Shown in pieces: positions 1 to 64,000 of a stretch of DNA of 64,000 nt. Under the pieces are notes generated by a model. The model saw only the letters and a list, made by a program, of their open reading frames with translations. It was not told the origin of the DNA and ran no database searches. Location of the stretch: NCBI RefSeq assembly GCF_005869935.1, contig NZ_SZQF01000001.1, positions 310,001-374,000 on the forward strand, read 5' to 3'. The position numbers and the translations under genes are program-made. The stretch comes from Winogradskyella algicola. GTDB taxonomy: Bacteria; Bacteroidota; Bacteroidia; Flavobacteriales; Flavobacteriaceae. Position 1 is the first letter of the stretch. Each line of letters opens with the position of its first letter.

Positions 1-644
1 TTGTGTTTGTAATAAGCACTGGCTTTTTCGCAACGAATTCCACCCGTACAATACATCACTACCTTTTTATCTTCCTTGTGCTCTCTTAAATCTTCTTCTA
101 TAAGATCTAACGACTCTCTAAAGGTGTCCACATCTGGTGTAATGGCATTTTTAAAATGTCCTATCTCGCTCTCATAATGATTTCGCATATCCACTAAAAC
201 CGTGTCTGGATCTTCAATAAGCGCATTAAACTGTTCGGCATCTACATGAACACCTTTGTTAGTTACATCAAACGTATCGTCGTTAAGACCGTCGGCTACA
301 ATTTTATGACGCACTTTTACTTTTAATTTCAAAAAAGCAAAATTGTCATGCTCTATGGCAATGTTTAACCTTACATTTTCTAAAAACGTAATGGTGTCTA
401 AATGGTTTTTGAAAGCTTCAAAATTTTCTGCCGGAACAGATAGTTGGGCATTAATACCTTCGTGGGCTACATAGATTCTACCCAAGACATCCAAAGCGTC
501 CCATGCCAAAAACATGTGGTTTCTAAATATCTGTGTATTGCCAATTTTGGCGTACTTGTAGAAAGAGATCGTTAAGCGTTCTTCTCCTGCTTTTTCGATA
601 AGGTCTGCTCTTTCTTTAGCACTTAAGTTATTGTACAGTTGCAT
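1..644 (-). CDS. trhO: tRNA uridine(34) hydroxylase TrhO, partial (3' end off window)
   Basis: Rhodanese-family enzyme of the TrhO/YceA (UPF0176) group, which in characterised bacteria makes 5-hydroxyuridine at the tRNA wobble position. The visible 214 codons begin MQLYNNLSAKER at the ATG at 644-642 and include the N-terminal ferredoxin-like part followed by the rhodanese domain. The active-site loop reads CTGGIRC at residues 199-205 with catalytic Cys199. The C-terminus lies beyond the left edge. It is transcribed away from recA from its own -7 element at 713-720. The family call is firm; the function is taken from the family. Confidence 0.93.
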   Translation of the reverse strand, partial: MQLYNNLSAKERADLIEKAGEERLTISFYKYAKIGNTQIFRNHMFLAWDALDVLGRIYVAHEGINAQLSVPAENFEAFKNHLDTITFLENVRLNIAIEHDNFAFLKLKVKVRHKIVADGLNDDTFDVTNKGVHVDAEQFNALIEDPDTVLVDMRNHYESEIGHFKNAITPDVDTFRESLDLIEEDLREHKEDKKVVMYCTGGIRCEKASAYYKH

Positions 645-712
645 GCTATACTAATTTTAAGGTTAAAGAATTATAAAGTACATCGTCGCTAAATCTATGA
701 TGTATCTGGGCA

Positions 713-720
713 CAAAGGTA
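713..720 (-). promoter_or_regulatory. -7 element of the trhO promoter
   Basis: The minus strand reads TACCTTTG, an exact match to the Bacteroidota -7 consensus TAnnTTTG. It predicts a start near 707 and a 5' UTR of about 60 nt for trhO. No TTG is seen at the usual 19-nt spacing upstream. Confidence 0.6.
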
Positions 721-739
721 TTATTTTTAGACAACTAGC

Positions 740-946
740 ATAAAAAAGCACCTTGAATTTATCAAGATGCTTTTTAACTAACCACTAACTTAAAACTTTT
801 CTGAAAAAGTAAATCTATCTTAGGCACTCAGCTACTGGCAAAACCAGTAGCCTCATTACCTATACCTTATTATAGAAAATTAAAGAACTATTCAGCCTAT
901 CCCTAACTTTTAACTTAAGATATTCATAGCAATTATTTCCTTTTTC
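740..946 (-). ncRNA. candidate small RNA between trhO and recA
   Basis: This fills most of the 403-bp gap 645-1047, which has no credible protein gene. On the minus strand it begins just after an ECF-type promoter (953-979) and ends at a terminator-like hairpin with a U-run (742-775), upstream of the separate trhO promoter, so it can form a unit of about 200 nt. Inside are an 8-bp perfect hairpin (831-838 with 844-851, loop CAAAA) and a 6-bp hairpin (795-800 with 805-810). Two tiny reading frames of about 5 and 13 codons exist but show no protein-like features. Expression and family are unknown; this is inference from signals. Confidence 0.5.
742..775 (-). terminator. hairpin terminator ending the candidate small RNA
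   Basis: Arms 743-756 and 762-775 form 14 pairs with a 5-nt loop; read on the minus strand the only imperfect pair is a G-U wobble, and the 3' side ends in six U. On the plus strand that pair becomes a C-A mismatch, so minus is the better orientation. No known gene ends here, which is why a non-coding transcript is proposed. Confidence 0.65.
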
Positions 947-952
947 AATTAG

Positions 953-979
953 TAGATGTAAAAAGTGTAAAATGGTTGC
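953..979 (-). promoter_or_regulatory. ECF-type promoter on the minus strand
   Basis: The minus strand has GCAACC at 979-974, a 15-nt T-rich spacer, and CATCTA at 958-953. The same GACGCAACC block, the same 15-nt spacer length (12 of 15 bases identical) and the same CATCTA occur on the plus strand at 2097-2125 before the ECF sigma operon. An AAC-containing -35 and a -10 about 15-16 nt away are typical of ECF sigma promoters. It points toward the candidate small RNA. Confidence 0.6.
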
Positions 980-1009
980 GTCAAATCTTTAAAAAAATAA
1001 AATAAGTGG

Positions 1010-1017
1010 TATTTTTG
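1010..1017 (+). promoter_or_regulatory. -7 element of the recA promoter
   Basis: TATTTTTG matches TAnnTTTG exactly, 31 nt before the recA ATG, predicting a 5' UTR of about 24 nt. No clear -33 TTG is present, and I see no obvious LexA-type palindrome. Confidence 0.6.
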
Positions 1018-1047
1018 ATAACAATATAATTTAGAACATAGAAAGAA

Positions 1048-2052
1048 ATGAGTAGTGAAAAAGATGCAAAGTTAAAAGCGCTAAAATTAACCTTAGATAA
1101 GTTAGATAAAGCCTACGGAAAAGGAACCGTAATGAAAATGAGTGATCAAGCTATTGTAGATGTAGATGCTATATCTTCAGGTTCTTTAGGCTTAGATATT
1201 GCTTTGGGTGTTGGTGGTTACCCAAGAGGAAGAGTTATTGAAATATATGGTCCTGAATCTTCTGGTAAAACAACGCTGACATTACATGCTATCGCAGAAG
1301 CACAAAAAGCTGGTGGAATAGCTGCTTTTATTGATGCAGAGCATGCCTTTGACCGTTTTTATGCTGAAAAGCTTGGTGTAGATTTAGAAAACTTAATCAT
1401 TTCACAACCAGATAATGGCGAGCAGGCTTTAGAAATTGCAGATAATCTTGTACGTTCCGGAGCTATTGACATCGTTGTTGTGGATTCTGTAGCTGCATTA
1501 ACTCCTAAAAGTGAAATAGAAGGAGAAATGGGAGATTCTAAAATGGGCTTACACGCACGTTTAATGTCTCAAGCCCTAAGAAAGCTAACAGCTTCTATTA
1601 GTAAAACAAACTGTACCATGATATTTATTAACCAATTGCGAGAAAAAATTGGTGTAATGTTTGGTAACCCAGAAACAACTACTGGTGGTAATGCCCTAAA
1701 GTTCTACGCTTCAGTACGGTTAGACATTAGACGTTCTACTCAGATAAAGGATAGTAATGGTGATGTAATGGGTAATAAAACAAGAGTTAAAGTTGTAAAA
1801 AACAAAGTTGCTCCACCTTTTAGAACTGCAGAATTCGATATTATGTATGGAGAAGGTGTTTCTAAGGTTGGTGAAATTTTAGATTTGGCCGTTGACCACG
1901 ATATTGTAAAGAAAAGTGGTTCATGGTTTAGTTACGAAGATACCAAACTGGGACAAGGACGAGATGCTGTTAAGTCATTAATTAAAGATAACCCTGATTT
2001 GATGGATGAATTGGAAGAAAAAGTTCGAGCCTTAATTAAAGATAATCAGTAA
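1048..2052 (+). CDS. recA: recombinase RecA
   Basis: Complete 334-residue RecA, the ATP-dependent strand-exchange protein of homologous recombination. Visible features are the Walker A loop GPESSGKTT (68-76), the Walker B strand VVVDSVAAL (143-151), the conserved [16 protein letters not shown] region of DNA-binding loop L2 (204-219) and a short acidic C-terminus. The start at MSSEKDAK fits the family length and lies 31 nt after a -7 element. It is monocistronic: a strong terminator follows at once, before the ECF sigma operon. No RecX gene adjoins it. Confidence 0.98.
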
Positions 2053-2057
2053 ATTAT

Positions 2058-2089
2058 AAAAAAATCCTGCTAAAACAGGATTTTTTTTG
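2058..2089 (+). terminator. recA terminator
   Basis: ATCCTG (2064-2069) pairs with CAGGAT (2076-2081), extended by A-T pairs, loop CTAAAA, followed by a run of eight T. It separates recA from the ECF promoter at 2099. Confidence 0.9.
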
Positions 2090-2098
2090 TTTTAAGAC

Positions 2099-2125
2099 GC
2101 AACCCTTTTACTCTTTTTGCATCTA
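2099..2125 (+). promoter_or_regulatory. ECF-type promoter of the sigma operon
   Basis: GCAACC (2099-2104), 15-nt spacer, CATCTA (2120-2125), then the ATG of the lipoprotein at 2153. The layout resembles an ECF-sigma promoter and differs from the TTG/TAnnTTTG housekeeping type used elsewhere in the window. Its position upstream of the sigma gene suggests autoregulation. A nearly identical copy faces the other way at 953-979. Confidence 0.65.
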
Positions 2126-2152
2126 CATGTTGAAATTAATTTTTAAAAGACA

Positions 2153-2593
2153 ATGAAAACACGTGTTTTTTTACTTTTTATAAGTTTAACGTTTTTAACT
2201 TCATGCAGCTTAGAAAATTCTGAGCCTGAAGTGCGTACCGAATTCATGCCTGTTGAGAGTGTTGAAATACCTGAATATTTTATTCAAGGCAATACTTACG
2301 AGATTTTATTGTCTTACATTAAGCCAAGTTCGTGTTATGTCTTTAATAATATTCTTTTTGATATTGAAGGGCATGAAAGAACTGTTTCTATCTTAAATAC
2401 AGTTTATGTAAATGACAATTGTGAGCTTCAAAACGAATTAACAACGGTAGGATTTGATTTAACAGTCTCTGGTGATAATGTGTATTTGTTTAAATTTTAT
2501 CAAGGGAAAGATCAAAATGGTGTAGACCAATATCATTTAGTAGAAGTTCCTGTTGTAGATGGTAGAGAAATTGAGTCGATAGAAAACAGATAA
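2153..2593 (+). CDS. hypothetical lipoprotein heading the ECF sigma operon
   Basis: 146-residue secreted lipoprotein: hydrophobic signal peptide ending in the lipobox LTSC (15-18, Cys18), then a mostly beta-type domain with two further cysteines (in the PSSCYVF and NDNCEL segments) that could form a disulfide. I do not recognise a named family. It is the first gene after the ECF-type promoter and ends 24 nt before the sigma gene, so it is probably co-transcribed and could act as an envelope-stress effector or sensor; that role is inference. Confidence 0.8.
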   Translation: MKTRVFLLFISLTFLTSCSLENSEPEVRTEFMPVESVEIPEYFIQGNTYEILLSYIKPSSCYVFNNILFDIEGHERTVSILNTVYVNDNCELQNELTTVGFDLTVSGDNVYLFKFYQGKDQNGVDQYHLVEVPVVDGREIESIENR

Positions 2594-2617
2594 TTATTAA
2601 TTAATTCCAATAAAAAT

Positions 2618-3163
2618 GTGAGTTTAGAACAACTCATTAAAAAGTGTATAAATCAAGATGCTAAAGCTCAAAGCCAATTATACAAGCAATATGCAAGTAA
2701 ATTATTTTCGGTTTGTCTTAAGTATTCTAAAAACTATGTTGAAGCAGAAGACAATCTGCACGATGCATTTATAACTGTATTTAGTAAAATAGATCAGTAT
2801 AAAAATAAAGGTTCTTTTGAAGGTTGGTTAAAACGTATTGTAATTAACACATCGTTACAGCGCTACAGAGAAAATGTCGGTGTTTTTGATATCGTTAATG
2901 AAGAAAAAATCGAAGATGTTAAGGTAGATATTAATGATAAAGATATTAGTATAGATTTTTTATTAAAAATTATACAAGAATTACCTGATAGATATCGATT
3001 AGTTTTTAACTTATATGTTTTAGATGGTTATTCTCATGTAGAAATAAGTGAGTTAATCAATATTTCATCAGGAACCTCGAAATCTAATTTGGCAAGAGCC
3101 AGAATGATTTTAAAAGAAAAAATTGAAGATTATAAAGCGAGTTTAAATTCGCAATCGTTATAA
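2618..3163 (+). CDS. ECF-type RNA polymerase sigma factor
   Basis: 181-residue sigma-70 family protein with only regions 2 and 4. Region 2 covers about residues 15-85, including EAEDNLHDAF (RNA polymerase contact) and FEGWLKRIVIN (-10 recognition). Region 4 is about 120-172, with LPDRYRLVFNLYVLDGYSHVEI and a helix-turn-helix SSGTSKSNLARAR (-35 recognition). The start is GTG at 2618: an ATG at 2616 is followed at once by TGA, and no other in-frame start exists upstream. It is followed after one base by its probable anti-sigma partner, and preceded by an ECF-type promoter, consistent with autoregulation. Confidence 0.93.
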   Translation: MSLEQLIKKCINQDAKAQSQLYKQYASKLFSVCLKYSKNYVEAEDNLHDAFITVFSKIDQYKNKGSFEGWLKRIVINTSLQRYRENVGVFDIVNEEKIEDVKVDINDKDISIDFLLKIIQELPDRYRLVFNLYVLDGYSHVEISELINISSGTSKSNLARARMILKEKIEDYKASLNSQSL

Positions 3164-3164
3164 A

Positions 3165-4724
3165 ATGAACGAAGAGAAAAATATAGATAGACTTTTTCAG
3201 GAAAAGTTTAAAGACTTTGAAGTAACGCCTAACGATGCAGTTTGGAATCGTATAAGCGAAAGTCTACCTAATAAAAAGAAAAAGCGTAGAGTTATAGCTT
3301 TGTGGTGGCAAATTGGTGGTGTTGCTGCGGTAATTGCTTTACTTCTAACTGTAGGTATATCTCTATTTAATTCATCTGATGATAGTGAAGTGTTGCCTAT
3401 AATTGTAGACACTGAAAAAACAGAAGACAACTCTAAAAAGGATACTGAATTAAAAGGTTCTAATGATGACAACAACAGCTTGGATAATGGTTCTCAAGAT
3501 GTAAATATTGCAGATTCTAACGAGAATGAATCAAATAATACTAACGGAAATGAAAAATCCACAACAGAACAAAAAAATAGAAAAGAATTAACCTCTTCTA
3601 AAACAAATAAGTCGAAGGGTGTTGCAAATTCAACTGAAAATAAAACTAAAGCAGCTTCTAACTCGCATAAGAGTTTAACAGAATTGAATAACAAAGACAA
3701 TAACAGTAGAGTCGCTTCAAGTAATGAACATTCTGAAAATAAAATAGAGGAGCAAATCATTAACGATTCTGAAATAAAATCTGTTATCAAGAATACTATT
3801 GATAATAAAGACTCAGCAGTAACAGACAAGACATCACCTAATGGCAGTGAAAACGATTCAGACACTCAAAATAACAAAGGGCTAGAAAAAGACACCTCCA
3901 TATTAAAAGAGGATAACCAAAAAGAATCTATTCTAGATGCTATTGCTGACAATAGCAATAATGAAGAAAATATTAATGAAAAAGAAAAAGAAGATGAACA
4001 AAACAGGTGGAGCATTGCACCAAATGTTGCGCCTGTTTATTACAGTTCCCTTGGACAAGGTTCATCGATAGATCAACAATTTAATGGTAATTCTAAGCGT
4101 GGTGATATTAACATGAGCTATGGTATAACTGGCTCTTATGCTATTTCTAATAAATTAAAGGTTAGAGCTGGTATTAACAGAGTTAATCTTAGTCAAAGCA
4201 CCTCTAATGTATTCGCGTTAAGCGGTAGTGAAACTGCCTCAAGAAATGCAGAAGTATCAGTTATGGGTAATATTAACCCAAGAGCTGGGTTTGAAAATAT
4301 TTCGTTAATGAGTACCGATATGTTTGATAGAAATACCACTCCCGAAATTTTTAACTCAAGGTCATCTGGAAATATAGATCAACGCTTCGGATTTATTGAA
4401 GTCCCTCTAGAGTTAGAATATCGTTTACTAGACAAAAAGTTCGGTCTCAATGTTATTGGTGGTTTTAGTACATTCTTCTTAAATCAGAATGAAATCTACG
4501 CAGATGTAGACGGTAGCTCTACGTTAATAGGCGAAGCTAATAATATGAACTCTACAAGTTTTAGTGCCAATTTTGGTTTAGGGCTTGATTATAGTTTATC
4601 TAAACAATGGAATTTTAGTCTTGAACCTCAGTTCAAGTATCAAATAAACACATTTAATAACACATCAGGTAACTATAGACCATTCTTTATTGGTTTATAT
4701 ACAGGATTGAGTTATAAGTTTTAG
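3165..4724 (+). CDS. anti-sigma-like protein fused to an outer-membrane beta-barrel
   Basis: 519 residues in three parts. Residues 1-43 form a charged cytoplasmic segment (IDRLFQEKFKDFEVTP..., ending KKKKRR) followed by one transmembrane helix at about 46-68. Residues 70-280 are a low-complexity linker rich in Asn, Ser, Lys, Glu and Asp. Residues about 282-519 look like an outer-membrane beta-barrel, with alternating strands and a C-terminal aromatic (YKF). It starts one base after the sigma stop codon, the usual place for an anti-sigma factor. The protein seems able to span from cytoplasm to outer membrane. Sigma binding by the N-terminus is inferred from position. Confidence 0.8.
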   Translation: MNEEKNIDRLFQEKFKDFEVTPNDAVWNRISESLPNKKKKRRVIALWWQIGGVAAVIALLLTVGISLFNSSDDSEVLPIIVDTEKTEDNSKKDTELKGSNDDNNSLDNGSQDVNIADSNENESNNTNGNEKSTTEQKNRKELTSSKTNKSKGVANSTENKTKAASNSHKSLTELNNKDNNSRVASSNEHSENKIEEQIINDSEIKSVIKNTIDNKDSAVTDKTSPNGSENDSDTQNNKGLEKDTSILKEDNQKESILDAIADNSNNEENINEKEKEDEQNRWSIAPNVAPVYYSSLGQGSSIDQQFNGNSKRGDINMSYGITGSYAISNKLKVRAGINRVNLSQSTSNVFALSGSETASRNAEVSVMGNINPRAGFENISLMSTDMFDRNTTPEIFNSRSSGNIDQRFGFIEVPLELEYRLLDKKFGLNVIGGFSTFFLNQNEIYADVDGSSTLIGEANNMNSTSFSANFGLGLDYSLSKQWNFSLEPQFKYQINTFNNTSGNYRPFFIGLYTGLSYKF

Positions 4725-4784
4725 GTTTAAATTTTAGGTTAGGTTATTGCAAACAAACAAAGCAATGATGAATGCAATGATGAC

Positions 4785-4820
4785 AAAAGCTACTCCTGGT
4801 TAGAGTGGCTTTTCTTTTTT
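4785..4820 (+). terminator. terminator of the sigma operon
   Basis: AAAAGCTACTC (4785-4795) pairs with GAGTGGCTTTT (4803-4813) with one G-U pair and a 7-nt loop, followed by a T-rich run. It sits between the convergent sigma operon and plsC-like gene and may serve both. Confidence 0.75.
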
Positions 4821-5565
4821 ATTCAACTTTTGGTAAATTTTTATTAAGCTCAGTTAAAATAATTGCTTTTGCTTCTTGATTTAAAGCTTTTGTATCTTCT
4901 ATTTTTAAATGTTCTGTTTGAAGAAACTGATGAATTTTAGCTCTCATTCGCCCAGGACCTCCACTAAAAAATGTGTAAGAAAATCGTTTTTTGTTATCAT
5001 AAAACGTTATCGGCACTACAGGAATCTTATGGTTTATTGCTAAGCGGAATGCGCCATCCTTAAAATCGTCTAATACAATGTGTTCTTCTGGCACTCCGCC
5101 TTCGGGAAAGATACAGATACTCAAGCCTTGTTTCAATCTTCTTTGAGCCCTTAAGAAAACCGCTTGTCTACTTTTAGCACTACTCCTATCTACCAAAATA
5201 CAGGTGCGCTTATAAAAAAAACCAAATAATGGAATGTTAGCCAATTCCTTTTTTCCTACAAACACAAAAGGGTTTTTCACGGCGACCAACATTAACATAG
5301 TATCGGTCATTGATGTATGGTTGGCAATAAACATATAGCTTTTCTTTGGGTTAGGAACTTCTTCTTTTATAACCTTGTAGTTAAACCCCATACCAACAAG
5401 AATAAATTTAGCCCAAAAACGTGCTAATTTAAAGAAGAGTGGATACCATTTCTCTCTAGATATTGAAATTAAAAGAATAGGAAATAGTACGATAATTGGT
5501 AACGCTACTAAAACATAGAACCAAATGCGGTACAAAACCCAAAACGGATATTTAACTATTGCCAT
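4819..5565 (-). CDS. 1-acyl-sn-glycerol-3-phosphate acyltransferase (PlsC family)
   Basis: 248-residue membrane acyltransferase that would add the second acyl chain in phosphatidic-acid synthesis. An N-terminal hydrophobic segment (about 12-34) precedes the catalytic motif NHTSMTD (82-88; His83 and Asp88) and the glycerol-phosphate binding motif FPEGG (153-157). Length and motif spacing suit PlsC. A -7 element lies only 6 nt before the ATG, so the mRNA may be leaderless. It converges on the sigma operon. The substrate could also be an aminolipid, since the family is broad. Confidence 0.88.
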   Translation of the reverse strand: MAIVKYPFWVLYRIWFYVLVALPIIVLFPILLISISREKWYPLFFKLARFWAKFILVGMGFNYKVIKEEVPNPKKSYMFIANHTSMTDTMLMLVAVKNPFVFVGKKELANIPLFGFFYKRTCILVDRSSAKSRQAVFLRAQRRLKQGLSICIFPEGGVPEEHIVLDDFKDGAFRLAINHKIPVVPITFYDNKKRFSYTFFSGGPGRMRAKIHQFLQTEHLKIEDTKALNQEAKAIILTELNKNLPKVE

Positions 5566-5570
5566 GGCAC

Positions 5571-5578
5571 CAAAACTA
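5571..5578 (-). promoter_or_regulatory. -7 element of the plsC-like gene
   Basis: The minus strand reads TAGTTTTG (TAnnTTTG). Its last base is only 6 nt from the ATG at 5565, so transcription should begin at or next to the start codon. Confidence 0.5.
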
Positions 5579-5602
5579 GCGAAATAGTTTTGTTAAAAAA
5601 AT

Positions 5603-5610
5603 TATCTTTG
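5603..5610 (+). promoter_or_regulatory. -7 element of the trpS promoter
   Basis: TATCTTTG matches TAnnTTTG. The predicted 5' UTR is about 130 nt and contains two REP-like palindromes (5631-5659 and 5725-5738). Confidence 0.5.
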
Positions 5611-5630
5611 TAGCTTAAATTATTTTACGC

Positions 5631-5659
5631 TGTCATTTCGAGCTTAGTCGAGAAATCTC
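5631..5659 (+). repeat. REP-like repeat in the trpS leader
   Basis: Begins TGTCATTTCGA and ends CGAGAAATCTC. The same two 11-base ends occur around a longer middle on the minus strand at 11059-11019, showing a dispersed repeat family. Confidence 0.65.
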
Positions 5660-5724
5660 ATAATACTTTGAGCTTTTTCTTTTGAATTGACGAGTTTTCA
5701 ATAGAGTTTAATTTTAATAAGATA

Positions 5725-5738
5725 CCTGCTTTCGCAGG
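5725..5738 (+). repeat. REP-like hairpin next to the trpS start
   Basis: CCTGC and GCAGG flank TTTC, ending 7 nt before the trpS ATG. The same CTTTCG-centred design recurs at 11879-11890. It may hinder or modulate translation initiation of trpS. Confidence 0.55.
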
Positions 5739-5745
5739 CATTGTT

Positions 5746-6714
5746 ATGGCAAGAATATTAACAGGCATACAAAGTACAGGAACACCACATTTAGGAAATA
5801 TTTTAGGCGCAATTTTACCTGCTATAGAATTATCAGCAAAAAGCGACAATGAATCGTATTTATTTATCGCTAACCTACATACCTTAACACAGATTAAAAA
5901 TGCAGAAGAATTAAGACATAATACTTACTCTGTAGCTGCTACATGGTTGGCATTAGGATTAGATGTAGAAAAATCAGTGTTTTATAGACAAAGTGATATC
6001 CCACAAGTAACTGAGTTGGCCTGGTATCTCAATTGTTTTTTTCCTTATCAACGAATGAAACTAGCACATGGCTTTAAGGACAAAGCAGATCGATTAGACG
6101 ATGTTAATTCTGGTCTGTTTATGTATCCAATGCTTATGGCTGCAGATATTTTGTTGTATGACGCAGAAATTATTCCTGTTGGTAAAGACCAAGTTCAACA
6201 CATAGAATTTACAAGAGATGTTGCTTCTCGTTTTCATGCTAAAATGGGTGAGGTATTTGTTTTACCAGAAGAAAAACTTCAAGAAAGTACAATGCTTATT
6301 CCTGGTACAGATGGTGAAAAAATGAGTAAGAGTAGAGATAACTTTATCAATATCTTTTTACCAGAAAAACAACTACGCAAAAAAGTAATGTCTATACAAA
6401 CCGACAGTACACCTCTAGAAGAGCCTAAAGACTGGAAAACATGTAACTGCTTTGCTATCTATAGCCTATTAGCTTCTGAAGTGCAAATTGAAGAAATGAA
6501 AGCTAATTATGAAGGTGGTAATTATGGTTATGGTCATGCCAAACAAGCACTCTATGAGCTTATTTTAGAACGTTTTGCTGAACCAAGAGAGCGTTACAAT
6601 TACTATATTAGTAATCTAAACGAACTCGATGCTATATTGGCTAAAGGTGCTGCTAAAGCCAAATTAGTTGCTGATGATGTACTTCAACGCGTAAGAGAAA
6701 AGGCTGGATATTAA
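5746..6714 (+). CDS. trpS: tryptophanyl-tRNA synthetase
   Basis: 322-residue class I aminoacyl-tRNA synthetase charging tRNA-Trp. The HIGH-type motif appears as TPHLGN (about 13-18) and the KMSKS motif as GEKMSKSRDN (about 190-199). The chain is full length for bacterial TrpRS, and the start MARILTGIQSTG matches the family. Its last four bases overlap the end of the convergent dprA gene. The leader carries REP-like palindromes; I see no Trp-rich leader peptide. Confidence 0.97.
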   Translation: MARILTGIQSTGTPHLGNILGAILPAIELSAKSDNESYLFIANLHTLTQIKNAEELRHNTYSVAATWLALGLDVEKSVFYRQSDIPQVTELAWYLNCFFPYQRMKLAHGFKDKADRLDDVNSGLFMYPMLMAADILLYDAEIIPVGKDQVQHIEFTRDVASRFHAKMGEVFVLPEEKLQESTMLIPGTDGEKMSKSRDNFINIFLPEKQLRKKVMSIQTDSTPLEEPKDWKTCNCFAIYSLLASEVQIEEMKANYEGGNYGYGHAKQALYELILERFAEPRERYNYYISNLNELDAILAKGAAKAKLVADDVLQRVREKAGY

Positions 6715-7814
6715 ATAATCTCAAACTGCTTTCCAGGTAAAGGCCTTATCACACCTTTTAATTCCATATTGAGTAATATTCCTGCTAATTTATAAGTAGG
6801 AATGTTACACCCTAAGGCAATAACATCGAGGATCTCTTTACCGTTTTCTTTTAGATAGTTATATATTACTTTTTCGTCATCATTTAACTCAACAAAAAGT
6901 TGCTTTTGCACAGCAGGTTTTTTCTCGTCTTCTAATTGCCAATTCAATATGTAGGGAACATCTAGTGGATTAGATAATAAATGTGCTTTCTGAAATTTTA
7001 TAAGATTATTACAACCTATGCTCTGGCTGTCTGTTATTCTTCCAGGTACGGCAAAAACCTCTCTGTCATAAGAATTAGCGATATCTGCTGTAACTAGACT
7101 ACCACCTTTTTCGGCCGATTCAATTACAATGGTAGCTTCACTCAATCCGGCTATAATACGATTTCGTTTAAGAAAATTTTTTCTATCAAATGCGTCTGTA
7201 CTCCAAAAATCGGTGTAAAATCCTCCATTATTTTCTACCTCAGCAACATATTTTTTATGAACCTTAGGATAAATTTGATTTAATCCGTGTGCCAAACAAC
7301 CAATGGTTTGCAATCTGTGTTTTATGGCAGCTTTTTGAGCTGTTATATCAGTTCCGTAAGCAAACCCTGAAACAATTACTGGATTGTAGGGCACTAAGGC
7401 TTCGACTAATTTTTCGCAAAAGACAATACCATTAGTAGTTATTTTACGAGCTCCAACAATACTGATTATGTGTTTTTGGTTTAAATTAATGTTACCAGAT
7501 TGAAACAACACTATTGGTCCATCAATACAATGTTTTAGTCTTTCAGGATAAGTGTCTTCGGTAAAATAATGGGCTTTGATGTTGTTGTCTTTAATAAAGC
7601 GTAACTCATTTTCAGCTTCTTCAAAATGAATAGCATCAAAAAGTCCTTCAATTGTAATTGTACCTATACCATCAATTTTAAGAAGATTCGATTTTTTCTC
7701 TTTTAGTACAGCTTCTGCAGAACCACAATGATTAATTAATTTTTTAGCTGTTGTTGCCCCTATTTTTGGTACATGTTGTAGCGCTAAAGCATAAATTAAA
7801 TCTTGTTCTGTCAT
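6711..7814 (-). CDS. dprA: DNA-processing protein DprA
   Basis: 367-residue DprA/Smf, which binds single-stranded DNA entering by transformation and loads RecA on it. An N-terminal helix-hairpin-helix/SAM-like region (about 10-60) is followed by the Rossmann-type DprA domain with VGARKITTNG, GFAYGTDITAQKAA and a nucleotide-fold GLNQIYP segment, and a C-terminal winged-helix domain (about 305-367). Together with recA in the window it suggests competence for natural transformation. It converges on trpS with a 4-bp overlap. Confidence 0.95.
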   Translation of the reverse strand: MTEQDLIYALALQHVPKIGATTAKKLINHCGSAEAVLKEKKSNLLKIDGIGTITIEGLFDAIHFEEAENELRFIKDNNIKAHYFTEDTYPERLKHCIDGPIVLFQSGNINLNQKHIISIVGARKITTNGIVFCEKLVEALVPYNPVIVSGFAYGTDITAQKAAIKHRLQTIGCLAHGLNQIYPKVHKKYVAEVENNGGFYTDFWSTDAFDRKNFLKRNRIIAGLSEATIVIESAEKGGSLVTADIANSYDREVFAVPGRITDSQSIGCNNLIKFQKAHLLSNPLDVPYILNWQLEDEKKPAVQKQLFVELNDDEKVIYNYLKENGKEILDVIALGCNIPTYKLAGILLNMELKGVIRPLPGKQFEII

Positions 7815-7830
7815 TTAAAATATTGGTTTT

Positions 7831-7838
7831 CAAACCTA
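7831..7838 (-). promoter_or_regulatory. -7 element of dprA
   Basis: The minus strand reads TAGGTTTG (TAnnTTTG), 17 nt before the dprA ATG at 7814. Confidence 0.5.
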
Positions 7839-7906
7839 CAAGAAACTAAATTTTTCTGATGTTAATAACTAAACCTGCTCAAACTTTTTTCACTTTTAAA
7901 AATTTT

Positions 7907-7914
7907 TAACTTTG
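7907..7914 (+). promoter_or_regulatory. -7 element of the HU/SPOR gene
   Basis: TAACTTTG matches TAnnTTTG and ends 8 nt before the ATG at 7922, so the transcript is probably leaderless or nearly so. Confidence 0.5.
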
Positions 7915-7921
7915 TTTTACT

Positions 7922-8860
7922 ATGCAGCTAGAAACTTACATCAGTGATCTTTTATACCGATACGATTGTATTACAGTGCCTCAACTAGGTGCTTTTTTAA
8001 CTAATCGTGTTTCGGCAAGAATACATAACTCTACACATACATTTTATCCACCAAAGAAGGTATTGTCGTTTAACGAACAATTACAAAATAATGATGGATT
8101 ACTAGCTAATTACATTGCTGAAGTAGAAAAAGTACCTTATGCTACTGCTAATGACAAGATTTCTAAGCAAGTAAAAGCCATAAAATCTTACCTTATTGAA
8201 GGGGAAACTATTCAATTTGAAAACATTGGAGAGCTTGTTTTAAACACTGAAGGTAAAATAGTATTTAATCCTTCTAGCCATATCAATTACTTAACAGATT
8301 CTTTTGGTTTATCTCACTTTACATCTCCTGATATAAAACGTGAAGTATACAAAGAAGAGGTTGAGGCTATTGAAGAAACTGCCCCTATTGTATTTACACC
8401 AGAAAAGCACTCTAACAATAACTGGTTAAAATATGCTGCTGCAGCTGTTATAGTTTTAGGATTAAGCGGTTTTGGTGCTTTTAAGTATTACAACAATACC
8501 ATTGAAAATCATAATCAGTTAGCCCAAGAAGAAGCTAATGCTCAACTAGATGCTAAAGTACAAGAAGCCACTTTTGTTATTAGTAATCCGTTGCCTGCTG
8601 CTACACTATCTCTAGAAAAGCAAACTGGCAATTACCATATTGTTGCAGGTGCATTTAGAGTTGAATCAAATTCTGATAAAAAGGTAAATCAACTCAGAGA
8701 AAACGGTTATAAAGCCAGAAAAATAGGTAAAAATCGTTATGGTCTTCACGAAGTAGTTTATGCTAGTTTTGAGACTAGACTTGAGGCCCAAAGAGCACTC
8801 TATAAAATCCGTCGCGAGCATAACAAAGATGCATGGTTACTGATTAAGAAATTAGATTAA
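7922..8860 (+). CDS. HU-like (CCDC81-type) and SPOR domain membrane protein
   Basis: 312 residues. The N-terminal half (about 1-130) matches the tandem bacterial CCDC81/HU-like domains often fused to SPOR domains in Bacteroidota. A transmembrane helix follows at about 168-188, then a linker, then a C-terminal SPOR domain (about 232-310, beginning YHIVAGAF), which in other proteins binds peptidoglycan lacking stem peptides at division sites. The topology puts the HU-like part in the cytoplasm and SPOR in the periplasm, possibly linking nucleoid or cytoskeleton to the septal wall. Domain calls are good; the role is inference. Confidence 0.88.
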   Translation: MQLETYISDLLYRYDCITVPQLGAFLTNRVSARIHNSTHTFYPPKKVLSFNEQLQNNDGLLANYIAEVEKVPYATANDKISKQVKAIKSYLIEGETIQFENIGELVLNTEGKIVFNPSSHINYLTDSFGLSHFTSPDIKREVYKEEVEAIEETAPIVFTPEKHSNNNWLKYAAAAVIVLGLSGFGAFKYYNNTIENHNQLAQEEANAQLDAKVQEATFVISNPLPAATLSLEKQTGNYHIVAGAFRVESNSDKKVNQLRENGYKARKIGKNRYGLHEVVYASFETRLEAQRALYKIRREHNKDAWLLIKKLD

Positions 8861-8894
8861 CCTTTTCTTATCCTTTTATTTACTTAAATCAGCA

Positions 8895-8902
8895 TATCTT
8901 TG
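8895..8902 (+). promoter_or_regulatory. -7 element of the thioesterase gene
   Basis: TATCTTTG matches TAnnTTTG, 19 nt before the ATG at 8921. Confidence 0.5.
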
Positions 8903-8920
8903 CACAAATTTTAAAAATTT

Positions 8921-9430
8921 ATGCAACCAAGAACCGCATTTCAGTCTAAAACTGTTGTAACCGACCTTGTCCTACCTAGCGAGACCAATCCTATAAATAA
9001 TCTCTTTGGCGGTGAATTATTAGCACGAATGGATAGAGCTGCTAGTATTGCAGCAAGACGCCATTCTAGACGAATTGTCGTAACCGCATCGGTAAATCAC
9101 GTTGCATTTAATAGATCTGTACCACTAGGTAGTGTCGTTACTATTGAGGCAAAAGTATCTCGAGCCTTTACCTCTTCAATGGAGGTCTATATGGATGTTT
9201 GGATAGAAGATCGTGAATCTGGAGAATGTGTTAAAGCCAATGAAGCCATTTACACATTTGTTGCTGTTGATGAAACAGGTAGACCTGTAAAAATCCCTGA
9301 GCTTATCCCAGAAACTGAACTAGAAAAAGAGCGTTATGATGCTGCCCTAAGACGAAAACAATTAAGTCTTGTTTTGGCTGGCAAAATGAAACCGGCTGAT
9401 GCTACTGAATTAAAGGCACTTTTTGAGTAG
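8921..9430 (+). CDS. acyl-CoA thioesterase (hotdog fold)
   Basis: 169-residue single hotdog-domain thioesterase of the YciA/BFIT-like cytoplasmic type, hydrolysing acyl-CoA to free acid and CoA. Visible family features are the LPSETNPINNLFGGELLARMDRAA segment (central helix with the catalytic acidic residue region) and the VNHVAFNRSVPLGSVV strand. The start MQPRTAFQSK fits the family. It stands alone between promoters and REP-like repeats. Chain-length preference cannot be read from sequence. Confidence 0.9.
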   Translation: MQPRTAFQSKTVVTDLVLPSETNPINNLFGGELLARMDRAASIAARRHSRRIVVTASVNHVAFNRSVPLGSVVTIEAKVSRAFTSSMEVYMDVWIEDRESGECVKANEAIYTFVAVDETGRPVKIPELIPETELEKERYDAALRRKQLSLVLAGKMKPADATELKALFE

Positions 9431-9433
9431 TAG

Positions 9434-9504
9434 ATTCTGAATCAAGTTCAGAATGACAAATTTTTTTGAAACGAAAAATTGCTATGCTGAATTTATTTCA
9501 GCAT
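9434..9504 (+). repeat. two REP-like hairpins after the thioesterase gene
   Basis: Two perfect 8-bp inverted repeats with 5-nt loops: ATTCTGAA/TTCAGAAT (9434-9441, 9447-9454) and ATGCTGAA/TTCAGCAT (9484-9491, 9497-9504). They share the CTGAA/TTCAG core and are probably a repeat pair; the first also sits where a terminator would be expected, though with only a delayed T-run. Confidence 0.65.
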
Positions 9505-9568
9505 CTTCGTTTTAATTCAATTAAACCTTTTCTAAAACCAATAGTCTTATCATTAACCAAATGTATTA

Positions 9569-9787
9569 ATGATGAAATATTTAGTTTACACCTTAATTTT
9601 AGTATTTGCTTTAAATCTTAACTCTTGCGCAAGACGTGTAGTTGTAGCACAACCAGCGTCAGTAACTGTAGTTAAGAAATTACCAAGACAATATAAAGTG
9701 GTTAGAGTAAAAGGAAAACGCTATTACTTCTTTAACGGAAAACACTACAGAAAAACCAGAAATGGATATGTTGTTGTTAAAATTTAA
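9569..9787 (+). CDS. small lipoprotein, DUF6515-like
   Basis: 72 residues: signal peptide with lipobox LNSC (Cys21 from the first Met), then a basic beta-rich segment with YKVVRVKGKRYYFFNGKHYRK, similar to small surface proteins with repeated YYxxNGxxYR elements. Either of two adjacent Met codons (9569 or 9572) may start it. Its stop overlaps the 3' end of the convergent EnvC-like gene. The family assignment is tentative. Confidence 0.7.
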   Translation: MMKYLVYTLILVFALNLNSCARRVVVAQPASVTVVKKLPRQYKVVRVKGKRYYFFNGKHYRKTRNGYVVVKI

Positions 9788-11004
9788 TTTTTAGCCAACC
9801 AATACTCTGGATTTAGTTTTTGGTTATTCTTATAAATTCTAAATCCTAAAAGTGTTTCACCAGAGGTTTTATTTGTAAATGCCTCACCAATAGCTTGTCC
9901 TGTTTTAATTTTATCACCTTTCTTTACGTAGATTTTTGAAAGATTGGTGTAAATAGTTAGATAATTACCATGTCTTATCATTATTGCTGGATTTCCTCTT
10001 TTAATGACAAGTATTTCAGAAACTTCACCATTAAAAACTGCTTTAACAGTTGCATTCGTCGTTGTTTCTATCTTAATTCCTGGGTTATTGACCTCAACTG
10101 AACTGTCTGTTAACGATCTTCCCTTACCATATTTTGCCTTAATCACACCTCTTTCAACTGGCCAACCTAACCTTCCTTTATTAGCTTCAAAGCTTTCACC
10201 TACAATTTTGTCTGCTGGTGTTAAAATAAACTTTCCTGTTGAGGTTTTCTTTCCAGCTTTTTTATTTGATGCGGCAATAGCTTCGCGAATCAATCGATTT
10301 ATTTCTTTATCTAATCGGTCTGCCTCTTGCTGTTTTTGTTTTATTTGAGAGGCAAACTTTGTCATGTCTGCCTTTATAATTGCCATTAACTTTTCGCGCT
10401 CTTCTAATTCTTTTTCAAGTTCTCGTTTAGCAATTCTATTTTCCTGAATTAATTTGTCTTTATCGGCTTTTTGCTTAGATAATTCTAAGTTTAGGTCTTG
10501 TAACTCTTTTGTTTTCTTTTTTATCAGTTCACCTTGTTCTTTTTGATAATTGGCATATTGTCTAATGTACTGCAAGCGTTTGTAAGCTTGTTTAAAATTA
10601 TTTGAAGACAATAAAAACATCACTTTACTCTGCTCTGACTTACTTTTGTAAGACTTTACAATCATTGCTGCATAATCATCTTTTAACTCCTGTAATTGTG
10701 CTCTAAGGCTTGTTATTTCTTGCTGATTGGTATTTATCTCTCTCGTAAGTAAGTTAGCCTGTTCGTTAGTGATTCTTATAAGATTTTGTCTGCGTTGTAC
10801 CTTATAGTTAAGGTCCTCTATTAATGAAATTTCAGATTTCTCTTCTTTCTTTTTACCAGCATAAAACGCCTTAAACTGTTTTATCTCTTTTAGTATTTGC
10901 TGACGTTGCGCTTCAAGCTTTTGCTGTTTATCACTTTGTGCAATTAATATGCTAGACGAAAATAACATCACTAATACAAATGCAAAACAAATGAAAGTTT
11001 TCAT
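9784..11004 (-). CDS. EnvC-like murein hydrolase activator (degenerate M23)
   Basis: 406 residues from the preferred ATG at 11004: signal peptide (KTFICFAFVLVMLF...), a long coiled coil (about 20-240), and a C-terminal LytM/M23 fold. The zinc-binding His-x-x-x-Asp and HxH motifs are not there: the matching places read NNPGIKIE and LLGFRIY. This is the pattern of EnvC, which activates amidases rather than cutting itself. An ATG 11 codons upstream (11037) lies inside a REP-like repeat and would put charged residues before the signal peptide, so it was rejected. Probably the last gene of the TPR-DUF4292-EnvC run. Confidence 0.88.
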   Translation of the reverse strand: MKTFICFAFVLVMLFSSSILIAQSDKQQKLEAQRQQILKEIKQFKAFYAGKKKEEKSEISLIEDLNYKVQRRQNLIRITNEQANLLTREINTNQQEITSLRAQLQELKDDYAAMIVKSYKSKSEQSKVMFLLSSNNFKQAYKRLQYIRQYANYQKEQGELIKKKTKELQDLNLELSKQKADKDKLIQENRIAKRELEKELEEREKLMAIIKADMTKFASQIKQKQQEADRLDKEINRLIREAIAASNKKAGKKTSTGKFILTPADKIVGESFEANKGRLGWPVERGVIKAKYGKGRSLTDSSVEVNNPGIKIETTTNATVKAVFNGEVSEILVIKRGNPAIMIRHGNYLTIYTNLSKIYVKKGDKIKTGQAIGEAFTNKTSGETLLGFRIYKNNQKLNPEYWLAKN

Positions 11005-11018
11005 TTTTTTAAAATTAA

Positions 11019-11059
11019 GAGATTTCTCGTCGTTCATGCTTCACTCTGTCGAAATGACA
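11019..11059 (-). repeat. REP-like repeat before the EnvC-like gene
   Basis: On the minus strand it begins TGTCATTTCGA (11059-11049) and ends CGAGAAATCTC (11029-11019), the same ends as the repeat at 5631-5659. It fills the gap between the DUF4292 gene and the EnvC-like gene. Confidence 0.65.
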
Positions 11060-11065
11060 TTTAAT

Positions 11066-11863
11066 TTACTTAATAACTATTTCTTTATATCCTGCTGGTA
11101 TTTTAAAAGGAAATCTAACATCTTCATTCAATGTTAACGATTTAAATTCCATTGTAATGGCAACTTCATCAGAATCTTCGACAGCAATAATTCTAATATC
11201 TTTTGGTAAAATTTGGTTTTTCACCTCTTGATATGTAGTATAATCAACCTGAAGAATGCGTTTTTTTAATTGCTGAAACAATTGTAAACTATCCATTTTA
11301 AAATGTGATGGATTAATTAAATAAAATAACTCCAATAGTGCACTTTGATCTTTGGGTTGCAACGCATATGAGTTTTCGTTTACAGAGACCTTGTGTGGTT
11401 CTTCCTTTAAATCAAATATAGCCTGACCTAATAATATATTCTGCACTTTGTTGAAATCTAAATCCACTCCTACAAAATCACTCAACAATTTATAATCTCC
11501 ATCAAAGTATTCGTTATCAAGTTTGTTGTAAAATCTAACTTTTTCTGGTGTAATCATCATACGTGCTAAACCAAGCTTAGCGCTTAACCATATCACTTTA
11601 TCTTTTTCTATTCTAAGGTTAAACGTTGAACCATTCTCTTTTTGGTTTTGAGTAATATCAATTTTTACCTTGCCTTGGAGTGTCTTAAAATCTGCATCGC
11701 TTTTTAGATGCTGTTTTATCACTTGCTTAGCCGAAAGCTTATCACTTGCTTCACCTGAAGCCACAATGCTTTTGGTGGATTTACAGTTTGTAACAAATAA
11801 CAGCATTGCTAAGGCAAATACGATTTTGAATGTATGATGTATTTTGTCGTTTAGTTTTTTCAT
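11066..11863 (-). CDS. DUF4292 lipoprotein
   Basis: 265 residues: N-terminal hydrophobic stretch with lipobox VTNC, then a domain of the DUF4292 type (LolA/LppX-like fold suspected for this family), with LQGKVKIDI and VIWLSAKLGLARMMITPEKV. Such proteins could shuttle or bind lipids in the periplasm; this is inference. It lies between the TPR gene and the EnvC-like gene on the same strand, with REP-like repeats in both gaps. Confidence 0.85.
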   Translation of the reverse strand: MKKLNDKIHHTFKIVFALAMLLFVTNCKSTKSIVASGEASDKLSAKQVIKQHLKSDADFKTLQGKVKIDITQNQKENGSTFNLRIEKDKVIWLSAKLGLARMMITPEKVRFYNKLDNEYFDGDYKLLSDFVGVDLDFNKVQNILLGQAIFDLKEEPHKVSVNENSYALQPKDQSALLELFYLINPSHFKMDSLQLFQQLKKRILQVDYTTYQEVKNQILPKDIRIIAVEDSDEVAITMEFKSLTLNEDVRFPFKIPAGYKEIVIK

Positions 11864-11878
11864 TCTCTAATGAGATTC

Positions 11879-11890
11879 CCACTTTCGTGG
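11879..11890 (-). repeat. REP-like hairpin between TPR and DUF4292 genes
   Basis: CCAC, TTTC, GTGG: a short palindrome with the CTTTCG-type centre also seen at 5725-5738, in the 32-bp gap of a probable operon. Confidence 0.45.
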
Positions 11891-11895
11891 AAATT

Positions 11896-13257
11896 TTATT
11901 GTTGTGCTTTTATGTCTCTTGCTTTTTTAGCAAACGCTTCAGACTTACTTATATTATTAAGGCCTTTGTGAGCTATGCTTAATTCTGTATAAAAATCGGA
12001 CTCCATTTTAGGGTTTTCAATTAAATAATCTAATCCTATTTCTAAGTTGTCTATTGCGTTTTTAAAATTGCCTTGTTTATTGTTTGCTACTGCATTTACT
12101 AAATATAAAATAGGTTGTGCAGGATACAAATCCAATGCTTCTTTGCTACCCTTAATCACTGCATTATAATCTTGAAGATCTATTTGTAACAACAACACAT
12201 CTTTTATGAGCTTAAAATCATTTGGGTCTTGTTTAAGCGCTTCTTTAAAGTTTTCTAATGCTTTTGCCTTATCGCCTGACTTTAAATAATACTGCCCTAA
12301 GTCACTGTGTGTTTGCGCATCTTTATTATCATCTATCAAGGCTGTAATCTCGACTAAATCTGACTCATATTCTGGGTTATTAGCTACAAAACCAACAAAA
12401 TCCTTCAGAACTTTTGCCTTAGCATCTGCATTAATTTCTGGACTGGTTAGAGCTATTTTTACAGAGTTTATAGCATCTTCTACTTTACCGTCTTGTAAAT
12501 AGAATTTATACAATGCCAAATGCACAAACTTTGAATCTGGCTTTATATTTAAGAGATTCTGTGCAGCCTTGTAGGCCTTCTTTCTATCACCAGATTGACT
12601 GTATCTGTAAATGAGTTTAAGGTGGTTTTCCTCATTGTTTGGATTGTTGGCTACGCGTTGCTCCAGATTTTCAATTCGGTCGTCTGCATTGCCTGTAATG
12701 CTATAAATCTCGTTACGCATTGCATCTCTGGCTTCGCTAACACCTAATTCTTCATCTAATTCATCTAAAAGATTAAGTGCTTGCTTATAACGTTTTTCTC
12801 GTATGTACAATGTTGCTAAATCTTCTTTGTAATCTGGATGATATTTTACCAATTGCTTTATAGTTTTAATAGCATTATCTATATCATCTTGCTGAAAATA
12901 CACGTCGTACAACTCATCTAAAAACCACGCGTTGTCTGGTTGCATACTAATAGCCTTTTTAAGGTTGTCTTCAGCAGCGCCAAAGTTTTTGAGTTTGTTG
13001 TAGTTTTTACCAAGCTCAAAATAAATGACAGGCTTTTTAGAATCTAGATTAAGGCATTTATGAAGTGCTTCAACAGCTCTCTCATAATTCTCGATGCCCT
13101 TTTGTTTTAAGGCTTCAAAAAAATACTCTTGAAATTCGTCTTCAACATTGCCTAAATCGTCATCTGGTCGTTTATTAAAATCAACTTGAGCCATAGCAAA
13201 GCTTGGTACTAAAAATAGTACTAGTAGAAGTTTTGTTATGTGTTGTTTTAATTTCAT
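11896..13257 (-). CDS. tetratricopeptide repeat protein, secreted
   Basis: 453 residues with a signal peptide (LLLVLFLVPSFAMAQ) and TPR units through most of the chain, for example YFELGKNYNKLKNFGAAEDNLKKAI and HSDLGQYYLKSGDKAKALENFKEAL in separate repeats. TPR superhelices bind partner proteins; a periplasmic scaffold in envelope assembly is likely. Downstream come DUF4292 and EnvC-like genes, upstream a small lipoprotein and a sugar nucleotidyltransferase, all on the minus strand. No specific partner is known. Confidence 0.88.
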   Translation of the reverse strand: MKLKQHITKLLLVLFLVPSFAMAQVDFNKRPDDDLGNVEDEFQEYFFEALKQKGIENYERAVEALHKCLNLDSKKPVIYFELGKNYNKLKNFGAAEDNLKKAISMQPDNAWFLDELYDVYFQQDDIDNAIKTIKQLVKYHPDYKEDLATLYIREKRYKQALNLLDELDEELGVSEARDAMRNEIYSITGNADDRIENLEQRVANNPNNEENHLKLIYRYSQSGDRKKAYKAAQNLLNIKPDSKFVHLALYKFYLQDGKVEDAINSVKIALTSPEINADAKAKVLKDFVGFVANNPEYESDLVEITALIDDNKDAQTHSDLGQYYLKSGDKAKALENFKEALKQDPNDFKLIKDVLLLQIDLQDYNAVIKGSKEALDLYPAQPILYLVNAVANNKQGNFKNAIDNLEIGLDYLIENPKMESDFYTELSIAHKGLNNISKSEAFAKKARDIKAQQ

Positions 13258-13275
13258 ATTTAGATTCTACGATTT

Positions 13276-13300
13276 GGCTTCGACAAGCTCAGCCTGACAA
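13276..13300 (-). repeat. REP-like repeat upstream of the TPR gene
   Basis: GGCT and AGCC bracket a TCGACAAGCTC core, followed by TGACA, the edge motif shared with other REP-like copies here. Confidence 0.45.
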
Positions 13301-13386
13301 CTGCTTGATTTCAAAAGTTGTTCCAAACTTGTTTGAATAAGGTTTTTTGCTCAAAATCGGCTATGTTTTTTCGCCGTAACCGAAAG

Positions 13387-13436
13387 ATAGCTAATTGCAA
13401 TTAATTCCGATTAGGAATTTAGCCGTAATTAGCTAT
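13387..13436. repeat. nested 50-bp inverted repeat
   Basis: Outer arms ATAGCTAATT (13387-13396) and AATTAGCTAT (13427-13436) are perfect 10-bp complements. Inside them AATTCC (13403-13408) and GGAATT (13414-13419) form a second perfect stem with loop GATTA. The element lies in a 202-bp gap between the small lipoprotein gene's stop and the TPR gene's start, where it could be a cassette boundary, cruciform or transcript hairpin. Confidence 0.65.
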
Positions 13437-13459
13437 ACAAATTGTTGTTGCACATTTTT

Positions 13460-13891
13460 TTATTCAGCTGGATACATTCTCATATTTTCCATTTCAAATG
13501 TTGGTGGATAAACAATTTCAAAGTTTATTGATTGAAAATCATCATAGCTCACGTCAAAACGTTTAAGAATTAGGTAATTACTCCTTATTTCATTCCACTC
13601 ATTATTTTCTATAGTTTCTTTAGTTAAAAAGAAAAAGGATAAAGTATCATTTAATGCTTCATCAAAAATTTTATCTTGTGTTCGAAATCCACCTAATCTA
13701 AAAGTAGACATAGGTAAGATTTTGTTTGTAGTATTTTCAGTACTCAATGTAGTGTCAGGATATTTATAGTCGATAGTAAAATATAATTCAGAATCTGATT
13801 CGTTACGTACATTAAACTTATAGGTTTGCTCGACTAATTCCTCACAGCTAAATAATGTAATCAGAATAAAAATCAGAATGAATTTTTTCAT
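13460..13891 (-). CDS. hypothetical lipoprotein
   Basis: 143 residues with a signal peptide and lipobox LFSC (Cys at about 16), followed by a probable beta-sandwich-like segment. No family recognised. It interrupts an otherwise compact run of cell-envelope genes and is flanked by a REP-like repeat upstream and by the nested inverted repeat downstream, which suggests an inserted accessory gene. Confidence 0.7.
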   Translation of the reverse strand: MKKFILIFILITLFSCEELVEQTYKFNVRNESDSELYFTIDYKYPDTTLSTENTTNKILPMSTFRLGGFRTQDKIFDEALNDTLSFFFLTKETIENNEWNEIRSNYLILKRFDVSYDDFQSINFEIVYPPTFEMENMRMYPAE

Positions 13892-13946
13892 TTATAGTAC
13901 AGTTTTTCATAAATATGCTACAACTAGTGATATATAGACTCCTGCA

Positions 13947-13968
13947 TCACTTCGACTTCGCTCAGTGA
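13947..13968 (-). repeat. REP-like hairpin upstream of the small lipoprotein
   Basis: TCACT (13947-13951) and AGTGA (13964-13968) enclose a CGACTTCGC core related to the other REP-like copies. Confidence 0.45.
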
Positions 13969-13982
13969 CCTACACGGGAAGA

Positions 13983-15002
13983 CTATTCCAACACAGTGTA
14001 ATCTCCAATACTAATTTTGGTAAACTCTCCATTATACTTTACGTGGTTACCAATCATAGCTTCGTCTAAATTAGCATTTTTAATAGTCGTCTGATTCTGT
14101 ATTAAGCTATTTTTAACGGTTGAATTTTCGATAATGCAATCTTTACCTATAGAAACGTTAGGGCCAACCGTAGCGTTCTTTAAAACTGTTCCTTTGGCGA
14201 TGAAACAAGGTTCAATCACTTTTGAATTCTCTAAAACGACAGAATCGTCAACTAATTGCTCTTCGCCATCTGCTTTTAAGAAACCTAGCATCTTGGTATT
14301 GGTTTCTAGCGTTACGTTTTTGTTGCCACAATCCATCCACTCATCAACTGTACCTGTTTTGAAGATTTTACCATCTGCCATCATGCGCTTTATACCATCG
14401 TTAATTTGGTATTCGCCACCATTCATAACGTTTTCATCTAAAACCTCTTGAAGTTTCGCTTTTAAAACTGCGACATCTTTAAAGTAATAGATTCCGATTA
14501 CAGCCTGATCACTTACAAAGGTTTCTGGTTTTTCTACAAGCTCAACAATCTCTTGTTTGTCGTTCAACTTTACCACACCATAAGCTTCAGGATTATCCAC
14601 TTGTTTAGTCCAAATCACACTGTCTGCACTTGGGTCTAAATCAAACTCTGCTCTAATCAAGGTATCTGCATAAGCAATAACCGCAGGACCAGAAAGTGAT
14701 GGTTTAGCACTCATAATAGCGTGACCTGTTCCTAACGGTTGATCTTGTCTGTAGATAGATGCTTTTGCCCCTAAATCTTCAGCCAACTCCGTTAAACTCT
14801 CAACAACATCATCTCCAAAAAATGCTGGGTCACCAAGAACAAAAGCGACTTCTTCTATAGGTTGTTTTAATACTTTTGCTATATCTTTTACCAAACGATG
14901 CACGATGGGTTGACCTGCTACCGGAATTAATGGTTTTGGAACTGTTAAACTATGTGGTCTAAGACGTGAACCTCGACCTGCCATTGGTACTATTATTTTC
15001 AT
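13983..15002 (-). CDS. sugar-phosphate nucleotidyltransferase
   Basis: 339 residues. The N-terminal nucleotidyltransferase domain has the signature PMAGRGSRLRP with PKPLIPV, which binds NTP and sugar-1-phosphate, and the C-terminal part (about 240-339) is a left-handed beta-helix of hexapeptide repeats. It would make an NDP-sugar for envelope glycans. It is 33 bp downstream of dut, in the flippase-dut-nucleotidyltransferase run. It differs from the RmlA-type enzyme at 57242-58111 by its beta-helix tail; exact sugar unknown. Confidence 0.88.
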   Translation of the reverse strand: MKIIVPMAGRGSRLRPHSLTVPKPLIPVAGQPIVHRLVKDIAKVLKQPIEEVAFVLGDPAFFGDDVVESLTELAEDLGAKASIYRQDQPLGTGHAIMSAKPSLSGPAVIAYADTLIRAEFDLDPSADSVIWTKQVDNPEAYGVVKLNDKQEIVELVEKPETFVSDQAVIGIYYFKDVAVLKAKLQEVLDENVMNGGEYQINDGIKRMMADGKIFKTGTVDEWMDCGNKNVTLETNTKMLGFLKADGEEQLVDDSVVLENSKVIEPCFIAKGTVLKNATVGPNVSIGKDCIIENSTVKNSLIQNQTTIKNANLDEAMIGNHVKYNGEFTKISIGDYTVLE

Positions 15003-15035
15003 TTTATGAGTTTATTCGTTGATTTGTTTAGTCGT

Positions 15036-15470
15036 TTATTTGGTGCCAGTACTTCCGAAACCACCTTCTCCTCTATCGGTTTCAGAAAGTTCTTCGACTT
15101 CTATCCATTCTGCACGTTCGTGCTTTGCAATTACTAATTGTGCTATTCGCTCTCCGTTTTGGATGGTAAATTCTTCATTAGAAAGATTTACTAAAATCAC
15201 TCCTATTTCACCTCTATAATCTGCATCTACTGTTCCTGGTGCATTGAGTACTGTGATTCCTTTTTTTGCTGCTAAACCGCTTCTTGGTCTTACTTGAGCT
15301 TCATAACCAATTGGCAATTCTATAAATAAGCCTGTGCCTACTATTGTCCGTTCAAGTGGTTTAAGAATTCTATCTTCAGTGAGGTTGGCTCTTAAGTCCA
15401 TACCTGCGGAGGCTATAGTTTCGTAATGCGGTAAATCGTGAATGGATTTATTTATGATTTTAATTGTCAT
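15036..15470 (-). CDS. dut: dUTP diphosphatase
   Basis: 144-residue trimeric dUTPase that converts dUTP to dUMP and pyrophosphate. The conserved motifs are visible in order: [40 protein letters not shown] and the C-terminal GGFGSTG that closes over the active site. Its start overlaps the stop of the upstream flippase gene by 4 bp (ATGA), so the two are translationally coupled. Confidence 0.97.
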
Positions 15471-16897
15471 CTTCTTTTTAGTAATTGTTTAAGTTCTTCT
15501 CTTTCTAATAAAGCAATACCTGCAATAAAAATAAGCATTAAAGCAACGTTGAAAAAATAGTTGCCTCTTAGATATTTATAAGACACATAAGATAGCGCTA
15601 TTGAAAATCCTATATAACCTAAAATTCTTGAAATTTGATAAGGTACTTTATAGTGTTTTTGCCCTAATACATAAGACATCATCATCATTATTGCATAGGC
15701 TACAAGCGTAGTCCAGGCTGCTGCTATAAAACCATGTTTTGGTAATAAAATAACGTTAAGCACAATGGTAATAACAGCTCCTACAATTGAAAAATACATT
15801 CCAAAACGTGTTTTGTCAGTGAGCTTATACCAAATTGCCAGATTAAAATAGATGCCTAAAAACAAATTAGCAAGTAATACAATTGGTACAATTTCTAAAG
15901 CAACCCAATATGCTTCGTCTCGCACAATCAACGCTTTAAAAACATCTATAAATCCAACGATGAATAACAGCATTAATGCGCCACAAATAACGAAGTATTT
16001 CATGATTAGAGCATAGATGTTTTTGGCATTTTTCTCTTTTGCATGATTAAAGAAGAAAGGCTCTGCTCCTAGCCTAAAGGCTTGAATAAAAATGGTCATA
16101 AACACGGCTAGCTTATAACAGCCAGCATAAGCACCGTTAATGTCTTTACCCAACACATCTGGAATTAACCATTTATCAAAATTCTCGTTAATGACATAAG
16201 CAAGGCCTGCAATCATAATCGGTAAGCCATAATTAAGCATTTTTTTGAATATCGCTTTGTCAAAAACCCATTTCGTTTTCAAAAAATAAGGTAACAACAA
16301 TACTATTGTAACAGCACTTGCAGCAAGGTTTGCAATGAAAATATATTTTACTAAATCTGTTTTATCGTATCCTGAAAACTCAATATTGAACTTTGGAATT
16401 CCCCAAAGAAAAAAGAAGTTAAGAACTACATACGTAAAGATATTACTTAGCTTAATAAATGTGAATTTAATTGGTTTTCCTGTTGCTCTTAAATAGGCAA
16501 ATGGTGCTACCACTAAGGTATCTAAAACCAATACCCCTATTAGATAGTTAAAATAGTCTAAGCGCAGATTTACAAATTCTGCCAAGGTTTGACTAAAAAT
16601 CATCACAACGACAAACACAAACAATGTAGAAACCAACAGACTTATTAAAGTAGTAGAATATACTTTGTTTTGGTCCTTCTGTTTGCTGAAAAACCTAAAG
16701 AATGCCGTTTCCATACCATATGTAAGCAATACATTAAAAAATGCAGCGTACACATAAAAATAGGTGTTGTCAGAATAGCTGGCAGTATCTAATGTGTCTG
16801 TGTGTAGCGGTACAAGTACAAAATTCATGAGCCTAGGCAACACCGTTGCTAAACCGTAAATTATGGTGTCTTTAAAAAAGGATTTGAGTACGCTCAA
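15467..16897 (-). CDS. oligosaccharide flippase family protein (Wzx/MOP-like)
   Basis: 476 residues with about 12-14 transmembrane helices and the N-terminal segment [20 protein letters not shown], typical of the polysaccharide biosynthesis branch of the MOP exporter superfamily. It would flip a lipid-linked glycan across the inner membrane. It heads the run with dut and the nucleotidyltransferase and has its own -7 element at 16920-16927. A second flippase at 49890-51203 belongs to the large polysaccharide locus. Confidence 0.88.
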
Positions 16898-16919
16898 TTG
16901 CTTAATAATGAAATCGCTT

Positions 16920-16927
16920 CAAAAATA
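16920..16927 (-). promoter_or_regulatory. -7 element of the flippase-dut run
   Basis: The minus strand reads TATTTTTG (TAnnTTTG), 23 nt before the ATG at 16897. Confidence 0.5.
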
Positions 16928-16959
16928 TTAAATATAAATGGGTCTTTGGATACTTAAAT

Positions 16960-16988
16960 AAAAAAGCCTCACTAAAAAGTAAGGCTTT
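16960..16988 (-). terminator. terminator of the 17007-17540 lipoprotein gene
   Basis: On the minus strand AAAGCCTTAC (16988-16979) pairs with GTGAGGCTTT (16972-16963) with one G-U pair, followed by T-rich sequence. Confidence 0.85.
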
Positions 16989-17006
16989 GCTTCTGTTTGT
17001 AATATT

Positions 17007-17540
17007 TTAATTCTCTTCTAACTCTTCATCTAGAGTTGCCATACTATTTGAAGCACTCCTTGAGTAAATAGATGGTGGACCATTTTCGTAGTAAGTACCT
17101 GCTACCTCGTTAATTTGGATCACTTTGTGATATTTTAGCTTACCACTTTCTGTATAACTTATAACACACTCATCATCTTTGAGGTCAAAAGGGTAGTTTG
17201 CAGGTTTTTCAGGTTTCTGAAATGTATAGTGTCGAGAAGGGTTTTTTAATACCGAAGTGTATTTATTTCCATTTTTAACAAGCTTTCCTTTTAAGTTTCT
17301 AAAATAAACTTCGTTTAAAACTACATTATCATTAACGTTAGAAACAGGAACAAAAACATTGATTCCTGTACCTCCAACTTTGATTCCTGCATACCATTCC
17401 TGAAATACTACAGACTTCACTGTAAAAGGTGTTTGTTGTTCAAAATTGGTTGTAGCTACCTTAGGACTAGCACATTGAAATAAAGAAGACAATGTACAAG
17501 TAAAAATAATGGCACATACTGCCTTTTTTAGATTCTTCAT
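17007..17540 (-). CDS. hypothetical lipoprotein
   Basis: 177 residues: basic N-terminus, hydrophobic signal and a probable lipobox FQC (Cys23), then a beta-rich domain with VVFQEWYAGIKVGGTGINVFVPVS and a Ser/Glu-rich tail. I do not recognise a named family; similar small lipoproteins are common in Flavobacteriaceae. It is monocistronic, with its own terminator at 16960-16988. Confidence 0.75.
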   Translation of the reverse strand: MKNLKKAVCAIIFTCTLSSLFQCASPKVATTNFEQQTPFTVKSVVFQEWYAGIKVGGTGINVFVPVSNVNDNVVLNEVYFRNLKGKLVKNGNKYTSVLKNPSRHYTFQKPEKPANYPFDLKDDECVISYTESGKLKYHKVIQINEVAGTYYENGPPSIYSRSASNSMATLDEELEEN

Positions 17541-17647
17541 TATAAGTAGGTTAAGATTTGGAAAGACAATATATATGAAAATAATTTATTTTATCGTTGA
17601 TTTCGACATATAATCGATTAAATACAATTTTATGTAAGACAAATACT

Positions 17648-17673
17648 AAAAAAACCCAACCATTAAGGTTGGG
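17648..17673 (-). terminator. ATP synthase operon terminator
   Basis: CCCAACC (17655-17661) and GGTTGGG (17667-17673) form a 7-bp stem with loop ATTAA; on the minus strand a run of seven U follows. It ends the atpB-G operon. Confidence 0.9.
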
Positions 17674-17700
17674 CTTAAATCTATTTGTATAAGTTAGCTG

Positions 17701-17768
17701 CTAATTGTTCAATGCCTCTGCACTACTTTATCATTTGGCTTTCGCCTAATTATTCAATGCCTCTGCAC
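17701..17768 (-). repeat. 23-bp direct repeat duplicating the end of atpG
   Basis: 17701-17723 and 17746-17768 differ at one base and are 45 bp apart. The second copy is the last 7 codons plus stop of atpG; the first lies just downstream of the gene. Confidence 0.8.
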
Positions 17769-18606
17769 CACCAACAATTTCTAAAATTTCGTTAGTAATA
17801 GCAGCTTGTCTTGCTTTGTTATAAGTTAATTTTAACTGATCTCTAAGCTCTGTTGCATTGTCTGTTGCTTTGTGCATTGCTGTCATACGCGCACCATGCT
17901 CTGAAGCAAAAGAGTCTCTAATAGCCTTGAACAACTGTGTTTTTAATGACTTTGGAATCAATGTTTCAACTATTTCTTGCTTAGAAGGCTCAAAAATATA
18001 ATCTAAATTAACATTGGCATCACTCTCTACAGGAACAATTGGTAAATACTGTTCGGTCATTACAATTTGGGTTGCTGCATTTTTAAAGCTGTTGTACACT
18101 AATTCTACCTTATCAAAATCGCCTTCAGTGAATTTATTCATTATCATTTCAGCAATTTCAGCAACATTATCAAAAGTTAAATCATCAAAAACTTCGCTTT
18201 TGTTTGCAATGATATTCCCTTGTTTACCAAAAGCATCATTAACTTTTTTACCTATCGCAAGAATAGAAACATCTTTACCAGCATAAGTCTCAGACAATAA
18301 TACATTAACTTGCTTAATAATGTTAGAGTTAAATGCGCCTGCTAGACCTCTGTTTGAAGAAATAGCTACTACAAGTACTTTGTTTATAGCTCTTTGCTCA
18401 GCAAATTTACTTCCGCTATCTGCATCTAATGTTGCACTTAAGCTTTGAAGTAGTTCTGTTAACTTATTAGAGTAAGGACGCATTGCAGTAATAGCATCTT
18501 GAGCTTTCTTCAATTTAGCAGCAGATACCATTTTCATAGCACTAGTAATCTGCATCGTTGAAGATACCGAAGATATTCTATTACGTATTTCTTTTAAGTT
18601 TGCCAT
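17746..18606 (-). CDS. atpG: ATP synthase gamma subunit
   Basis: 286-residue central stalk subunit of F1. The conserved N-terminal MANLKEIRNRISSVSSTMQITSAMKMVSAAKLKKAQ-type helix and the C-terminal MTAMHKATDNATELRDQLKLTYNKARQAAITNEI-type helix that forms the rotor coiled coil are both recognisable. It is the last gene of the operon. The coding end is duplicated just downstream, and a hairpin lies in the gap to atpA. Confidence 0.97.
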   Translation of the reverse strand: MANLKEIRNRISSVSSTMQITSAMKMVSAAKLKKAQDAITAMRPYSNKLTELLQSLSATLDADSGSKFAEQRAINKVLVVAISSNRGLAGAFNSNIIKQVNVLLSETYAGKDVSILAIGKKVNDAFGKQGNIIANKSEVFDDLTFDNVAEIAEMIMNKFTEGDFDKVELVYNSFKNAATQIVMTEQYLPIVPVESDANVNLDYIFEPSKQEIVETLIPKSLKTQLFKAIRDSFASEHGARMTAMHKATDNATELRDQLKLTYNKARQAAITNEILEIVGGAEALNN

Positions 18607-18617
18607 AATTAGTAATT

Positions 18618-18667
18618 AGTATTGAGTATTCAGTAGTGAGTGCTATAACATCTCACTACTCAATACT
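18618..18667 (-). repeat. hairpin between atpA and atpG
   Basis: AGTAGTGAG (18632-18640) pairs with CTCACTACT (18652-18660), and AGTATTG (18618-18624) pairs with CAATACT (18661-18667), leaving a 7-nt bulge. No U-run follows, so it is more likely an mRNA-processing or stability element or a repeat remnant than a terminator. Confidence 0.6.
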
Positions 18668-18679
18668 AAAATCTATTTA

Positions 18680-20260
18680 TTATGCTTTAAATTTCGCAGA
18701 AAGGTCTTTAGCTACTTTAGTTAAAGTATCAATAACCTCATCTGTTAATTTACCAGCCTTTAATGTGTCTAAAGTATCTCTATGCTTAGCATTTAAGTAC
18801 TCTATATAATCTCTTTCAAATTCTTTCACCTTCTCTACAGGAACATCTCTTAATAAGTTCTTAGAACCTGCGTAAATAATTGCTACCTGATCTTCTACAG
18901 TAAATGGATCGTTTTGGGCTTGCTTTAAGATCTCTACGTTACGCTTACCTTTTTCAATAACGTTAAGTGTAGCAGCATCAAGGTCAGAACCAAACTTAGC
19001 AAACGCTTCTAATTCACGGAACTGTGCTTGGTCTAATTTTAATGTACCTGCTACTTTTTTCATAGATTTAATCTGGGCAGAACCACCAACACGTGATACA
19101 GAAATACCTACGTTAATTGCAGGACGCACACCAGAGTTAAATAAATCACTTTCTAAGAATATCTGACCATCTGTAATAGAAATTACGTTTGTTGGAATAT
19201 ATGCAGATACGTCACCAGCTTGTGTTTCTATAATTGGTAATGCCGTTAAAGAACCACCACCTTTTACGATTGGCTTTAATGACTCTGGTAAGTCATTCAT
19301 GTTTTTAGCGATTTCGTCATCTGCAATCACTTTTGCAGCACGCTCTAATAATCTAGAGTGTAAGTAGAAAACGTCACCTGGATACGCCTCACGTCCTGGT
19401 GGACGACGTAATAATAATGACACCTCACGATACGCAACGGCTTGCTTAGATAAATCATCATAAACAATTAAAGCAGGACGACCAGTATCTCTAAAGTACT
19501 CACCAATTGCAGCACCTGCGAAAGGAGCATATACTTGCATTGGTGCAGGATCTGATGCGTTTGCCGCTACAATAACTGTATAAGCTAAAGCACCTTTATC
19601 TTCTAATGTTTTTGCAATGTTTGCTACTGTTGAAGCTTTTTGACCTACAGCAACATATACACAGAATACAGGCTCACCTGCATCATAAAATTCTTTTTGA
19701 TTTAAGATGGTATCGATACAAACCGTAGTCTTACCTGTTTGACGGTCACCAATAACCAACTCACGTTGTCCTCTACCTACAGGAATCATAGCATCGATAG
19801 ATTTGATACCTGTTTGCATTGGCTCATCTACTGGTTGACGGAAGATAACACCAGGTGCTTTACGCTCTAATGGCATTTCGTATAAATCACCACCTATTGG
19901 TCCTTTACCGTCTATTGGGTTACCAAGTGTATCAACAACTCTACCAACCATTTCTTCACCTACTTTAATAGATGCGATACGATTAGTACGTTTTACTGTT
20001 GCACCTTCTTTAATCTCTTTTGAAGGCCCTAACAATACGATACCAACGTTATCTTCTTCAAGGTTAAGTACGATACCTTCTAAGCCACCTTCGAATTCTA
20101 CTAATTCTCCGTATTGTGCATTAGAAAGTCCATAAGCACGTACAATACCATCACCAACAGTTAATACTGTTCCTACTTCGTTTAATGAAGCACCTGCTTC
20201 AAAACCTGAAAGTTGTTGTTTTAAGATTGCTGATATTTCAGCTGGTTTTACTTCTGCCAT
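18680..20260 (-). CDS. atpA: ATP synthase alpha subunit
   Basis: 526-residue F1 alpha subunit carrying the non-catalytic nucleotide sites. The P-loop GDRQTGKTT is present, as are the [33 protein letters not shown] segment and the conserved [18 protein letters not shown] region. Length is normal for Bacteroidota, slightly longer than in E. coli. It lies between atpH and atpG in the operon. Confidence 0.98.
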
Positions 20261-20312
20261 TTTATTATGTTTTGCCGTAGCGTCGCTTCGAGAACCTCAG
20301 CGACCAGCTATT

Positions 20313-20849
20313 TTAATTTAATGTAAATTCTCTTTTTAAATTATTTAGTTTGTTAGCAATACTTGCATCATATTGCAAATCGCCAACTCTTAGGATAAAA
20401 CCTCCTAAAATCGATTCATCAACCGTGTTTTCTATTTCGGTAGTTTTGCCTGTAAGCTCTTTTACTTTAGCTAACACTTTTTCTTCTAATTCCTTAGTTA
20501 ATGGTGTTGCTGAAGTTACCTTAGCTATTTGTGTGTCCCTTAACTGATCGTATAATTGTGTATATTTATTAGCAACATCTCCTAATAATGCCACACGCTT
20601 ATTTGCAATTAAAGTATCTATTAAGTTTGTTGTAGCAGCATTAGCATTTTTAAACACTGAAGTTAATACTGCTTTTTTGTCTGCAGATCTGACAATAGGA
20701 TTTACCAAAACTGCATTTAACTCACTGCTTTCTGCAATAGCATTTGCAATTTGCTTCATATCAGTATTAACAGCTTCAGCCACCTTATTGTCGGTAGCTA
20801 AACTTAGTACTGCTTTTGCATAACGTATTGCTGCTCTAGACTCTGCCAT
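20313..20849 (-). CDS. atpH: ATP synthase delta subunit
   Basis: 178-residue OSCP/delta subunit tying F1 to the peripheral stalk. It shows the family pattern: N-terminal helical domain starting AAIRYAKAVLSLA and the C-terminal segment VDESILGGFILRVGDLQYDASI. It begins 6 bp after atpF ends. Confidence 0.95.
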   Translation of the reverse strand: MAESRAAIRYAKAVLSLATDNKVAEAVNTDMKQIANAIAESSELNAVLVNPIVRSADKKAVLTSVFKNANAATTNLIDTLIANKRVALLGDVANKYTQLYDQLRDTQIAKVTSATPLTKELEEKVLAKVKELTGKTTEIENTVDESILGGFILRVGDLQYDASIANKLNNLKREFTLN

Positions 20850-20855
20850 CTATAA

Positions 20856-21356
20856 TTAGTTTAAAGTGGTTTCACCTAACATATCTTCAACAAGCTTTAA
20901 TTGCTTGTCTTTGTTAGATAGCTCTTCGCGTACTACTTTTTCAGCAATTTCGATAGATAAACCAGCTACATGACTTTTTAACTCTGCCATAGCAGCTTTC
21001 TTTTCAGTCTCAATTGCAGCTTGCGCTTGCTCTATCATTTTGCCAGCTTTTTCTTGCGCTTCGTTAGTAGCATCAGAAATGATTTTATCTTTCATCTCTC
21101 TTGCTTCCTTTAAAAGTGCTTCTCTTTCAATACGCGCTTCTTTTAATAAACGCTCGTTATCTGCGTTTAGGTTTTCCATTTCTTTTTTAGCATTCTCAGC
21201 AGCATCTAATGCACTTTTAATACCCTCTTCTCTATCATTTAAAGAGTTAAGAATTGGCTTCCACGCAAACTTCACCATTAAAAAGATTAATAGTAAAAAC
21301 AGTATGGTTTGTACTATAAATAATCCTGGTGAAAAATCGTTTAATAATTGCTCCAT
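20856..21356 (-). CDS. atpF: ATP synthase b subunit
   Basis: 166 residues: one N-terminal membrane helix (about 10-30) followed by a long charged coiled coil, the peripheral stalk of F0F1. The family segment FAWKPILNSLNDREEGI is recognisable. A strong hairpin lies in the 96-bp gap from atpE. Confidence 0.95.
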   Translation of the reverse strand: MEQLLNDFSPGLFIVQTILFLLLIFLMVKFAWKPILNSLNDREEGIKSALDAAENAKKEMENLNADNERLLKEARIEREALLKEAREMKDKIISDATNEAQEKAGKMIEQAQAAIETEKKAAMAELKSHVAGLSIEIAEKVVREELSNKDKQLKLVEDMLGETTLN

Positions 21357-21391
21357 TATATATTTACTTTGATTTTTTTAATTTTTTGTAA

Positions 21392-21430
21392 AACACGTTC
21401 CTGCAACCAACCGTTGCAGGAATTCGTGTT
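21392..21430 (-). repeat. strong hairpin between atpE and atpF
   Basis: AACACG (21392-21397) with CGTGTT (21425-21430) and CCTGCAAC (21400-21407) with GTTGCAGG (21413-21420) form a two-part stem with loop CAACC. On the minus strand only a short U-run follows. Its place directly after atpE suits a partial terminator or 3' stabiliser that raises c-subunit output. Confidence 0.75.
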
Positions 21431-21452
21431 TATTAGTTTACATTTTCGATTC

Positions 21453-21677
<225 letters not shown>

Positions 21678-21680
21678 CTA

Positions 21681-22799
21681 TTAGTGATGATCGTGCTCTT
21701 CAACAGCCATACCTATAAATAATGCTGAAAGCATTGTAAAGATATAAGCCTGTAAGAACGCAACCAAAACTTCTATTAACGTGATAAAAAATGATAACAC
21801 AAGTGACAACCCTGTTGCACCTACTGTACCTAATTCATTCTTTAATGTGAACATAATCGCAATTAAACTCATTACTACAATGTGACCTGCTGAAATGTTT
21901 GCAAACAAACGCACAAGTAGTGAAAATGGTTTAATTAAGAAATGACCAGCCAATTCTATTACTGCCAATACTGGTTTTACAAAAATTGGCACTCCTGGCA
22001 TCCATAATACGTGTTGCCAGTAATCTTTTTTAGCACTAAATGTGTATATGATTAAGGTTAATACCGCTAAAGCTGCAGTAACGGCTAACTGACCTGTTAC
22101 GTTAAAACCAAATGGCATTAAACCTACTAAATTCATTATCCAAATAAAGAAGAATACCGTTAATAAGTAACCTGTAAATCTTCTGTAGTGTTTGTCTCCA
22201 ATGTTTGGTCTTGCGATTTCATCACGCACATAAACCACAAGTGGCTCTAATACTCTGCCGAAACCAGTTGGAATACTTTTGTTCTTATATTGCTTGGCTA
22301 GTCTAGAGAACCATAGCAACATTAAAAGACCAATTATTAAAATACCAAATACACTCTTTGTAATAGAAAAGTCTAAAACTTTGTAAGCGTTTGTTGGATG
22401 ATGGTGATCGTCAAAATTAACGGTAGTTGCACCTTCTTCTAATTCGTAAATCTTACTGTGAATCTTAACAAACCTAGAGTCGTTTTTCTCTACGATAACA
22501 TGACCAGAATCATCATGGTGAAATTCAGAAGACATAAATGTTGTTAAACCATTTTCTCCCCAAACAATTACAGGAAGTGGAAAACCAACGTGTTTTCTTT
22601 CACCATCGCTAGTGTATGAAAACAAATGAAAATCGTGAGAATCTTTTAAGTGATGAAGGATGTAATCTTTAACCTCTTGCTCAGTATCTACAATTCCTCC
22701 GTCTTGCGATTTTACAGGATCACTAGCATAACCAAAAAAAGCTGTTAACGCTAATACAATCAGTAAGTAAGATTTGATAGGTTTATTTGCTATCTTCAT
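21681..22799 (-). CDS. atpB: ATP synthase a subunit
   Basis: 372-residue F0 a subunit. Residues 1-25 look like a signal peptide or first helix; an N-terminal extension to about 145, usual in Bacteroidota, precedes the core of five to six membrane helices. The essential Arg is Arg297 in LLVRLFAN. It is the first gene of the atpB-E-F-H-A-G operon and has a -7 element 41 nt upstream of its ATG. Confidence 0.96.
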   Translation of the reverse strand: MKIANKPIKSYLLIVLALTAFFGYASDPVKSQDGGIVDTEQEVKDYILHHLKDSHDFHLFSYTSDGERKHVGFPLPVIVWGENGLTTFMSSEFHHDDSGHVIVEKNDSRFVKIHSKIYELEEGATTVNFDDHHHPTNAYKVLDFSITKSVFGILIIGLLMLLWFSRLAKQYKNKSIPTGFGRVLEPLVVYVRDEIARPNIGDKHYRRFTGYLLTVFFFIWIMNLVGLMPFGFNVTGQLAVTAALAVLTLIIYTFSAKKDYWQHVLWMPGVPIFVKPVLAVIELAGHFLIKPFSLLVRLFANISAGHIVVMSLIAIMFTLKNELGTVGATGLSLVLSFFITLIEVLVAFLQAYIFTMLSALFIGMAVEEHDHH

Positions 22800-22839
22800 T
22801 TTTTTCTTTTGAAAAATATTACTCTAGATAAATTCGGCG

Positions 22840-22847
22840 CAAAAGTA
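22840..22847 (-). promoter_or_regulatory. -7 element of the atpB-G operon
   Basis: The minus strand reads TACTTTTG (TAnnTTTG), giving a 5' UTR of about 35 nt for atpB. It implies that the ATP synthase genes can be transcribed separately from the bactofilin-atpZ genes upstream. Confidence 0.55.
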
Positions 22848-22887
22848 CATAATTTATTAACAATTAAACCAATTTTATTGAGATAAA

Positions 22888-23277
22888 TTAGAAAGAAGTT
22901 TTGTTTAGGATTTTTGCTACAAAAAACACCTCGATAAATAAAAAGATTGACATAGGAATAATTAGCGCAATTCGTTGAGCATTAGTAAGGTCTACGGTAA
23001 AAACAGACTTGTAGAAAATAACCGTAAAAACTGTGATTTTAAAAATTATAGTGCCAAGATAAATAAAGCCTAATTGCTCTTTTATTTTGTTAATAACGCT
23101 CCCTACTTTAAATAAAAAACAGATAACCAAAGAAAAAAGTACAAAGAACAGATATACTTTTTTTAATGAAAAGGGGAGGGAAATATTCTTCTGTTCAATA
23201 AAATTATTGTGAAGCAAATACGTTGACACTCCTACAATAGTAAAAATCAGAATGTAAGTAATTAGATTTTTAACCAT
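22888..23277 (-). CDS. small membrane protein, DUF6168-like
   Basis: 129 residues with four predicted transmembrane helices (about 7-22, 42-60, 72-90 and 100-123). It occupies the place of AtpI between atpZ and atpB and its ATG shares one base with the atpZ stop (TAATG). A role in ATP synthase assembly, for example c-ring formation or Mg2+ handling as discussed for AtpI, is inferred from position only. Confidence 0.75.
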   Translation of the reverse strand: MVKNLITYILIFTIVGVSTYLLHNNFIEQKNISLPFSLKKVYLFFVLFSLVICFLFKVGSVINKIKEQLGFIYLGTIIFKITVFTVIFYKSVFTVDLTNAQRIALIIPMSIFLFIEVFFVAKILNKTSF

Positions 23278-23525
23278 TACTCTTTAGAAACTTTTATAAC
23301 CTGAGCAATAACCATATACATTGATGCAAAAACTGCTAACAAAGTTATACTTGGTTCAAATTTATCTGAGTTGTATTTAGAGTCTAACCACATACCTAAG
23401 AAATTGCCTGCATAAATGGTAAGTCCCATTTGCAATGCAACACCTGTAAATCTTAAAAATTTATTGTACTTACCCTTGCTGTCTTTGGGCTGTTTGTTCT
23501 GGCTGTTTTGGTTTTGCTGGTTCAT
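23277..23525 (-). CDS. AtpZ/AtpI-family protein
   Basis: 82 residues: a polar Gln/Asn/Lys-rich N-terminus (1-22) then two membrane helices (about 28-45 and 58-77) with the pattern GVALQMGLTIYAGNFLGMWLD, typical of AtpZ. It lies upstream of the F0 genes. Its first 56 bases overlap the end of the bactofilin gene in another frame, and there is no later start codon before the first helix, so the overlap appears real. Confidence 0.87.
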   Translation of the reverse strand: MNQQNQNSQNKQPKDSKGKYNKFLRFTGVALQMGLTIYAGNFLGMWLDSKYNSDKFEPSITLLAVFASMYMVIAQVIKVSKE

Positions 23526-23910
23526 TAGGTAATGCTTTTACAGTGCCTTTCATGCTACAAGTAGCATTAAAGGTTGCTCCGGGTTCAACTGCTAATTTAC
23601 TTGTATGTACCTCACCCTCAATGTGTGCAGTAGACTTTAAAGACAATGTGCCAGATAAGATTAATTTACCTGAAAATTTACCTTCAAAATCTGCATTCTC
23701 TCCTTGTAATGTACCTTTAATAAAACCCGATTTGCCAATCACTACTTTGCCAGAAGTCTTTACGTTGCCTTCAACAGTACCATCGATTCTAAATGGTCCT
23801 TGACTAGCTATATCACCAACTATTTTGGTGCCTTGCGCTATAATGTTTTGTTGTGTACTTGTTTCCATACTCGTTGCGTATTTAGATTTTTTGTTGTCTG
23901 AGGAAAACAT
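23470..23910 (-). CDS. bactofilin (polymer-forming cytoskeletal protein)
   Basis: 146 residues. The central right-handed beta-helix domain (about 22-115) has short repeats such as GDIASQGPFRIDGTVEGNVKT and GKVVIGKSGFIKGTLQGENADFEGKF; disordered tails flank it, as in BacA/BacM. Bactofilins form filaments that localise envelope enzymes. It begins 18 bp after sprE and overlaps atpZ by 56 bp at its Pro/Gln-rich end. Confidence 0.92.
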   Translation of the reverse strand: MFSSDNKKSKYATSMETSTQQNIIAQGTKIVGDIASQGPFRIDGTVEGNVKTSGKVVIGKSGFIKGTLQGENADFEGKFSGKLILSGTLSLKSTAHIEGEVHTSKLAVEPGATFNATCSMKGTVKALPNEPAKPKQPEQTAQRQQG

Positions 23911-23928
23911 CGTTGATTTGGTTTTAAT

Positions 23929-26544
23929 TTACTCTAGTTTCAGGTATGCATTTAAGTTTTTATGACGTTGAATAATAGCATAGTTAGGTGACGAAATAGC
24001 AAAGTACTCTTTTGTAATTTTAGGTTTTACAGGTCTGCCTCTACTATCTTTTTCGTCTGATTGTAATAATTGAGCAAAACCGCTTGCTCCTTGTATACTT
24101 GTAAGACCATGCACTACAACAAATGTTGTGCTTTCATCATATACATCAATTGATGTTGTTAGGTCAAAATATTTAATCTTTTTTTCAATCTCTTCATTGA
24201 GTGTTTTTACAAAAGCATCGATATCCTCTCCTGAGCCATTTTCAAATTGATACACGACATTGAAATGCGAAGCCTTATCATCTTCAATAAATTCTTTTTT
24301 AGCCAATACTGGAATGGCATTATTAAGCAGTTCTTGTGCTTTTTTGCCTTCGTCTGTATTAGGATAAGTCAGTGCAATGTAGTCTATACCCTTTTTATAA
24401 TCTTCGAAACCATAAAGGCGTCCTCTGGCAGAGGCTTTTAGAATTTCAAATTTTGGCAGGAAGTCATCTCCTTCTAAACGCTTAATTTGTTTTTCCGCTT
24501 CCTCAATAACCTCAGCATATTCTTGTTTTTCAAATTGTTTGTAAAGATTTGTATAGATAGCTTCGGGACTATTCTCATCTTTAGCTAATTCAGATTCTGG
24601 GTTTAGTAAGATTTCTGCGTAGCGAGAATCTGGATAATTAGCTACTATGTCTGACTTCATGGCTTCTGCCTTTCTAGATAAGCCTAGCTCTGTGTATATT
24701 TTATATAAATTGTATTTAGAAGGTAAAATGAGGCGTTCTTCTGGTGAGTTTTCTAGTAAGTCTTCAAATCGAGATTTGGACAGAGAAAGCTCTTTGAACT
24801 TCTCTCTATATATGATACCTAATTGATAATATGCAAAGTTTCTCTCTTTTGCTATACTATCAATGACCTTCTGCTCTTTTGGTAAAGACGCTATATACGC
24901 TTCAGGATTATACTGATCTTCCTTACCAGTTACTGAAGCTATAGTTTCTGTTTTTTCTGAATTTTTGATTCCCGATTTTTGGCTGGATAATCGCCAATTG
25001 TCTTGAAGCTTTCGGTCTCCCCAAATCTTTAAAAACTCGTTCTTTCCGTAAGCAACAGTTGTAGAATTGTAGAAGTAAAAACTACTTGCTTCGTCTCCAC
25101 CTTTAGAAGTAAATTCTCCTGGTAACCCTCTAGGGCTTAAGTTAGGCCTTGCATTTTTGCTTTTTGCGGCATTTAAAGCCATGTTTTGTCTAGATTCTTG
25201 TTGTCTAGATTCCTCTTCTTTACGCTGCTCTTCTTTAAGTGCTTTTTGCCTTAATTCTTCGGCATACTTATTGTAAATGGCTAATTGTTCTTCTTTTGGC
25301 AAACTCACCATACGAAGAATACTATCGTTAACCTGAGCGACACCTTCGTAGTAAATAACATCATCTAAATTTTCGCGCTTACGTTTTAAAATTCTGTAAG
25401 GCTTGGTGTTTGGTGTCATTGCTGTTAGTGTACTGTCGTAGTAAGCTCCTGCTGTTTTATACACGTTCTTATCAAAATACATATTACCAATGGTCTCAAA
25501 ATTGAGCGCTCTTAGAAATTTGTCTGATGTAATTTTACGCAACGATTTGTTATAGTAAGCTTCTGCTAAGCTGTCTGAAGCTTTATTTCTATGAAACTCA
25601 GCAATTCGGTGATAAATCTTGTCTAAAAATGGTCTGTTTTCTCGGTTTTCTTCTAACTCTGTTAAATACTCCAAGAATTCTACTTCATCACCTTCGGTTG
25701 TATCGAAATTATAAGATTTTTCAAGATGTGCGTTAATGTAAAATGCTCTAGGAATTTGCCTATGCATATCAATAATAGCATCAAATTCCATATTGGCACT
25801 GTCTTTTTCTTTGAATTCATTATACAATTGCCCTCTTATAAAATGAAACCGTGCTTTTTCACTTTTAACTTTAGTATTTTCTGCAGCAATACCCAGCAAC
25901 GGTATAGCACTATCCTTTGCTTTTATATTAATATAGGCTTGTGCTAAGGTCGCGGTTGCATCTGCTAAATCTTGACCTTCAATCTCTTCTTCGTCGAGAA
26001 GGCGCTTAAGTTTTTTTATGGCACCTTCATTATTGTCTAAACGCATGTTAGATTTTTCGCGCCAAATTTTTACCTGATTAATCTTGTCGCTTGTGGGATA
26101 TTTGTTTAAAATATTGTTGAATGCTGCAAGCGCAGGCACAAAACGCTGATCGTAATAACGTGCTTTACCTAGTAATAAGTAGGCTTCATCAATTTGAGGG
26201 TTTTTCTCTTTGCCATCAATATTCATTCCGTGTTTTTGTATGGCTTTTATGGCCTTTTCTTCGGCACGTTCAAAATCTGCATTTTTAGATTGTCCTGGCA
26301 AGAAAACATCTTCGCTTACTTGCATGCGCTCTACTGGCAGTAATTCCCAAAAATTTTCTGTAAAGGCATCATTGACAGCTAGTTTTCCTCTTTCTAAAGC
26401 TATGTTTCCGTTATACAGAATGTTGTATTCGGTACCTAAGGCATGAAAATTTCTGTTGATGAAAGTATCTTTTTTTCGAGAACAATTTTGAACAATAATC
26501 GCTACCAAAAAAAGATATAATATGTGCTTTATTTTGAATTTCAA
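23929..26544 (-). CDS. sprE: gliding motility / type IX secretion lipoprotein SprE (PorW)
   Basis: 871 residues. A signal peptide with lipobox VQNC (Cys21) leads into the family start with NRNFHALGTEYNILYNGNIA, then many TPR-like repeats, a charged linker around 440-480, and a C-terminal repeat domain. Length and N-terminus match SprE of Flavobacterium johnsoniae and PorW of Porphyromonas, periplasmic lipoproteins needed for type IX secretion. It is the first gene of a run with a bactofilin. Other T9SS genes are not in the window. Confidence 0.9.
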   Translation of the reverse strand: MKFKIKHILYLFLVAIIVQNCSRKKDTFINRNFHALGTEYNILYNGNIALERGKLAVNDAFTENFWELLPVERMQVSEDVFLPGQSKNADFERAEEKAIKAIQKHGMNIDGKEKNPQIDEAYLLLGKARYYDQRFVPALAAFNNILNKYPTSDKINQVKIWREKSNMRLDNNEGAIKKLKRLLDEEEIEGQDLADATATLAQAYINIKAKDSAIPLLGIAAENTKVKSEKARFHFIRGQLYNEFKEKDSANMEFDAIIDMHRQIPRAFYINAHLEKSYNFDTTEGDEVEFLEYLTELEENRENRPFLDKIYHRIAEFHRNKASDSLAEAYYNKSLRKITSDKFLRALNFETIGNMYFDKNVYKTAGAYYDSTLTAMTPNTKPYRILKRKRENLDDVIYYEGVAQVNDSILRMVSLPKEEQLAIYNKYAEELRQKALKEEQRKEEESRQQESRQNMALNAAKSKNARPNLSPRGLPGEFTSKGGDEASSFYFYNSTTVAYGKNEFLKIWGDRKLQDNWRLSSQKSGIKNSEKTETIASVTGKEDQYNPEAYIASLPKEQKVIDSIAKERNFAYYQLGIIYREKFKELSLSKSRFEDLLENSPEERLILPSKYNLYKIYTELGLSRKAEAMKSDIVANYPDSRYAEILLNPESELAKDENSPEAIYTNLYKQFEKQEYAEVIEEAEKQIKRLEGDDFLPKFEILKASARGRLYGFEDYKKGIDYIALTYPNTDEGKKAQELLNNAIPVLAKKEFIEDDKASHFNVVYQFENGSGEDIDAFVKTLNEEIEKKIKYFDLTTSIDVYDESTTFVVVHGLTSIQGASGFAQLLQSDEKDSRGRPVKPKITKEYFAISSPNYAIIQRHKNLNAYLKLE

Positions 26545-26676
26545 CGTTGATTCTATTTAATTAATAGATAACTAAACTTTAGCGCTTTTAGTGTGCTAAG
26601 TGGTAAAAATAAGCATCTTTTTGAATTTACGGTGTTATTAAGCTGTTTTTCGAGAAAAGACAAAGCCTAGCTAAAC

Positions 26677-26716
26677 AAAAAAGCCTGTGGATTTTTAAAT
26701 CTTCACAAGCTTTTTA
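26677..26716 (-). terminator. terminator of the PadR/ABC operon
   Basis: AAAAAGCCTGTG (26677-26688 region) pairs with CACAAGCTTTTT (26704-26715) with one G-U pair; U-rich 3' side on the minus strand. It follows the ABC ATPase gene and precedes sprE. Confidence 0.85.
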
Positions 26717-26736
26717 AAATTGATTGATTGCGTAAA

Positions 26737-27456
26737 TTATTCCTCTTCTTGAGTAGCCATACTGCCAGAAAAATGAGCTTCTAATTCCTTTAAGGTGGTA
26801 GGGTTAGTTTCTAAATCTTTTACAACATTCCCTTTTTCCAGGACAACAATGCGTTCGCAAACATCTGTAACGTGCATTAAATCGTGACTAGATACCAAAA
26901 TAGTAACACCTTGTTTTTGGGCCAAATCTTTAAGAATTTGCTTTAAGCGAATTTGCGTTGTTGGATCTAAATTCGCAAACGGCTCGTCTAAGATAATAAC
27001 CTCAGGATTACCAATAAGTGCTGCAACAATACCTGCTTTCTTTTGGTTTCCTTTACTCAAATCGCGCAAGTATTTTTTCTTCCCAAGGATTTCTCCGTTA
27101 AAGAAATCTTCAAACTGAGACGTTAAGGCATCTATATCAGCTTTGTTTTGTCCTCTTAGATCTCCTATAAAGTAAAAATATTCCTCTGGTGTTAGGTAAC
27201 CAATTAAAAAGCTTTCATCTATAAATGCAGATGTAAAAGGTTTCCAATCTTCGCTTTGGTCTACTACAACTTCGTTACTGGTAATACGTCCTGTTGTTGG
27301 TTTTATTAAATCTAATAACAAACTAAAGTAGGTTGTTTTACCAGCTCCATTATTGCCCACCAAACCAAAACTTTGGCCCTTTGGTATGGTTAACTCGTCT
27401 ATATTTAAAACTGTGGTTCCGTTGTAAGCTTTTGAAAGGTCTTTTGTATGTATCAT
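26737..27456 (-). CDS. ABC transporter ATP-binding protein
   Basis: 239-residue ABC ATPase with Walker A GNNGAGKTT, signature LSKGNQKK and Walker B VIILDEPFANLD, followed by the H-loop in SSHDLMHV. It starts 15 bp after the DUF5687 permease gene and must be its partner. ABC exporters of this kind carry lipids, peptides or drugs out of the inner membrane. It is the last gene of the PadR-controlled unit. Confidence 0.95.
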   Translation of the reverse strand: MIHTKDLSKAYNGTTVLNIDELTIPKGQSFGLVGNNGAGKTTYFSLLLDLIKPTTGRITSNEVVVDQSEDWKPFTSAFIDESFLIGYLTPEEYFYFIGDLRGQNKADIDALTSQFEDFFNGEILGKKKYLRDLSKGNQKKAGIVAALIGNPEVIILDEPFANLDPTTQIRLKQILKDLAQKQGVTILVSSHDLMHVTDVCERIVVLEKGNVVKDLETNPTTLKELEAHFSGSMATQEEE

Positions 27457-27471
27457 GGTTGTGTTGTGTAA

Positions 27472-28950
27472 TTAGTTATCTTGACTAAATGCGTCAATCA
27501 TTTTGTATTTTGAATCTAAGTAGCGTTGCGTAATAGATTTCATGAGTTTTTTGTGGAGTACTATGCCTGCAACTCCAATTACAATGAGAATTGCAACTCC
27601 AGCTTCAAAACCAATAAAGATATTACCTATTGTAAAAAGTACTAGAGGAATTAGCATAATCGGCAACCCAATGATCCATTGCACAGCTCCAGTGCCTTGG
27701 TAATTAAAAGCTGCACGTTGATTAAGGTCTATCTTTTTTCTATTGAAAGAGCCTCCGTACAACATTACATGCGAGTTAACACCAATATTGTAAACAGCAG
27801 CTGCAAAATGCATTACTAGTATTTTCCAACCAAAGTAAACATAGGGAATTCCTAAGACAAACATAATAACCACACTCAGTATCATTAACACAAATTTTGA
27901 ACGTAAGTACTGTTCATATTTAATGTTCTGACTCATTAGCATTTTATAATAGCCACTGTCCCAAGCTGGAATAAACTGCCCAAAACTGATTAGGAAAATA
28001 CCTGTTGAAAAAATGCCTACAAACGACGCTGCATACAACGAGTCTCTATAAATTGGTTGCGTGTAAAAAAACAAACCATATAACAAACCAATAAGCATAA
28101 GAAATGCTGAAGATTTGGTGCGCTTATTTCTCCAAATTAGTTTTAGGTCTAACTGCATAAAAGGGGCAATGTCTCCAAAGCGATTAGTCCAAGATAAATC
28201 CGCCGCTTTCACTTCTGTAACCTTGGATTTTAATCCACTATCTAAGAATAGTTTTTCTTTTAATATTTTAAAATTGAAAGCATACGCTATCGCTAATAAT
28301 ACTATTGGAATTAGGATTAAAACTGAATTGTTGGAAATACCCATAAAAGCATCACCTACCAAAGACGTCATTGATACAATACCGAAATACTCTAAACCAT
28401 ATAGTACACCAACTGTTGCCAATAATGGTAAAAATGGTAGATCGGTTTTTGAAGATAAAGCTTCAATAATAAAGTTTAGGAAATTAATAATGAGTACTAC
28501 AATTATTAAAGTAAACATCCAAGGCAGTATCTGAGCGGTTTCGTAACCTTCCCTAATAAGCATTATACTAAATGGAATTATAGCAAATAATGGTAAAAAG
28601 TTAAAAAAGGACAAAGCAGATTTACCCAATACAAAATGCACAATGGTAGAGCGTTTTATTGGTAACGTAAGTAATGGCTTAACGCTCATTACTGGTAACT
28701 TTTGTAAAAAGAAACGCATCATTAAATCTACTATAAGCCAATAAAACAAAAAGCTGTTGGCAATTACAAATGGATCTTGATCTGGATAAGCTTTCTTTAA
28801 AATAAAAAGTAAGCCAAAGCCTAAACCTAAAAACATAACAATAAAGTAAAGTGCAAAAAAGACCAGAAGAATATTTAATGCCAAACTCTTTTGCCAATAT
28901 GATGAACGGAAATACTGCTTCCACTCTAAATTAAGAAAGTGCTTTATCAT
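27472..28950 (-). CDS. ABC transporter permease, DUF5687 family
   Basis: 492 residues with about 11-12 membrane helices and the N-terminal HFLNLEWKQYFRSSYWQKSLA, characteristic of the DUF5687 permeases of Bacteroidota. It works with the ATPase at 26737-27456. Substrate unknown. It lies 49 bp after the third paralogous membrane-protein gene. Confidence 0.9.
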   Translation of the reverse strand: MIKHFLNLEWKQYFRSSYWQKSLALNILLVFFALYFIVMFLGLGFGLLFILKKAYPDQDPFVIANSFLFYWLIVDLMMRFFLQKLPVMSVKPLLTLPIKRSTIVHFVLGKSALSFFNFLPLFAIIPFSIMLIREGYETAQILPWMFTLIIVVLIINFLNFIIEALSSKTDLPFLPLLATVGVLYGLEYFGIVSMTSLVGDAFMGISNNSVLILIPIVLLAIAYAFNFKILKEKLFLDSGLKSKVTEVKAADLSWTNRFGDIAPFMQLDLKLIWRNKRTKSSAFLMLIGLLYGLFFYTQPIYRDSLYAASFVGIFSTGIFLISFGQFIPAWDSGYYKMLMSQNIKYEQYLRSKFVLMILSVVIMFVLGIPYVYFGWKILVMHFAAAVYNIGVNSHVMLYGGSFNRKKIDLNQRAAFNYQGTGAVQWIIGLPIMLIPLVLFTIGNIFIGFEAGVAILIVIGVAGIVLHKKLMKSITQRYLDSKYKMIDAFSQDN

Positions 28951-28999
28951 AAGCTATTGGTTAGTTGTTTATGTGTTAGTCTCTAAAAGTACCGATTTG

Positions 29000-29689
29000 T
29001 TACAATGAAAACTCTGGGTAAGTTTCATTGAGTAACGCTTCGGCTTTATTTGGTATAAGTTGAAAGCTTATATAATTGATTAAGGTAAGTAACGTAAAGA
29101 TTATTGAGAAAAACAATATAGCTGTAAAATTTCCAGAAAATCTGTCCGAAATAAGAAACACATTATAAACCTGAGACATAAAAACCAGTGTAGTACCTCC
29201 TGCTTGTTTGTAAATCATTTCTTCTAGCATCCATTTTTTATCTGACTTTTCTTTGCGTCTTCTAAACTGCCTGTTTAACTGAACACTTTTGAAAATAGAC
29301 CATATTGCTATTATTATATAATACCCAACCGAAAGGAATTCTGTGTATAAAGATGAAAATGATAAATAGTACACACAAAACAAACCTAATGTTGTTATAA
29401 TTTGTGGTACCCTAAACCAAAGCTTAAGCTCATTCCAAAAGTAACGCATATAACGTTTGTTCATAGCTTTTTGCTTTTGCTCAATGGCTTCCATAAACCC
29501 AAAAATGCCAAACTTTTTAAAGGCTTTGTCTCTAGCTTCTTCAAAAGTAAGATTGGTGTCTGTTTTCCACATGGTTTCAATATCATTTGCCAGGTGATCT
29601 ACCAACTCAGTTTGTAAATCATAGTGCTCTACAAAGTGTTTTCTGGTAAACGCGTAGAGATCTTGTATTTGAGATTCGGTAAGTTTCAT
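29000..29689 (-). CDS. HAAS-like membrane protein, third tandem paralog
   Basis: 229 residues from the Met codon giving MKLTESQIQ, which aligns with the starts of the two upstream paralogs; an ATG at 29701 would add MSVM. The N-terminal 80 residues form a helical domain with ELVDHLANDIE, then come about four to five membrane helices and basic loops. HAAS-type proteins typically pair with PadR regulators. The neighbouring stop codon overlaps the preceding Met codon (TAATGATG), suggesting coupling. No biochemical role is known. Confidence 0.78.
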   Translation of the reverse strand: MKLTESQIQDLYAFTRKHFVEHYDLQTELVDHLANDIETMWKTDTNLTFEEARDKAFKKFGIFGFMEAIEQKQKAMNKRYMRYFWNELKLWFRVPQIITTLGLFCVYYLSFSSLYTEFLSVGYYIIIAIWSIFKSVQLNRQFRRRKEKSDKKWMLEEMIYKQAGGTTLVFMSQVYNVFLISDRFSGNFTAILFFSIIFTLLTLINYISFQLIPNKAEALLNETYPEFSL

Positions 29690-29691
29690 CA

Positions 29692-30327
29692 TTACAGACA
29701 TTTTAATTTCAACATCTTTTTATAAGCGTATTTATAAACTTTATAACCAGCAACCATCATTAAAAGATAAACCGTCATAAGGAATGGTAACCATAAGTGT
29801 AAGTACGACTTAGGCAGTAATTGAAGTGGTAGGTTTATCATTATCAATCCGAAAGAAAAATAGAACAATCCGTACTGCATATTTACCGACTTGCCTAACT
29901 TTTTTATCCATGTCTTAAAAGATTCATACAAAAGCACTAAAATTGGTACAAGTAAAACCGTAAAAGCAATTAATTTTAAGTACTCAGAAAAAATAACAGC
30001 TATTCTATTGAACAAGAAGTAAAATGCAATAAAACCAATAAGTGTTGAAGGATTTTTGAGCAGTTTTAAAATTTCATTAAAATGTATTTTTCTGTAAATC
30101 TTGTTTGTAGATTTCCAACTTTGCATATGCACTGCCTTTAGATTTTTGTCCCAACCAGCATTAACAAGGCTGTGATTAAAAGCGGTTTCAAAATCTGCAG
30201 CACCTTCATAATTTTCAATATCAGAAACTAAATGATCTACCATTTCTAGGCGTACATCCCAATATTTTATACCGCCTTTTTTAAGGTAATTGTCTATAAA
30301 ATCTATGTTTTCTTTTGTTAGCTTCAT
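29692..30327 (-). CDS. HAAS-like membrane protein, second tandem paralog
   Basis: 211 residues: N-terminal cytoplasmic helical domain with MKLTKENIDFIDNYL and EMVDHLVSDIE, then about four membrane helices (roughly 92-108, 112-130, 148-170, 175-193) and a basic tail. It starts 3 bp after the first paralog ends. The shared N-terminus suggests that all three proteins bind a common partner, perhaps PadR or the ABC complex. Confidence 0.78.
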   Translation of the reverse strand: MKLTKENIDFIDNYLKKGGIKYWDVRLEMVDHLVSDIENYEGAADFETAFNHSLVNAGWDKNLKAVHMQSWKSTNKIYRKIHFNEILKLLKNPSTLIGFIAFYFLFNRIAVIFSEYLKLIAFTVLLVPILVLLYESFKTWIKKLGKSVNMQYGLFYFSFGLIMINLPLQLLPKSYLHLWLPFLMTVYLLMMVAGYKVYKYAYKKMLKLKCL

Positions 30328-30330
30328 TTT

Positions 30331-30975
30331 TTAAACCAATTTTTCAAATCTATTTTGATATTCGCTTATCCTACTTTTTACCACTAAAACCATGGCTACT
30401 AAAAGAGCTAGTGCTAAACTAGACAGAATATAGACCACATAATTATTTTCAACCTTTTTAAAATTTGAAATGTTCCAACACAAATGAAACAAGTGGAACG
30501 CCATAACATAAATAAAACCCATGCGTTCTAAGGCAGAAAAACGCTCTAGCTTAAACCATTTTAATTGCACGAAATAAATTACACCAAAAAACACAAAGCC
30601 AATAAGTGGCAATACACCAACCCAACTTTTTAATACACTAATGTTAGTTACCATGTTAAGGCTTGTAAAAAGCAACATACAAATAAAAAACGTGAGCAGA
30701 CTTGGCCATTTTAGTAAGGCTTTAAAGATACTTAGGCTTAATTGTTTATCCGTTGCTTTAATAAACGATTTATTGTTTGAAAGCAAGCTGTGCTTGTTGG
30801 CGACCATGTAATCTTTAAAAATAAAATAGAACGCTCTTTGGTCTCCACCCACCATCATAGCTTCAATTTCTGAAGCTACATGGTCCGTCATTTCCATTCT
30901 AATGTCTACATGTACAACATCAGAATTTTCGAGATACTGGTCTATAAATTGTATATCTTCTTTTGTTAATTTCAT
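30331..30975 (-). CDS. HAAS-like membrane protein, first tandem paralog
   Basis: 214 residues with N-terminal MKLTKEDIQFIDQYL and EMTDHVASEIE, followed by about four to five membrane helices. It begins 2 bp after padR and is the second gene of the unit. The N-terminal motif matches those of the next two genes, but the membrane parts differ, so the copies are old or have diverged in function. Confidence 0.78.
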   Translation of the reverse strand: MKLTKEDIQFIDQYLENSDVVHVDIRMEMTDHVASEIEAMMVGGDQRAFYFIFKDYMVANKHSLLSNNKSFIKATDKQLSLSIFKALLKWPSLLTFFICMLLFTSLNMVTNISVLKSWVGVLPLIGFVFFGVIYFVQLKWFKLERFSALERMGFIYVMAFHLFHLCWNISNFKKVENNYVVYILSSLALALLVAMVLVVKSRISEYQNRFEKLV

Positions 30976-30977
30976 TC

Positions 30978-31310
30978 TTAAGCCAATTTAGGATTTACCA
31001 AAGCTTGCATTGTTTTTATGTATTCCGCTAATTCTTCGAGCTTGTTTGCGGTTTCTTTGGTACCATTTTCGGTTAGCTTGTAGTACTTTCTTAATCGATT
31101 ATCTACTTTTGCCACCTCAACGTCTAGTAAACCTTGTGCTTCTAATTTGTGTAATGCAGGATAGAGTGCTCCTTCAGTAATTTTAAGCTCACCCTTAGTT
31201 AACTCTTTAACTTTTTGGGTAATCTCGTAGCCATACATCTTATCATTTTCGTTTAGCAACTTTAAAATGATGGTATTTAAACTCCCTTTATATAATTTTG
31301 AATTACTCAT
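30978..31310 (-). CDS. PadR family transcriptional regulator
   Basis: 110 residues from the ATG at 31310. The winged-helix domain is clear: LYKGSLNTIILKLL, YGYEITQKV, ITEGALYPALHKLEAQGLL and the wing ending RKYYKLTENG, then a short dimerisation helix. A longer reading frame reaching 31433 would run through the promoter and is rejected. A perfect palindrome of the PadR-operator type overlaps its promoter, so it probably represses its own operon of three membrane proteins and an ABC exporter. Confidence 0.93.
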   Translation of the reverse strand: MSNSKLYKGSLNTIILKLLNENDKMYGYEITQKVKELTKGELKITEGALYPALHKLEAQGLLDVEVAKVDNRLRKYYKLTENGTKETANKLEELAEYIKTMQALVNPKLA

Positions 31311-31317
31311 AGTAGCA

Positions 31318-31325
31318 CAAATATA
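31318..31325 (-). promoter_or_regulatory. -7 element of the padR operon
   Basis: The minus strand reads TATATTTG (TAnnTTTG), ending 8 nt before the padR ATG, so the transcript is likely leaderless. It overlaps the operator at 31323-31343 by three bases. Confidence 0.6.
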
Positions 31326-31343
31326 CATAATTTTCTTATGTAT
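31323..31343. promoter_or_regulatory. PadR-type operator
   Basis: ATACATAA (31323-31330) and TTATGTAT (31336-31343) are perfect 8-bp complements 5 nt apart. They contain the ACAT...ATGT arms known from PadR-family operators. Position between the -7 and -33 regions fits repression. Confidence 0.7.
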
Positions 31344-31400
31344 AAGTTTCTTAGGTATTATAATAATCTTAAAAAAATCGTCAAAACAACCATCCTTCCT

Positions 31401-31408
31401 TATTTTTG
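31401..31408 (+). promoter_or_regulatory. -7 element of the PaaE-like gene
   Basis: TATTTTTG matches TAnnTTTG, 17 nt before the ATG at 31425. Confidence 0.5.
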
Positions 31409-31424
31409 CATAAATTTTTTTGCA

Positions 31425-32483
31425 ATGGCACAATTTTACAACCTTACTATAAAATCTATTGAAAACGTTACTGAAAAATCGGTAGCTATAACTTTTGAAA
31501 TTCCTGTGGACTTAAAAGACACTTTTTCTTTTAAGGCAGGACAATACATTACTCTAAAAACAGATATTAATGGTGAAGCTGTTAGAAGAGATTATTCTAT
31601 CTGCTCCTCTAAAAACAGTGGAGATCTAACTGTTGCCGTAAAAGCGGTTGATAGTGGTACATTTTCGGTATACGCCAATACCGCGCTAAAAGCAGGAGAT
31701 ACTATTGAGGTTGCTGAGCCCAACGGTCGCTTTGTTTTTGAACCCAATGAAGCTAAAACAAGAACCGTTGCTGCCTTTGCTGTAGGTAGTGGTATTACAC
31801 CGATTTTAGGCATTGCCAAAACACTTTTAGAAGAAGAGCCGTTTAGTAATTTTATTTTAGTTTATGGTAACAAATCTTCAAAAGACACGATGTTTTTTAA
31901 AGATTTAGTAGAAATGCAAGCCAATTATGGTAATCGTTTTCATGTCCATTTTATTTATAGCCAATCGCGCGAAGAAGGTGCACTTTTAGGTCGTATAGAA
32001 AAAAGCACGGTTAATCTTATCATTAAGAACAAGTACCAAGGTGTTAATATAGAAGCATTTTATTTGTGCGGACCAGAAGCTATGATTCATACTGTAAAAG
32101 ACACATTAATTGAAAACGGTATTAAAGAAAAAGCCATTTTCTTTGAATTGTTTACAGCTCCTGTTGTCGCAGAAAACGAAAATTCGGTTGAAGATTTATC
32201 TGGCAATACCAAAATAAAAGTATTGGTGGACGATGAAGACTTTGAATTTGAAATGTCTAAAGAGCAAACCATTCTTGAAGCTGCATTAAAACAAGATATT
32301 GACGCTCCGTACTCTTGCCAAGGTGGTATTTGTAGCAGTTGTATAGCCCGTATTACAGAAGGCGATGCTAAGATGCGACAAAACAACATTCTTACAGATA
32401 ATGAAGTGGCTGAAGGTTTAATCCTTACGTGCCAAGCACATCCTACATCTGCAACTATTGTTGTGGATTATGACGATGTGTAA
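31425..32483 (+). CDS. PaaE-like FAD/2Fe-2S oxidoreductase
   Basis: 352 residues from ATG 31425, chosen because it follows a -7 element and begins at the FAD-binding domain (MAQFYNLTIKSIENV). Order: FAD domain with RRDYSICSS, NAD(P)-binding domain with GSGITPILGIAKTLL, and a C-terminal plant-type 2Fe-2S domain with CQGGICSSC plus the last Cys in LTCQAH. It would pass electrons from NAD(P)H to an oxygenase or desaturase. No phenylacetate oxygenase genes adjoin it, so the electron acceptor is unknown. Confidence 0.92.
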   Translation: MAQFYNLTIKSIENVTEKSVAITFEIPVDLKDTFSFKAGQYITLKTDINGEAVRRDYSICSSKNSGDLTVAVKAVDSGTFSVYANTALKAGDTIEVAEPNGRFVFEPNEAKTRTVAAFAVGSGITPILGIAKTLLEEEPFSNFILVYGNKSSKDTMFFKDLVEMQANYGNRFHVHFIYSQSREEGALLGRIEKSTVNLIIKNKYQGVNIEAFYLCGPEAMIHTVKDTLIENGIKEKAIFFELFTAPVVAENENSVEDLSGNTKIKVLVDDEDFEFEMSKEQTILEAALKQDIDAPYSCQGGICSSCIARITEGDAKMRQNNILTDNEVAEGLILTCQAHPTSATIVVDYDDV

Positions 32484-32528
32484 ACTAGATGCTTAGATTT
32501 TTAGATCAGTAGACTATTAGACTCTTGC

Positions 32529-33551
32529 TTAGGCAGGAATTACAGACTTTATTTTTGAAATAATAGTTGTTACAGCAATGCTTCCTGCTACGTTTTTATA
32601 GCCTTCAGGATAGTTGTTACCGTAAATAGATGTTGGTATTTTTGGGTATTGGCTGCGATCTGCTGTAAGCTGAAAATCTTTAGGTTGATTAAAAGGCACA
32701 AAACCAGCAAAAGGATGGGTAACTCCCCAAATCGTAATCACTTTTACACCAAACATAGCGGCTAAGTGTCCGTTTCCAGAATCCATGGCAAGCATTAATT
32801 CTAAATTTGAAATTAACTCCAACTCTTCATCAAACGACATTTTTCCTGCAATAGAAACCACATTATCATACTTAGCCTCAATGTCATTAAGTATTTCTAT
32901 TTCTTTAACACCACCTCCAAATAAGATAACCTTGTACTCTTTAGATAATTCTGAAATAACGGCCTCCATATTTTCAAGCGGATACGTTTTACTTTCGTAA
33001 GCTGCAAATGGTGCAATACCTATTAAAGTTTCATTGCTGTTAATACCTAAATTTAAAACTGTTTTGGATAAAGGTTTTGCTTTTGGAAATTTTGGCTGTG
33101 ATAAATCAACTAGAAAGCCTAATGCTTTAAACACATCTGCATAACGTTGATGTGTAGTTTTTAGTTGTCTTACTGCTTCACCAGAAACTAAAGCCTTCTT
33201 CTCTGCTCTGCCTTTATCAATCTGAATCACTTTTTTTCCGAAGAAAAATAGCTTCAAAATTTTACTTCGTAAAACGTTATGAAGATCAGCAACAACATCA
33301 AAACCTAACGTTCTAAGTTCTTTTGACAGCTTATAAAGTCCTAAAACACCTTTGTATTTGCCTTTAAGGTCTGCAGTAAAAACCTCAACGTTTGGTAGGT
33401 CTTCAAACAAAGGTTTAAAAAACGCTCTGGTAACAACGGTTACTTTTACTTGTGGATGTTGTGAGGTTAATGTACGCAACACAGGCACCGTCATAGCAAC
33501 GTCTCCCATTGCCGAAAATCTTATGACGAGTATGTGTTTAGCTGCTGACAT
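32529..33551 (-). CDS. glycosyltransferase family 9 (heptosyltransferase-like)
   Basis: 340 residues with the GT9 start HILVIRFSAMGDVAMTVPVL, a central ADP-sugar fold, and the C-terminal MDSGNGHLAAMFGVKVITIWG acceptor/donor motif of lipopolysaccharide heptosyltransferases. It probably adds a core sugar to lipopolysaccharide. It follows the DUF4254 gene across a 43-bp gap containing a REP-like repeat and probably shares its promoter. Confidence 0.9.
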   Translation of the reverse strand: MSAAKHILVIRFSAMGDVAMTVPVLRTLTSQHPQVKVTVVTRAFFKPLFEDLPNVEVFTADLKGKYKGVLGLYKLSKELRTLGFDVVADLHNVLRSKILKLFFFGKKVIQIDKGRAEKKALVSGEAVRQLKTTHQRYADVFKALGFLVDLSQPKFPKAKPLSKTVLNLGINSNETLIGIAPFAAYESKTYPLENMEAVISELSKEYKVILFGGGVKEIEILNDIEAKYDNVVSIAGKMSFDEELELISNLELMLAMDSGNGHLAAMFGVKVITIWGVTHPFAGFVPFNQPKDFQLTADRSQYPKIPTSIYGNNYPEGYKNVAGSIAVTTIISKIKSVIPA

Positions 33552-33567
33552 TAATTTCAGAAAAGAG

Positions 33568-33588
33568 ATCCTAAAACACGTTCAGGAT
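33568..33588 (-). repeat. REP-like hairpin between DUF4254 and GT9 genes
   Basis: ATCCT (33568-33572) and AGGAT (33584-33588) bracket an AAAACACGTTC core, followed by GACGG; same class as the TTCAGAATGACA copy at 9434-9459. Confidence 0.5.
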
Positions 33589-33594
33589 GACGGC

Positions 33595-34203
33595 TTATTT
33601 TTGCCCTCTTAAAACAGGATTAAGCTCATCGTCGTTGTACATTTTCATTTGTTTATAAACTTTCATGTACTTATCTCCGTTGGCGATATCGTTTAGTAAA
33701 TCGTCAATTGCAGTGCTAAGATCTTTACGTTGTTCTAGTAAAACATCTAATTTCTTTTGGCAAGCTGCTTTATGAGCTTCGGTAGCGTCTTCTCTCACAG
33801 TCTCTAAGTGCATATGATAGATTTTCAATGCCAAAATAGAAAGTCTGTCTATAGCCCAAGCAGGACTTTCAGAATTAATTTTAGCATCTGGCTTTACCTC
33901 GACATCTTTATATCTATCTAGAAAATAACTATCAATGTATTCAACAGTATCTGTTCTGTCTTGGTTAGAAGCATCAATCATACGTTTTAATTTTAATGCC
34001 GCAACAGGATCTATATTTGGGTCTCTAATAATATCTTCGTAAGCCCATTGTACAGTATCTATCCAACATTTTCTGTATAGTAAATGTGCTATCAGATCTT
34101 CATTTTTATCATACTTATTTGTAAATGGTTGATCTACGGTATTTAAAACTTTATAGGTTTTAATTACGTCTTGAAAAATACTGTTTGCTTTATCTGAAAA
34201 CAT
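33595..34203 (-). CDS. DUF4254 protein
   Basis: 202 residues from ATG 34203; a Met nine codons upstream lies on the -7 element and is rejected. Mostly helical, with the family pattern NPVLR...DEL at the C-terminus and a conserved SPAWAIDRLSILALKIYHM segment. DUF4254 genes usually sit next to GT9 heptosyltransferases, as here, so a role in lipopolysaccharide core synthesis is likely but unproven. Confidence 0.88.
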   Translation of the reverse strand: MFSDKANSIFQDVIKTYKVLNTVDQPFTNKYDKNEDLIAHLLYRKCWIDTVQWAYEDIIRDPNIDPVAALKLKRMIDASNQDRTDTVEYIDSYFLDRYKDVEVKPDAKINSESPAWAIDRLSILALKIYHMHLETVREDATEAHKAACQKKLDVLLEQRKDLSTAIDDLLNDIANGDKYMKVYKQMKMYNDDELNPVLRGQK

Positions 34204-34227
34204 ATGGAATAATTTGATTTGAATATG

Positions 34228-34235
34228 CAAATATA
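34228..34235 (-). promoter_or_regulatory. -7 element of the DUF4254-GT9 pair
   Basis: The minus strand reads TATATTTG (TAnnTTTG), 25 nt before the ATG at 34203. Confidence 0.55.
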
Positions 34236-34277
34236 CTTTGAATTATTAACTTAGCCATTTAAGAAAAAGACATCATT

Positions 34278-34937
34278 ATGCAAATTCATAACCTTTCTGA
34301 AACGCCTTCAATTTTAAATACTTTTATGTCTGAAATTAGAGCGGTTAATGTTCAAAAAGACAGTATGCGTTTTAGAAGAAATATAGAGCGTATAGGTGAA
34401 ATTTTAGGTTATGAATTAAGCAAATCACTTCATTTTGAAGCACACAAGACAGCAACCCCTTTAGGCAACCACAATACAAGTTTATATAAAAATAATATTG
34501 TATTATGCTCAATCTTAAGAGCAGGAGTTCCTCTGCATAGTGGCTTATTGAATTACTTTGATGCAGCAGAAAACGCATTTATTTCTGCCTACAGACACCA
34601 CAAACACAATCCTGAAAGTTTTGAAATTATCGTTGAATATTTAGCTTGCCCAAGCCTTGAAGACAAAACCTTAATCCTTGCAGATCCTATGTTAGCTACG
34701 GGACAATCCATGGTAGCTACTTACGAAGCGCTTAAACCCTTTGGCACACCTAAGGATGTTCATTTGGTAAGTGTTATTGGTGCACAAGAAGGAGTTAATT
34801 TTGTTTCTAAGCATTTTGATACAAATGCGCACCTATGGATTGCAGATATCGATGATACGCTAAACGAGAAAGGTTACATTGTACCCGGTTTGGGTGATGC
34901 TGGAGACTTAGCGTTTGGTAATAAATTACAGCAATAA
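34278..34937 (+). CDS. upp: uracil phosphoribosyltransferase
   Basis: 219 residues. Salvages uracil to UMP with PRPP. Visible family features are LCSILRAGVPLHSGLL, the PRPP-binding LILADPMLATGQSM and the uracil-binding C-terminal PGLGDAGDLAFG. The last 12 bp overlap the end of the convergent DUF6427 gene. Confidence 0.96.
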   Translation: MQIHNLSETPSILNTFMSEIRAVNVQKDSMRFRRNIERIGEILGYELSKSLHFEAHKTATPLGNHNTSLYKNNIVLCSILRAGVPLHSGLLNYFDAAENAFISAYRHHKHNPESFEIIVEYLACPSLEDKTLILADPMLATGQSMVATYEALKPFGTPKDVHLVSVIGAQEGVNFVSKHFDTNAHLWIADIDDTLNEKGYIVPGLGDAGDLAFGNKLQQ

Positions 34938-35843
34938 ACTAACAATAGGTGTTATTATTAGTAACGAAATGAAAACTTCTTTGAACCATTTTTCTGAAAC
35001 AACTTCGATATAATTTGCCATAATTACAGAAAATGGTGCAAATAAAAAGATAAATTCACTCCCGTTCTTAAGAGGCGCAATTATAGCGATTAGAATAGCA
35101 ATAATAGAAGACCAAGCAATAAGAAAAAGAGAGGGCTTCAATTTTTTGTTTTTGTCTTGTATACTTCTAAAGAAGTAGATCAGTATCCATACAAAAGACG
35201 TAAATAGAACTGTAAACTTTAAAATAAAAGTTTTGTTATTATATACAGCGTAATCAACACTTGCAAAACGGCTAAAATTAGTTGGTCTTATATACATATC
35301 GTATACACTAATATTATAGGCAACTAGTAATAAGATTACTGTAGCGACACCGACAAAAGGAATAATTACATTTTTTAAGTTGTTTTTAGAATGGTAAATT
35401 AAAGCCACTATGACAACAGCGAAAAATAAAATGGCCCAGAAATAAAACAGTGTTGCAATCATAATCCAAAACCCAGCATCAAAAAGCTTTTTCTTAATAT
35501 GCAGATTGGTTTGTAAACTAATAAGGCGTCTTAAGGCAAATAATATAAATAGATTAGCAAGCAATAAATCTGAATTTTTTAACGCCTCTGGGAACATACC
35601 AAACAACAAACCAAAAGTCATTATGGCATAACTATTTTTCTTGTTAAGATTATTTTTTGAAATAATAAAATCTAAAAGAAAAATAAAAAAAACAGTAATA
35701 ACCAGTCTACTTAAAGCCTTTAAAATTAAATTTATATCTGTAAAAAGTACGCTAAAATTAGAAGTAATAAAGAGTACAACCACAAAACCTGCAACCATTA
35801 TAAAGTTTATGGGCTTAGATTTACTAAAAATGCTTGTAATCAT
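34926..35843 (-). CDS. membrane protein, DUF6427 family
   Basis: 305 residues, with about eight to nine hydrophobic helices covering most of the chain and few polar loops. The family is typical of Flavobacteriaceae and is found near upp, DUF6341 and purD, as here. No enzymatic motif is visible; an integral membrane role in envelope metabolism is all that can be said. Confidence 0.82.
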   Translation of the reverse strand: MITSIFSKSKPINFIMVAGFVVVLFITSNFSVLFTDINLILKALSRLVITVFFIFLLDFIISKNNLNKKNSYAIMTFGLLFGMFPEALKNSDLLLANLFILFALRRLISLQTNLHIKKKLFDAGFWIMIATLFYFWAILFFAVVIVALIYHSKNNLKNVIIPFVGVATVILLLVAYNISVYDMYIRPTNFSRFASVDYAVYNNKTFILKFTVLFTSFVWILIYFFRSIQDKNKKLKPSLFLIAWSSIIAILIAIIAPLKNGSEFIFLFAPFSVIMANYIEVVSEKWFKEVFISLLIITPIVSLLL

Positions 35844-35863
35844 TTACTGTTTTTGTATTTTTG
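35834..35863 (+). promoter_or_regulatory. full Bacteroidota promoter before the DUF6341 gene
   Basis: TTG (35834-35836), exactly 19 nt, then TATTTTTG (35856-35863): both elements at consensus spacing. The 5' UTR would be about 90 nt. Confidence 0.7.
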
Positions 35864-35959
35864 TTATCCAATTAGATGTTTTAGCTATTTAGCAAAGCTA
35901 TATTGGATGTGAGTATAAATATAATTTAAATCTCGCTAGCCGAGTAAATTTATAAAGTT

Positions 35960-36187
35960 ATGAAGGATTTCTTTTACGCAATACAAGATTTATTTGTTAA
36001 TGTATTGTTTGCACCATTAGATTATTTAAGAGAATTAGAGCTTTCTTCTTGGTTTGCCGCAAACATTATGTCTTGGTTTTTTATGGCTATTGGTTTTGTT
36101 GCATTTGTTTATTGGATGAAGCAATTAGCAAAATACAACGCTAACAACGAAGAGGACAAGAGTATTACTTCTCACTCTTATTTATAA
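35960..36187 (+). CDS. small membrane protein, DUF6341 family
   Basis: 75 residues: an amphipathic start MKDFFYAIQDLFVNVLFAPLD, one clear membrane helix (about 32-52, with SWFFMAIGFVAFVYWM) and a polar tail. A short protein conserved in Flavobacteriaceae next to purD. It ends 6 bp inside the end of convergent purD. Function unknown. Confidence 0.85.
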   Translation: MKDFFYAIQDLFVNVLFAPLDYLRELELSSWFAANIMSWFFMAIGFVAFVYWMKQLAKYNANNEEDKSITSHSYL

Positions 36188-37453
36188 ATCGAATCCAATA
36201 TCTTTACGATAATACATCTTATCAAAATGTAGTTTTTCTATATTTTGATAAGATTTTTTTATGGCTTCTTGGTACGTGTTTCCATAAGATGTTACAGCCA
36301 TAACACGACCACCAGAAGTTACCACTTTACCATCTGTATCTTTTGCTCCTGCATGAAATAAGATAGCGTCTTCAATCTTTTCTAGTCCTGTAATTTCCTT
36401 ACCCTTTTCATAAGCTTCAGGATATCCACCAGATACTAGCATAATTGTTGTTGCGGCACGCTCGTCGATATCTATAGACACATCGGACAGTGAACCGTTT
36501 GCCATGGCAATAAAAATTTCAACTATATCTGATTTTAATCTTGGTAAAACCACTTCAGTTTCAGGGTCTCCCATTCTTACGTTATACTCAATGACTTTTG
36601 GATCGTTGCCTACTTTAATCAATCCTATGAAAATGAAACCTACATATGGTAAATTGTCTTTCTGTAAACCATCAACTGTTGGTTTAACAATTTTATTTTC
36701 AATTTTATTTAAAAATTCATCCGTAGCAAATGGCACGGGAGACACAGCACCCATGCCTCCAGTGTTTAATCCTGTATCACCTTCTCCGATTCTTTTATAA
36801 TCTTTGGCCGTTGGCAGTATTTTGTAATCCTTCCCATCTGTTAGCACAAAACAACTTAACTCAATACCATCTAAAAACTCTTCAATAACCACTTTAGTAC
36901 TTGCGTTACCAAATTTGGCATCAACGAGCATATGTTTTAATTCGGTTTTTGCTTCTTCTAAATCATTAAGAATTAAAACACCTTTTCCTGCTGCTAACCC
37001 ATCTGCTTTTAAAACGTACGGAGCCTCTAGAGTTTCTAAAAATTTATAGCCTTCTTCTACATTATCTTTGGTAAAGCTCTGGTAAGCTGCTGTAGGAATA
37101 TTATATCGCGACATAAACTCTTTGGCAAATTCTTTAGATCCTTCTAACGCTGCGGCTGCTTTTTGAGGGCCAATTACAGCCACATTTTTTAACGCTTCGT
37201 CTTCTAGAAAAAAGTCGTGTATACCTTGTACCAAAGGGTCTTCTGGCCCAACAACAACCAATTCTATATTATTAGCTAGTACGGCATCTTTAATGCCTTT
37301 AAAATCGGTAACCGAAAGGTCTAAATTAGTTGCTATGGCACTTGTACCTGAGTTTCCTGGTGCAACGTAAAGGTTAGTGCACTTGCTACTTTGCGTAATT
37401 TTCCATGCAAATGTATGTTCTCTTCCGCCAGACCCTAAGACTAAAATATTCAT
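36182..37453 (-). CDS. purD: phosphoribosylamine-glycine ligase
   Basis: 423 residues from ATG 37453 (MNILVLGSGGREH, the family start); an ATG at 37474 sits on the -7 element and is rejected. GAR synthetase of purine synthesis with an ATP-grasp core: PTAAYQSF, LKADGLAAGKGVLIL, EEFLDGIELSCFVLTDG, GMGAVSP and YNVRMGDPETEVVLPRL. It stands alone, convergent with the DUF6341 gene. Confidence 0.97.
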   Translation of the reverse strand: MNILVLGSGGREHTFAWKITQSSKCTNLYVAPGNSGTSAIATNLDLSVTDFKGIKDAVLANNIELVVVGPEDPLVQGIHDFFLEDEALKNVAVIGPQKAAAALEGSKEFAKEFMSRYNIPTAAYQSFTKDNVEEGYKFLETLEAPYVLKADGLAAGKGVLILNDLEEAKTELKHMLVDAKFGNASTKVVIEEFLDGIELSCFVLTDGKDYKILPTAKDYKRIGEGDTGLNTGGMGAVSPVPFATDEFLNKIENKIVKPTVDGLQKDNLPYVGFIFIGLIKVGNDPKVIEYNVRMGDPETEVVLPRLKSDIVEIFIAMANGSLSDVSIDIDERAATTIMLVSGGYPEAYEKGKEITGLEKIEDAILFHAGAKDTDGKVVTSGGRVMAVTSYGNTYQEAIKKSYQNIEKLHFDKMYYRKDIGFDL

Positions 37454-37471
37454 GATTGTGTTTTGTTTGCG

Positions 37472-37479
37472 CAAAAATA
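37472..37479 (-). promoter_or_regulatory. -7 element of purD
   Basis: The minus strand reads TATTTTTG (TAnnTTTG), 19 nt before the chosen ATG at 37453; a TTG lies 21 nt upstream. Confidence 0.55.
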
Positions 37480-37538
37480 ATTGGTTTTACGATGAAAAAA
37501 CAATTAATTTACATAAACCTTATTGCTCATTTTAGATC

Positions 37539-38849
37539 TTGCAACTATTCAATTTTTCCTTAAAACTTAATGGCTTTGATATTACCAAGGCTAAATCTGC
37601 TTTGCAAAATATTCAAATGCTCAATAATGATGAATTTAAGGTCTATTTAAAGACTAAGCGGCGAGAAATTGTATCCTTTCATACAGAAAATAACAAGTTC
37701 TATAAATCGTTTAGCAAGACGGCTAATATTAACAATTGGGAGTCCTTACCTGTTATGACCAAGCGTCATTTACAGCAACCCTTAGAGCAACGCTTAAGTG
37801 ATGGCTATACGGCAAATTCTGTGTATGTAAACAAAACCTCTGGTAGCTCTGGAGATCCTTTTATTTTTGCAAAAGACAAATGGTGCCATGCGCTTACCTG
37901 GGCAGAAATCATGCATCGTTTTGGGTGGTTTGGTATTGACTTTAACACCTCTAAACAAGCTCGATTTTACGGGATTCCTCTGGATAAAAAAGGCTATTAT
38001 AAAGAACGATTAAAAGATTGGTTTAGTCATCGCTATCGGTTTTCGGTTTTTGATTTGAGTGATAACGCTTTTAAAAACGTATTAGCAAAGTTTCAATCTA
38101 CATCTTTTGACTATATCAATGGCTACACAAGTTCTATAGTACAATTTGCCAAATTCCTTAAAAGAAAAGATATTGTTTTAAAAACTGTTTGTCCTACTTT
38201 AAAAGTCTGCATCGTTACTTCTGAAATGCTTTTTGATGATGACAAAACACTGTTAGAAACACAATTTGGAGTGCCCATTGTAAACGAATATGGAGCATCT
38301 GAATTAGACCTCATCGCTTTTCAGAATACAGAAGATCAATGGCAGGTTAATAGTGAAACGCTGTATGTTGAAATTTTAGATGACAACGACAAAATACTGC
38401 CTTATGGACAAGAAGGGCGCATTGTAATTACCTCGCTTTACAATAAAGCGCATCCCTTTATTCGATATGATATTGGAGACATAGGGATTTTAGGTGAAAA
38501 CAGCACCTTAAAAAAGCCTATTTTAAAACAATTAATAGGTCGTACTAACGATATTGCTCATTTACCAAGCGGAAAAACTGCAGCTGGACTTACCTTTTAC
38601 TACATTACCAAAAGCGTTATTGAAAACGATGGAAACGTATCCGAGTTTGTTATAGAGCAATTACAGTTAGATGTTTTTAAGATAACATATGTGAGTAAAA
38701 CTAAACTCCTCTTAAGTGAAGAAGAAACTATTAGAAAGGCGATGGTTCAATATTTAGAACCTAATATTTCTATTACTTTTGAGCGTGTTGTAAAATTAGA
38801 CCGTTCAAAATCCGGGAAACTAAAACAGTTTACATCATTCATAAATTAA
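37539..38849 (+). CDS. CapK/PaaK-like AMP-binding protein
   Basis: 436 residues of the adenylate-forming family often called CapK in capsule loci. The phosphate-binding loop is TSGSSGDPF, with the YGASELDL and YDIGDIG motifs further on. The start is TTG at 37539: an in-frame TAG lies two codons upstream, the next Met is codon 28, and the sequence from the TTG (LFNFSLKLNGFDITKAK) matches the family N-terminus. The next gene follows after 4 bp. It may activate an acid that decorates the polysaccharide; inference. Confidence 0.85.
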   Translation: MQLFNFSLKLNGFDITKAKSALQNIQMLNNDEFKVYLKTKRREIVSFHTENNKFYKSFSKTANINNWESLPVMTKRHLQQPLEQRLSDGYTANSVYVNKTSGSSGDPFIFAKDKWCHALTWAEIMHRFGWFGIDFNTSKQARFYGIPLDKKGYYKERLKDWFSHRYRFSVFDLSDNAFKNVLAKFQSTSFDYINGYTSSIVQFAKFLKRKDIVLKTVCPTLKVCIVTSEMLFDDDKTLLETQFGVPIVNEYGASELDLIAFQNTEDQWQVNSETLYVEILDDNDKILPYGQEGRIVITSLYNKAHPFIRYDIGDIGILGENSTLKKPILKQLIGRTNDIAHLPSGKTAAGLTFYYITKSVIENDGNVSEFVIEQLQLDVFKITYVSKTKLLLSEEETIRKAMVQYLEPNISITFERVVKLDRSKSGKLKQFTSFIN

Positions 38850-38853
38850 GCCA

Positions 38854-40014
38854 ATGAAAAACATAATGATAGTAACGAGTTATTTTCCACCAGAAATTGG
38901 TGCGGCTTCTAACCGTATTTTTCATTTAGCTGAAGGCTTACAATCTGACTATAATGTTACTGTAGTAACTCCTTTACCAAATTATCCTACTGGTAAAATT
39001 TTTGATGCTTACAAGGGCAAATTTAAAGTGAAATCTCGTGAGAATAATATCACTATTGTTAGGCTTTGGCTATATGCTAGTAAATCTAAAAACAAGTTTG
39101 TGCGTTTATTTGCTATGCTATCTTACAGTATGAGTTTGGTGTGGTTTTTTATGTGGCATAAAATTCCGGATAAAGTCATTGTGCAATCTCCGCCGCTCTT
39201 GGTTGCTTTTACTTGTATGTTTTTTTTACGGTCTAAAAAACGAAAACTCATCTTAAACGTTAGTGACCTTTGGCCTAGTGCTGGTTTTGAACTTGGCGCT
39301 TTAAAACAAGGGTTTGGTTATAAAATGCTTCAAAAACTAGAACATTTTAATTACAAAGCTGCTGATTTGGTTTTAGGACAGAGTAACGAGATCTTAACTC
39401 ATGTGGGTAAGATTACCTCAAAACCGCAATTGTTTCTTTATAGAAACTATCCAAATATCAACCGACAAGACATTACTGAAACCTCCTTAGATAATAATAC
39501 TTTGAAAATTGTATATGCTGGTCTTTTGGGTGTTGCGCAAGGTATTTTAAAGCTTTGTAAAGAACTTGATTATGACAATATAGAACTACACATCTATGGT
39601 TCTGGTGCTGAAGAAAACGACATCAAAGCATTTATTGAAAACAACAAAGACTTGCCTATACACTTTTATGGAAGAGTTGACAGAGCTAAGCTTCACAGTG
39701 AGCTTAAAAATTATGATATCGTGATTATTCCACTATTAAATAGAATTTATGGCTCTGTACCTTCAAAAATATTTGAATACGCTAAATTAGGCTTACCTAT
39801 GCTTTATTTTGGTGGAGGCGAAGGTGAGGGTGTAATTAATGAGTACAACCTGGGATGGGTTGCTAGAGCTGGTGATTACAATGATCTAAATTCAACAGTA
39901 AAATCTATAGAAAAAGAAAAGTTGAATGTTGATTTAAAACAAAAGATTCAACAAACAGCTTATAAAAACTTTGATTTTGAAATTCAGTTAAAACTATTAA
40001 AAAAACTGCTCTAA
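38854..40014 (+). CDS. glycosyltransferase family 4 (WbuB-like)
   Basis: 386 residues with a GT-B fold: N-terminal VTSYFPPEIGAASNRIFHLAEGL and a C-terminal donor domain with IVYAGLLGVAQG and PSKIFEYAKLGLPML. The start and layout resemble WbuB-type transferases. It would add a sugar to the lipid-linked repeat unit. It converges on the sugar transferase gene with a 4-bp overlap. Confidence 0.88.
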   Translation: MKNIMIVTSYFPPEIGAASNRIFHLAEGLQSDYNVTVVTPLPNYPTGKIFDAYKGKFKVKSRENNITIVRLWLYASKSKNKFVRLFAMLSYSMSLVWFFMWHKIPDKVIVQSPPLLVAFTCMFFLRSKKRKLILNVSDLWPSAGFELGALKQGFGYKMLQKLEHFNYKAADLVLGQSNEILTHVGKITSKPQLFLYRNYPNINRQDITETSLDNNTLKIVYAGLLGVAQGILKLCKELDYDNIELHIYGSGAEENDIKAFIENNKDLPIHFYGRVDRAKLHSELKNYDIVIIPLLNRIYGSVPSKIFEYAKLGLPMLYFGGGEGEGVINEYNLGWVARAGDYNDLNSTVKSIEKEKLNVDLKQKIQQTAYKNFDFEIQLKLLKKLL

Positions 40015-41366
40015 TAGGCTTTATCCTCTCCCTTTATGGCATTAATGAAGGTTTGGGCAATAATTTTTATATCTAGCAATATAGACCAGTTTTCTATATA
40101 AAATATATCATACTTAACTCTCCCTATGATATCCTTGTCTGTTTCTACCTCTCCCCTAAACCCACTTATCTGAGCTAGGCCTGTGATGCCTGGTTTCACA
40201 AAGTGTCTTACCATAAATTTATCAATCTTTTTGGCATACATATTTGTGTGGCTTACCATATGTGGTCTTGGTCCAACAACCGACATGTCGCCGAACAATA
40301 CATTGAAAAATTGGGGCAATTCGTCTATACTAGTTTTTCTGATAAATCTTCCCACCTTAGTAACACGCTGATCTCCTCTTGTTGCTTGATGTAAATGCGC
40401 CGTTTTATTAGGTGTCATTGACCTGAATTTATAACAATCAAACTCTTTATAATTAAAACCGTTTCTCGATTGTTTGAAAAACACTGGGCCTTTTGATTCT
40501 AATTTTATAAGTATGGCAATTATAGGTGTAAGCCATGATAGAATAAATACTATAACAATACTAGAGAATAAAATATCAAACGTACGTTTGATAATCATAT
40601 TTACTGAGTCTTCTAAAGGTATATTGCGCAAAGTAAGTACTGGGATGTAATCATAGTATTCATACCTTAGTTTTTTTGAGTATATCTCCTTACTATCTGG
40701 TATAAACTTAAGAATCTTAAGATTGTTATCTGCAAAGTCCACTATATCTGCTATTTGTGAATTTGTTAACTCTGATATAGAACAATATATTTCATCTATA
40801 TTTTCGCTTAGTATGTATTCAAAACATTCATTTAGAGTTTGCTCTTTATTTTTAAAGCTATAAGTTTTTTTATGTAAATAACCATATTCTGGATTCTTAT
40901 TAAAAAAATTCTCTAGTGCTAGGGTTTTCTTGTTAAGACCTATAATCACGGTAGACCTGAAATTACCACCAAACGAAACTCTATATTTTTGTAATAAATA
41001 ATAAATCGCAAATTTAAAGCCTGTGATTAGTGTAAAACATAATAAAGAGTACTTAACAATAGGCCTTGGATAAATTTTTAAGTTATGATATAAACCAGAA
41101 AAAGCAAAAACAAGGAGTGTAAAAAGTATTAATTGTTTAACAATTAATGACAATATGTTAACTGGTCTTGTGTATCTGTAAACCTCATAGAATTTAGAAT
41201 AAACTGACAATAAAACCCAGCCCACAGTAATAAAGGAGATAAAAATAAATGAGTCTTGGGTCTTAAAAAGGTATAATGCCGCAACAGTATTTATGATGCA
41301 TAAATCTATTAAATAAGAAATAGGTCTTAAATACCCTGAATATCTTCCGTGTTTAAATAAACTCAA
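40011..41366 (-). CDS. initiating polyprenyl-phosphate sugar-phosphate transferase
   Basis: 451 residues: four to five N-terminal membrane helices, a central nucleotide-fold region, one more membrane helix (about 265-285), then the catalytic bacterial sugar transferase domain with KLESKGPVFFKQSR, KFRSM, DELPQFFNVLFGDMSVVGPRPH and PGITGLAQ. This is the long WcaJ/WbaP-type protein that starts the repeat unit on undecaprenyl phosphate at the inner membrane. It is the initiating enzyme of this locus. Confidence 0.93.
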   Translation of the reverse strand: MSLFKHGRYSGYLRPISYLIDLCIINTVAALYLFKTQDSFIFISFITVGWVLLSVYSKFYEVYRYTRPVNILSLIVKQLILFTLLVFAFSGLYHNLKIYPRPIVKYSLLCFTLITGFKFAIYYLLQKYRVSFGGNFRSTVIIGLNKKTLALENFFNKNPEYGYLHKKTYSFKNKEQTLNECFEYILSENIDEIYCSISELTNSQIADIVDFADNNLKILKFIPDSKEIYSKKLRYEYYDYIPVLTLRNIPLEDSVNMIIKRTFDILFSSIVIVFILSWLTPIIAILIKLESKGPVFFKQSRNGFNYKEFDCYKFRSMTPNKTAHLHQATRGDQRVTKVGRFIRKTSIDELPQFFNVLFGDMSVVGPRPHMVSHTNMYAKKIDKFMVRHFVKPGITGLAQISGFRGEVETDKDIIGRVKYDIFYIENWSILLDIKIIAQTFINAIKGEDKAY

Positions 41367-41476
41367 ATTACTAACCTTTGTTTGAAACTGTAATTTTTTT
41401 AATCAGCAAATATGATAAAAATAAAAAAGATACCCGAATATAGCGAATCAATATTTGTTTAATCTACCTCTTAAAA

Positions 41477-41980
41477 CTAAAGCTTTAGTCTCTTTGCTAG
41501 TCTTTTTTTTAAACTTTCTCTAGAGCCTAAATAAGAATTTTTTTCTCCGACTTTATGTGGATTAAAAACATACGTATTAGTATCTTTATTATACTGAACA
41601 TTCTGGTTGTTTTTGAAATACAAATAAAACATTTCTTGCTCTATAAACATTTGTCTGCTCGTGTTTTCTAGTAATACGCTGAAAACCTTTAAATCAACTT
41701 TCTCAACACTCTCTATAAAATAAATTTTAAACTCTAATGGTTCCTCTTCTAAACAAAACTCAACAAATTGAGACTCTTCTATTTTTACTATCTCGGATTT
41801 TGCAACTAAGTTTTTAGAATTTTTAGAATTATACTTAAGAATTAATAATCCGCTTTTTGAGGTTTCTAGCTCTAGTCTTATTCTAAACATAAACCCACTA
41901 TCTAAGCAGTTTTTAATACATGAGTTAAGCGAAAATAATGTAAAGAAGAATATTATAAATAAATAGTTTTTAGTTTTCAT
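41477..41980 (-). CDS. hypothetical lipoprotein
   Basis: 167 residues with a signal peptide and lipobox LNSC (Cys21), a second Cys nearby, and a charged C-terminus ending in KKRLAKRLKL. No family recognised. It stands between the initiating transferase and the divergent glycosyltransferase gene, in AT-rich DNA, and might assist export or anchoring of the glycan, but that is a guess from position. Confidence 0.65.
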   Translation of the reverse strand: MKTKNYLFIIFFFTLFSLNSCIKNCLDSGFMFRIRLELETSKSGLLILKYNSKNSKNLVAKSEIVKIEESQFVEFCLEEEPLEFKIYFIESVEKVDLKVFSVLLENTSRQMFIEQEMFYLYFKNNQNVQYNKDTNTYVFNPHKVGEKNSYLGSRESLKKRLAKRLKL

Positions 41981-42071
41981 CTAATAAAATTAGTCTTACT
42001 ATAAATTAGTATCTTTTGGTGTTCTAAAATTAAACTTTAGTAATTTAGCCGCCAAATTATGAGTAAAACAA

Positions 42072-43157
42072 ATGAAAATAGGGATTGATGCCAAATGGTA
42101 CTTTAATGGGCACCCAAGCGGTAAAGTTGTCGTGGAAAACATTGTGAATCATATTGTAAAAGAAGATCCTACTATAGACTTTTATATTTTTTTAAGCAAA
42201 AAAGATCGTCATTTAAAATTTCCTATTGAACAACCTAATATACACCTCGTATACATACCAAACCTTTTAAATGCTGTAACGAACATTTTTATTATGCCAT
42301 TTTATACATCTAAATACAATTTGGATGTATGCATATATCAAAACTACGCGCCTCTATTTGGCGCAAAAAAAATTGTAAATTATGTTCATGACGCACTATT
42401 TATAGATTTTCCCGAATTCTTCACTTTAAAAGAAAGAATTTACTTTTATCCAATGAAATATCTCTCTAAACGTGCAGACCATGTTATTACAATATCTTAT
42501 TCAGAAAAAGAACGAATGCTAAAGCACGGGTTTTGTAAAGACAAAAATATTACTGTAGTATATCATGGTCTTGGCTTGGCAAATAATAAACAATCTTTAA
42601 ATAAGGTAAATATCTTTAAGAAATACGATTTACCTAATAAATTTATACTTTATTTAGGAAGATTGAATGTAAGAAAAAATATTCAAAACCTTATTAAAGC
42701 ATTGCCTTTAGTCTCTGAAGAAATTTCTCTGGTTATTGTAGGCAAATCTGATCATAAGACATCCAATTTAGACCAATTAATCAACCATTTAAAAGTTAAC
42801 GACCGAGTCTTTAAAGTTGGTTACATAGATTTTGAGGATATTGAGTTTTTCTATAAAAATGCTTTGATTTTTTGCTTTCCTTCTTTTGCAGAAGGATTTG
42901 GCTTGCCGCCTTTAGAGGCTATGTATTATGGGACGCCAGTTGTTGTTTCTAATAAAACTTCTTTACCCGAAGTTTGCGGTGATTCTGCACTTTATATTGA
43001 CCCAAATGACCCAAGCGAAATTGCCAATCAAATTAATCTTTTATTAGAAAACAATATCCTTAGGAACAACCTTATTGAAAAAGGAAAACAAAGATCTTCA
43101 GAGTTTAGCTGGAAGAGGGCCTCTAACGAGATTCTAAACATTTTAAAAACAATATGA
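42072..43157 (+). CDS. glycosyltransferase family 4
   Basis: 361 residues with a GT-B fold. The N-terminus is MKIGIDAKWYFNGHPSGKVV; the donor-binding domain has LYLGRLNVRKNI, PSFAEGFGLPPLEAMYYGTPVVVS (E-x7-E motif) and SLPEVCGDSALYIDP. It is likely to transfer a hexose or mannose-like sugar. It is followed after 6 bp by a GT2 gene on the same strand. Confidence 0.92.
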   Translation: MKIGIDAKWYFNGHPSGKVVVENIVNHIVKEDPTIDFYIFLSKKDRHLKFPIEQPNIHLVYIPNLLNAVTNIFIMPFYTSKYNLDVCIYQNYAPLFGAKKIVNYVHDALFIDFPEFFTLKERIYFYPMKYLSKRADHVITISYSEKERMLKHGFCKDKNITVVYHGLGLANNKQSLNKVNIFKKYDLPNKFILYLGRLNVRKNIQNLIKALPLVSEEISLVIVGKSDHKTSNLDQLINHLKVNDRVFKVGYIDFEDIEFFYKNALIFCFPSFAEGFGLPPLEAMYYGTPVVVSNKTSLPEVCGDSALYIDPNDPSEIANQINLLLENNILRNNLIEKGKQRSSEFSWKRASNEILNILKTI

Positions 43158-43163
43158 CAATTA

Positions 43164-43967
43164 ATGAAACTATCAATAATAATTGTTAATTATAACGGGG
43201 AAAAATATTTAGCTGACTGTTTAGACTCAATTGAAAAGCAGTGTTGCGATTTTTTATATGAAATTATAATTTGGGACAATGCCTCTAAAGATAATTCTAT
43301 AGAGTTTTTACAAGCTAATTATAGTGATAAAGTTAAGCTTTTTGCTTCTAATGATAATTTAGGTTTTGCGGGCGGTAATAATGCTGCCGCTAAACACGCA
43401 AAAGGAGACTATCTGCTATTGTTGAATAATGATACTATTTTACTTAATCCTTTAAAATCTATTTTAGATTTAATGGATAGAGATTCTAAAATAGGTGTTT
43501 TAGGAATAAAGATGTTGAATGGAAATAGGGATTATACTATTTCTACCGGTTTATTGCCCGAACCTTATCATCTATTTTATTTTAAATGGTTTTCAATAAT
43601 TAACAATGAGTTTGCTTCAGGAAATTTTTTAAGCCACAACCCTATAGAAGTTGGTTGGTTATCAGGTTCTTTTTTAGTAACTCCGAAAAATTTATGGGAC
43701 GATATAGGCGGTCTTGACGAATCCTTTTTTATGTATGTTGAAGATGTTGACTATAATATGGAAGCGGCAAAACGGGGTTATAAAAGAGTATTTGTTCCCT
43801 CTTTGGAGTACATACATTTTGTTGGATTTAATGGTGCAAAAAACAACTTACTCGTAAAAGGATATCGTATTTATATAGCAAAGCATTTTAAGGGTATGAG
43901 TAAAATAATAGCTAATGTGTGTTTAAATGCTAATGAACTTGTAAAAAAGATAAAAGGAAATTATTGA
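43164..43967 (+). CDS. glycosyltransferase family 2 (rhamnosyltransferase-like)
   Basis: 267 residues with a GT-A fold: IIIVNYNGEKYLADCLDSI, WDNASKDNS, LLLNNDTIL (DxD-like metal site), WLSGSFLVTPKNLWDDIGGLDESFFMYVEDVDY. This subgroup (COG1216) often uses dTDP-rhamnose, and a complete dTDP-rhamnose pathway lies at 55.8-59.2 kb. The donor is inference. Confidence 0.92.
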   Translation: MKLSIIIVNYNGEKYLADCLDSIEKQCCDFLYEIIIWDNASKDNSIEFLQANYSDKVKLFASNDNLGFAGGNNAAAKHAKGDYLLLLNNDTILLNPLKSILDLMDRDSKIGVLGIKMLNGNRDYTISTGLLPEPYHLFYFKWFSIINNEFASGNFLSHNPIEVGWLSGSFLVTPKNLWDDIGGLDESFFMYVEDVDYNMEAAKRGYKRVFVPSLEYIHFVGFNGAKNNLLVKGYRIYIAKHFKGMSKIIANVCLNANELVKKIKGNY

Positions 43968-44084
43968 AGATTCATTACTTTTTTCATTTTACTTATAACC
44001 GTGCTTAACAACTCTACAGTATTTTTTCTAATCCTAGAAATTAAAATACTTGGACATTACTAAAAACCTAGATTAACATACAAG

Positions 44085-44912
44085 CTATTTATAACCATAA
44101 CTAGCTATTTGACTTCTAATAATATCATTTAACCATTTCTTTTCTTCTTCACTCAATGCACTACTCCAATTTCCAATCTTTCCCTTATTAAAGGTAGAGC
44201 TCTTGACAGAATATATCTTATCACAGACATCTTCCAATTGCTGTGGATCTAACTCAATGGATATGTGTTTACAAATACTTTTTACAGCTGCCTCTTGTTT
44301 ATGTCTATCTCCACCTCCATTTGGACCTATTAGATGTTCAAATTTTACACACAAAACATTACTAGACTTTGTCCAGGGTAAAAATTTATCTAAGACTTCT
44401 GGGAATGGCTCTAGTACATCTTTTTTCCCCTTAACCATTGCTTTTAATTTTTCGATCCTAGAGTCATAAGACGCAATGAATTTATGAGATTTTTGGGTTG
44501 TATCCATTTTCTCTATATAATTTAAGTGAGATAATAGTACATCTCTAGGGTCTCGTACTAAATGGATGATTTTTGTATTTTTAGTATTTATAGTTTTTAG
44601 AGCCTTTTCATGATATTGCATGTGGCCAAGCAAGAATTGTCCGTTCTTAATTGAAGATAATACCTTAAGCTTTGGTTCAATAGGGTTTTGAGTTTCTAAC
44701 CTAAGTGTTTTTTTTCCACAATGTCTCATAAATGGCAACTGTAAAAAGAGGCTTTCTAAAAGATGTGTACCAGATTTAGGTAAAGAATTTAATACTACTT
44801 TAGGCCCTTGCTTTCTTCCTTTTATCTGTGACTTTTTAAGGCTATGGAAAAAAATCTCTATTCGTTTAGAGAAATAATATCTGTATTTATCTAAGTTGTT
44901 CTTTGCTTTCAT
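44085..44912 (-). CDS. PAPS-dependent sulfotransferase (type 1 pattern)
   Basis: 275 residues. The PAPS 5'-phosphosulfate loop is LPKSGTH (44-50) and the 3'-phosphate motif is VRDPRDVLLSHL (119-130, Ser128). It would transfer sulfate from PAPS to a glycan hydroxyl. It overlaps the upstream Wzy/WaaL-like gene by 26 bp and is the last gene of the long minus-strand polysaccharide run, whose cysNDC genes would supply PAPS. The acceptor sugar cannot be told from sequence. Confidence 0.88.
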   Translation of the reverse strand: MKAKNNLDKYRYYFSKRIEIFFHSLKKSQIKGRKQGPKVVLNSLPKSGTHLLESLFLQLPFMRHCGKKTLRLETQNPIEPKLKVLSSIKNGQFLLGHMQYHEKALKTINTKNTKIIHLVRDPRDVLLSHLNYIEKMDTTQKSHKFIASYDSRIEKLKAMVKGKKDVLEPFPEVLDKFLPWTKSSNVLCVKFEHLIGPNGGGDRHKQEAAVKSICKHISIELDPQQLEDVCDKIYSVKSSTFNKGKIGNWSSALSEEEKKWLNDIIRSQIASYGYK

Positions 44913-46110
44913 TTTGGTTATCTAATGTAAAATGTAAAATGTAAAGTGTGCCAAAGAAGAGTATTCCTCTTTGTCTCCATATAACCGACTCGGTTATAAA
45001 TAATGATATACTTATAATTATAAAGGGTAATAAGTATTTGATTTTAAATGCTCTTTTTAAAGCCAGCGTAAGACTTATAATAAACATTAGTAGTCCAACG
45101 ATACCAAGTTCTGCAAAAATCTGTAAATATTGATTATGAAAATTATAAGTATGGAACCTTATAGGCGTATTTAATCTTGCATGTATATTTTTTATTTCTT
45201 TTTTTGAAGCATCTAAGCCAACACCTAAAAAATATTTTTTTGGTGAGTTCATTATTTCATTAAAAACTCTTACCTGCAATAATCTTGCCTCTATACCTGT
45301 ATATACCCTACCTTTTTCAAACTTTTTTTCATTTAAAATCTCTGTATAAGATGTATTAAACTCAGAAACAAATCTATTTTTTATTGGGTTTGCAAAAACT
45401 AAAACGAATAACGAGGTTATGAAAATAAAACCAAGTAATAGCAATCTATGTAAATTTCTTTTAATTTTAAAAAATACCATTATGGCAGATATAAAAACCG
45501 TTGTGGTCAGTATCATTTTAGAAGAGAGAAGAATTAAAAAAAAACCTAAAACTAAAAGCTTTATCGTCTTAAGAAGTACTTTACCCTTATTATCCTGAAG
45601 CGTGTATAAAAAACAAAATGAAACCACATAAGATACATATATTGCGTTTAAATCTAAAGGTGATACCAATTCATGGTAATACAAAAATTCTTCAAATTCG
45701 TACTTATAATATCTTAAAATAGCTAGTATAATTAAGGTCGCTGCTAAGCAACACACAAAAACTGAAAACCGATTGAATATTTTTCTAACTTCTAGGGGAG
45801 ATATTTTTGGCAAAAACATACCTGAAATAGCATAAAGAAATAATGGAATTTGCCTCCCTATACCATGTATTGTTTGCGGTTTATCTACAGACCAAATCAC
45901 CGAAATAATAGAGAACAAACTAAAACACAAAAAAGGAATAATTGCTTTTTGAATATGAAATTGTTTCATCTTAACAATCCATATAATCGAGAAAGCAAAC
46001 CAAATTCCAAATGCAAGACTACTAAAAAAATAACCTAGCAGAATAGAACACAATAGAACTAATGTTAGGTAACCAAATATCGTTTCCCATATATCATTTG
46101 TTCTTCTCAT
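44887..46110 (-). CDS. O-antigen ligase/polymerase family protein (first of two)
   Basis: 407 residues, about 11-12 membrane helices, and a large periplasmic loop before the motif HNQYLQIFAELGIVGLL, which is the family signature of WaaL/Wzy. One of the two such proteins here should polymerise repeat units and the other may ligate chains to lipid A core or a carrier; sequence does not decide which. Overlaps: 17 bp with the upstream glycosyltransferase gene and 26 bp with the downstream sulfotransferase gene. Confidence 0.85.
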   Translation of the reverse strand: MRRTNDIWETIFGYLTLVLLCSILLGYFFSSLAFGIWFAFSIIWIVKMKQFHIQKAIIPFLCFSLFSIISVIWSVDKPQTIHGIGRQIPLFLYAISGMFLPKISPLEVRKIFNRFSVFVCCLAATLIILAILRYYKYEFEEFLYYHELVSPLDLNAIYVSYVVSFCFLYTLQDNKGKVLLKTIKLLVLGFFLILLSSKMILTTTVFISAIMVFFKIKRNLHRLLLLGFIFITSLFVLVFANPIKNRFVSEFNTSYTEILNEKKFEKGRVYTGIEARLLQVRVFNEIMNSPKKYFLGVGLDASKKEIKNIHARLNTPIRFHTYNFHNQYLQIFAELGIVGLLMFIISLTLALKRAFKIKYLLPFIIISISLFITESVIWRQRGILFFGTLYILHFTLDNQNESKEQLR

Positions 46111-47197
46111 TAAAACAAGTATTAAAAAACTTTAAATAACTTTCATTTATATATTCCCAGCTAAATTTTGTTTCAATTTTATTACTATTTCTTTTAATTA
46201 AATCAAGCCTATCCTTTTTGTTTTCATTTTTAATGAGCTCTGATACCTCATCGGCTGACTTAAAATAAAAAGCATCGTCTTCAAGTATAGCATAGTTAAA
46301 ATCATTGTGATGAGCTGCAATAAGAGAATGAGAACCCATTGCCTCCAATAATGAAGGATTAGTCCCTCCGACAGAGTGTCCATGAAAATATAACCTTGAG
46401 TTAAACCTTAAGTTGTCTAAAGTTTCTAAATCATAAATTGCTCCCAAAAATCGTATACCCTTATGTTTACTAAACTTCTTTTTTAAATAACTTCCAAAGG
46501 ATGTGGAATCTACGTTTCCTATTACACAAAATGGATATTCTGAATTGCTTCTTACATAGCCATCTAAAATTATTTCAATATTATTCTCGGGTTCCATCCT
46601 TGCAATGAGTAAGAAGTATTCATTGGTTGCTAAATCCTCGTATGTGAAACTAGCTTTTTCGTTTGGTATAAAAACATTAGCTCCATAAGCAATATACTCA
46701 GAGTTCTTATTATATTTTTTTTTAATATATGATTGAATTCCTATAGAGTCTGAAATTAAGTAATCACTTGTTTTAGTGGCGAGTTTTTCTGCATATAATA
46801 AAAACTTTTGTACCTTTTTAGAGTATTTACTTCTTTTCCACTCTAAACCATCCATATTCGTAATAATGGTAGGCTTTGAAGGCAACAACCAACCCCAAAT
46901 AGAACTACTTGTATAGCCTAGCTGTAAAATGATATCATAGTCCCTTTTTCGAGAATCTCTAATGCAATTGAAATCATAAATAAATTGGCCAGCTGTACCT
47001 ATCTTAGACTCTGGATCGTAAGCATGAATAATATTTACTCCTTTATAATTACCCTTTTTATATGGATGAAGATGAGAGTTGTAGACATATACATCGTGTC
47101 CTTTTTCTTTAGCATATACTGCAAAAAAATCGGCAAATTGTTCGAAACCTCCATGATGGTTAGGTATGCCCCTTGTTCCTAAAATTCCTATTTTCAT
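46094..47197 (-). CDS. DUF1972 glycosyltransferase (rhamnosyltransferase-like)
   Basis: 367 residues. The N-terminus IGILGTRGIPNHHGGFEQFADFF is the signature of the DUF1972 subset of GT4 enzymes, several of which are rhamnosyltransferases in streptococcal and Bacteroidota capsules; the donor domain has LLIARMEPENNIEIIL and SVGGTNPSLLEAMG. The local dTDP-rhamnose genes support that donor. It overlaps the neighbouring genes by 4 and 17 bp. Confidence 0.9.
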   Translation of the reverse strand: MKIGILGTRGIPNHHGGFEQFADFFAVYAKEKGHDVYVYNSHLHPYKKGNYKGVNIIHAYDPESKIGTAGQFIYDFNCIRDSRKRDYDIILQLGYTSSSIWGWLLPSKPTIITNMDGLEWKRSKYSKKVQKFLLYAEKLATKTSDYLISDSIGIQSYIKKKYNKNSEYIAYGANVFIPNEKASFTYEDLATNEYFLLIARMEPENNIEIILDGYVRSNSEYPFCVIGNVDSTSFGSYLKKKFSKHKGIRFLGAIYDLETLDNLRFNSRLYFHGHSVGGTNPSLLEAMGSHSLIAAHHNDFNYAILEDDAFYFKSADEVSELIKNENKKDRLDLIKRNSNKIETKFSWEYINESYLKFFNTCFNEKNK

Positions 47198-48480
47198 TCT
47201 ACTCTTTTCATTTTAGACTCCATACTAAATGAAGAGGTCATAGCTAACATCATGCCTAAAATTACTGGCATTATTGGTCTGAAATTATAAATACCGTTAA
47301 TTACAAGCGTGGAAAAAAGCAGATATAATCCTATACCCGAAACACTGACATAATATATATTTTGTTCAGCATTTAAAGGCTTCTTGTAAATATATGTATA
47401 CATATAAAAAATCCATAATAGTAATATCACAACTCCTGTTGACCCGGTCTTAAAAAAAATATATCCATAACCATTATGAATATGAGGAATATACTGCATT
47501 CCTTCTCTATTCAGCGGAGCTACAAAATCTAAATCTACTAATGAGCCAGCACCCATTCCAATAAAAAAGGGAATATAACTATCTTCTTCGGCCATTGTTT
47601 CAACTGCCTTTTTTACTTCATAGGCTCTCCATTTATCCCATAATTGTGTATGGTCATTTATATCAATATCAGCATTAAAAATCTCTTGAGGTGCAATTTT
47701 AAGTTTATATAAAAATGACTCTACTCCCTTAGAATCTCTTTTTATATCCATAAATTGAAGAGATACTATAAATCCTAAAATAAAAAATAAAATGCCTATA
47801 AAATATATTACTTGTTTCTTTGTTACTTGAGTAACTCTATTAAATGAAATTAAAAATAGAACAATAGCAATCATCGTTGTTCGTGAAAAATAAAATAATA
47901 TTGATAGCGTAACAACAACAATAAATAAGTTGGTAAACATTTTAGAAAATATTCTAAATTTCCTTTTTCTATAAAAAACTAAAAAAAGACTATAAATAAA
48001 TGCTTCTTCAGGGCTTCCTTTACCTCCTATTTCCCTTATTCCAGCTGTATTCCAATCATCATCTAAATTTAGATATACTTTGACAATATGTATAACTGAA
48101 ACTAAAAAACAGTAAAGCATCAACCATTTTATAATAGTGTTTTTATTACTATGGTCTGTACTTTTTATAAAATAATATCCAAAAATTATTGCAAAAATAG
48201 GTGTTGTTAAATGTACACAATCCTTTATAAAATCAACTATACTTGGGAAACGGAAAACAGAACCAACTATTGCCAATAAAAAAATTAAAATTAATGGAAA
48301 TAGTATATTAATAATTCTATTGTAAAATTTGATATGTTTTAAAAAGAAATAAAAAGACACTATAACTAAAAGCATAAAGTTAAGTTCAATAGTAAATTGA
48401 CTTATCGCAATTAAAATTAGAATCAAGAAGAGTCCTAGATTGTTGTTTCTTGATGGTATTTTAATTATCAGTTTTTCCAA
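47194..48480 (-). CDS. O-antigen ligase/polymerase family protein (second of two)
   Basis: 428 residues with about 11-12 membrane helices and the motif HIHNGYGYIFFKTGSTGVV in the late periplasmic loop region, matching the Wzy/WaaL superfamily. With the protein at 44887-46110 it gives two candidates for polymerase and ligase. It overlaps both neighbours (13 bp with the sulfotransferase gene, 4 bp with the DUF1972 gene). Confidence 0.83.
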   Translation of the reverse strand: MEKLIIKIPSRNNNLGLFLILILIAISQFTIELNFMLLVIVSFYFFLKHIKFYNRIINILFPLILIFLLAIVGSVFRFPSIVDFIKDCVHLTTPIFAIIFGYYFIKSTDHSNKNTIIKWLMLYCFLVSVIHIVKVYLNLDDDWNTAGIREIGGKGSPEEAFIYSLFLVFYRKRKFRIFSKMFTNLFIVVVTLSILFYFSRTTMIAIVLFLISFNRVTQVTKKQVIYFIGILFFILGFIVSLQFMDIKRDSKGVESFLYKLKIAPQEIFNADIDINDHTQLWDKWRAYEVKKAVETMAEEDSYIPFFIGMGAGSLVDLDFVAPLNREGMQYIPHIHNGYGYIFFKTGSTGVVILLLWIFYMYTYIYKKPLNAEQNIYYVSVSGIGLYLLFSTLVINGIYNFRPIMPVILGMMLAMTSSFSMESKMKRVE

Positions 48481-49334
48481 GCTTCAAGATTTAAGTTAAA
48501 TTTTCTTTCAAGATCATCAATTTCTTTTTTATAGTATGTTAGATATAAATTTTTTCTGGTAGTATAAGGTATTTTCTTTTTGTCCGAAGCTTTTAAGTTT
48601 AAACTTTCCAAATACTCTGCTATACGACGCTTAGTTTCCTTTGAACGTATTAAACTTCCTATAGATTTTTTGATTTTGTTGTCTTTATGTATGAACTTTT
48701 GCACTTTCTTTAACCTGGGTTCAGATGCAGGATTACTTACTTTCTCTATCTTATACTCAAAATCACTCAATCCAATAAATTTGGCAATATCAATTATGCT
48801 CTCTTTAGTTTTCTCAATGAACTCCTCAAAAAGCAATACTTTTATATTTTCCATACCAAAATATTGTTCATATGTTAAGAGTTGTTCTGAATAAAATCCT
48901 CTAGAACGGTAACTGTAATGCATTTTATCTTTCTTATTGCTTATTCTATCACTCTCTTTGTCCATTGCCTCTTCAAATGAAAGATTTTCTAATCCCCTTC
49001 TCTTTGTCATTAAATAATGGGAATATGCCCTATCTATAGGGTTTCTGAGTATAAATATAATTTTGATTCGTCCAAAAGTATCAAATATACGCTCTGCTGA
49101 TTCTATAAAATAAGAATATTCTGGATCAACTTCACCATAAAACTCATAAGGCTTAGAATGATCAAAATATTTTAAATAATGGGGGGTTCCCTTACTGTAA
49201 ATATCTTCATCACTAAAAAAATGAGTTTCTTTTTTTTCAGGTAGACACAATTGATGATGCTGCCCTAAAACATTATGCAATGTGGTTGTGCCTGCTTTTT
49301 GGACACCTACACACAGAAAATCAATTTTGTTCAT
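48468..49334 (-). CDS. PAPS-dependent sulfotransferase (heparan-sulfate type)
   Basis: 288 residues. The PAPS 5' loop is GVQKAGTTTLH (10-20) and the 3'-phosphate motif is LRNPIDRAYSHYLM (about 96-109), the pattern of heparan-sulfate N- and O-sulfotransferases; KKETHFFSD also fits that group. With the enzyme at 44085-44912 the locus has two distinct sulfotransferases, so the glycan may be sulfated at two positions. It overlaps the upstream acyltransferase gene by 14 bp. Confidence 0.92.
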   Translation of the reverse strand: MNKIDFLCVGVQKAGTTTLHNVLGQHHQLCLPEKKETHFFSDEDIYSKGTPHYLKYFDHSKPYEFYGEVDPEYSYFIESAERIFDTFGRIKIIFILRNPIDRAYSHYLMTKRRGLENLSFEEAMDKESDRISNKKDKMHYSYRSRGFYSEQLLTYEQYFGMENIKVLLFEEFIEKTKESIIDIAKFIGLSDFEYKIEKVSNPASEPRLKKVQKFIHKDNKIKKSIGSLIRSKETKRRIAEYLESLNLKASDKKKIPYTTRKNLYLTYYKKEIDDLERKFNLNLEAWKN

Positions 49335-49893
49335 CCCTATATTTTAAAATTTTTGCGGGTACGCCACCCATAATGGCATTTTTTGGCACATCTTTAGTTA
49401 CAACAGCGTTTGCTGCTATTATTGAGCCCTGCCCTACAGTAACTCCCTTAGTAATTACTGCTCCATAGCCTATCCATACATTATTTTCTATAATAACATT
49501 GCCCGTAACTATACCTTGTTGAATCATTGGTAAAGTTGGATTGTCAAATCTATGGTCTGAATCTCTTATTGATACATTTTGAGCTATCATTACATTCTTA
49601 CCTATAACTATTTTTGAGTTTACCCCAATGGTTGAAAAAGATCCAATAAAACTATTTTCACCAACCTCTAATTTACCCGAACCCTGAATTATAACATCAT
49701 GTTGAATACTAGCCCCCTGTTTTAAATAAACTTTTAGTTTTGAATTTTTAAAATTAAATGTCTTTATACTAAATCTTTTCTCTATAGAGCTTTTATTTTC
49801 AAATTTTATAATTCCTAAAAACTTAAGCCTGTAATAAATAGTATAAAATCTTTTAGACATTTTTTGTCTATATTTTTGTACAACGTATATCAT
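49321..49893 (-). CDS. hexapeptide-repeat acyltransferase
   Basis: 190 residues. The C-terminal two thirds is a left-handed beta-helix with the catalytic-type SDHRFD segment and the family end VIIENNVWIGYGAVITKGVTVGQGSIIAANAVVTKDV-type repeat followed by GVPAKILK. It resembles capsule O-acetyltransferases such as WcaF or MaT types, so the glycan may also be O-acetylated. Overlaps of 4 and 14 bp tie it to the flippase and sulfotransferase genes. Confidence 0.88.
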   Translation of the reverse strand: MIYVVQKYRQKMSKRFYTIYYRLKFLGIIKFENKSSIEKRFSIKTFNFKNSKLKVYLKQGASIQHDVIIQGSGKLEVGENSFIGSFSTIGVNSKIVIGKNVMIAQNVSIRDSDHRFDNPTLPMIQQGIVTGNVIIENNVWIGYGAVITKGVTVGQGSIIAANAVVTKDVPKNAIMGGVPAKILKYRDEQN

Positions 49894-51203
49894 ATTCTGA
49901 AAAAAGCATAAAAATCAAATTTTTGTTTCACAAAAATTAAACACATTATATTAATCATTAGATTAGACACTAGGCTGGCTATTGCAGCGCCTTCTATTCC
50001 ATATTTATTTATTAAAAAATAATTTAAAACCACATTAATTATGGCGCTTATTATTGTAAAGTTTCGAAATTGCTTCTGGTAGCTAGTCATGTTTAAAATT
50101 TGCCCCACACTACCAGACATAGCATTGAATAACATTCCCAAAGAAATAATTATCAACACCATTTCGCCTGCAATAAATTCATCACCAAATAATCTAAGTA
50201 TCGGTATTCTAAATATAATTAGAAGAAGAACAAAAGGCAAGCTCATAAACGAAATAATCTTAGTTGCCTTGTGTACTTCTTTCCTAATACCATCTAGGTT
50301 ATTTCCTTCAAAAAAAGCAGAAATTTTAGGTGCTAATACAGTATTTACGGCGGCAATAATAACTAAAACTAAACTACCTACTTTAAAAGCTACATTATAA
50401 ATACCAACATCTTCTTCTCTTACCATTGCGCCCAACATTAACACATCGGTCCAACTAGATACAAATAAAAAAGACGAACTAATCATCATTGGCGTAGAGA
50501 GTTTTAAAATTTCCTTATGGCCTATACTAATTCTTTTTTTTAAAGGAATTTTAATTAAAGATACTAGCTGAATTAAACCAAAAATACCATAAGATAAAAT
50601 ATATCCAATTATTATAAAGTATGGTGGCCATTTAAAATAATAGCAAAGTAAAACGAATAATAGAATACCTATATTGGGATATAAAAAGTAAAAATTACCA
50701 TATCGATTAAACTTTCCCTCAACAGTTAAAAAACTTGTGAATGCCTTATGAGATAAAAATAAAATAGACAGTAAACTTACCCATATTAAGTAGTTAGATA
50801 ATTCTTCTTTTTTAAATACATGAAACGTTAAACTATTTTTAAGTAAGAAAACAGTAATTGTACATAGAGATGATGAGATTAAAACTATGCCTATCGATTT
50901 TCTTAAAAAAGTAGAATGACTAATACCCTTAGAATAATGCTTAGTCATTGAGCCTAATTTAATTAAAGCAGTATCAATTCCTAAACAAAAAAAAACACCT
51001 AAAAAGCTAATCAAAACTTGACTAATAGATACTAAACCGTATACTTTAGATCCATAAAGGTTTGTAATGGCGAAAACCCAAACAAAGCTTAATGCCATAC
51101 CTATTATCCTTCTAAAAAAAACACTTCCGGAATTTTTTATTAACTTTTCTAAATCATAATTATTTAGAAATTTTTGTATTTGACTTGTTACTTTAAGTCT
51201 CAT
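49890..51203 (-). CDS. oligosaccharide flippase (Wzx)
   Basis: 437 residues with about 12 membrane helices and the MOP-family N-terminus (GSVFFRRIIGMALSFVWVFAI). It should flip the completed lipid-linked repeat unit to the periplasm before polymerisation. It is 27 bp after the small lipoprotein gene and overlaps the acyltransferase gene by 4 bp. Confidence 0.88.
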   Translation of the reverse strand: MRLKVTSQIQKFLNNYDLEKLIKNSGSVFFRRIIGMALSFVWVFAITNLYGSKVYGLVSISQVLISFLGVFFCLGIDTALIKLGSMTKHYSKGISHSTFLRKSIGIVLISSSLCTITVFLLKNSLTFHVFKKEELSNYLIWVSLLSILFLSHKAFTSFLTVEGKFNRYGNFYFLYPNIGILLFVLLCYYFKWPPYFIIIGYILSYGIFGLIQLVSLIKIPLKKRISIGHKEILKLSTPMMISSSFLFVSSWTDVLMLGAMVREEDVGIYNVAFKVGSLVLVIIAAVNTVLAPKISAFFEGNNLDGIRKEVHKATKIISFMSLPFVLLLIIFRIPILRLFGDEFIAGEMVLIIISLGMLFNAMSGSVGQILNMTSYQKQFRNFTIISAIINVVLNYFLINKYGIEGAAIASLVSNLMINIMCLIFVKQKFDFYAFFRI

Positions 51204-51230
51204 TAAAACATATTTATTTCCCAGTAATAA

Positions 51231-51788
51231 TTAAGGCAACTCTAAATATATTTTGTCTTCTAAGGTTTTTCTTGATACGAAAAACGGATCAAAAACTCCA
51301 TCTTTCTCAGCTGCAATAGCTGTAAAGCTTTCTCTATCGTAATTAACAAACTTATTAGGGTTAAAGTTCCAGAAAAAATCTTCTTTAGTGATTAATATCT
51401 CATTATCATTACAAGTGATTAAAATTTCATTAAAAACGATAGTTTGAGATTTTTCTGAATTTCCAAACTTCAAAATCAATCTTGTCGGTAAAATATCTTT
51501 ATCTATTCTAAAAGTTAAAGTTTGAAAATTTTCATTTCCTACAACAGGTATATTAACCGAGTTTTTTCTTGTTATTTTGTTTTGTCCGTCTTCTAGATAA
51601 AATAGTGTTAAATCCCCATCTTTTTTTACTGCAGCATTCATTTTTAGAGTAAAGAAACTGTTAGTATCATTACTTATATTATCTTTGGTCTCTATTAAGT
51701 CTATTGTGCTTTTTTCGGGATTTTTTCTATCATCATTACAACCTAAAAAAGCAAACGCAATAAATAAGTATATATAAAATTTATTCAT
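51231..51788 (-). CDS. hypothetical lipoprotein inside the sulfation locus
   Basis: 185 residues: signal peptide with lipobox FLGC (Cys17), a Lys/Asp/Asn-rich spacer, then a beta-rich domain with a lone C-terminal Cys in ITCNDNE. No family recognised. It sits 18 bp after cysN and 27 bp before the Wzx gene, inside the probable operon, which suggests that it has a part in handling or anchoring the sulfated glycan. Confidence 0.75.
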   Translation of the reverse strand: MNKFYIYLFIAFAFLGCNDDRKNPEKSTIDLIETKDNISNDTNSFFTLKMNAAVKKDGDLTLFYLEDGQNKITRKNSVNIPVVGNENFQTLTFRIDKDILPTRLILKFGNSEKSQTIVFNEILITCNDNEILITKEDFFWNFNPNKFVNYDRESFTAIAAEKDGVFDPFFVSRKTLEDKIYLELP

Positions 51789-51806
51789 GGTTTTTATGAG
51801 TGTTTA

Positions 51807-53060
51807 TTAAACTATCATTCCAGCAGCCACAGTCTCATTAGTAGTGTCGTCTACCAAAATAATACTTCCTGTGGTGCGATTCTCTCTATAAGGATCTATC
51901 ATTAAAGGTTTTGTAGTGCGTATTTTAACTTTAGCAATATCATTCATTGTTAAATCACCGTCCTCATTATTTCGCTCTAAGGTACTAATGTCATATTTAT
52001 AAACTACTTCTTTAATCATTGCTTTTTGATCGTTAGAAGTATGCTTGATTGTATATTTAGCTCGTGGCTTAGCTGAACTGTTATTTAACCAACAAAGCAT
52101 CACTTCAATGTCTTGAGATGGTTCTGGTTTATTATTAGTGCGAACTATCATATCCCCACGACTAATGTCTATATCGTCTTCTAAAGTTATAGAAACTGAC
52201 ATTGGTGCGTAAGCTTCTTCTAATTCTTTATCATAAAAATTGATGCTTTTTACTTTTGATGTAAACCCTGAAGGCATTACAGTAACATCGTCACCTTTTC
52301 TTAAAATACCACTTGCCACACGGCCAGCATAGCCTCTGTAATCTATGAAGCCTTCTCGTTGTGGTCTAATAACTGTTTGTACAGGAAACCTAGTATCTAC
52401 TTTATTTATATCGCTACTAATGTGCATTGTTTCTAAAGTGTGTAACATAGGAGCGCCTTGATACCAAGGCATATTTTCTGACTTGTTTACAACATTGTCT
52501 CCTAATAGTGCTGACATTGGTATAAAACGAACATCTTTTACAAGCATTTTTGAAGATACTTCTTCAAATTCTGACACAATATTATTAAATACTTCTTCTG
52601 AAAAATCAACCAAATCCATTTTGTTTACACAAACAATAATGTGTGGTATTTGCAATAAGGACGCTATAAATGCATGACGTTTAGTTTGCTCAATGACACC
52701 ATGTCGTGCATCAATTAGAATAGTCGCTACATTAGCTGTTGAAGCTCCAGTAACCATATTGCGAGTGTATTGAATATGTCCTGGTGTATCGGCAATTATA
52801 AATTTACGCTTTGGTGTTGTAAAATATCTGTAAGCAACATCAATAGTAATACCTTGCTCTCTTTCGTCTCTTAAACCGTCTGTAAACAGTGCTAAATCCA
52901 CACCTTCATGACCTTTTTTCTTACTTGTGTTTTCAATAGCTTCAAGCTGGTCTTCAAAAATAGATTTAGAATCGTATAGCAAACGCCCTATTAATGTACT
53001 TTTTCCATCATCTACACTTCCTGCAGTGGTAAAACGTAATAATTGATTGTTGTCTAACAT
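51807..53060 (-). CDS. cysN: sulfate adenylyltransferase subunit 1
   Basis: 417 residues from ATG 53060; a Met 8 codons upstream precedes the family start (LLRFTTAGSVDDGKST). GTPase of the EF-Tu type that drives ATP sulfurylase: G1 GSVDDGKST, G3 DTPGH, G4 NKMD. With CysD it makes adenylyl sulfate from sulfate and ATP. There is no fused APS kinase; cysC is separate. A probable promoter and a palindrome lie in the 65-bp gap upstream. Confidence 0.96.
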   Translation of the reverse strand: MLDNNQLLRFTTAGSVDDGKSTLIGRLLYDSKSIFEDQLEAIENTSKKKGHEGVDLALFTDGLRDEREQGITIDVAYRYFTTPKRKFIIADTPGHIQYTRNMVTGASTANVATILIDARHGVIEQTKRHAFIASLLQIPHIIVCVNKMDLVDFSEEVFNNIVSEFEEVSSKMLVKDVRFIPMSALLGDNVVNKSENMPWYQGAPMLHTLETMHISSDINKVDTRFPVQTVIRPQREGFIDYRGYAGRVASGILRKGDDVTVMPSGFTSKVKSINFYDKELEEAYAPMSVSITLEDDIDISRGDMIVRTNNKPEPSQDIEVMLCWLNNSSAKPRAKYTIKHTSNDQKAMIKEVVYKYDISTLERNNEDGDLTMNDIAKVKIRTTKPLMIDPYRENRTTGSIILVDDTTNETVAAGMIV

Positions 53061-53077
53061 GTTATTCTTTATATGAG

Positions 53078-53098
53078 ATGCCAAATATAATTTGGCAT
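53078..53098. promoter_or_regulatory. palindrome over a cysN promoter
   Basis: ATGCCAAAT (53078-53086) and ATTTGGCAT (53090-53098) are perfect 9-bp complements around ATA. The left arm contains, on the minus strand, TATATTTG (53089-53082), an exact -7 element 22 nt before the cysN ATG. It could be an operator for a regulator of sulfate activation or an mRNA hairpin. Confidence 0.6.
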
Positions 53099-53125
53099 AA
53101 CAGTTAATTTTTTATTTAATATTGA

Positions 53126-54031
53126 TTAAAAGTATCCTTGACGCTTACGGTCTTCCATAGCAGATTCTGATCGCTTATCGTCACTTCTGTTTCCTCGTTC
53201 GGTATTTCTCATACCTGCAACTTCAGCAGCAATTTTCTCTAATGTGTCGGCATCAGACTCTACACCACCAGTAATAGTAATATCACCTAACGTTCTAAAA
53301 CGTATTTTTTTAGTCACCACTTCTTCATGGTCTTCTAGTACTAAAAATTCAGAATTTGGAATCCAAGAGTCTTGTCTCCAAACTACTTCGCGTTCATGTG
53401 CAAAGTACAATGAAGGAATTGCTATATTCTCGCGTTTTATATAATTCCAAACATCCATTTCTGTCCAGTTACTTATTGGGAATGCTCTAAAGTGCTCTCC
53501 TTCAAAATGCTTTCCATTGAAGATATTCCACAGTTCTGGTCGTTGGTTTTTAGGATCCCATTGTCCAAAATCATCTCTATGAGAGAAGAAACGCTCTTTA
53601 GCTCTTGCTTTTTCTTCGTCACGACGTCCACCACCAATAGCACAATCAATCTTATTTGCCTCAATAGCATCAAGAAGTGTTGTAATTTGAAGTGCATTAC
53701 GCGTAGCATTTTTCCCTTTCTCTTCAGCAACACGACCTTCGTCAATAGATTCTTGAACAGAACCAACAATAAGCTGCGCACCTAATTCTTTAATAATATC
53801 ATCTCTAAACTGAATGGTTTCTGGGAAATTATGACCAGTGTCAACATGCATTAATGGAAATGGTATTTTTGCTGGATAGAATGCTTTTTTTGCTAAGTGT
53901 GTTATCAAAATAGAATCTTTTCCTCCTGAAAATAATATTACTGGGTTTTCAAATTGTGCCCAAACTTCACGTAAAACAAAAATTGCTTCACTCTCTAATT
54001 CATCTAAATAATTTAAATAATACTTACTCAT
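53126..54031 (-). CDS. cysD: sulfate adenylyltransferase subunit 2
   Basis: 301 residues. The PP-loop SGGKDS (35-40) marks the ATP pyrophosphatase fold, and the GGRRDEEKARAKERFFS and GNRSDDKRSESAMEDRKRQGYF segments are typical of CysD. It is the catalytic subunit of ATP sulfurylase and partner of CysN. It overlaps cysC by 4 bp. Confidence 0.97.
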   Translation of the reverse strand: MSKYYLNYLDELESEAIFVLREVWAQFENPVILFSGGKDSILITHLAKKAFYPAKIPFPLMHVDTGHNFPETIQFRDDIIKELGAQLIVGSVQESIDEGRVAEEKGKNATRNALQITTLLDAIEANKIDCAIGGGRRDEEKARAKERFFSHRDDFGQWDPKNQRPELWNIFNGKHFEGEHFRAFPISNWTEMDVWNYIKRENIAIPSLYFAHEREVVWRQDSWIPNSEFLVLEDHEEVVTKKIRFRTLGDITITGGVESDADTLEKIAAEVAGMRNTERGNRSDDKRSESAMEDRKRQGYF

Positions 54032-54639
54032 TGTTGCTTTGACAATTTTGGTGTAATATAATCTACGATTCGTTGCGCAGCTGCCTCAACCGATTCGTTT
54101 TCTGTTTTTATTTCAATATCAGGGCTTTCTGGTGCCTCATAAGGAGCTGAAATTCCTGTCATATTTTTTATTTCCCCAGCGCGTGCCTTCTTGTAAAGCC
54201 CTTTTACATCACGACTTTCACACTCTTTCAGACTGGTATTAATAAATATCTCGACAAAGTTAACATCTTTAACGATACTTCTAATGTTCTCTCTGTCTTT
54301 TTTGTAAGGCGACACAAATGCTGCAAGTGTCACCAAACCCGCATTTACCATTAAATTTGCAACTTCAGCAATCCTACGGATATTTTCTGTTCTATCTTCG
54401 GGAGAAAAGGTTAAATCATTATTAATTCCTTTCCTAATATTATCGCCATCAAGCGTAAACGTTTTTATACCTTTTTGATGAAGTTTTTGCTCTACTACAT
54501 TCGCTATTGTGGATTTACCTGATCCTGACAAACCTGTAAACCAAAGAAGAAAAGAATTGTGTTGATTGCTCTTTCTTCTGTCATTAACAGAAATTTGATA
54601 ATTGTGTGGTATAATATTTTTGTTCATATTAATCTTCAT
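54028..54639 (-). CDS. cysC: adenylylsulfate kinase
   Basis: 203 residues. P-loop GLSGSGKST (36-44), then GDNIRKGINNDLTFSPEDR and the substrate motif AAFVSPYKKDRE. It phosphorylates APS to PAPS, the sulfotransferase donor. A second Met four codons in (54627) would avoid an 11-bp overlap with the DUF2061 gene, so the exact start is uncertain. Confidence 0.96.
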   Translation of the reverse strand: MKINMNKNIIPHNYQISVNDRRKSNQHNSFLLWFTGLSGSGKSTIANVVEQKLHQKGIKTFTLDGDNIRKGINNDLTFSPEDRTENIRRIAEVANLMVNAGLVTLAAFVSPYKKDRENIRSIVKDVNFVEIFINTSLKECESRDVKGLYKKARAGEIKNMTGISAPYEAPESPDIEIKTENESVEAAAQRIVDYITPKLSKQQ

Positions 54640-55057
54640 TTCTTTTCGTTAAACCAAAATTCACTTTATACCATGCGCGTTCATGCAGATAGTATAATAT
54701 CATTTTAGTAATCACTTCTGCAAAGCCTATTTTTAATGCAGAGAGAGGATTACCTGAAATAATCCAGGCCAAGGTCATAGTGTCCAAAGTTCCTATAAAT
54801 CGCCAAGTAAACGTTTTTGCTATATGGCGTTTTCTGCTTTCTAAAATAATTCCATCCTTAGATAAATTAATCTTAAACCAAACACGCTCATGAAGATAAT
54901 ATAATACACTTTTAGTTGTAACTTCCGCAACACCTATTTTTATGCCTGCTAAGGGGTCTCCTGTAATTATCCATGAAAGAACAATAGTGTCTAAAGTTCC
55001 TATTATTCTCCAAGTAATCGTCTTTGCTATATGTCGTTTGTAAGAAGCGTCAGCCAT
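54629..55057 (-). CDS. tandem-duplicated DUF2061 membrane protein
   Basis: 142 residues made of two DUF2061 units: residues 7-65 and 76-134, identical at 41 of 59 positions, each with KRHIAKT, TWR, IGTLDT and YYLHER and one to two membrane segments. DUF2061 genes are often found near cysDNC genes. It sits between cysQ and cysC. A part in sulfate uptake or in holding the sulfate-activating enzymes at the membrane is plausible but unproven. Confidence 0.9.
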   Translation of the reverse strand: MADASYKRHIAKTITWRIIGTLDTIVLSWIITGDPLAGIKIGVAEVTTKSVLYYLHERVWFKINLSKDGIILESRKRHIAKTFTWRFIGTLDTMTLAWIISGNPLSALKIGFAEVITKMILYYLHERAWYKVNFGLTKRNED

Positions 55058-55058
55058 A

Positions 55059-55853
55059 TTATTTGCTAACTAGGAAATAACTGTTTAATAAGTTTTCTTT
55101 ATTATATTTTAATGGCTGATTGGTGTCTTTAGAAATAACCTTTATACCTACCGCGTTACAAATGGCTTGACCAGCGGCTGTATCCCATTCCATTGTGGGT
55201 GCGTATCGTGGATACACGTCCGCATTACCTTCTGCCACCAAACAAAACTTTAATGAGCTTCCCTTGGATACAATCTCAACTTCTTTTCCTTCATTTTTTA
55301 AAGCTTCAACAAAGTTTAATGTATCTTCATTCATGTGGGATCTACTTCCAACAACTTCAATATTTTTTGAAGTGTTAAGCTTAGGCTGTATTGGTTTTGA
55401 TAATTTCAAAACCTCATCTATGGTGGTATCGTGTGAACCTAACTCGGCTTTAAATGCGCTTCCTTCTTCTACATTGCCGTAGTAAATTGTCTTAACAGCT
55501 GGCACATAAATTACACCTAACTTTGGTATGCCATTTTCTACAAGTGCTATATTAACCGTAAACTCACCATTTCGTTTAATAAACTCTTTTGTTCCATCCA
55601 CAGGATCTACAACCCAACAGGTATTCCAGGTTTTCCTAACAGTATAATCTATCTGCTTATTTTCTTCTGAGATTATTGGTGTTCCTAATGGTTTTAGAAA
55701 CAAATTAATTACATTATTTGCTCTTTTATCAGCTTCAGTTAGTGGAGATTTATCATCTTTAATTTCAACATTAAAAGCAGTCTCATAAACATTCATGATA
55801 ACTTTTCCTGCTTCTAAAGATGCTTTAATGGCTATTTCTAATTGTTTATTCAT
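55059..55853 (-). CDS. cysQ: 3'(2'),5'-bisphosphate nucleotidase
   Basis: 264 residues of the inositol-monophosphatase-like family. The metal-binding motif DPVDGTKEF and the C-terminal MEWDTAAGQAI are present, with the upstream SEE metal ligand. CysQ removes the 3' phosphate of PAP, the inhibitory by-product of sulfotransfer. Its place beside PAPS synthesis genes and sulfotransferases fits a recycling role. It overlaps rfbD by 8 bp. Confidence 0.95.
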   Translation of the reverse strand: MNKQLEIAIKASLEAGKVIMNVYETAFNVEIKDDKSPLTEADKRANNVINLFLKPLGTPIISEENKQIDYTVRKTWNTCWVVDPVDGTKEFIKRNGEFTVNIALVENGIPKLGVIYVPAVKTIYYGNVEEGSAFKAELGSHDTTIDEVLKLSKPIQPKLNTSKNIEVVGSRSHMNEDTLNFVEALKNEGKEVEIVSKGSSLKFCLVAEGNADVYPRYAPTMEWDTAAGQAICNAVGIKVISKDTNQPLKYNKENLLNSYFLVSK

Positions 55854-56703
55854 TTTTCAAATTTTGAATTGCTATTTCTAGACTATCTCGCCAGTATGGT
55901 ATTCTTGTGTTAAAACTCGTTTCTGCTTTGGTTTTATCTAACACACTAAAGTGTGGACGTTTTGCTGGAGTAGGAAATTGTTTTGTAGATATATTATCTA
56001 ATTGAATCTCTATGCTGCTAATATCGAAAATGGCTTTAGCAAAATCATACCAACTTGCCACTCCATTATTGCTGTAATGATAAAGCCCATAATTTGAAAA
56101 ATCATTTTCTATAATATATAAAATTGTCTCTGCAAGATCTTTTGCATAAGTTGGCGTACCTATTTGATCTCCCACAACGCCCAATTTGTTCCTGTCTTTG
56201 GACAAACGAAGCATTGTTTTTAAAAAATTACTTCCGTGTTCTGAGTAAAGCCAAGATGTTCTAATAATAAAATACTCCTTTATGATTTGAGTTACTTCTT
56301 TTTCTCCTTTTAGTTTAGTTTCTCCATAAGCACCAATAGGCTTGGTTTGATCGGATTCTTTATACGGTATATTATTATTTCCATCAAAAACAAAATCAGT
56401 AGAAATATGTATTAACTTAATACTATATTCCTTGCAAGATTCTGCTAAATTTTTTACACCTAACACATTGACTTCATAAGCTTTATCGTAATCAGATTCA
56501 GCATTATCAACTGCCGTATATGCCGCACAGTTAATGCACCAATCTATTTTGTTCTCTTTAAAAAAATTCTTGACTTGCTGACGATTAGTTATATCAAGCT
56601 GTGTTGAATTTACATATTGAATATTAAATTTTTTACTCTCAAGGTCTTTGATACACATTCCCAACTGCCCATTACTTCCGGTAACTAATATTCTTGGTGT
56701 CAT
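55846..56703 (-). CDS. rfbD: dTDP-4-dehydrorhamnose reductase
   Basis: 285 residues from ATG 56703 ([15 protein letters not shown]), which overlaps the rfbC stop as ATGA; an ATG 25 codons upstream would lie far inside rfbC. SDR fold with the GSNGQLG loop and catalytic YGETKLKGE. Last step of dTDP-L-rhamnose synthesis, using NAD(P)H. Confidence 0.96.
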   Translation of the reverse strand: MTPRILVTGSNGQLGMCIKDLESKKFNIQYVNSTQLDITNRQQVKNFFKENKIDWCINCAAYTAVDNAESDYDKAYEVNVLGVKNLAESCKEYSIKLIHISTDFVFDGNNNIPYKESDQTKPIGAYGETKLKGEKEVTQIIKEYFIIRTSWLYSEHGSNFLKTMLRLSKDRNKLGVVGDQIGTPTYAKDLAETILYIIENDFSNYGLYHYSNNGVASWYDFAKAIFDISSIEIQLDNISTKQFPTPAKRPHFSVLDKTKAETSFNTRIPYWRDSLEIAIQNLKNE

Positions 56704-57245
56704 TTGAAATATTGCTCTATGGTTGGTAAAATAACATCCTTCTCTGACAGTTGCTCCTCTTCTTTCTTTATTTTCCAATCAATATTTAATGAGGGGTCAT
56801 TATATATGATTCCTGCTTCGGCTTTTTTATTGTAAAAATTATCGCATTTATATGAGAAAATAGCGGTATCGCTTAGTACCGAAAAACCATGGGCAAAACC
56901 TCTTGGGACAAACAACTGTTTTTTGTTTTTTTCATTAAGCTCAACTGCTACATATTGTCCAAAAGTATCAGATTCGGGTCTAATATCTACCGCAACGTCT
57001 AAAACTGCACCTTTTACAACACGTACAAGTTTTGCTTGAGCAAACTCACCAATTTGAAAGTGTAATCCCCTAATTACACCTCTTGATGAAAAGGATTCAT
57101 TATCTTGAACAAAACTAACAGTCTTACCAATCAAGTTATTAAAAGTTTCTTGATTAAAACTCTCAAAAAAATAGCCTCTGTCATCCTGAAATACTCTCGG
57201 ATCAATAATAAAACAACCTTTAAGTTTTGTTTCGCTAGCTGTCAT
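56700..57245 (-). CDS. rfbC: dTDP-4-dehydrorhamnose 3,5-epimerase
   Basis: 181-residue cupin-fold epimerase. The conserved [10 protein letters not shown] (catalytic His) and [16 protein letters not shown] segments are present. Third step in dTDP-L-rhamnose synthesis. It overlaps rfbA and rfbD by 4 bp each. Confidence 0.97.
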
Positions 57246-58111
57246 TTTTTATTTTTTATTAGGCCCAAAAGGTTTTTGCCATAACCACTTTTCAGTAATG
57301 GCTTTGCTAAATCTCGAAATTTATCTTCTGATATGTATCCCATTTCATAGGCTGCGGCCTCAATAGAACCAATCTTTAAGCCTTGTCTATTCTCTATTAC
57401 CTCTACAAACTGTGATGCCTGCATCAAAGAATCAAAAGTACCTGTATCTAACCAAGCGGTGCCTCTATCTAAGATACTTACACTTAGCTTGTTTCTTCTA
57501 AGATATTCTTTGTTTACATCTGTGATTTCTAGTTCGCCTCGATGGCTTGGTTTTATGTTTTTTGCGATATCAACAACGTCATTATCGTAAAAATAAATAC
57601 CTGGAACGGCAAAATTAGATTTTGGTTTTTTAGGTTTTTCTTCAATTGATATCGCTTGTCCTTTTTCGTCAAAATCTACAACACCATAACGCTCTGGATC
57701 ATGAACCCTATACGCATAAATGATGCCACCATCAGGATTATTGTTGCTCTGTAGGAGTTTTGAAAGACCTGTACCGTAAAATATATTATCCCCTAAGATT
57801 AAAGCAACTTTGTCGTCGCCAATAAATTGTTCTCCTATTATAAAAGCTTCCGCGAGACCATTAGGGGACTCTTGTACTGCATATTTGAAAGTACAACCAT
57901 ATTTTTTACCATCACCAAGTAAATCATTAAAAAGAGGTAGGTCTTTAGGTGTTGATATGATTAAAATTTCATTAATACCAGAATACATTAACGTAGACAA
58001 TGGATAGTAAATCATTGGCTTATCATATACCGGCATTAATTGCTTACTTACAGATAATGTCAAAGGATGTAGTCTAGTACCAGATCCACCGGCTAGTATA
58101 ATTCCTTTCAT
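57242..58111 (-). CDS. rfbA: glucose-1-phosphate thymidylyltransferase
   Basis: 289 residues, short RmlA type without a beta-helix tail. [30 protein letters not shown] nucleotide-binding start, then [11 protein letters not shown] and EKPKKPKSN. First step in dTDP-L-rhamnose synthesis, making dTDP-glucose. Overlaps rfbB by 4 bp. Confidence 0.97.
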
Positions 58112-59163
58112 TGGTATTGTTTTTTATAATAGGATTGATATTCTCCACTTGTTACATGGTTCAACCATTCTTGATTGTTTAAGTACCAATCTATTGTAAT
58201 AGACAAGCCTTGCTCAAATGTTACAGATGGTTTCCAACCAAATTCTTTATTTATTTTGCTTGCATCTATAGCATATCTCAAATCGTGTCCTGGTCTATCT
58301 TTTACATAAGCTATGAGTTTTTCAGAAGAACCTCTTTCTCGACCTAGTTTTTCATCCATTTGCTTACACAACAGTTTAACCAAATCTATATTTTTCCACT
58401 CATTAAAACCACCTATGTTATAAGTCTCTTGATTTTTACCTTCGTGAAAAACTAAATCAATAGCTCTTGCATGGTCTACAACATAGAGCCAGTCTCTTGT
58501 GTAATTACCGTCGCCATAAACAGGTAGTGGCTTATTATTTATAATGTTGTTTATAAAAAGAGGAATAAGCTTTTCGGGAAATTGATTTTGCCCATAATTG
58601 TTGGAGCAATTTGTAATAACATAAGGGAGTTTATAAGTTTCGCCATAAGCCCTAACAAAATGGTCTGAACTTGCTTTAGATGCAGAGTAAGGTGAATTGG
58701 GTGAGTAGCTAGTAGTTTCGGTAAACAAACCTGATTCTCCTAGAGTACCATAAACCTCATCTGTACTCACATGGTAAAATCTTTTTTCCTCTAAATTGTT
58801 GTTCCACAATTTCTTAAACGCATTTAAAAGATTTAGGGTGCCTATAATATTGGTTTTAACAAATGCTAAAGGATCTTTTATAGATCTGTCTACATGAGAC
58901 TCTGCGGCTAGGTGTATAACACTGTCAAATTGGTGCTCTATAAAAAGGTCCTCAATAACTTTTTCATCATTTATGTCTGCTTTAATGAAGTGATAATTCT
59001 CTTTATCCTCAACATCTTTTAAATTCTCTAAATTGCCTGCATAAGTTAAGCTGTCTAGGTTGTAAACATTGTAATTAGAGTACTTGTTTACGAATAGTCT
59101 TACAACATGTGAGCCTATAAAACCTGCGCCTCCTGTAATTAATAGGTTTTTTTTATACTTCAT
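58108..59163 (-). CDS. rfbB: dTDP-glucose 4,6-dehydratase
   Basis: 351 residues from ATG 59163 ([19 protein letters not shown]); another ATG four codons upstream is possible. SDR fold with [26 protein letters not shown] and catalytic YSASKAS. Second step in dTDP-L-rhamnose synthesis. It overlaps the end of the Wzz-like gene. Confidence 0.97.
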
Positions 59164-60208
59164 AAGACTTGACATACCTTATTATTTTCTTTGCTAAATA
59201 TAAAATAGATAGGAAAATAAAAATTAGAATTGGAAAAATTATGGAATATCTTTCACTTAAATCAACGTATTTAGCGCCTACTTCAGGAAAACTTGACAAA
59301 GTATCGAAAAATTCGTCCTCTTCGACTTTTTGAGTTTCTAGCGCACTAAGATCTTGTTGTAATTTTATTTGCTTTTCGATTAACTCATATTCTTTAGTTT
59401 CCGTACGTTGTTCTATGTAAGTAAATCCATCTTGTGTGGAAAAAGACTTTCTATCTGATTTCGACTCCTCTTTTTTTATGCCTATATAAACCTTTTTCAA
59501 AGAATCAACCTCTTCCAAAGACGCTAAAATTCTATTTTTCTCAATTTTTAAAATAGAATCTCTTTTTTTCATTTTTTTGGCCGAGTAGGCATTGGAGAAT
59601 GTTGAGTTTAAGCCTACTTCTAGGGATCTAAAAATGTCTTTTTTATGAGATTTTACACTTATTTCAAAAATATCGCCAGAATAAATACTTCTGTTTTCAA
59701 TAAAATTTTCAAATGAAACCTCTTGAGCTCTTAGACTGTCAATTGATTTTAGAAACTTATCATACTGCGCTATTTGATCATTCTCATTTTCTGGTCCAGG
59801 GTGTATTTCAAAATCTATTATCTTTTCGGCATCTGATTCTGAAATATTGAAAATACGTTGTAGCTGAGAATAGTCTTTATCTGCTATTAAGGCATTATAA
59901 AAATCTATATTAGCAACTAGTTGAAATTTAGAGTCAAAATAAGGCTTTACCAACATTTTCGAAAGGTAAACGTCTTCTTTTGTTTTCTCTAATCCGTACC
60001 CTATAACTGCCGCAATTAACATAGAGCCAAAAACAATTTTATAATTGTCTATTATGGCTTTAATAATTTGAATTATAATAGATAGAAAACCTTTAAAAAT
60101 AGATTTAAAAAAGTTATAAATACGGTCTAAAAATTTCCCGAAATATTTAAAAATTTGTATTAAATCTACCTCCTCATTTTGAGGGCTTTTTGGTGCTTCT
60201 TGATTCAT
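59153..60208 (-). CDS. Wzz-like polysaccharide chain-length protein
   Basis: 351 residues: membrane helices at about 57-73 and 327-343, with a charged, coiled-coil-rich periplasmic part between them, the topology of Wzz/PCP-1 chain-length regulators. No cytoplasmic kinase domain follows, so it is not a Wzc-type tyrosine kinase. It starts 3 bp after the DUF6909 gene and overlaps rfbB. Confidence 0.85.
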   Translation of the reverse strand: MNQEAPKSPQNEEVDLIQIFKYFGKFLDRIYNFFKSIFKGFLSIIIQIIKAIIDNYKIVFGSMLIAAVIGYGLEKTKEDVYLSKMLVKPYFDSKFQLVANIDFYNALIADKDYSQLQRIFNISESDAEKIIDFEIHPGPENENDQIAQYDKFLKSIDSLRAQEVSFENFIENRSIYSGDIFEISVKSHKKDIFRSLEVGLNSTFSNAYSAKKMKKRDSILKIEKNRILASLEEVDSLKKVYIGIKKEESKSDRKSFSTQDGFTYIEQRTETKEYELIEKQIKLQQDLSALETQKVEEDEFFDTLSSFPEVGAKYVDLSERYSIIFPILIFIFLSILYLAKKIIRYVKSYEV

Positions 60209-60211
60209 TTA

Positions 60212-61903
60212 TTAAGAATTAAATATTTGTTCTAGTATTTTCTTTGTAATTACGTATGTAGGTCTTACTCCTGACGTGCCTAATCCACCAGAGGCTAGGG
60301 TACTCCCTGTTTCTAAAGGATTATCACTGGCGTAGTAAGCGTATCTAACTTTAACATCCTCGTTTATACTTCCTCTTACTTTTGATGCAGCTTGTATGGC
60401 TTTTTGATAATGAGCACCTTCCATTTCTAAACCGATAACATTCCAAGTAGATTTTTTAAAGAACTTTAAAATCTCTTTATTTTGTAAGGATGTGCCCAAA
60501 ACTGTTATCATGGTTCCTTCATAAACATCAACTCCACAATCTACTAAATCCTGTTTACTAAGTTCATTTTTAAAAGGATAATTATCTGCAGTACCTTCAA
60601 AAATATGAGCGGATGGTATCATTACATCTCCCTTTCCCCCTTCTAAAATTCCTGCCTTACCCATTATAGAAATAGACTTTACATCTAAGTGGACTTTTCC
60701 ACCATCAACTTTAATTGGTTTTAAAAACTCATCTAAAGTCTCGTAGGCCTGTTCGCCAAAGGCATAATCCATAACAAAAATTACAGCTTTATCGTCTTTG
60801 TTTGTTTCTAAATAATTAAAATCTGTTTTAGAAAAATCTATTTTATCTGTATCAAAAATTTGAACATCTATGTTGGTTCCAGAAGTATCCTTAATATATA
60901 TCATTCCGTTTTGCAACGCAGATTTCTCTACTTTATTGCGCATTGCAGAACTTTTTGGGCTACTCAAGGTCTCAAAAACTTCAAAAATATTCCTTTTAGC
61001 CTCTTCGCCCCTGAGTGTTCCTTTGGCAAATAAGGAATTCATTACACTGTGCATATTAGCACTAATAATATGAATTGGCCTTTGAAGTAAACCGTTTTTG
61101 TGTAATACAGATTTTATGTTGTCTGCCCAAATCTCACCGTGGATATGATGCCCTAATCGCTCCCTTAAAACAGGGCTAAATGTAATGGTTCTTTTATTGC
61201 CTTTTATTATTTCTTCTATTGCTAGTTTTCCAAGCCAATATACTATATGTAATAATCGCTCAGGTTGACTGTCTATAGCAAATTTAGGGTAGACTTCTGT
61301 TAACTCATTAAATGTTCTACCTAAAATATTTGCGGTGTGGGTGATGGCAATTTCTCGTTCTTTTTGGGTTAATTTTTTTGTTGAGATAACTGCCTTTTCA
61401 AGCTTTTGCCAATCCCTTACCGTTGAACCTTCTTCATCAATTAAAACTCGCTTACTAATCTTGTGCGATTCAACAAACAAAAATGTGAGATGAGTTAAAA
61501 TATCATATATTTCTGAACGTCCTCGAGTAATCTCAATATTCATTTGCTCATCATCTATACGATAACAATTACGCCTTCTTTTGGGTGGTATAATTGGCTT
61601 AAAGTGAGAGTTTGCATAACCTTCATCACTTGTTAAATTAATAAAGGTACATTCTTCAATGCCTTGAGGTAAACGGTCTATAACATAAAGCAAACCATCT
61701 AATTCAGCTTTCTCCTCGCCAATAGATCCATATATTTCTGGCCTTAATAATAAAAGGGCCTCTCGCAAAGTTTCACCAGAAACACCCATTGGTTTATAAA
61801 ATCCACGATTAAATAGATGACGCATTGTTATATACATGCGTTCTATAGCATTAGAGCTCTCTTGCGCCCTTGTTCTTTCATGTCTCGTGTTAGCTGTACT
61901 CAT
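60212..61903 (-). CDS. DUF6909 protein with phosphorylase-like C-terminus
   Basis: 563 residues, soluble. The N-terminal part (about 1-200) has a conserved MYITMRHLFNRGFYKPMGVSG segment; the C-terminal part contains GTSLQNKEIL and GLEMEGAHYQKAI, reminiscent of the Glu-Met-Glu nucleoside-binding motif of the nucleoside phosphorylase superfamily. It heads the long minus-strand polysaccharide run, with a -7 element 16 nt upstream. Family name is fairly sure; the phosphorylase link is my inference. Confidence 0.8.
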   Translation of the reverse strand: MSTANTRHERTRAQESSNAIERMYITMRHLFNRGFYKPMGVSGETLREALLLLRPEIYGSIGEEKAELDGLLYVIDRLPQGIEECTFINLTSDEGYANSHFKPIIPPKRRRNCYRIDDEQMNIEITRGRSEIYDILTHLTFLFVESHKISKRVLIDEEGSTVRDWQKLEKAVISTKKLTQKEREIAITHTANILGRTFNELTEVYPKFAIDSQPERLLHIVYWLGKLAIEEIIKGNKRTITFSPVLRERLGHHIHGEIWADNIKSVLHKNGLLQRPIHIISANMHSVMNSLFAKGTLRGEEAKRNIFEVFETLSSPKSSAMRNKVEKSALQNGMIYIKDTSGTNIDVQIFDTDKIDFSKTDFNYLETNKDDKAVIFVMDYAFGEQAYETLDEFLKPIKVDGGKVHLDVKSISIMGKAGILEGGKGDVMIPSAHIFEGTADNYPFKNELSKQDLVDCGVDVYEGTMITVLGTSLQNKEILKFFKKSTWNVIGLEMEGAHYQKAIQAASKVRGSINEDVKVRYAYYASDNPLETGSTLASGGLGTSGVRPTYVITKKILEQIFNS

Positions 61904-61918
61904 ACTCTATTTAGCGTG

Positions 61919-61926
61919 CAAATATA
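61919..61926 (-). promoter_or_regulatory. -7 element heading the polysaccharide run
   Basis: The minus strand reads TATATTTG (TAnnTTTG), 16 nt before the DUF6909 ATG at 61903. Genes downstream to 44085 are on the same strand with gaps of at most about 65 bp. Confidence 0.6.
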
Positions 61927-61929
61927 GCT

Positions 61930-63432
61930 TTATTTAGTTAATTTGAGATCATTTAACTTATTCGCTATTTTTCTGTCGTTTGACAGTCTTGGTATCTTGT
62001 TCTGACCACCAAGTTTTCCTATAGACTTCATATAGTTTTGAAATCCATCTTTTTTAATTTTAGTGATTACCAAAGGTCTTAAAACTTTTCCTTCAATTAA
62101 ATCAAAGTAATAACTATTCTGTTTTTGAAGTGATGTCTCTAACTTACATATAAACTCTGGTTCATCTTTTGGTTCGTTTTCAAACTCTATAAACCATTCA
62201 TGGTATGGTAACCCTTTAGAAGGGTTAATTTGTGGAGCTACAGTAAATTCGTTTACTGTAATATCGGTATTTGCCGTAGCCTCTTTAAGCGCTTGCTCTA
62301 CTTCCTTACCTATAACGTGTTCTCCAAAAGCTGAGATGAAATGTTTTATTCTTCCGCTTACAATAACCCTATAGGGTTTTAATGATGTAAACTCTACCGT
62401 ATCACCAATATTATAAGCCCATAAACCCGCTGTGGTAGAAATAATCATTACATAGTTAACTCCAAGCTTAACATCTTTAATGGTAACACGATTTGGGTAC
62501 TCATCAAAGAAGTGTTCTGCTTCTATAAACTCATAGAATATTCCAGAATTTAATTGCAGTAGCATGCCTTTTTGGTCTTGTTTATCCTGAAATGCAAAAA
62601 ATCCTTCACTTGCGGGATACAACTCTATGCTATCTACTTTTCGACCTATTAAATTTTCAAATTTTGCTCTGTATGGTTCATAATTAACTCCTCCGAAAAT
62701 AAATAAGTTGAAATTTTTGAATATATCTCCCACTTTTTGCCCTTTCTTATCAATCAATTTTTCAAAGTACATTTGTACCCAAGATGGAATTCCGGATATG
62801 ATGCTCATATCTTCATTAACCGTCTCTTCTACAATAGCATTAACCTTAGTTTCCCAATCTTCTATGCAATTAGTTTCTAAGCTTGGCATTCTGTTTTTTT
62901 GAAGATACTTTGGCACATAATGAGCTACTATACCTGAAAGTCTCCCTAATTTTATACCATGTTTTTCTTCTAAAATTGGACTTCCTTGAAGAAAAATCAT
63001 CTTACCATCTACAAACTTTGCATTTCCTGTCTCATGTATATACATTAAGATTGCATTTCGTGCTGCTTCTACATGAGTAGGCATGCTTTCTTTGGTTATT
63101 GGAATATACTTAGCGCCAGAGGTCGTTCCTGATGTTTTAGCAAAATAAATTGGCTTGCCGTTCCAAAGTATGTTTTCTTCACCATTTACAACACGTTCTA
63201 CGTAAGGCCTTAACGCTTCATAATCTCTTACAGGAACTTGCTTCTTAAAATCTTCATAAGATTGAATCGTATTGAACTTATGATCTTTTCCAAAAACAGT
63301 GTTTTTGGCCTCCTTGATTAAATTTTGAAATACCTTTTCTTGAGTTTCTATAGGTTGAGAAGCCCATTTATTTATGCGTTTTGCAATTAGTTTTGCAAAA
63401 GGTTTAGATAGTGCTGCTTTAATTGATTGCAT
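61930..63432 (-). CDS. GH3 auxin-responsive promoter family protein
   Basis: 500 residues of the adenylate-forming GH3 family (named for plant enzymes that join amino acids to acids). The ATP-binding motif is TSGTTSGAKYIPIT; YPASEGFFAFQ and GLWAYNIGDTVEF follow. In bacteria the substrate is unknown. Its ATG shares one base with the stop of the upstream M23 gene (TAATG), so the two are coupled. Confidence 0.92.
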   Translation of the reverse strand: MQSIKAALSKPFAKLIAKRINKWASQPIETQEKVFQNLIKEAKNTVFGKDHKFNTIQSYEDFKKQVPVRDYEALRPYVERVVNGEENILWNGKPIYFAKTSGTTSGAKYIPITKESMPTHVEAARNAILMYIHETGNAKFVDGKMIFLQGSPILEEKHGIKLGRLSGIVAHYVPKYLQKNRMPSLETNCIEDWETKVNAIVEETVNEDMSIISGIPSWVQMYFEKLIDKKGQKVGDIFKNFNLFIFGGVNYEPYRAKFENLIGRKVDSIELYPASEGFFAFQDKQDQKGMLLQLNSGIFYEFIEAEHFFDEYPNRVTIKDVKLGVNYVMIISTTAGLWAYNIGDTVEFTSLKPYRVIVSGRIKHFISAFGEHVIGKEVEQALKEATANTDITVNEFTVAPQINPSKGLPYHEWFIEFENEPKDEPEFICKLETSLQKQNSYYFDLIEGKVLRPLVITKIKKDGFQNYMKSIGKLGGQNKIPRLSNDRKIANKLNDLKLTK

Positions 63433-64000
63433 TACTGAAAATCAATAAAATTGGTTGGGTTTACTGGATAGCCTTTACTCCATAGTTCGAAATGAAGATG
63501 TGGTCCTGTACTAAATTCGCCTGTGTTGCCAGACATAGCAATAACTTCTCCTGCTTTTACCAAATCACCTTGTGCTTTCGTTATTGCAGCATTGTGTTTG
63601 TAAACAGAAATTAACTCTTGGTTATGCTCAATGATAACAACATATCCTGTTTCTACAGTCCATTCGGCAAATATCACCGTTCCATCTGCTGTAGCTTTTA
63701 CAGGTGTATTGGTTGCAACAACAACGTCCACGGCATAGTGTTTATCTTCTATATTGTAACCTTCTGAAATGGTTCCGTTTACAGGTGGGAATAACACAAA
63801 GTTAGTTTGGTTTGAAGCGTCATCAAAAAGATTATATTTATCCTCTTTTTCAACCTTATCTCTTAGTAAAGAATCTTCTCTATTAGTTGTGGTCTGAAGA
63901 ATTTCAGGATCATTTTTTGCGGCTTCTATAACAGAATCTCTATTAAAATCTACTGTTGATACATCTCCTGTAAGTACCTTTCTAATAGATGCATAATAGC
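63432..64000 (-). CDS. M23 family peptidase, partial (N-terminus off window)
   Basis: The open frame runs unbroken to the right edge, so only the C-terminal 189 codons are visible. The LytM/M23 domain is intact, with HYAVDVV (His-x3-Asp zinc ligands) and HLHFELW (HxH) present, unlike the EnvC-like protein at 9784. A zinc endopeptidase cutting peptidoglycan cross-bridges is expected. An internal Met at 63797 is not the true start, since the reading frame and an Asp/Glu-rich linker continue upstream of it. Confidence 0.9.
   Translation of the reverse strand, partial: YYASIRKVLTGDVSTVDFNRDSVIEAAKNDPEILQTTTNREDSLLRDKVEKEDKYNLFDDASNQTNFVLFPPVNGTISEGYNIEDKHYAVDVVVATNTPVKATADGTVIFAEWTVETGYVVIIEHNQELISVYKHNAAITKAQGDLVKAGEVIAMSGNTGEFSTGPHLHFELWSKGYPVNPTNFIDFQ

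Follow-up and report, generated by a model that had tools for sequence, protein, structure and literature searches.

The locus at 44085-56703 of the window, the 64,000-nucleotide stretch of Winogradskyella algicola DNA that was analysed, raises the question of why a full gene set for turning sulfate into PAPS lies in one cluster with flippase, polymerase/ligase, glycosyltransferase and nucleotide-sugar genes. The locus is very probably a dedicated PAPS-supply and sulfotransfer module within a Wzx/Wzy-type surface-polysaccharide operon of this member of the Flavobacteriaceae, which has marine relatives, with a sulfated glycan as the predicted product. In the course that we infer for the enzyme activities, the acceptor sugar, the timing of sulfation, the role of DUF2061 and the sulfate in the product, sulfate would be converted to APS by CysD/CysN and APS to PAPS by CysC, two sulfotransferases of different type would sulfate the repeat unit in the cytoplasm ahead of flipping by Wzx, and the inhibitory by-product PAP would be cleared by CysQ. 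The DUF2061 protein encoded directly ahead of cysC would most likely be a membrane partner, serving in sulfate entry or in tethering. The repeat unit probably contains rhamnose and may be O-acetylated.

The genes named in a preliminary description of the locus were all found on the minus strand near the places given there (open reading frames and Pfam). The gene order is rmlBACD-cysQ-DUF2061-cysC-cysD-cysN-lipoprotein-wzx-acyltransferase-sulfotransferase-wzy-GT-wzy/waaL-sulfotransferase, in a tightly packed operon with a largest intergenic gap of 41 bp. The locus extends past 44085-56703, on the 5′ side to an M23 peptidase gene and past the 3′ end to a sugar transferase and glycosyltransferases. 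The features are as follows.

63432-64000, minus strand: M23 peptidase, first gene of the operon, full-length product 289 aa, 5′ end outside the window
61930-63432, minus: GH3-family protein (Pfam), left border of the locus, a position common to many related loci
60212-61903, minus: DUF6909 protein (Pfam), left border, also in related loci
59153-60208, minus: 351-aa protein, left border, no Pfam family, homologues in 59 of 94 clustered loci
58108-59175, minus: RmlB-like dTDP-glucose 4,6-dehydratase (Pfam)
57242-58111, minus: RmlA-like nucleotidyltransferase (Pfam)
56700-57245, minus: RmlC epimerase (Pfam)
55846-56778, minus: RmlD reductase (Pfam)
55059-55853, minus: CysQ, 3′(2′),5′-bisphosphate nucleotidase for PAP removal (TIGR01331, 257.6 bits; cut-off 228.8)
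54629-55057, minus: tandem DUF2061 membrane protein with two repeats (PF09834, two stretches)
54028-54639, minus: CysC, APS kinase (TIGR00455, 257.6 bits; cut-off 138.7)
53126-54031, minus: CysD, ATP sulfurylase small subunit (NF003587, 441 bits; cut-off 195)
51807-53084, minus: CysN, ATP sulfurylase large subunit (TIGR02034, 561.6 bits; cut-off 336.1)
51231-51788, minus: beta-rich lipoprotein, unmatched in Pfam and NCBIfam, with homologues in 36 of the 94 clustered loci
49890-51203, minus: Wzx-type flippase (PF01943 and others)
49321-49893, minus: hexapeptide acyl/acetyltransferase, WbbJ-like, with a score under the WbbJ cut-off
48468-49334, minus: sulfotransferase 1, carbohydrate (3-OST-like) type (PF00685, 56.1 bits; 3rnl, E 3.1e-36)
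47194-48480, minus: Wzy_C protein, polymerase or ligase (PF04932)
46094-47197, minus: DUF1972/GT4 glycosyltransferase (PF09314)
44887-46110, minus: Wzy_C protein, polymerase or ligase (PF04932)
44085-44912, minus: sulfotransferase 2, of SULT-like type, with which the operon ends (PF00685, 55.4 bits; weak SULT matches)
42072-43157 and 43164-43967, plus: two glycosyltransferases beyond the 3′ end of the operon
40011-41366, minus: initiating sugar-phosphate transferase, Bac_transf (PF02397)
38854-40014, plus: glycosyltransferase beyond the 3′ end of the operon

The identities proposed for CysC, CysD, CysN and CysQ were borne out by NCBIfam scores exceeding the curated cut-offs; the closest CysC matches came from Winogradskyella and its relatives. 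Of the several glycosyltransferases announced for 44085-56703, a single GT-like protein lies there (the DUF1972/GT4 protein, which we take to be perhaps a rhamnosyltransferase), and the further ones lie beyond the 3′ end. The first reading had overlooked both the DUF2061 gene in the cysQ/cysC interval and the lipoprotein gene after cysN. The predicted structure of the lipoprotein (pLDDT 87) gave weak lipase/C2-type matches (best E 2.1e-3), and no fold assignment was accepted. In the list of open reading frames the M23 peptidase appears only as an inner 121-aa frame, and its gene overlaps the neighbouring one by one base; the frame listed for rmlD begins at a TTG within rmlC, the real start probably being near position 56703.

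A whole-genome search for the sulfite reductase family NIR_SIR gave zero matches in this genome (99.99% complete), while the same search was positive in 11 of 14 reference genomes. Neither a Sat-type nor any second ATP sulfurylase was found in the genome; cysD and cysC are each single-copy, and both lie in the cassette. One copy of a CysH-family reductase is encoded outside the cassette on contig C39, between sucC and an esterase gene and near uvrB; it carries the motifs CC, CxxC and ECGLH and has four cysteines that we take to denote the Fe-S APS reductase type. The earlier statement that PAPS reductase and sulfite reductase genes are absent therefore holds for both within the window and for sulfite reductase genome-wide, but for the CysH-type reductase it is true only locally, because of the gene on C39. 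The preliminary description had also weighed the case of a sole cysDN copy tied to cysteine synthesis: the copy is indeed the only one, but the link to cysteine synthesis is without a known sulfite reductase (NIR_SIR absent).

Because CysH stands alone on C39, APS may have a second use. CysDN would then supply APS both for PAPS and sulfation and for the lone CysH, the sulfite from which would enter a sulfonate, for example cysteate for sulfonolipids. Such double use is a possibility that we rate as rather unlikely. The motifs of CysH and the missing NIR_SIR match are consistent with it, and cysteate-derived sulfonolipids occur in Bacteroidota (PMC9304779, in an excerpt that does not mention sulfite), while the genes around cysH (sucC, the esterase gene and uvrB) speak against it. 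Double use would in any case oppose only the exclusivity of the dedicated module, not sulfation itself.

The two sulfotransferases were confirmed as dissimilar, both exceeding the Pfam Sulfotransfer_1 cut-off and differing in type. Sulfotransferase 1 (48468-49334) resembles the bacterial sulfotransferase 3rnl and heparan-sulfate 3-O-sulfotransferases, and sulfotransferase 2 (44085-44912) shows a weak likeness to 5x2b and SULT-type enzymes. A further sulfotransferase is encoded on contig C37. The SULT-type enzymes being the nearest likeness of sulfotransferase 2, one may ask whether the pair acts on a small molecule or a lipid instead of the polysaccharide. This is very unlikely: both genes share the operon with, and overlap, glycan genes, sulfotransferase 1 is nearest to 3rnl and the heparan-sulfate enzymes, and both stay with wzx, wzy and glycosyltransferase genes in Winogradskyella marincola, where the downstream region is the same as here, and in some other relatives.

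Among 159 genomes of the family, which are mutually related and not independent samples, raw counts gave a sulfotransferase in 61 of the 74 with a strong cysC and in 2 of the 85 without. Of 105 genomes with a PF01583 match, 31 had only matches weaker than E 5e-47 and were taken as lacking cysC. Sulfite reductase showed no association with cysC (39 of 74 cysC-positive genomes vs 51 of 85 others). The sulfotransferase count includes PF00685 matches of about 850 aa; these were suspected to be false and were kept because the one scanned, L125, is a phosphodiesterase-TPR-sulfotransferase fusion. In G037 and G021, whose sole PF00685 match is of this kind, an ordinary-sized Sulfotransfer_3 protein is also encoded. 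A PF00685 match is absent from 13 of the 74 cysC-positive genomes. One of these gaps (G029) is accounted for by a Sulfotransfer_4 protein adjoining the cassette and a second (G054) probably by the like, its protein being a cluster-mate of the one in G029, which leaves 11 genomes; a PF13469 search enlarged the sulfotransferase set by one genome, again G054, with a match below the cut-off. The cassette is conserved in 80 named loci and its place in a polysaccharide operon is kept in related genera, with a sulfotransferase within about 10 kb in only 42 of the 63 full-length named loci. That the PAPS is meant for sulfation, as first proposed, is thus supported by the lack of NIR_SIR, the co-occurrence of cysC with sulfotransferases and the conserved operon position.

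The bearing of cysD on assimilation differs among these genomes. In all 35 cysC-positive genomes lacking sulfite reductase (SIR), cysD adjoins cysC and no other cysD is present. The cysC-linked cysD is also the sole one in 23 of the 39 cysC-positive genomes with SIR, and because it is their only one it presumably serves assimilation there too. In trees of selected sequences, not of all available ones, cysC-linked CysD (30 rows, the window included) and SIR-linked CysD (22 rows) separated with support 100/100, and cysC-linked CysN (31 rows, the window included) likewise separated from SIR-linked CysN (22 rows), the cysC-linked branch having support 100/100 among the rows listed. CysD and CysN of the window group with the cysC-linked lineage, not the SIR-linked one. 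In relatives, the SIR-linked cysD shares its operon with DUF2061, a CysH-like reading frame, cysN and SIR, and cysC and cysQ were absent from all 22 assimilatory-operon stretches drawn. The assimilatory operon thus resembles the cassette in its CysD, CysN and DUF2061 families and in having DUF2061 ahead of cysD, but differs in its CysD/CysN lineage, its single-domain DUF2061, its sulfite reductase and its lack of cysC and cysQ. cysCDN looks to have been exchanged between genera by recombination. That the cassette is the cell's ordinary route to cysteine, placed among polysaccharide genes by chance, is very improbable and was rejected as its role because the genome has no NIR_SIR match: it would fit the lack of another cysDN, the CysH on C39 and the dual use probable in the 23 relatives, but against it stand the separate lineage and operon of SIR-linked cysD and the fact that cysC follows sulfotransferases, not SIR, across the 159 genomes.

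In every one of 80 related loci the tandem DUF2061 gene immediately precedes cysC, and DUF2061 was found in 124 of 130 family genomes with cysD and in 0 of 29 without. Among at least 118 DUF2061 reading frames (the stronger matches), split by frame length with tandem forms taken as at least 135 aa, the tandem form adjoins cysC and the single form mostly adjoins assimilatory cysD, here a higher-scoring class that is mostly but not wholly SIR-linked. Outside Bacteroidota, 9 of 21 plasmid-borne DUF2061 genes (5 Mesorhizobium, 3 Microvirga and 1 Gemmatirosa) adjoin cysD/cysN in stretches of 6-8 kb, and in Mesorhizobium plasmid nod clusters DUF2061 lies between the sulfotransferase and cysD. The other 12 (10 haloarchaeal, Bradyrhizobium and Photobacterium, the last in a stretch ending at the record end) gave no tblastn match to the cys proteins of the window. 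The predicted structure has four helices (pLDDT 85); a fold search against PDB returned nothing below E 0.001 (best E 2.0), and a sequence search against PDB no match at E up to 1. A role as the only sulfate importer was rejected, SulP-family proteins being present in 154 of the 159 genomes and with three matches in this one. Our guess is that DUF2061 is a membrane partner of sulfate activation, via sulfate entry or membrane tethering. Its link to sulfate activation is newly described here; published excerpts on DUF2061 that were searched held no link to sulfate. Tentatively, and at somewhat less than even chance, sulfate activation has a membrane component in DUF2061 that has so far gone unrecognised, either a small helical unit for sulfate entry or a tether drawing CysDN/CysC to the membrane; its tandem form would mark the APS-kinase/sulfation branch, and cysQ-DUF2061-cysC-cysD-cysN would be an exchangeable cassette giving marine Flavobacteriaceae genera a stretch of homology at which surface-antigen modules can be swapped.

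Marine Flavobacteriaceae are known chiefly for breaking down the sulfated polysaccharides of algae. It is probable that many also produce sulfated glycans for their own surface, the sulfate-activation branch being retained in genomes without sulfite reductase; cysC with tandem DUF2061 offers a simple genomic marker, and a domain of unknown function gains a testable assignment. If true, this would matter for surface antigens and phage receptors, and for where the sulfated polymers of the sea come from.

Among known systems, the rhizobial genes for Nod-factor sulfation, nodPQ and nodH, likewise comprise an own copy of ATP sulfurylase/APS kinase adjoining a sulfotransferase; unlike here, the product is a lipochitooligosaccharide and not a polymer, DUF2061 is single-domain and CysN is fused to APS kinase. 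Among the papers listed in the literature search, none was on a sulfated-glycan locus of Flavobacteriaceae. The synechan xss cluster of Synechocystis 6803 shares Wzx/Wzy, two sulfotransferases of distinct subfamilies and a rhamnose-containing product, but PAPS-making genes in the cluster are not mentioned in the excerpt (PMC8205485). The capsule locus of Cobetia marina KMM 1449 has a PAPS operon with cysQ adjoining export genes, and dTDP-rhamnose, as here, but, as far as the excerpt goes, cysN/cysC is bifunctional there, the operon includes a separate gene for a sulfate permease, and export is of the ABC type (PMC11766843). The excerpt on Vibrio sp. KMM 8419 describes cysN, cysD, cysC, sulfotransferases and rml genes in one capsule cluster, like here, and a solved structure with an O-acyl group on rhamnose; unlike here, cysNDC of that cluster are second copies (cysDNC is the only copy in W. 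algicola), export is by an ABC transporter instead of a Wzx-type flippase, and DUF2061 goes unmentioned (PMC11641403). In the same excerpt, the presence of PAPS and sulfotransferase genes in a capsule cluster is called a hallmark of the synthesis of sulfated polysaccharides (PMC11641403). A sulfated surface glycan is the best reading of the W. algicola locus, in agreement with these published sulfated-capsule loci.

In the window (C10:310001-374000), the minus-strand operon ending at 44085 comprises 21 genes with gaps of at most 41 bp, and CysC, CysD, CysN and CysQ each passed the NCBIfam cut-offs. Taken as a whole, it is very probably the sulfation module of a surface polysaccharide. The features are as follows.

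5′ part of the operon, minus strand: M23 peptidase (first gene, starting just beyond the window edge), GH3, DUF6909, 351-aa protein, rmlB, rmlA, rmlC, rmlD
Middle of the operon, minus strand: cysQ, DUF2061, cysC, cysD, cysN, lipoprotein, wzx, acyltransferase
3′ end of the operon, minus strand, down to 44085: sulfotransferase 1, Wzy_C, DUF1972/GT4, Wzy_C, sulfotransferase 2
40011-41366, outside the operon: initiating sugar transferase
Between 38854 and 43967, plus strand, outside the operon: three glycosyltransferases

DUF6909 plus the 351-aa protein (59153-61903) form a recurrent border of the polysaccharide locus across genera. A homologue of the divergent lipoprotein directly after cysN (51231-51788) is present in 36 of the 94 loci clustered; no family was assigned to the lipoprotein, and its predicted structure is beta-rich.

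Genome-wide (3.36 Mb, 44 contigs; 99.99% complete), PF01507 matched twice, in the window CysD and in a CysH on contig C39; the window's cysC was the only APS kinase and Sat had no match. The window thus holds the sole ATP sulfurylase and sole APS kinase of the genome, which, as NIR_SIR also had no match, is without a known sulfite reductase. The preliminary description saw no PAPS reductase, which is correct within the window but not genome-wide, given the CysH on C39. This protein (L009:12820-13533), an Fe-S-type APS reductase, passes NF002537, carries the CC, CxxC and ECGLH cysteines and stands alone beside sucC; its sulfite is perhaps destined for sulfonolipid cysteate. In sulfite reductase (SIR) loci of relatives, a CysH-like ORF is without the CC/CxxC cysteines in five (L139, L144, L145, L160 and L162) and retains them in two others checked (L149 and L152). 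We take these cysteines to mark the Fe-S cluster of APS reductases; yet two of the five genomes (G001 and G002) have no strong cysC (PF01583 at E 5e-47 or better), and the five ORFs are possibly APS reductases without the cluster.

Across 159 genomes of the family (158 genera), strong cysC was found in 74, NIR_SIR in 90 and Sulfotransfer_1 (PF00685) in 63. With shared ancestry ignored, a sulfotransferase was present in 61 of 74 cysC-positive versus 2 of 85 cysC-negative genomes (Fisher P value=2.5e-28), while the internal control in the same genomes, cysC against SIR, showed no association (39/74 versus 51/85; P value=0.42, shared ancestry likewise ignored). Thirteen cysC-positive genomes had no PF00685 match: in G029 a Sulfotransfer_4 protein adjoins cysN, in G054 a cluster-mate of that protein, assigned by clustering alone, adjoins cysC, and 11 remain unaccounted for. 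In all 35 cysC-positive genomes without SIR, cysD lies beside cysC and nowhere else; in the 39 with SIR, cysD is only cysC-linked in 23, only SIR-linked in 12 and both in 4. From these positions, the cassette (cysQ through cysN) seems to exist in the family in two states, sulfation-only and shared.

Phylogenies built from 52 CysD and 53 CysN rows follow this linkage. A single branch (support 100/100) parts cysC-linked from SIR-linked CysD without exception; the same split holds for CysN among the rows listed (cysC-linked branch 100/100). G029, which bears both kinds, also obeys it, and the window CysD and CysN group with the cysC-linked proteins.

With CysC as query, 209 relatives were found. 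In the best 80 of these, from Winogradskyella, Psychroserpens, Formosa, Lacinutrix, Bizionia, Xanthomarina and other genera, and with cut or insert-bearing loci included, DUF2061 is directly upstream of cysC in 80 and cysQ is second upstream in 73; cysD follows cysC in 74, then cysN in 59. The 63 full-length loci carry rml genes (59), the wzx cluster (39), the lipoprotein (33) and a sulfotransferase (42). The cassette is fixed and its surroundings are variable. An MBOAT acyltransferase separates cysD from cysN in 6 of these 80 loci, usually accompanied by a partner without Pfam match. Fifteen loci have MBOAT plus such a partner, of ~490 aa, close to the sulfation cassette (for example, L052:12794-15772; clusters c20 and c21). 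Both arrangements suggest that acylation and sulfation are linked.

Identity at four-fold third positions differs from gene to gene. Against Meridianimaribacter (L047) and Hanstruepera (L049) it is 58-63% for cysC, 76-87% for cysD and 66-67% for cysN, with the remaining genes compared at 25-42%; codon constraint is not an obvious cause of the high cysD value, as cysD reaches just 44-47% against two other loci (L053 and L058). Winogradskyella marincola (L048) shares the lipoprotein through sulfotransferase 2 at 86-94% DNA identity; its four-fold third positions match at 84-85% in wzx and GT4, 72% in sulfotransferase 1, 86% in cysD, 70% in rmlA and 36-39% in cysQ and DUF2061. Such contrasts point to recombination tracts, and we read cysCDN as one putative tract and the glycan module as another. 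In the same genus, the cassette of G134 is far more diverged (cysD at 70% amino-acid identity).

DUF2061 was found in 124 of the 130 family genomes with cysD (exceptions: G020, G072, G080, G085, G111 and G147) and in none of the 29 without. The matches listed contain 118 ORFs. Of these, 43 are tandem forms (frames of at least 135 aa), every one with cysC no more than 3 kb away; the other 75 are single forms, and for 66 of them a cysD from the higher-scoring class, which is mostly SIR-linked, lies at no greater distance. Of the nine near neither, four (one each in G022, G081, G089 and G136) lie within ~1.6 kb of SIR. The SIR-linked stretches drawn have the order DUF2061, cysD, cysN in 22 of 22, with an ORF of ~200-235 aa between DUF2061 and cysD. 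Seven such ORFs, including one in the G134 stretch (SIR present, cysD absent), align with the lone C39 CysH. On plasmids outside Bacteroidota, tblastn gave 21 DUF2061 records, nine with cysD/cysN alongside (five Mesorhizobium, three Microvirga, one Gemmatirosa). Four annotated Mesorhizobium plasmids (L164, L172, L173 and L174) carry nod genes, then sulfotransferase-DUF2061-cysD-cysN; the Gemmatirosa order, cysQ-DUF2061-cysC-cysD, is identical to that of the window. No cysD/cysN was detected within the 6-8 kb searched in the other 12 (ten haloarchaeal, Bradyrhizobium and Photobacterium, the last stretch ending at the record end).

The DUF2061 model (pLDDT 85) predicts two halves that together comprise four long helices, and neither fold search nor sequence matched the PDB. 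A sulfate importer is one possibility, though import by DUF2061 is not required, as SulP proteins occur in 154 of the 159 genomes, with three matches in this one. Counting against a sulfate-specific role, passages of iron studies place DUF2061 genes of Caulobacter and Shewanella among expression changes (PMC3751524, PMC12442407), and part of a Pseudomonas aeruginosa report discusses one with stress (PMC12632274).

The two sulfotransferases of the operon differ in type. Sulfotransferase 1 is nearest to the bacterial sulfotransferase 3rnl (E 3e-36), then to heparan-sulfate 3-O-sulfotransferases (best E 1e-13); sulfotransferase 2 has just weak matches, to 5x2b (E 1e-5) and to SULT enzymes. By eye, both keep what we presume to be PAPS-loop-like motifs, KAGTTT and PKSGTH respectively. 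Sulfotransfer_1 matched five places in the genome: two in the operon, two on C43, with glycosyltransferases among the scanned neighbours, and one on C37. In G021, the fusion at L125:1806-4454 joins a sulfotransferase domain at its C terminus to TPR repeats and a type I phosphodiesterase domain, an architecture established by domain scan of this locus alone; frames of ~850 aa also occur in other cysC-positive genomes.

Clusters of the same kind are already known in Vibrio (PMC11641403), Cobetia (PMC11766843) and cyanobacteria (PMC8205485); the Vibrio authors regard a cluster of this sort that combines PAPS genes with sulfotransferases as a "hallmark" of sulfated polysaccharide synthesis. To these systems are added a Flavobacteriaceae form whose CysD and CysN make up a lineage of their own and which occurs in genomes without sulfite reductase, a link to DUF2061 that extends beyond a single phylum, and a putative mosaic exchange.
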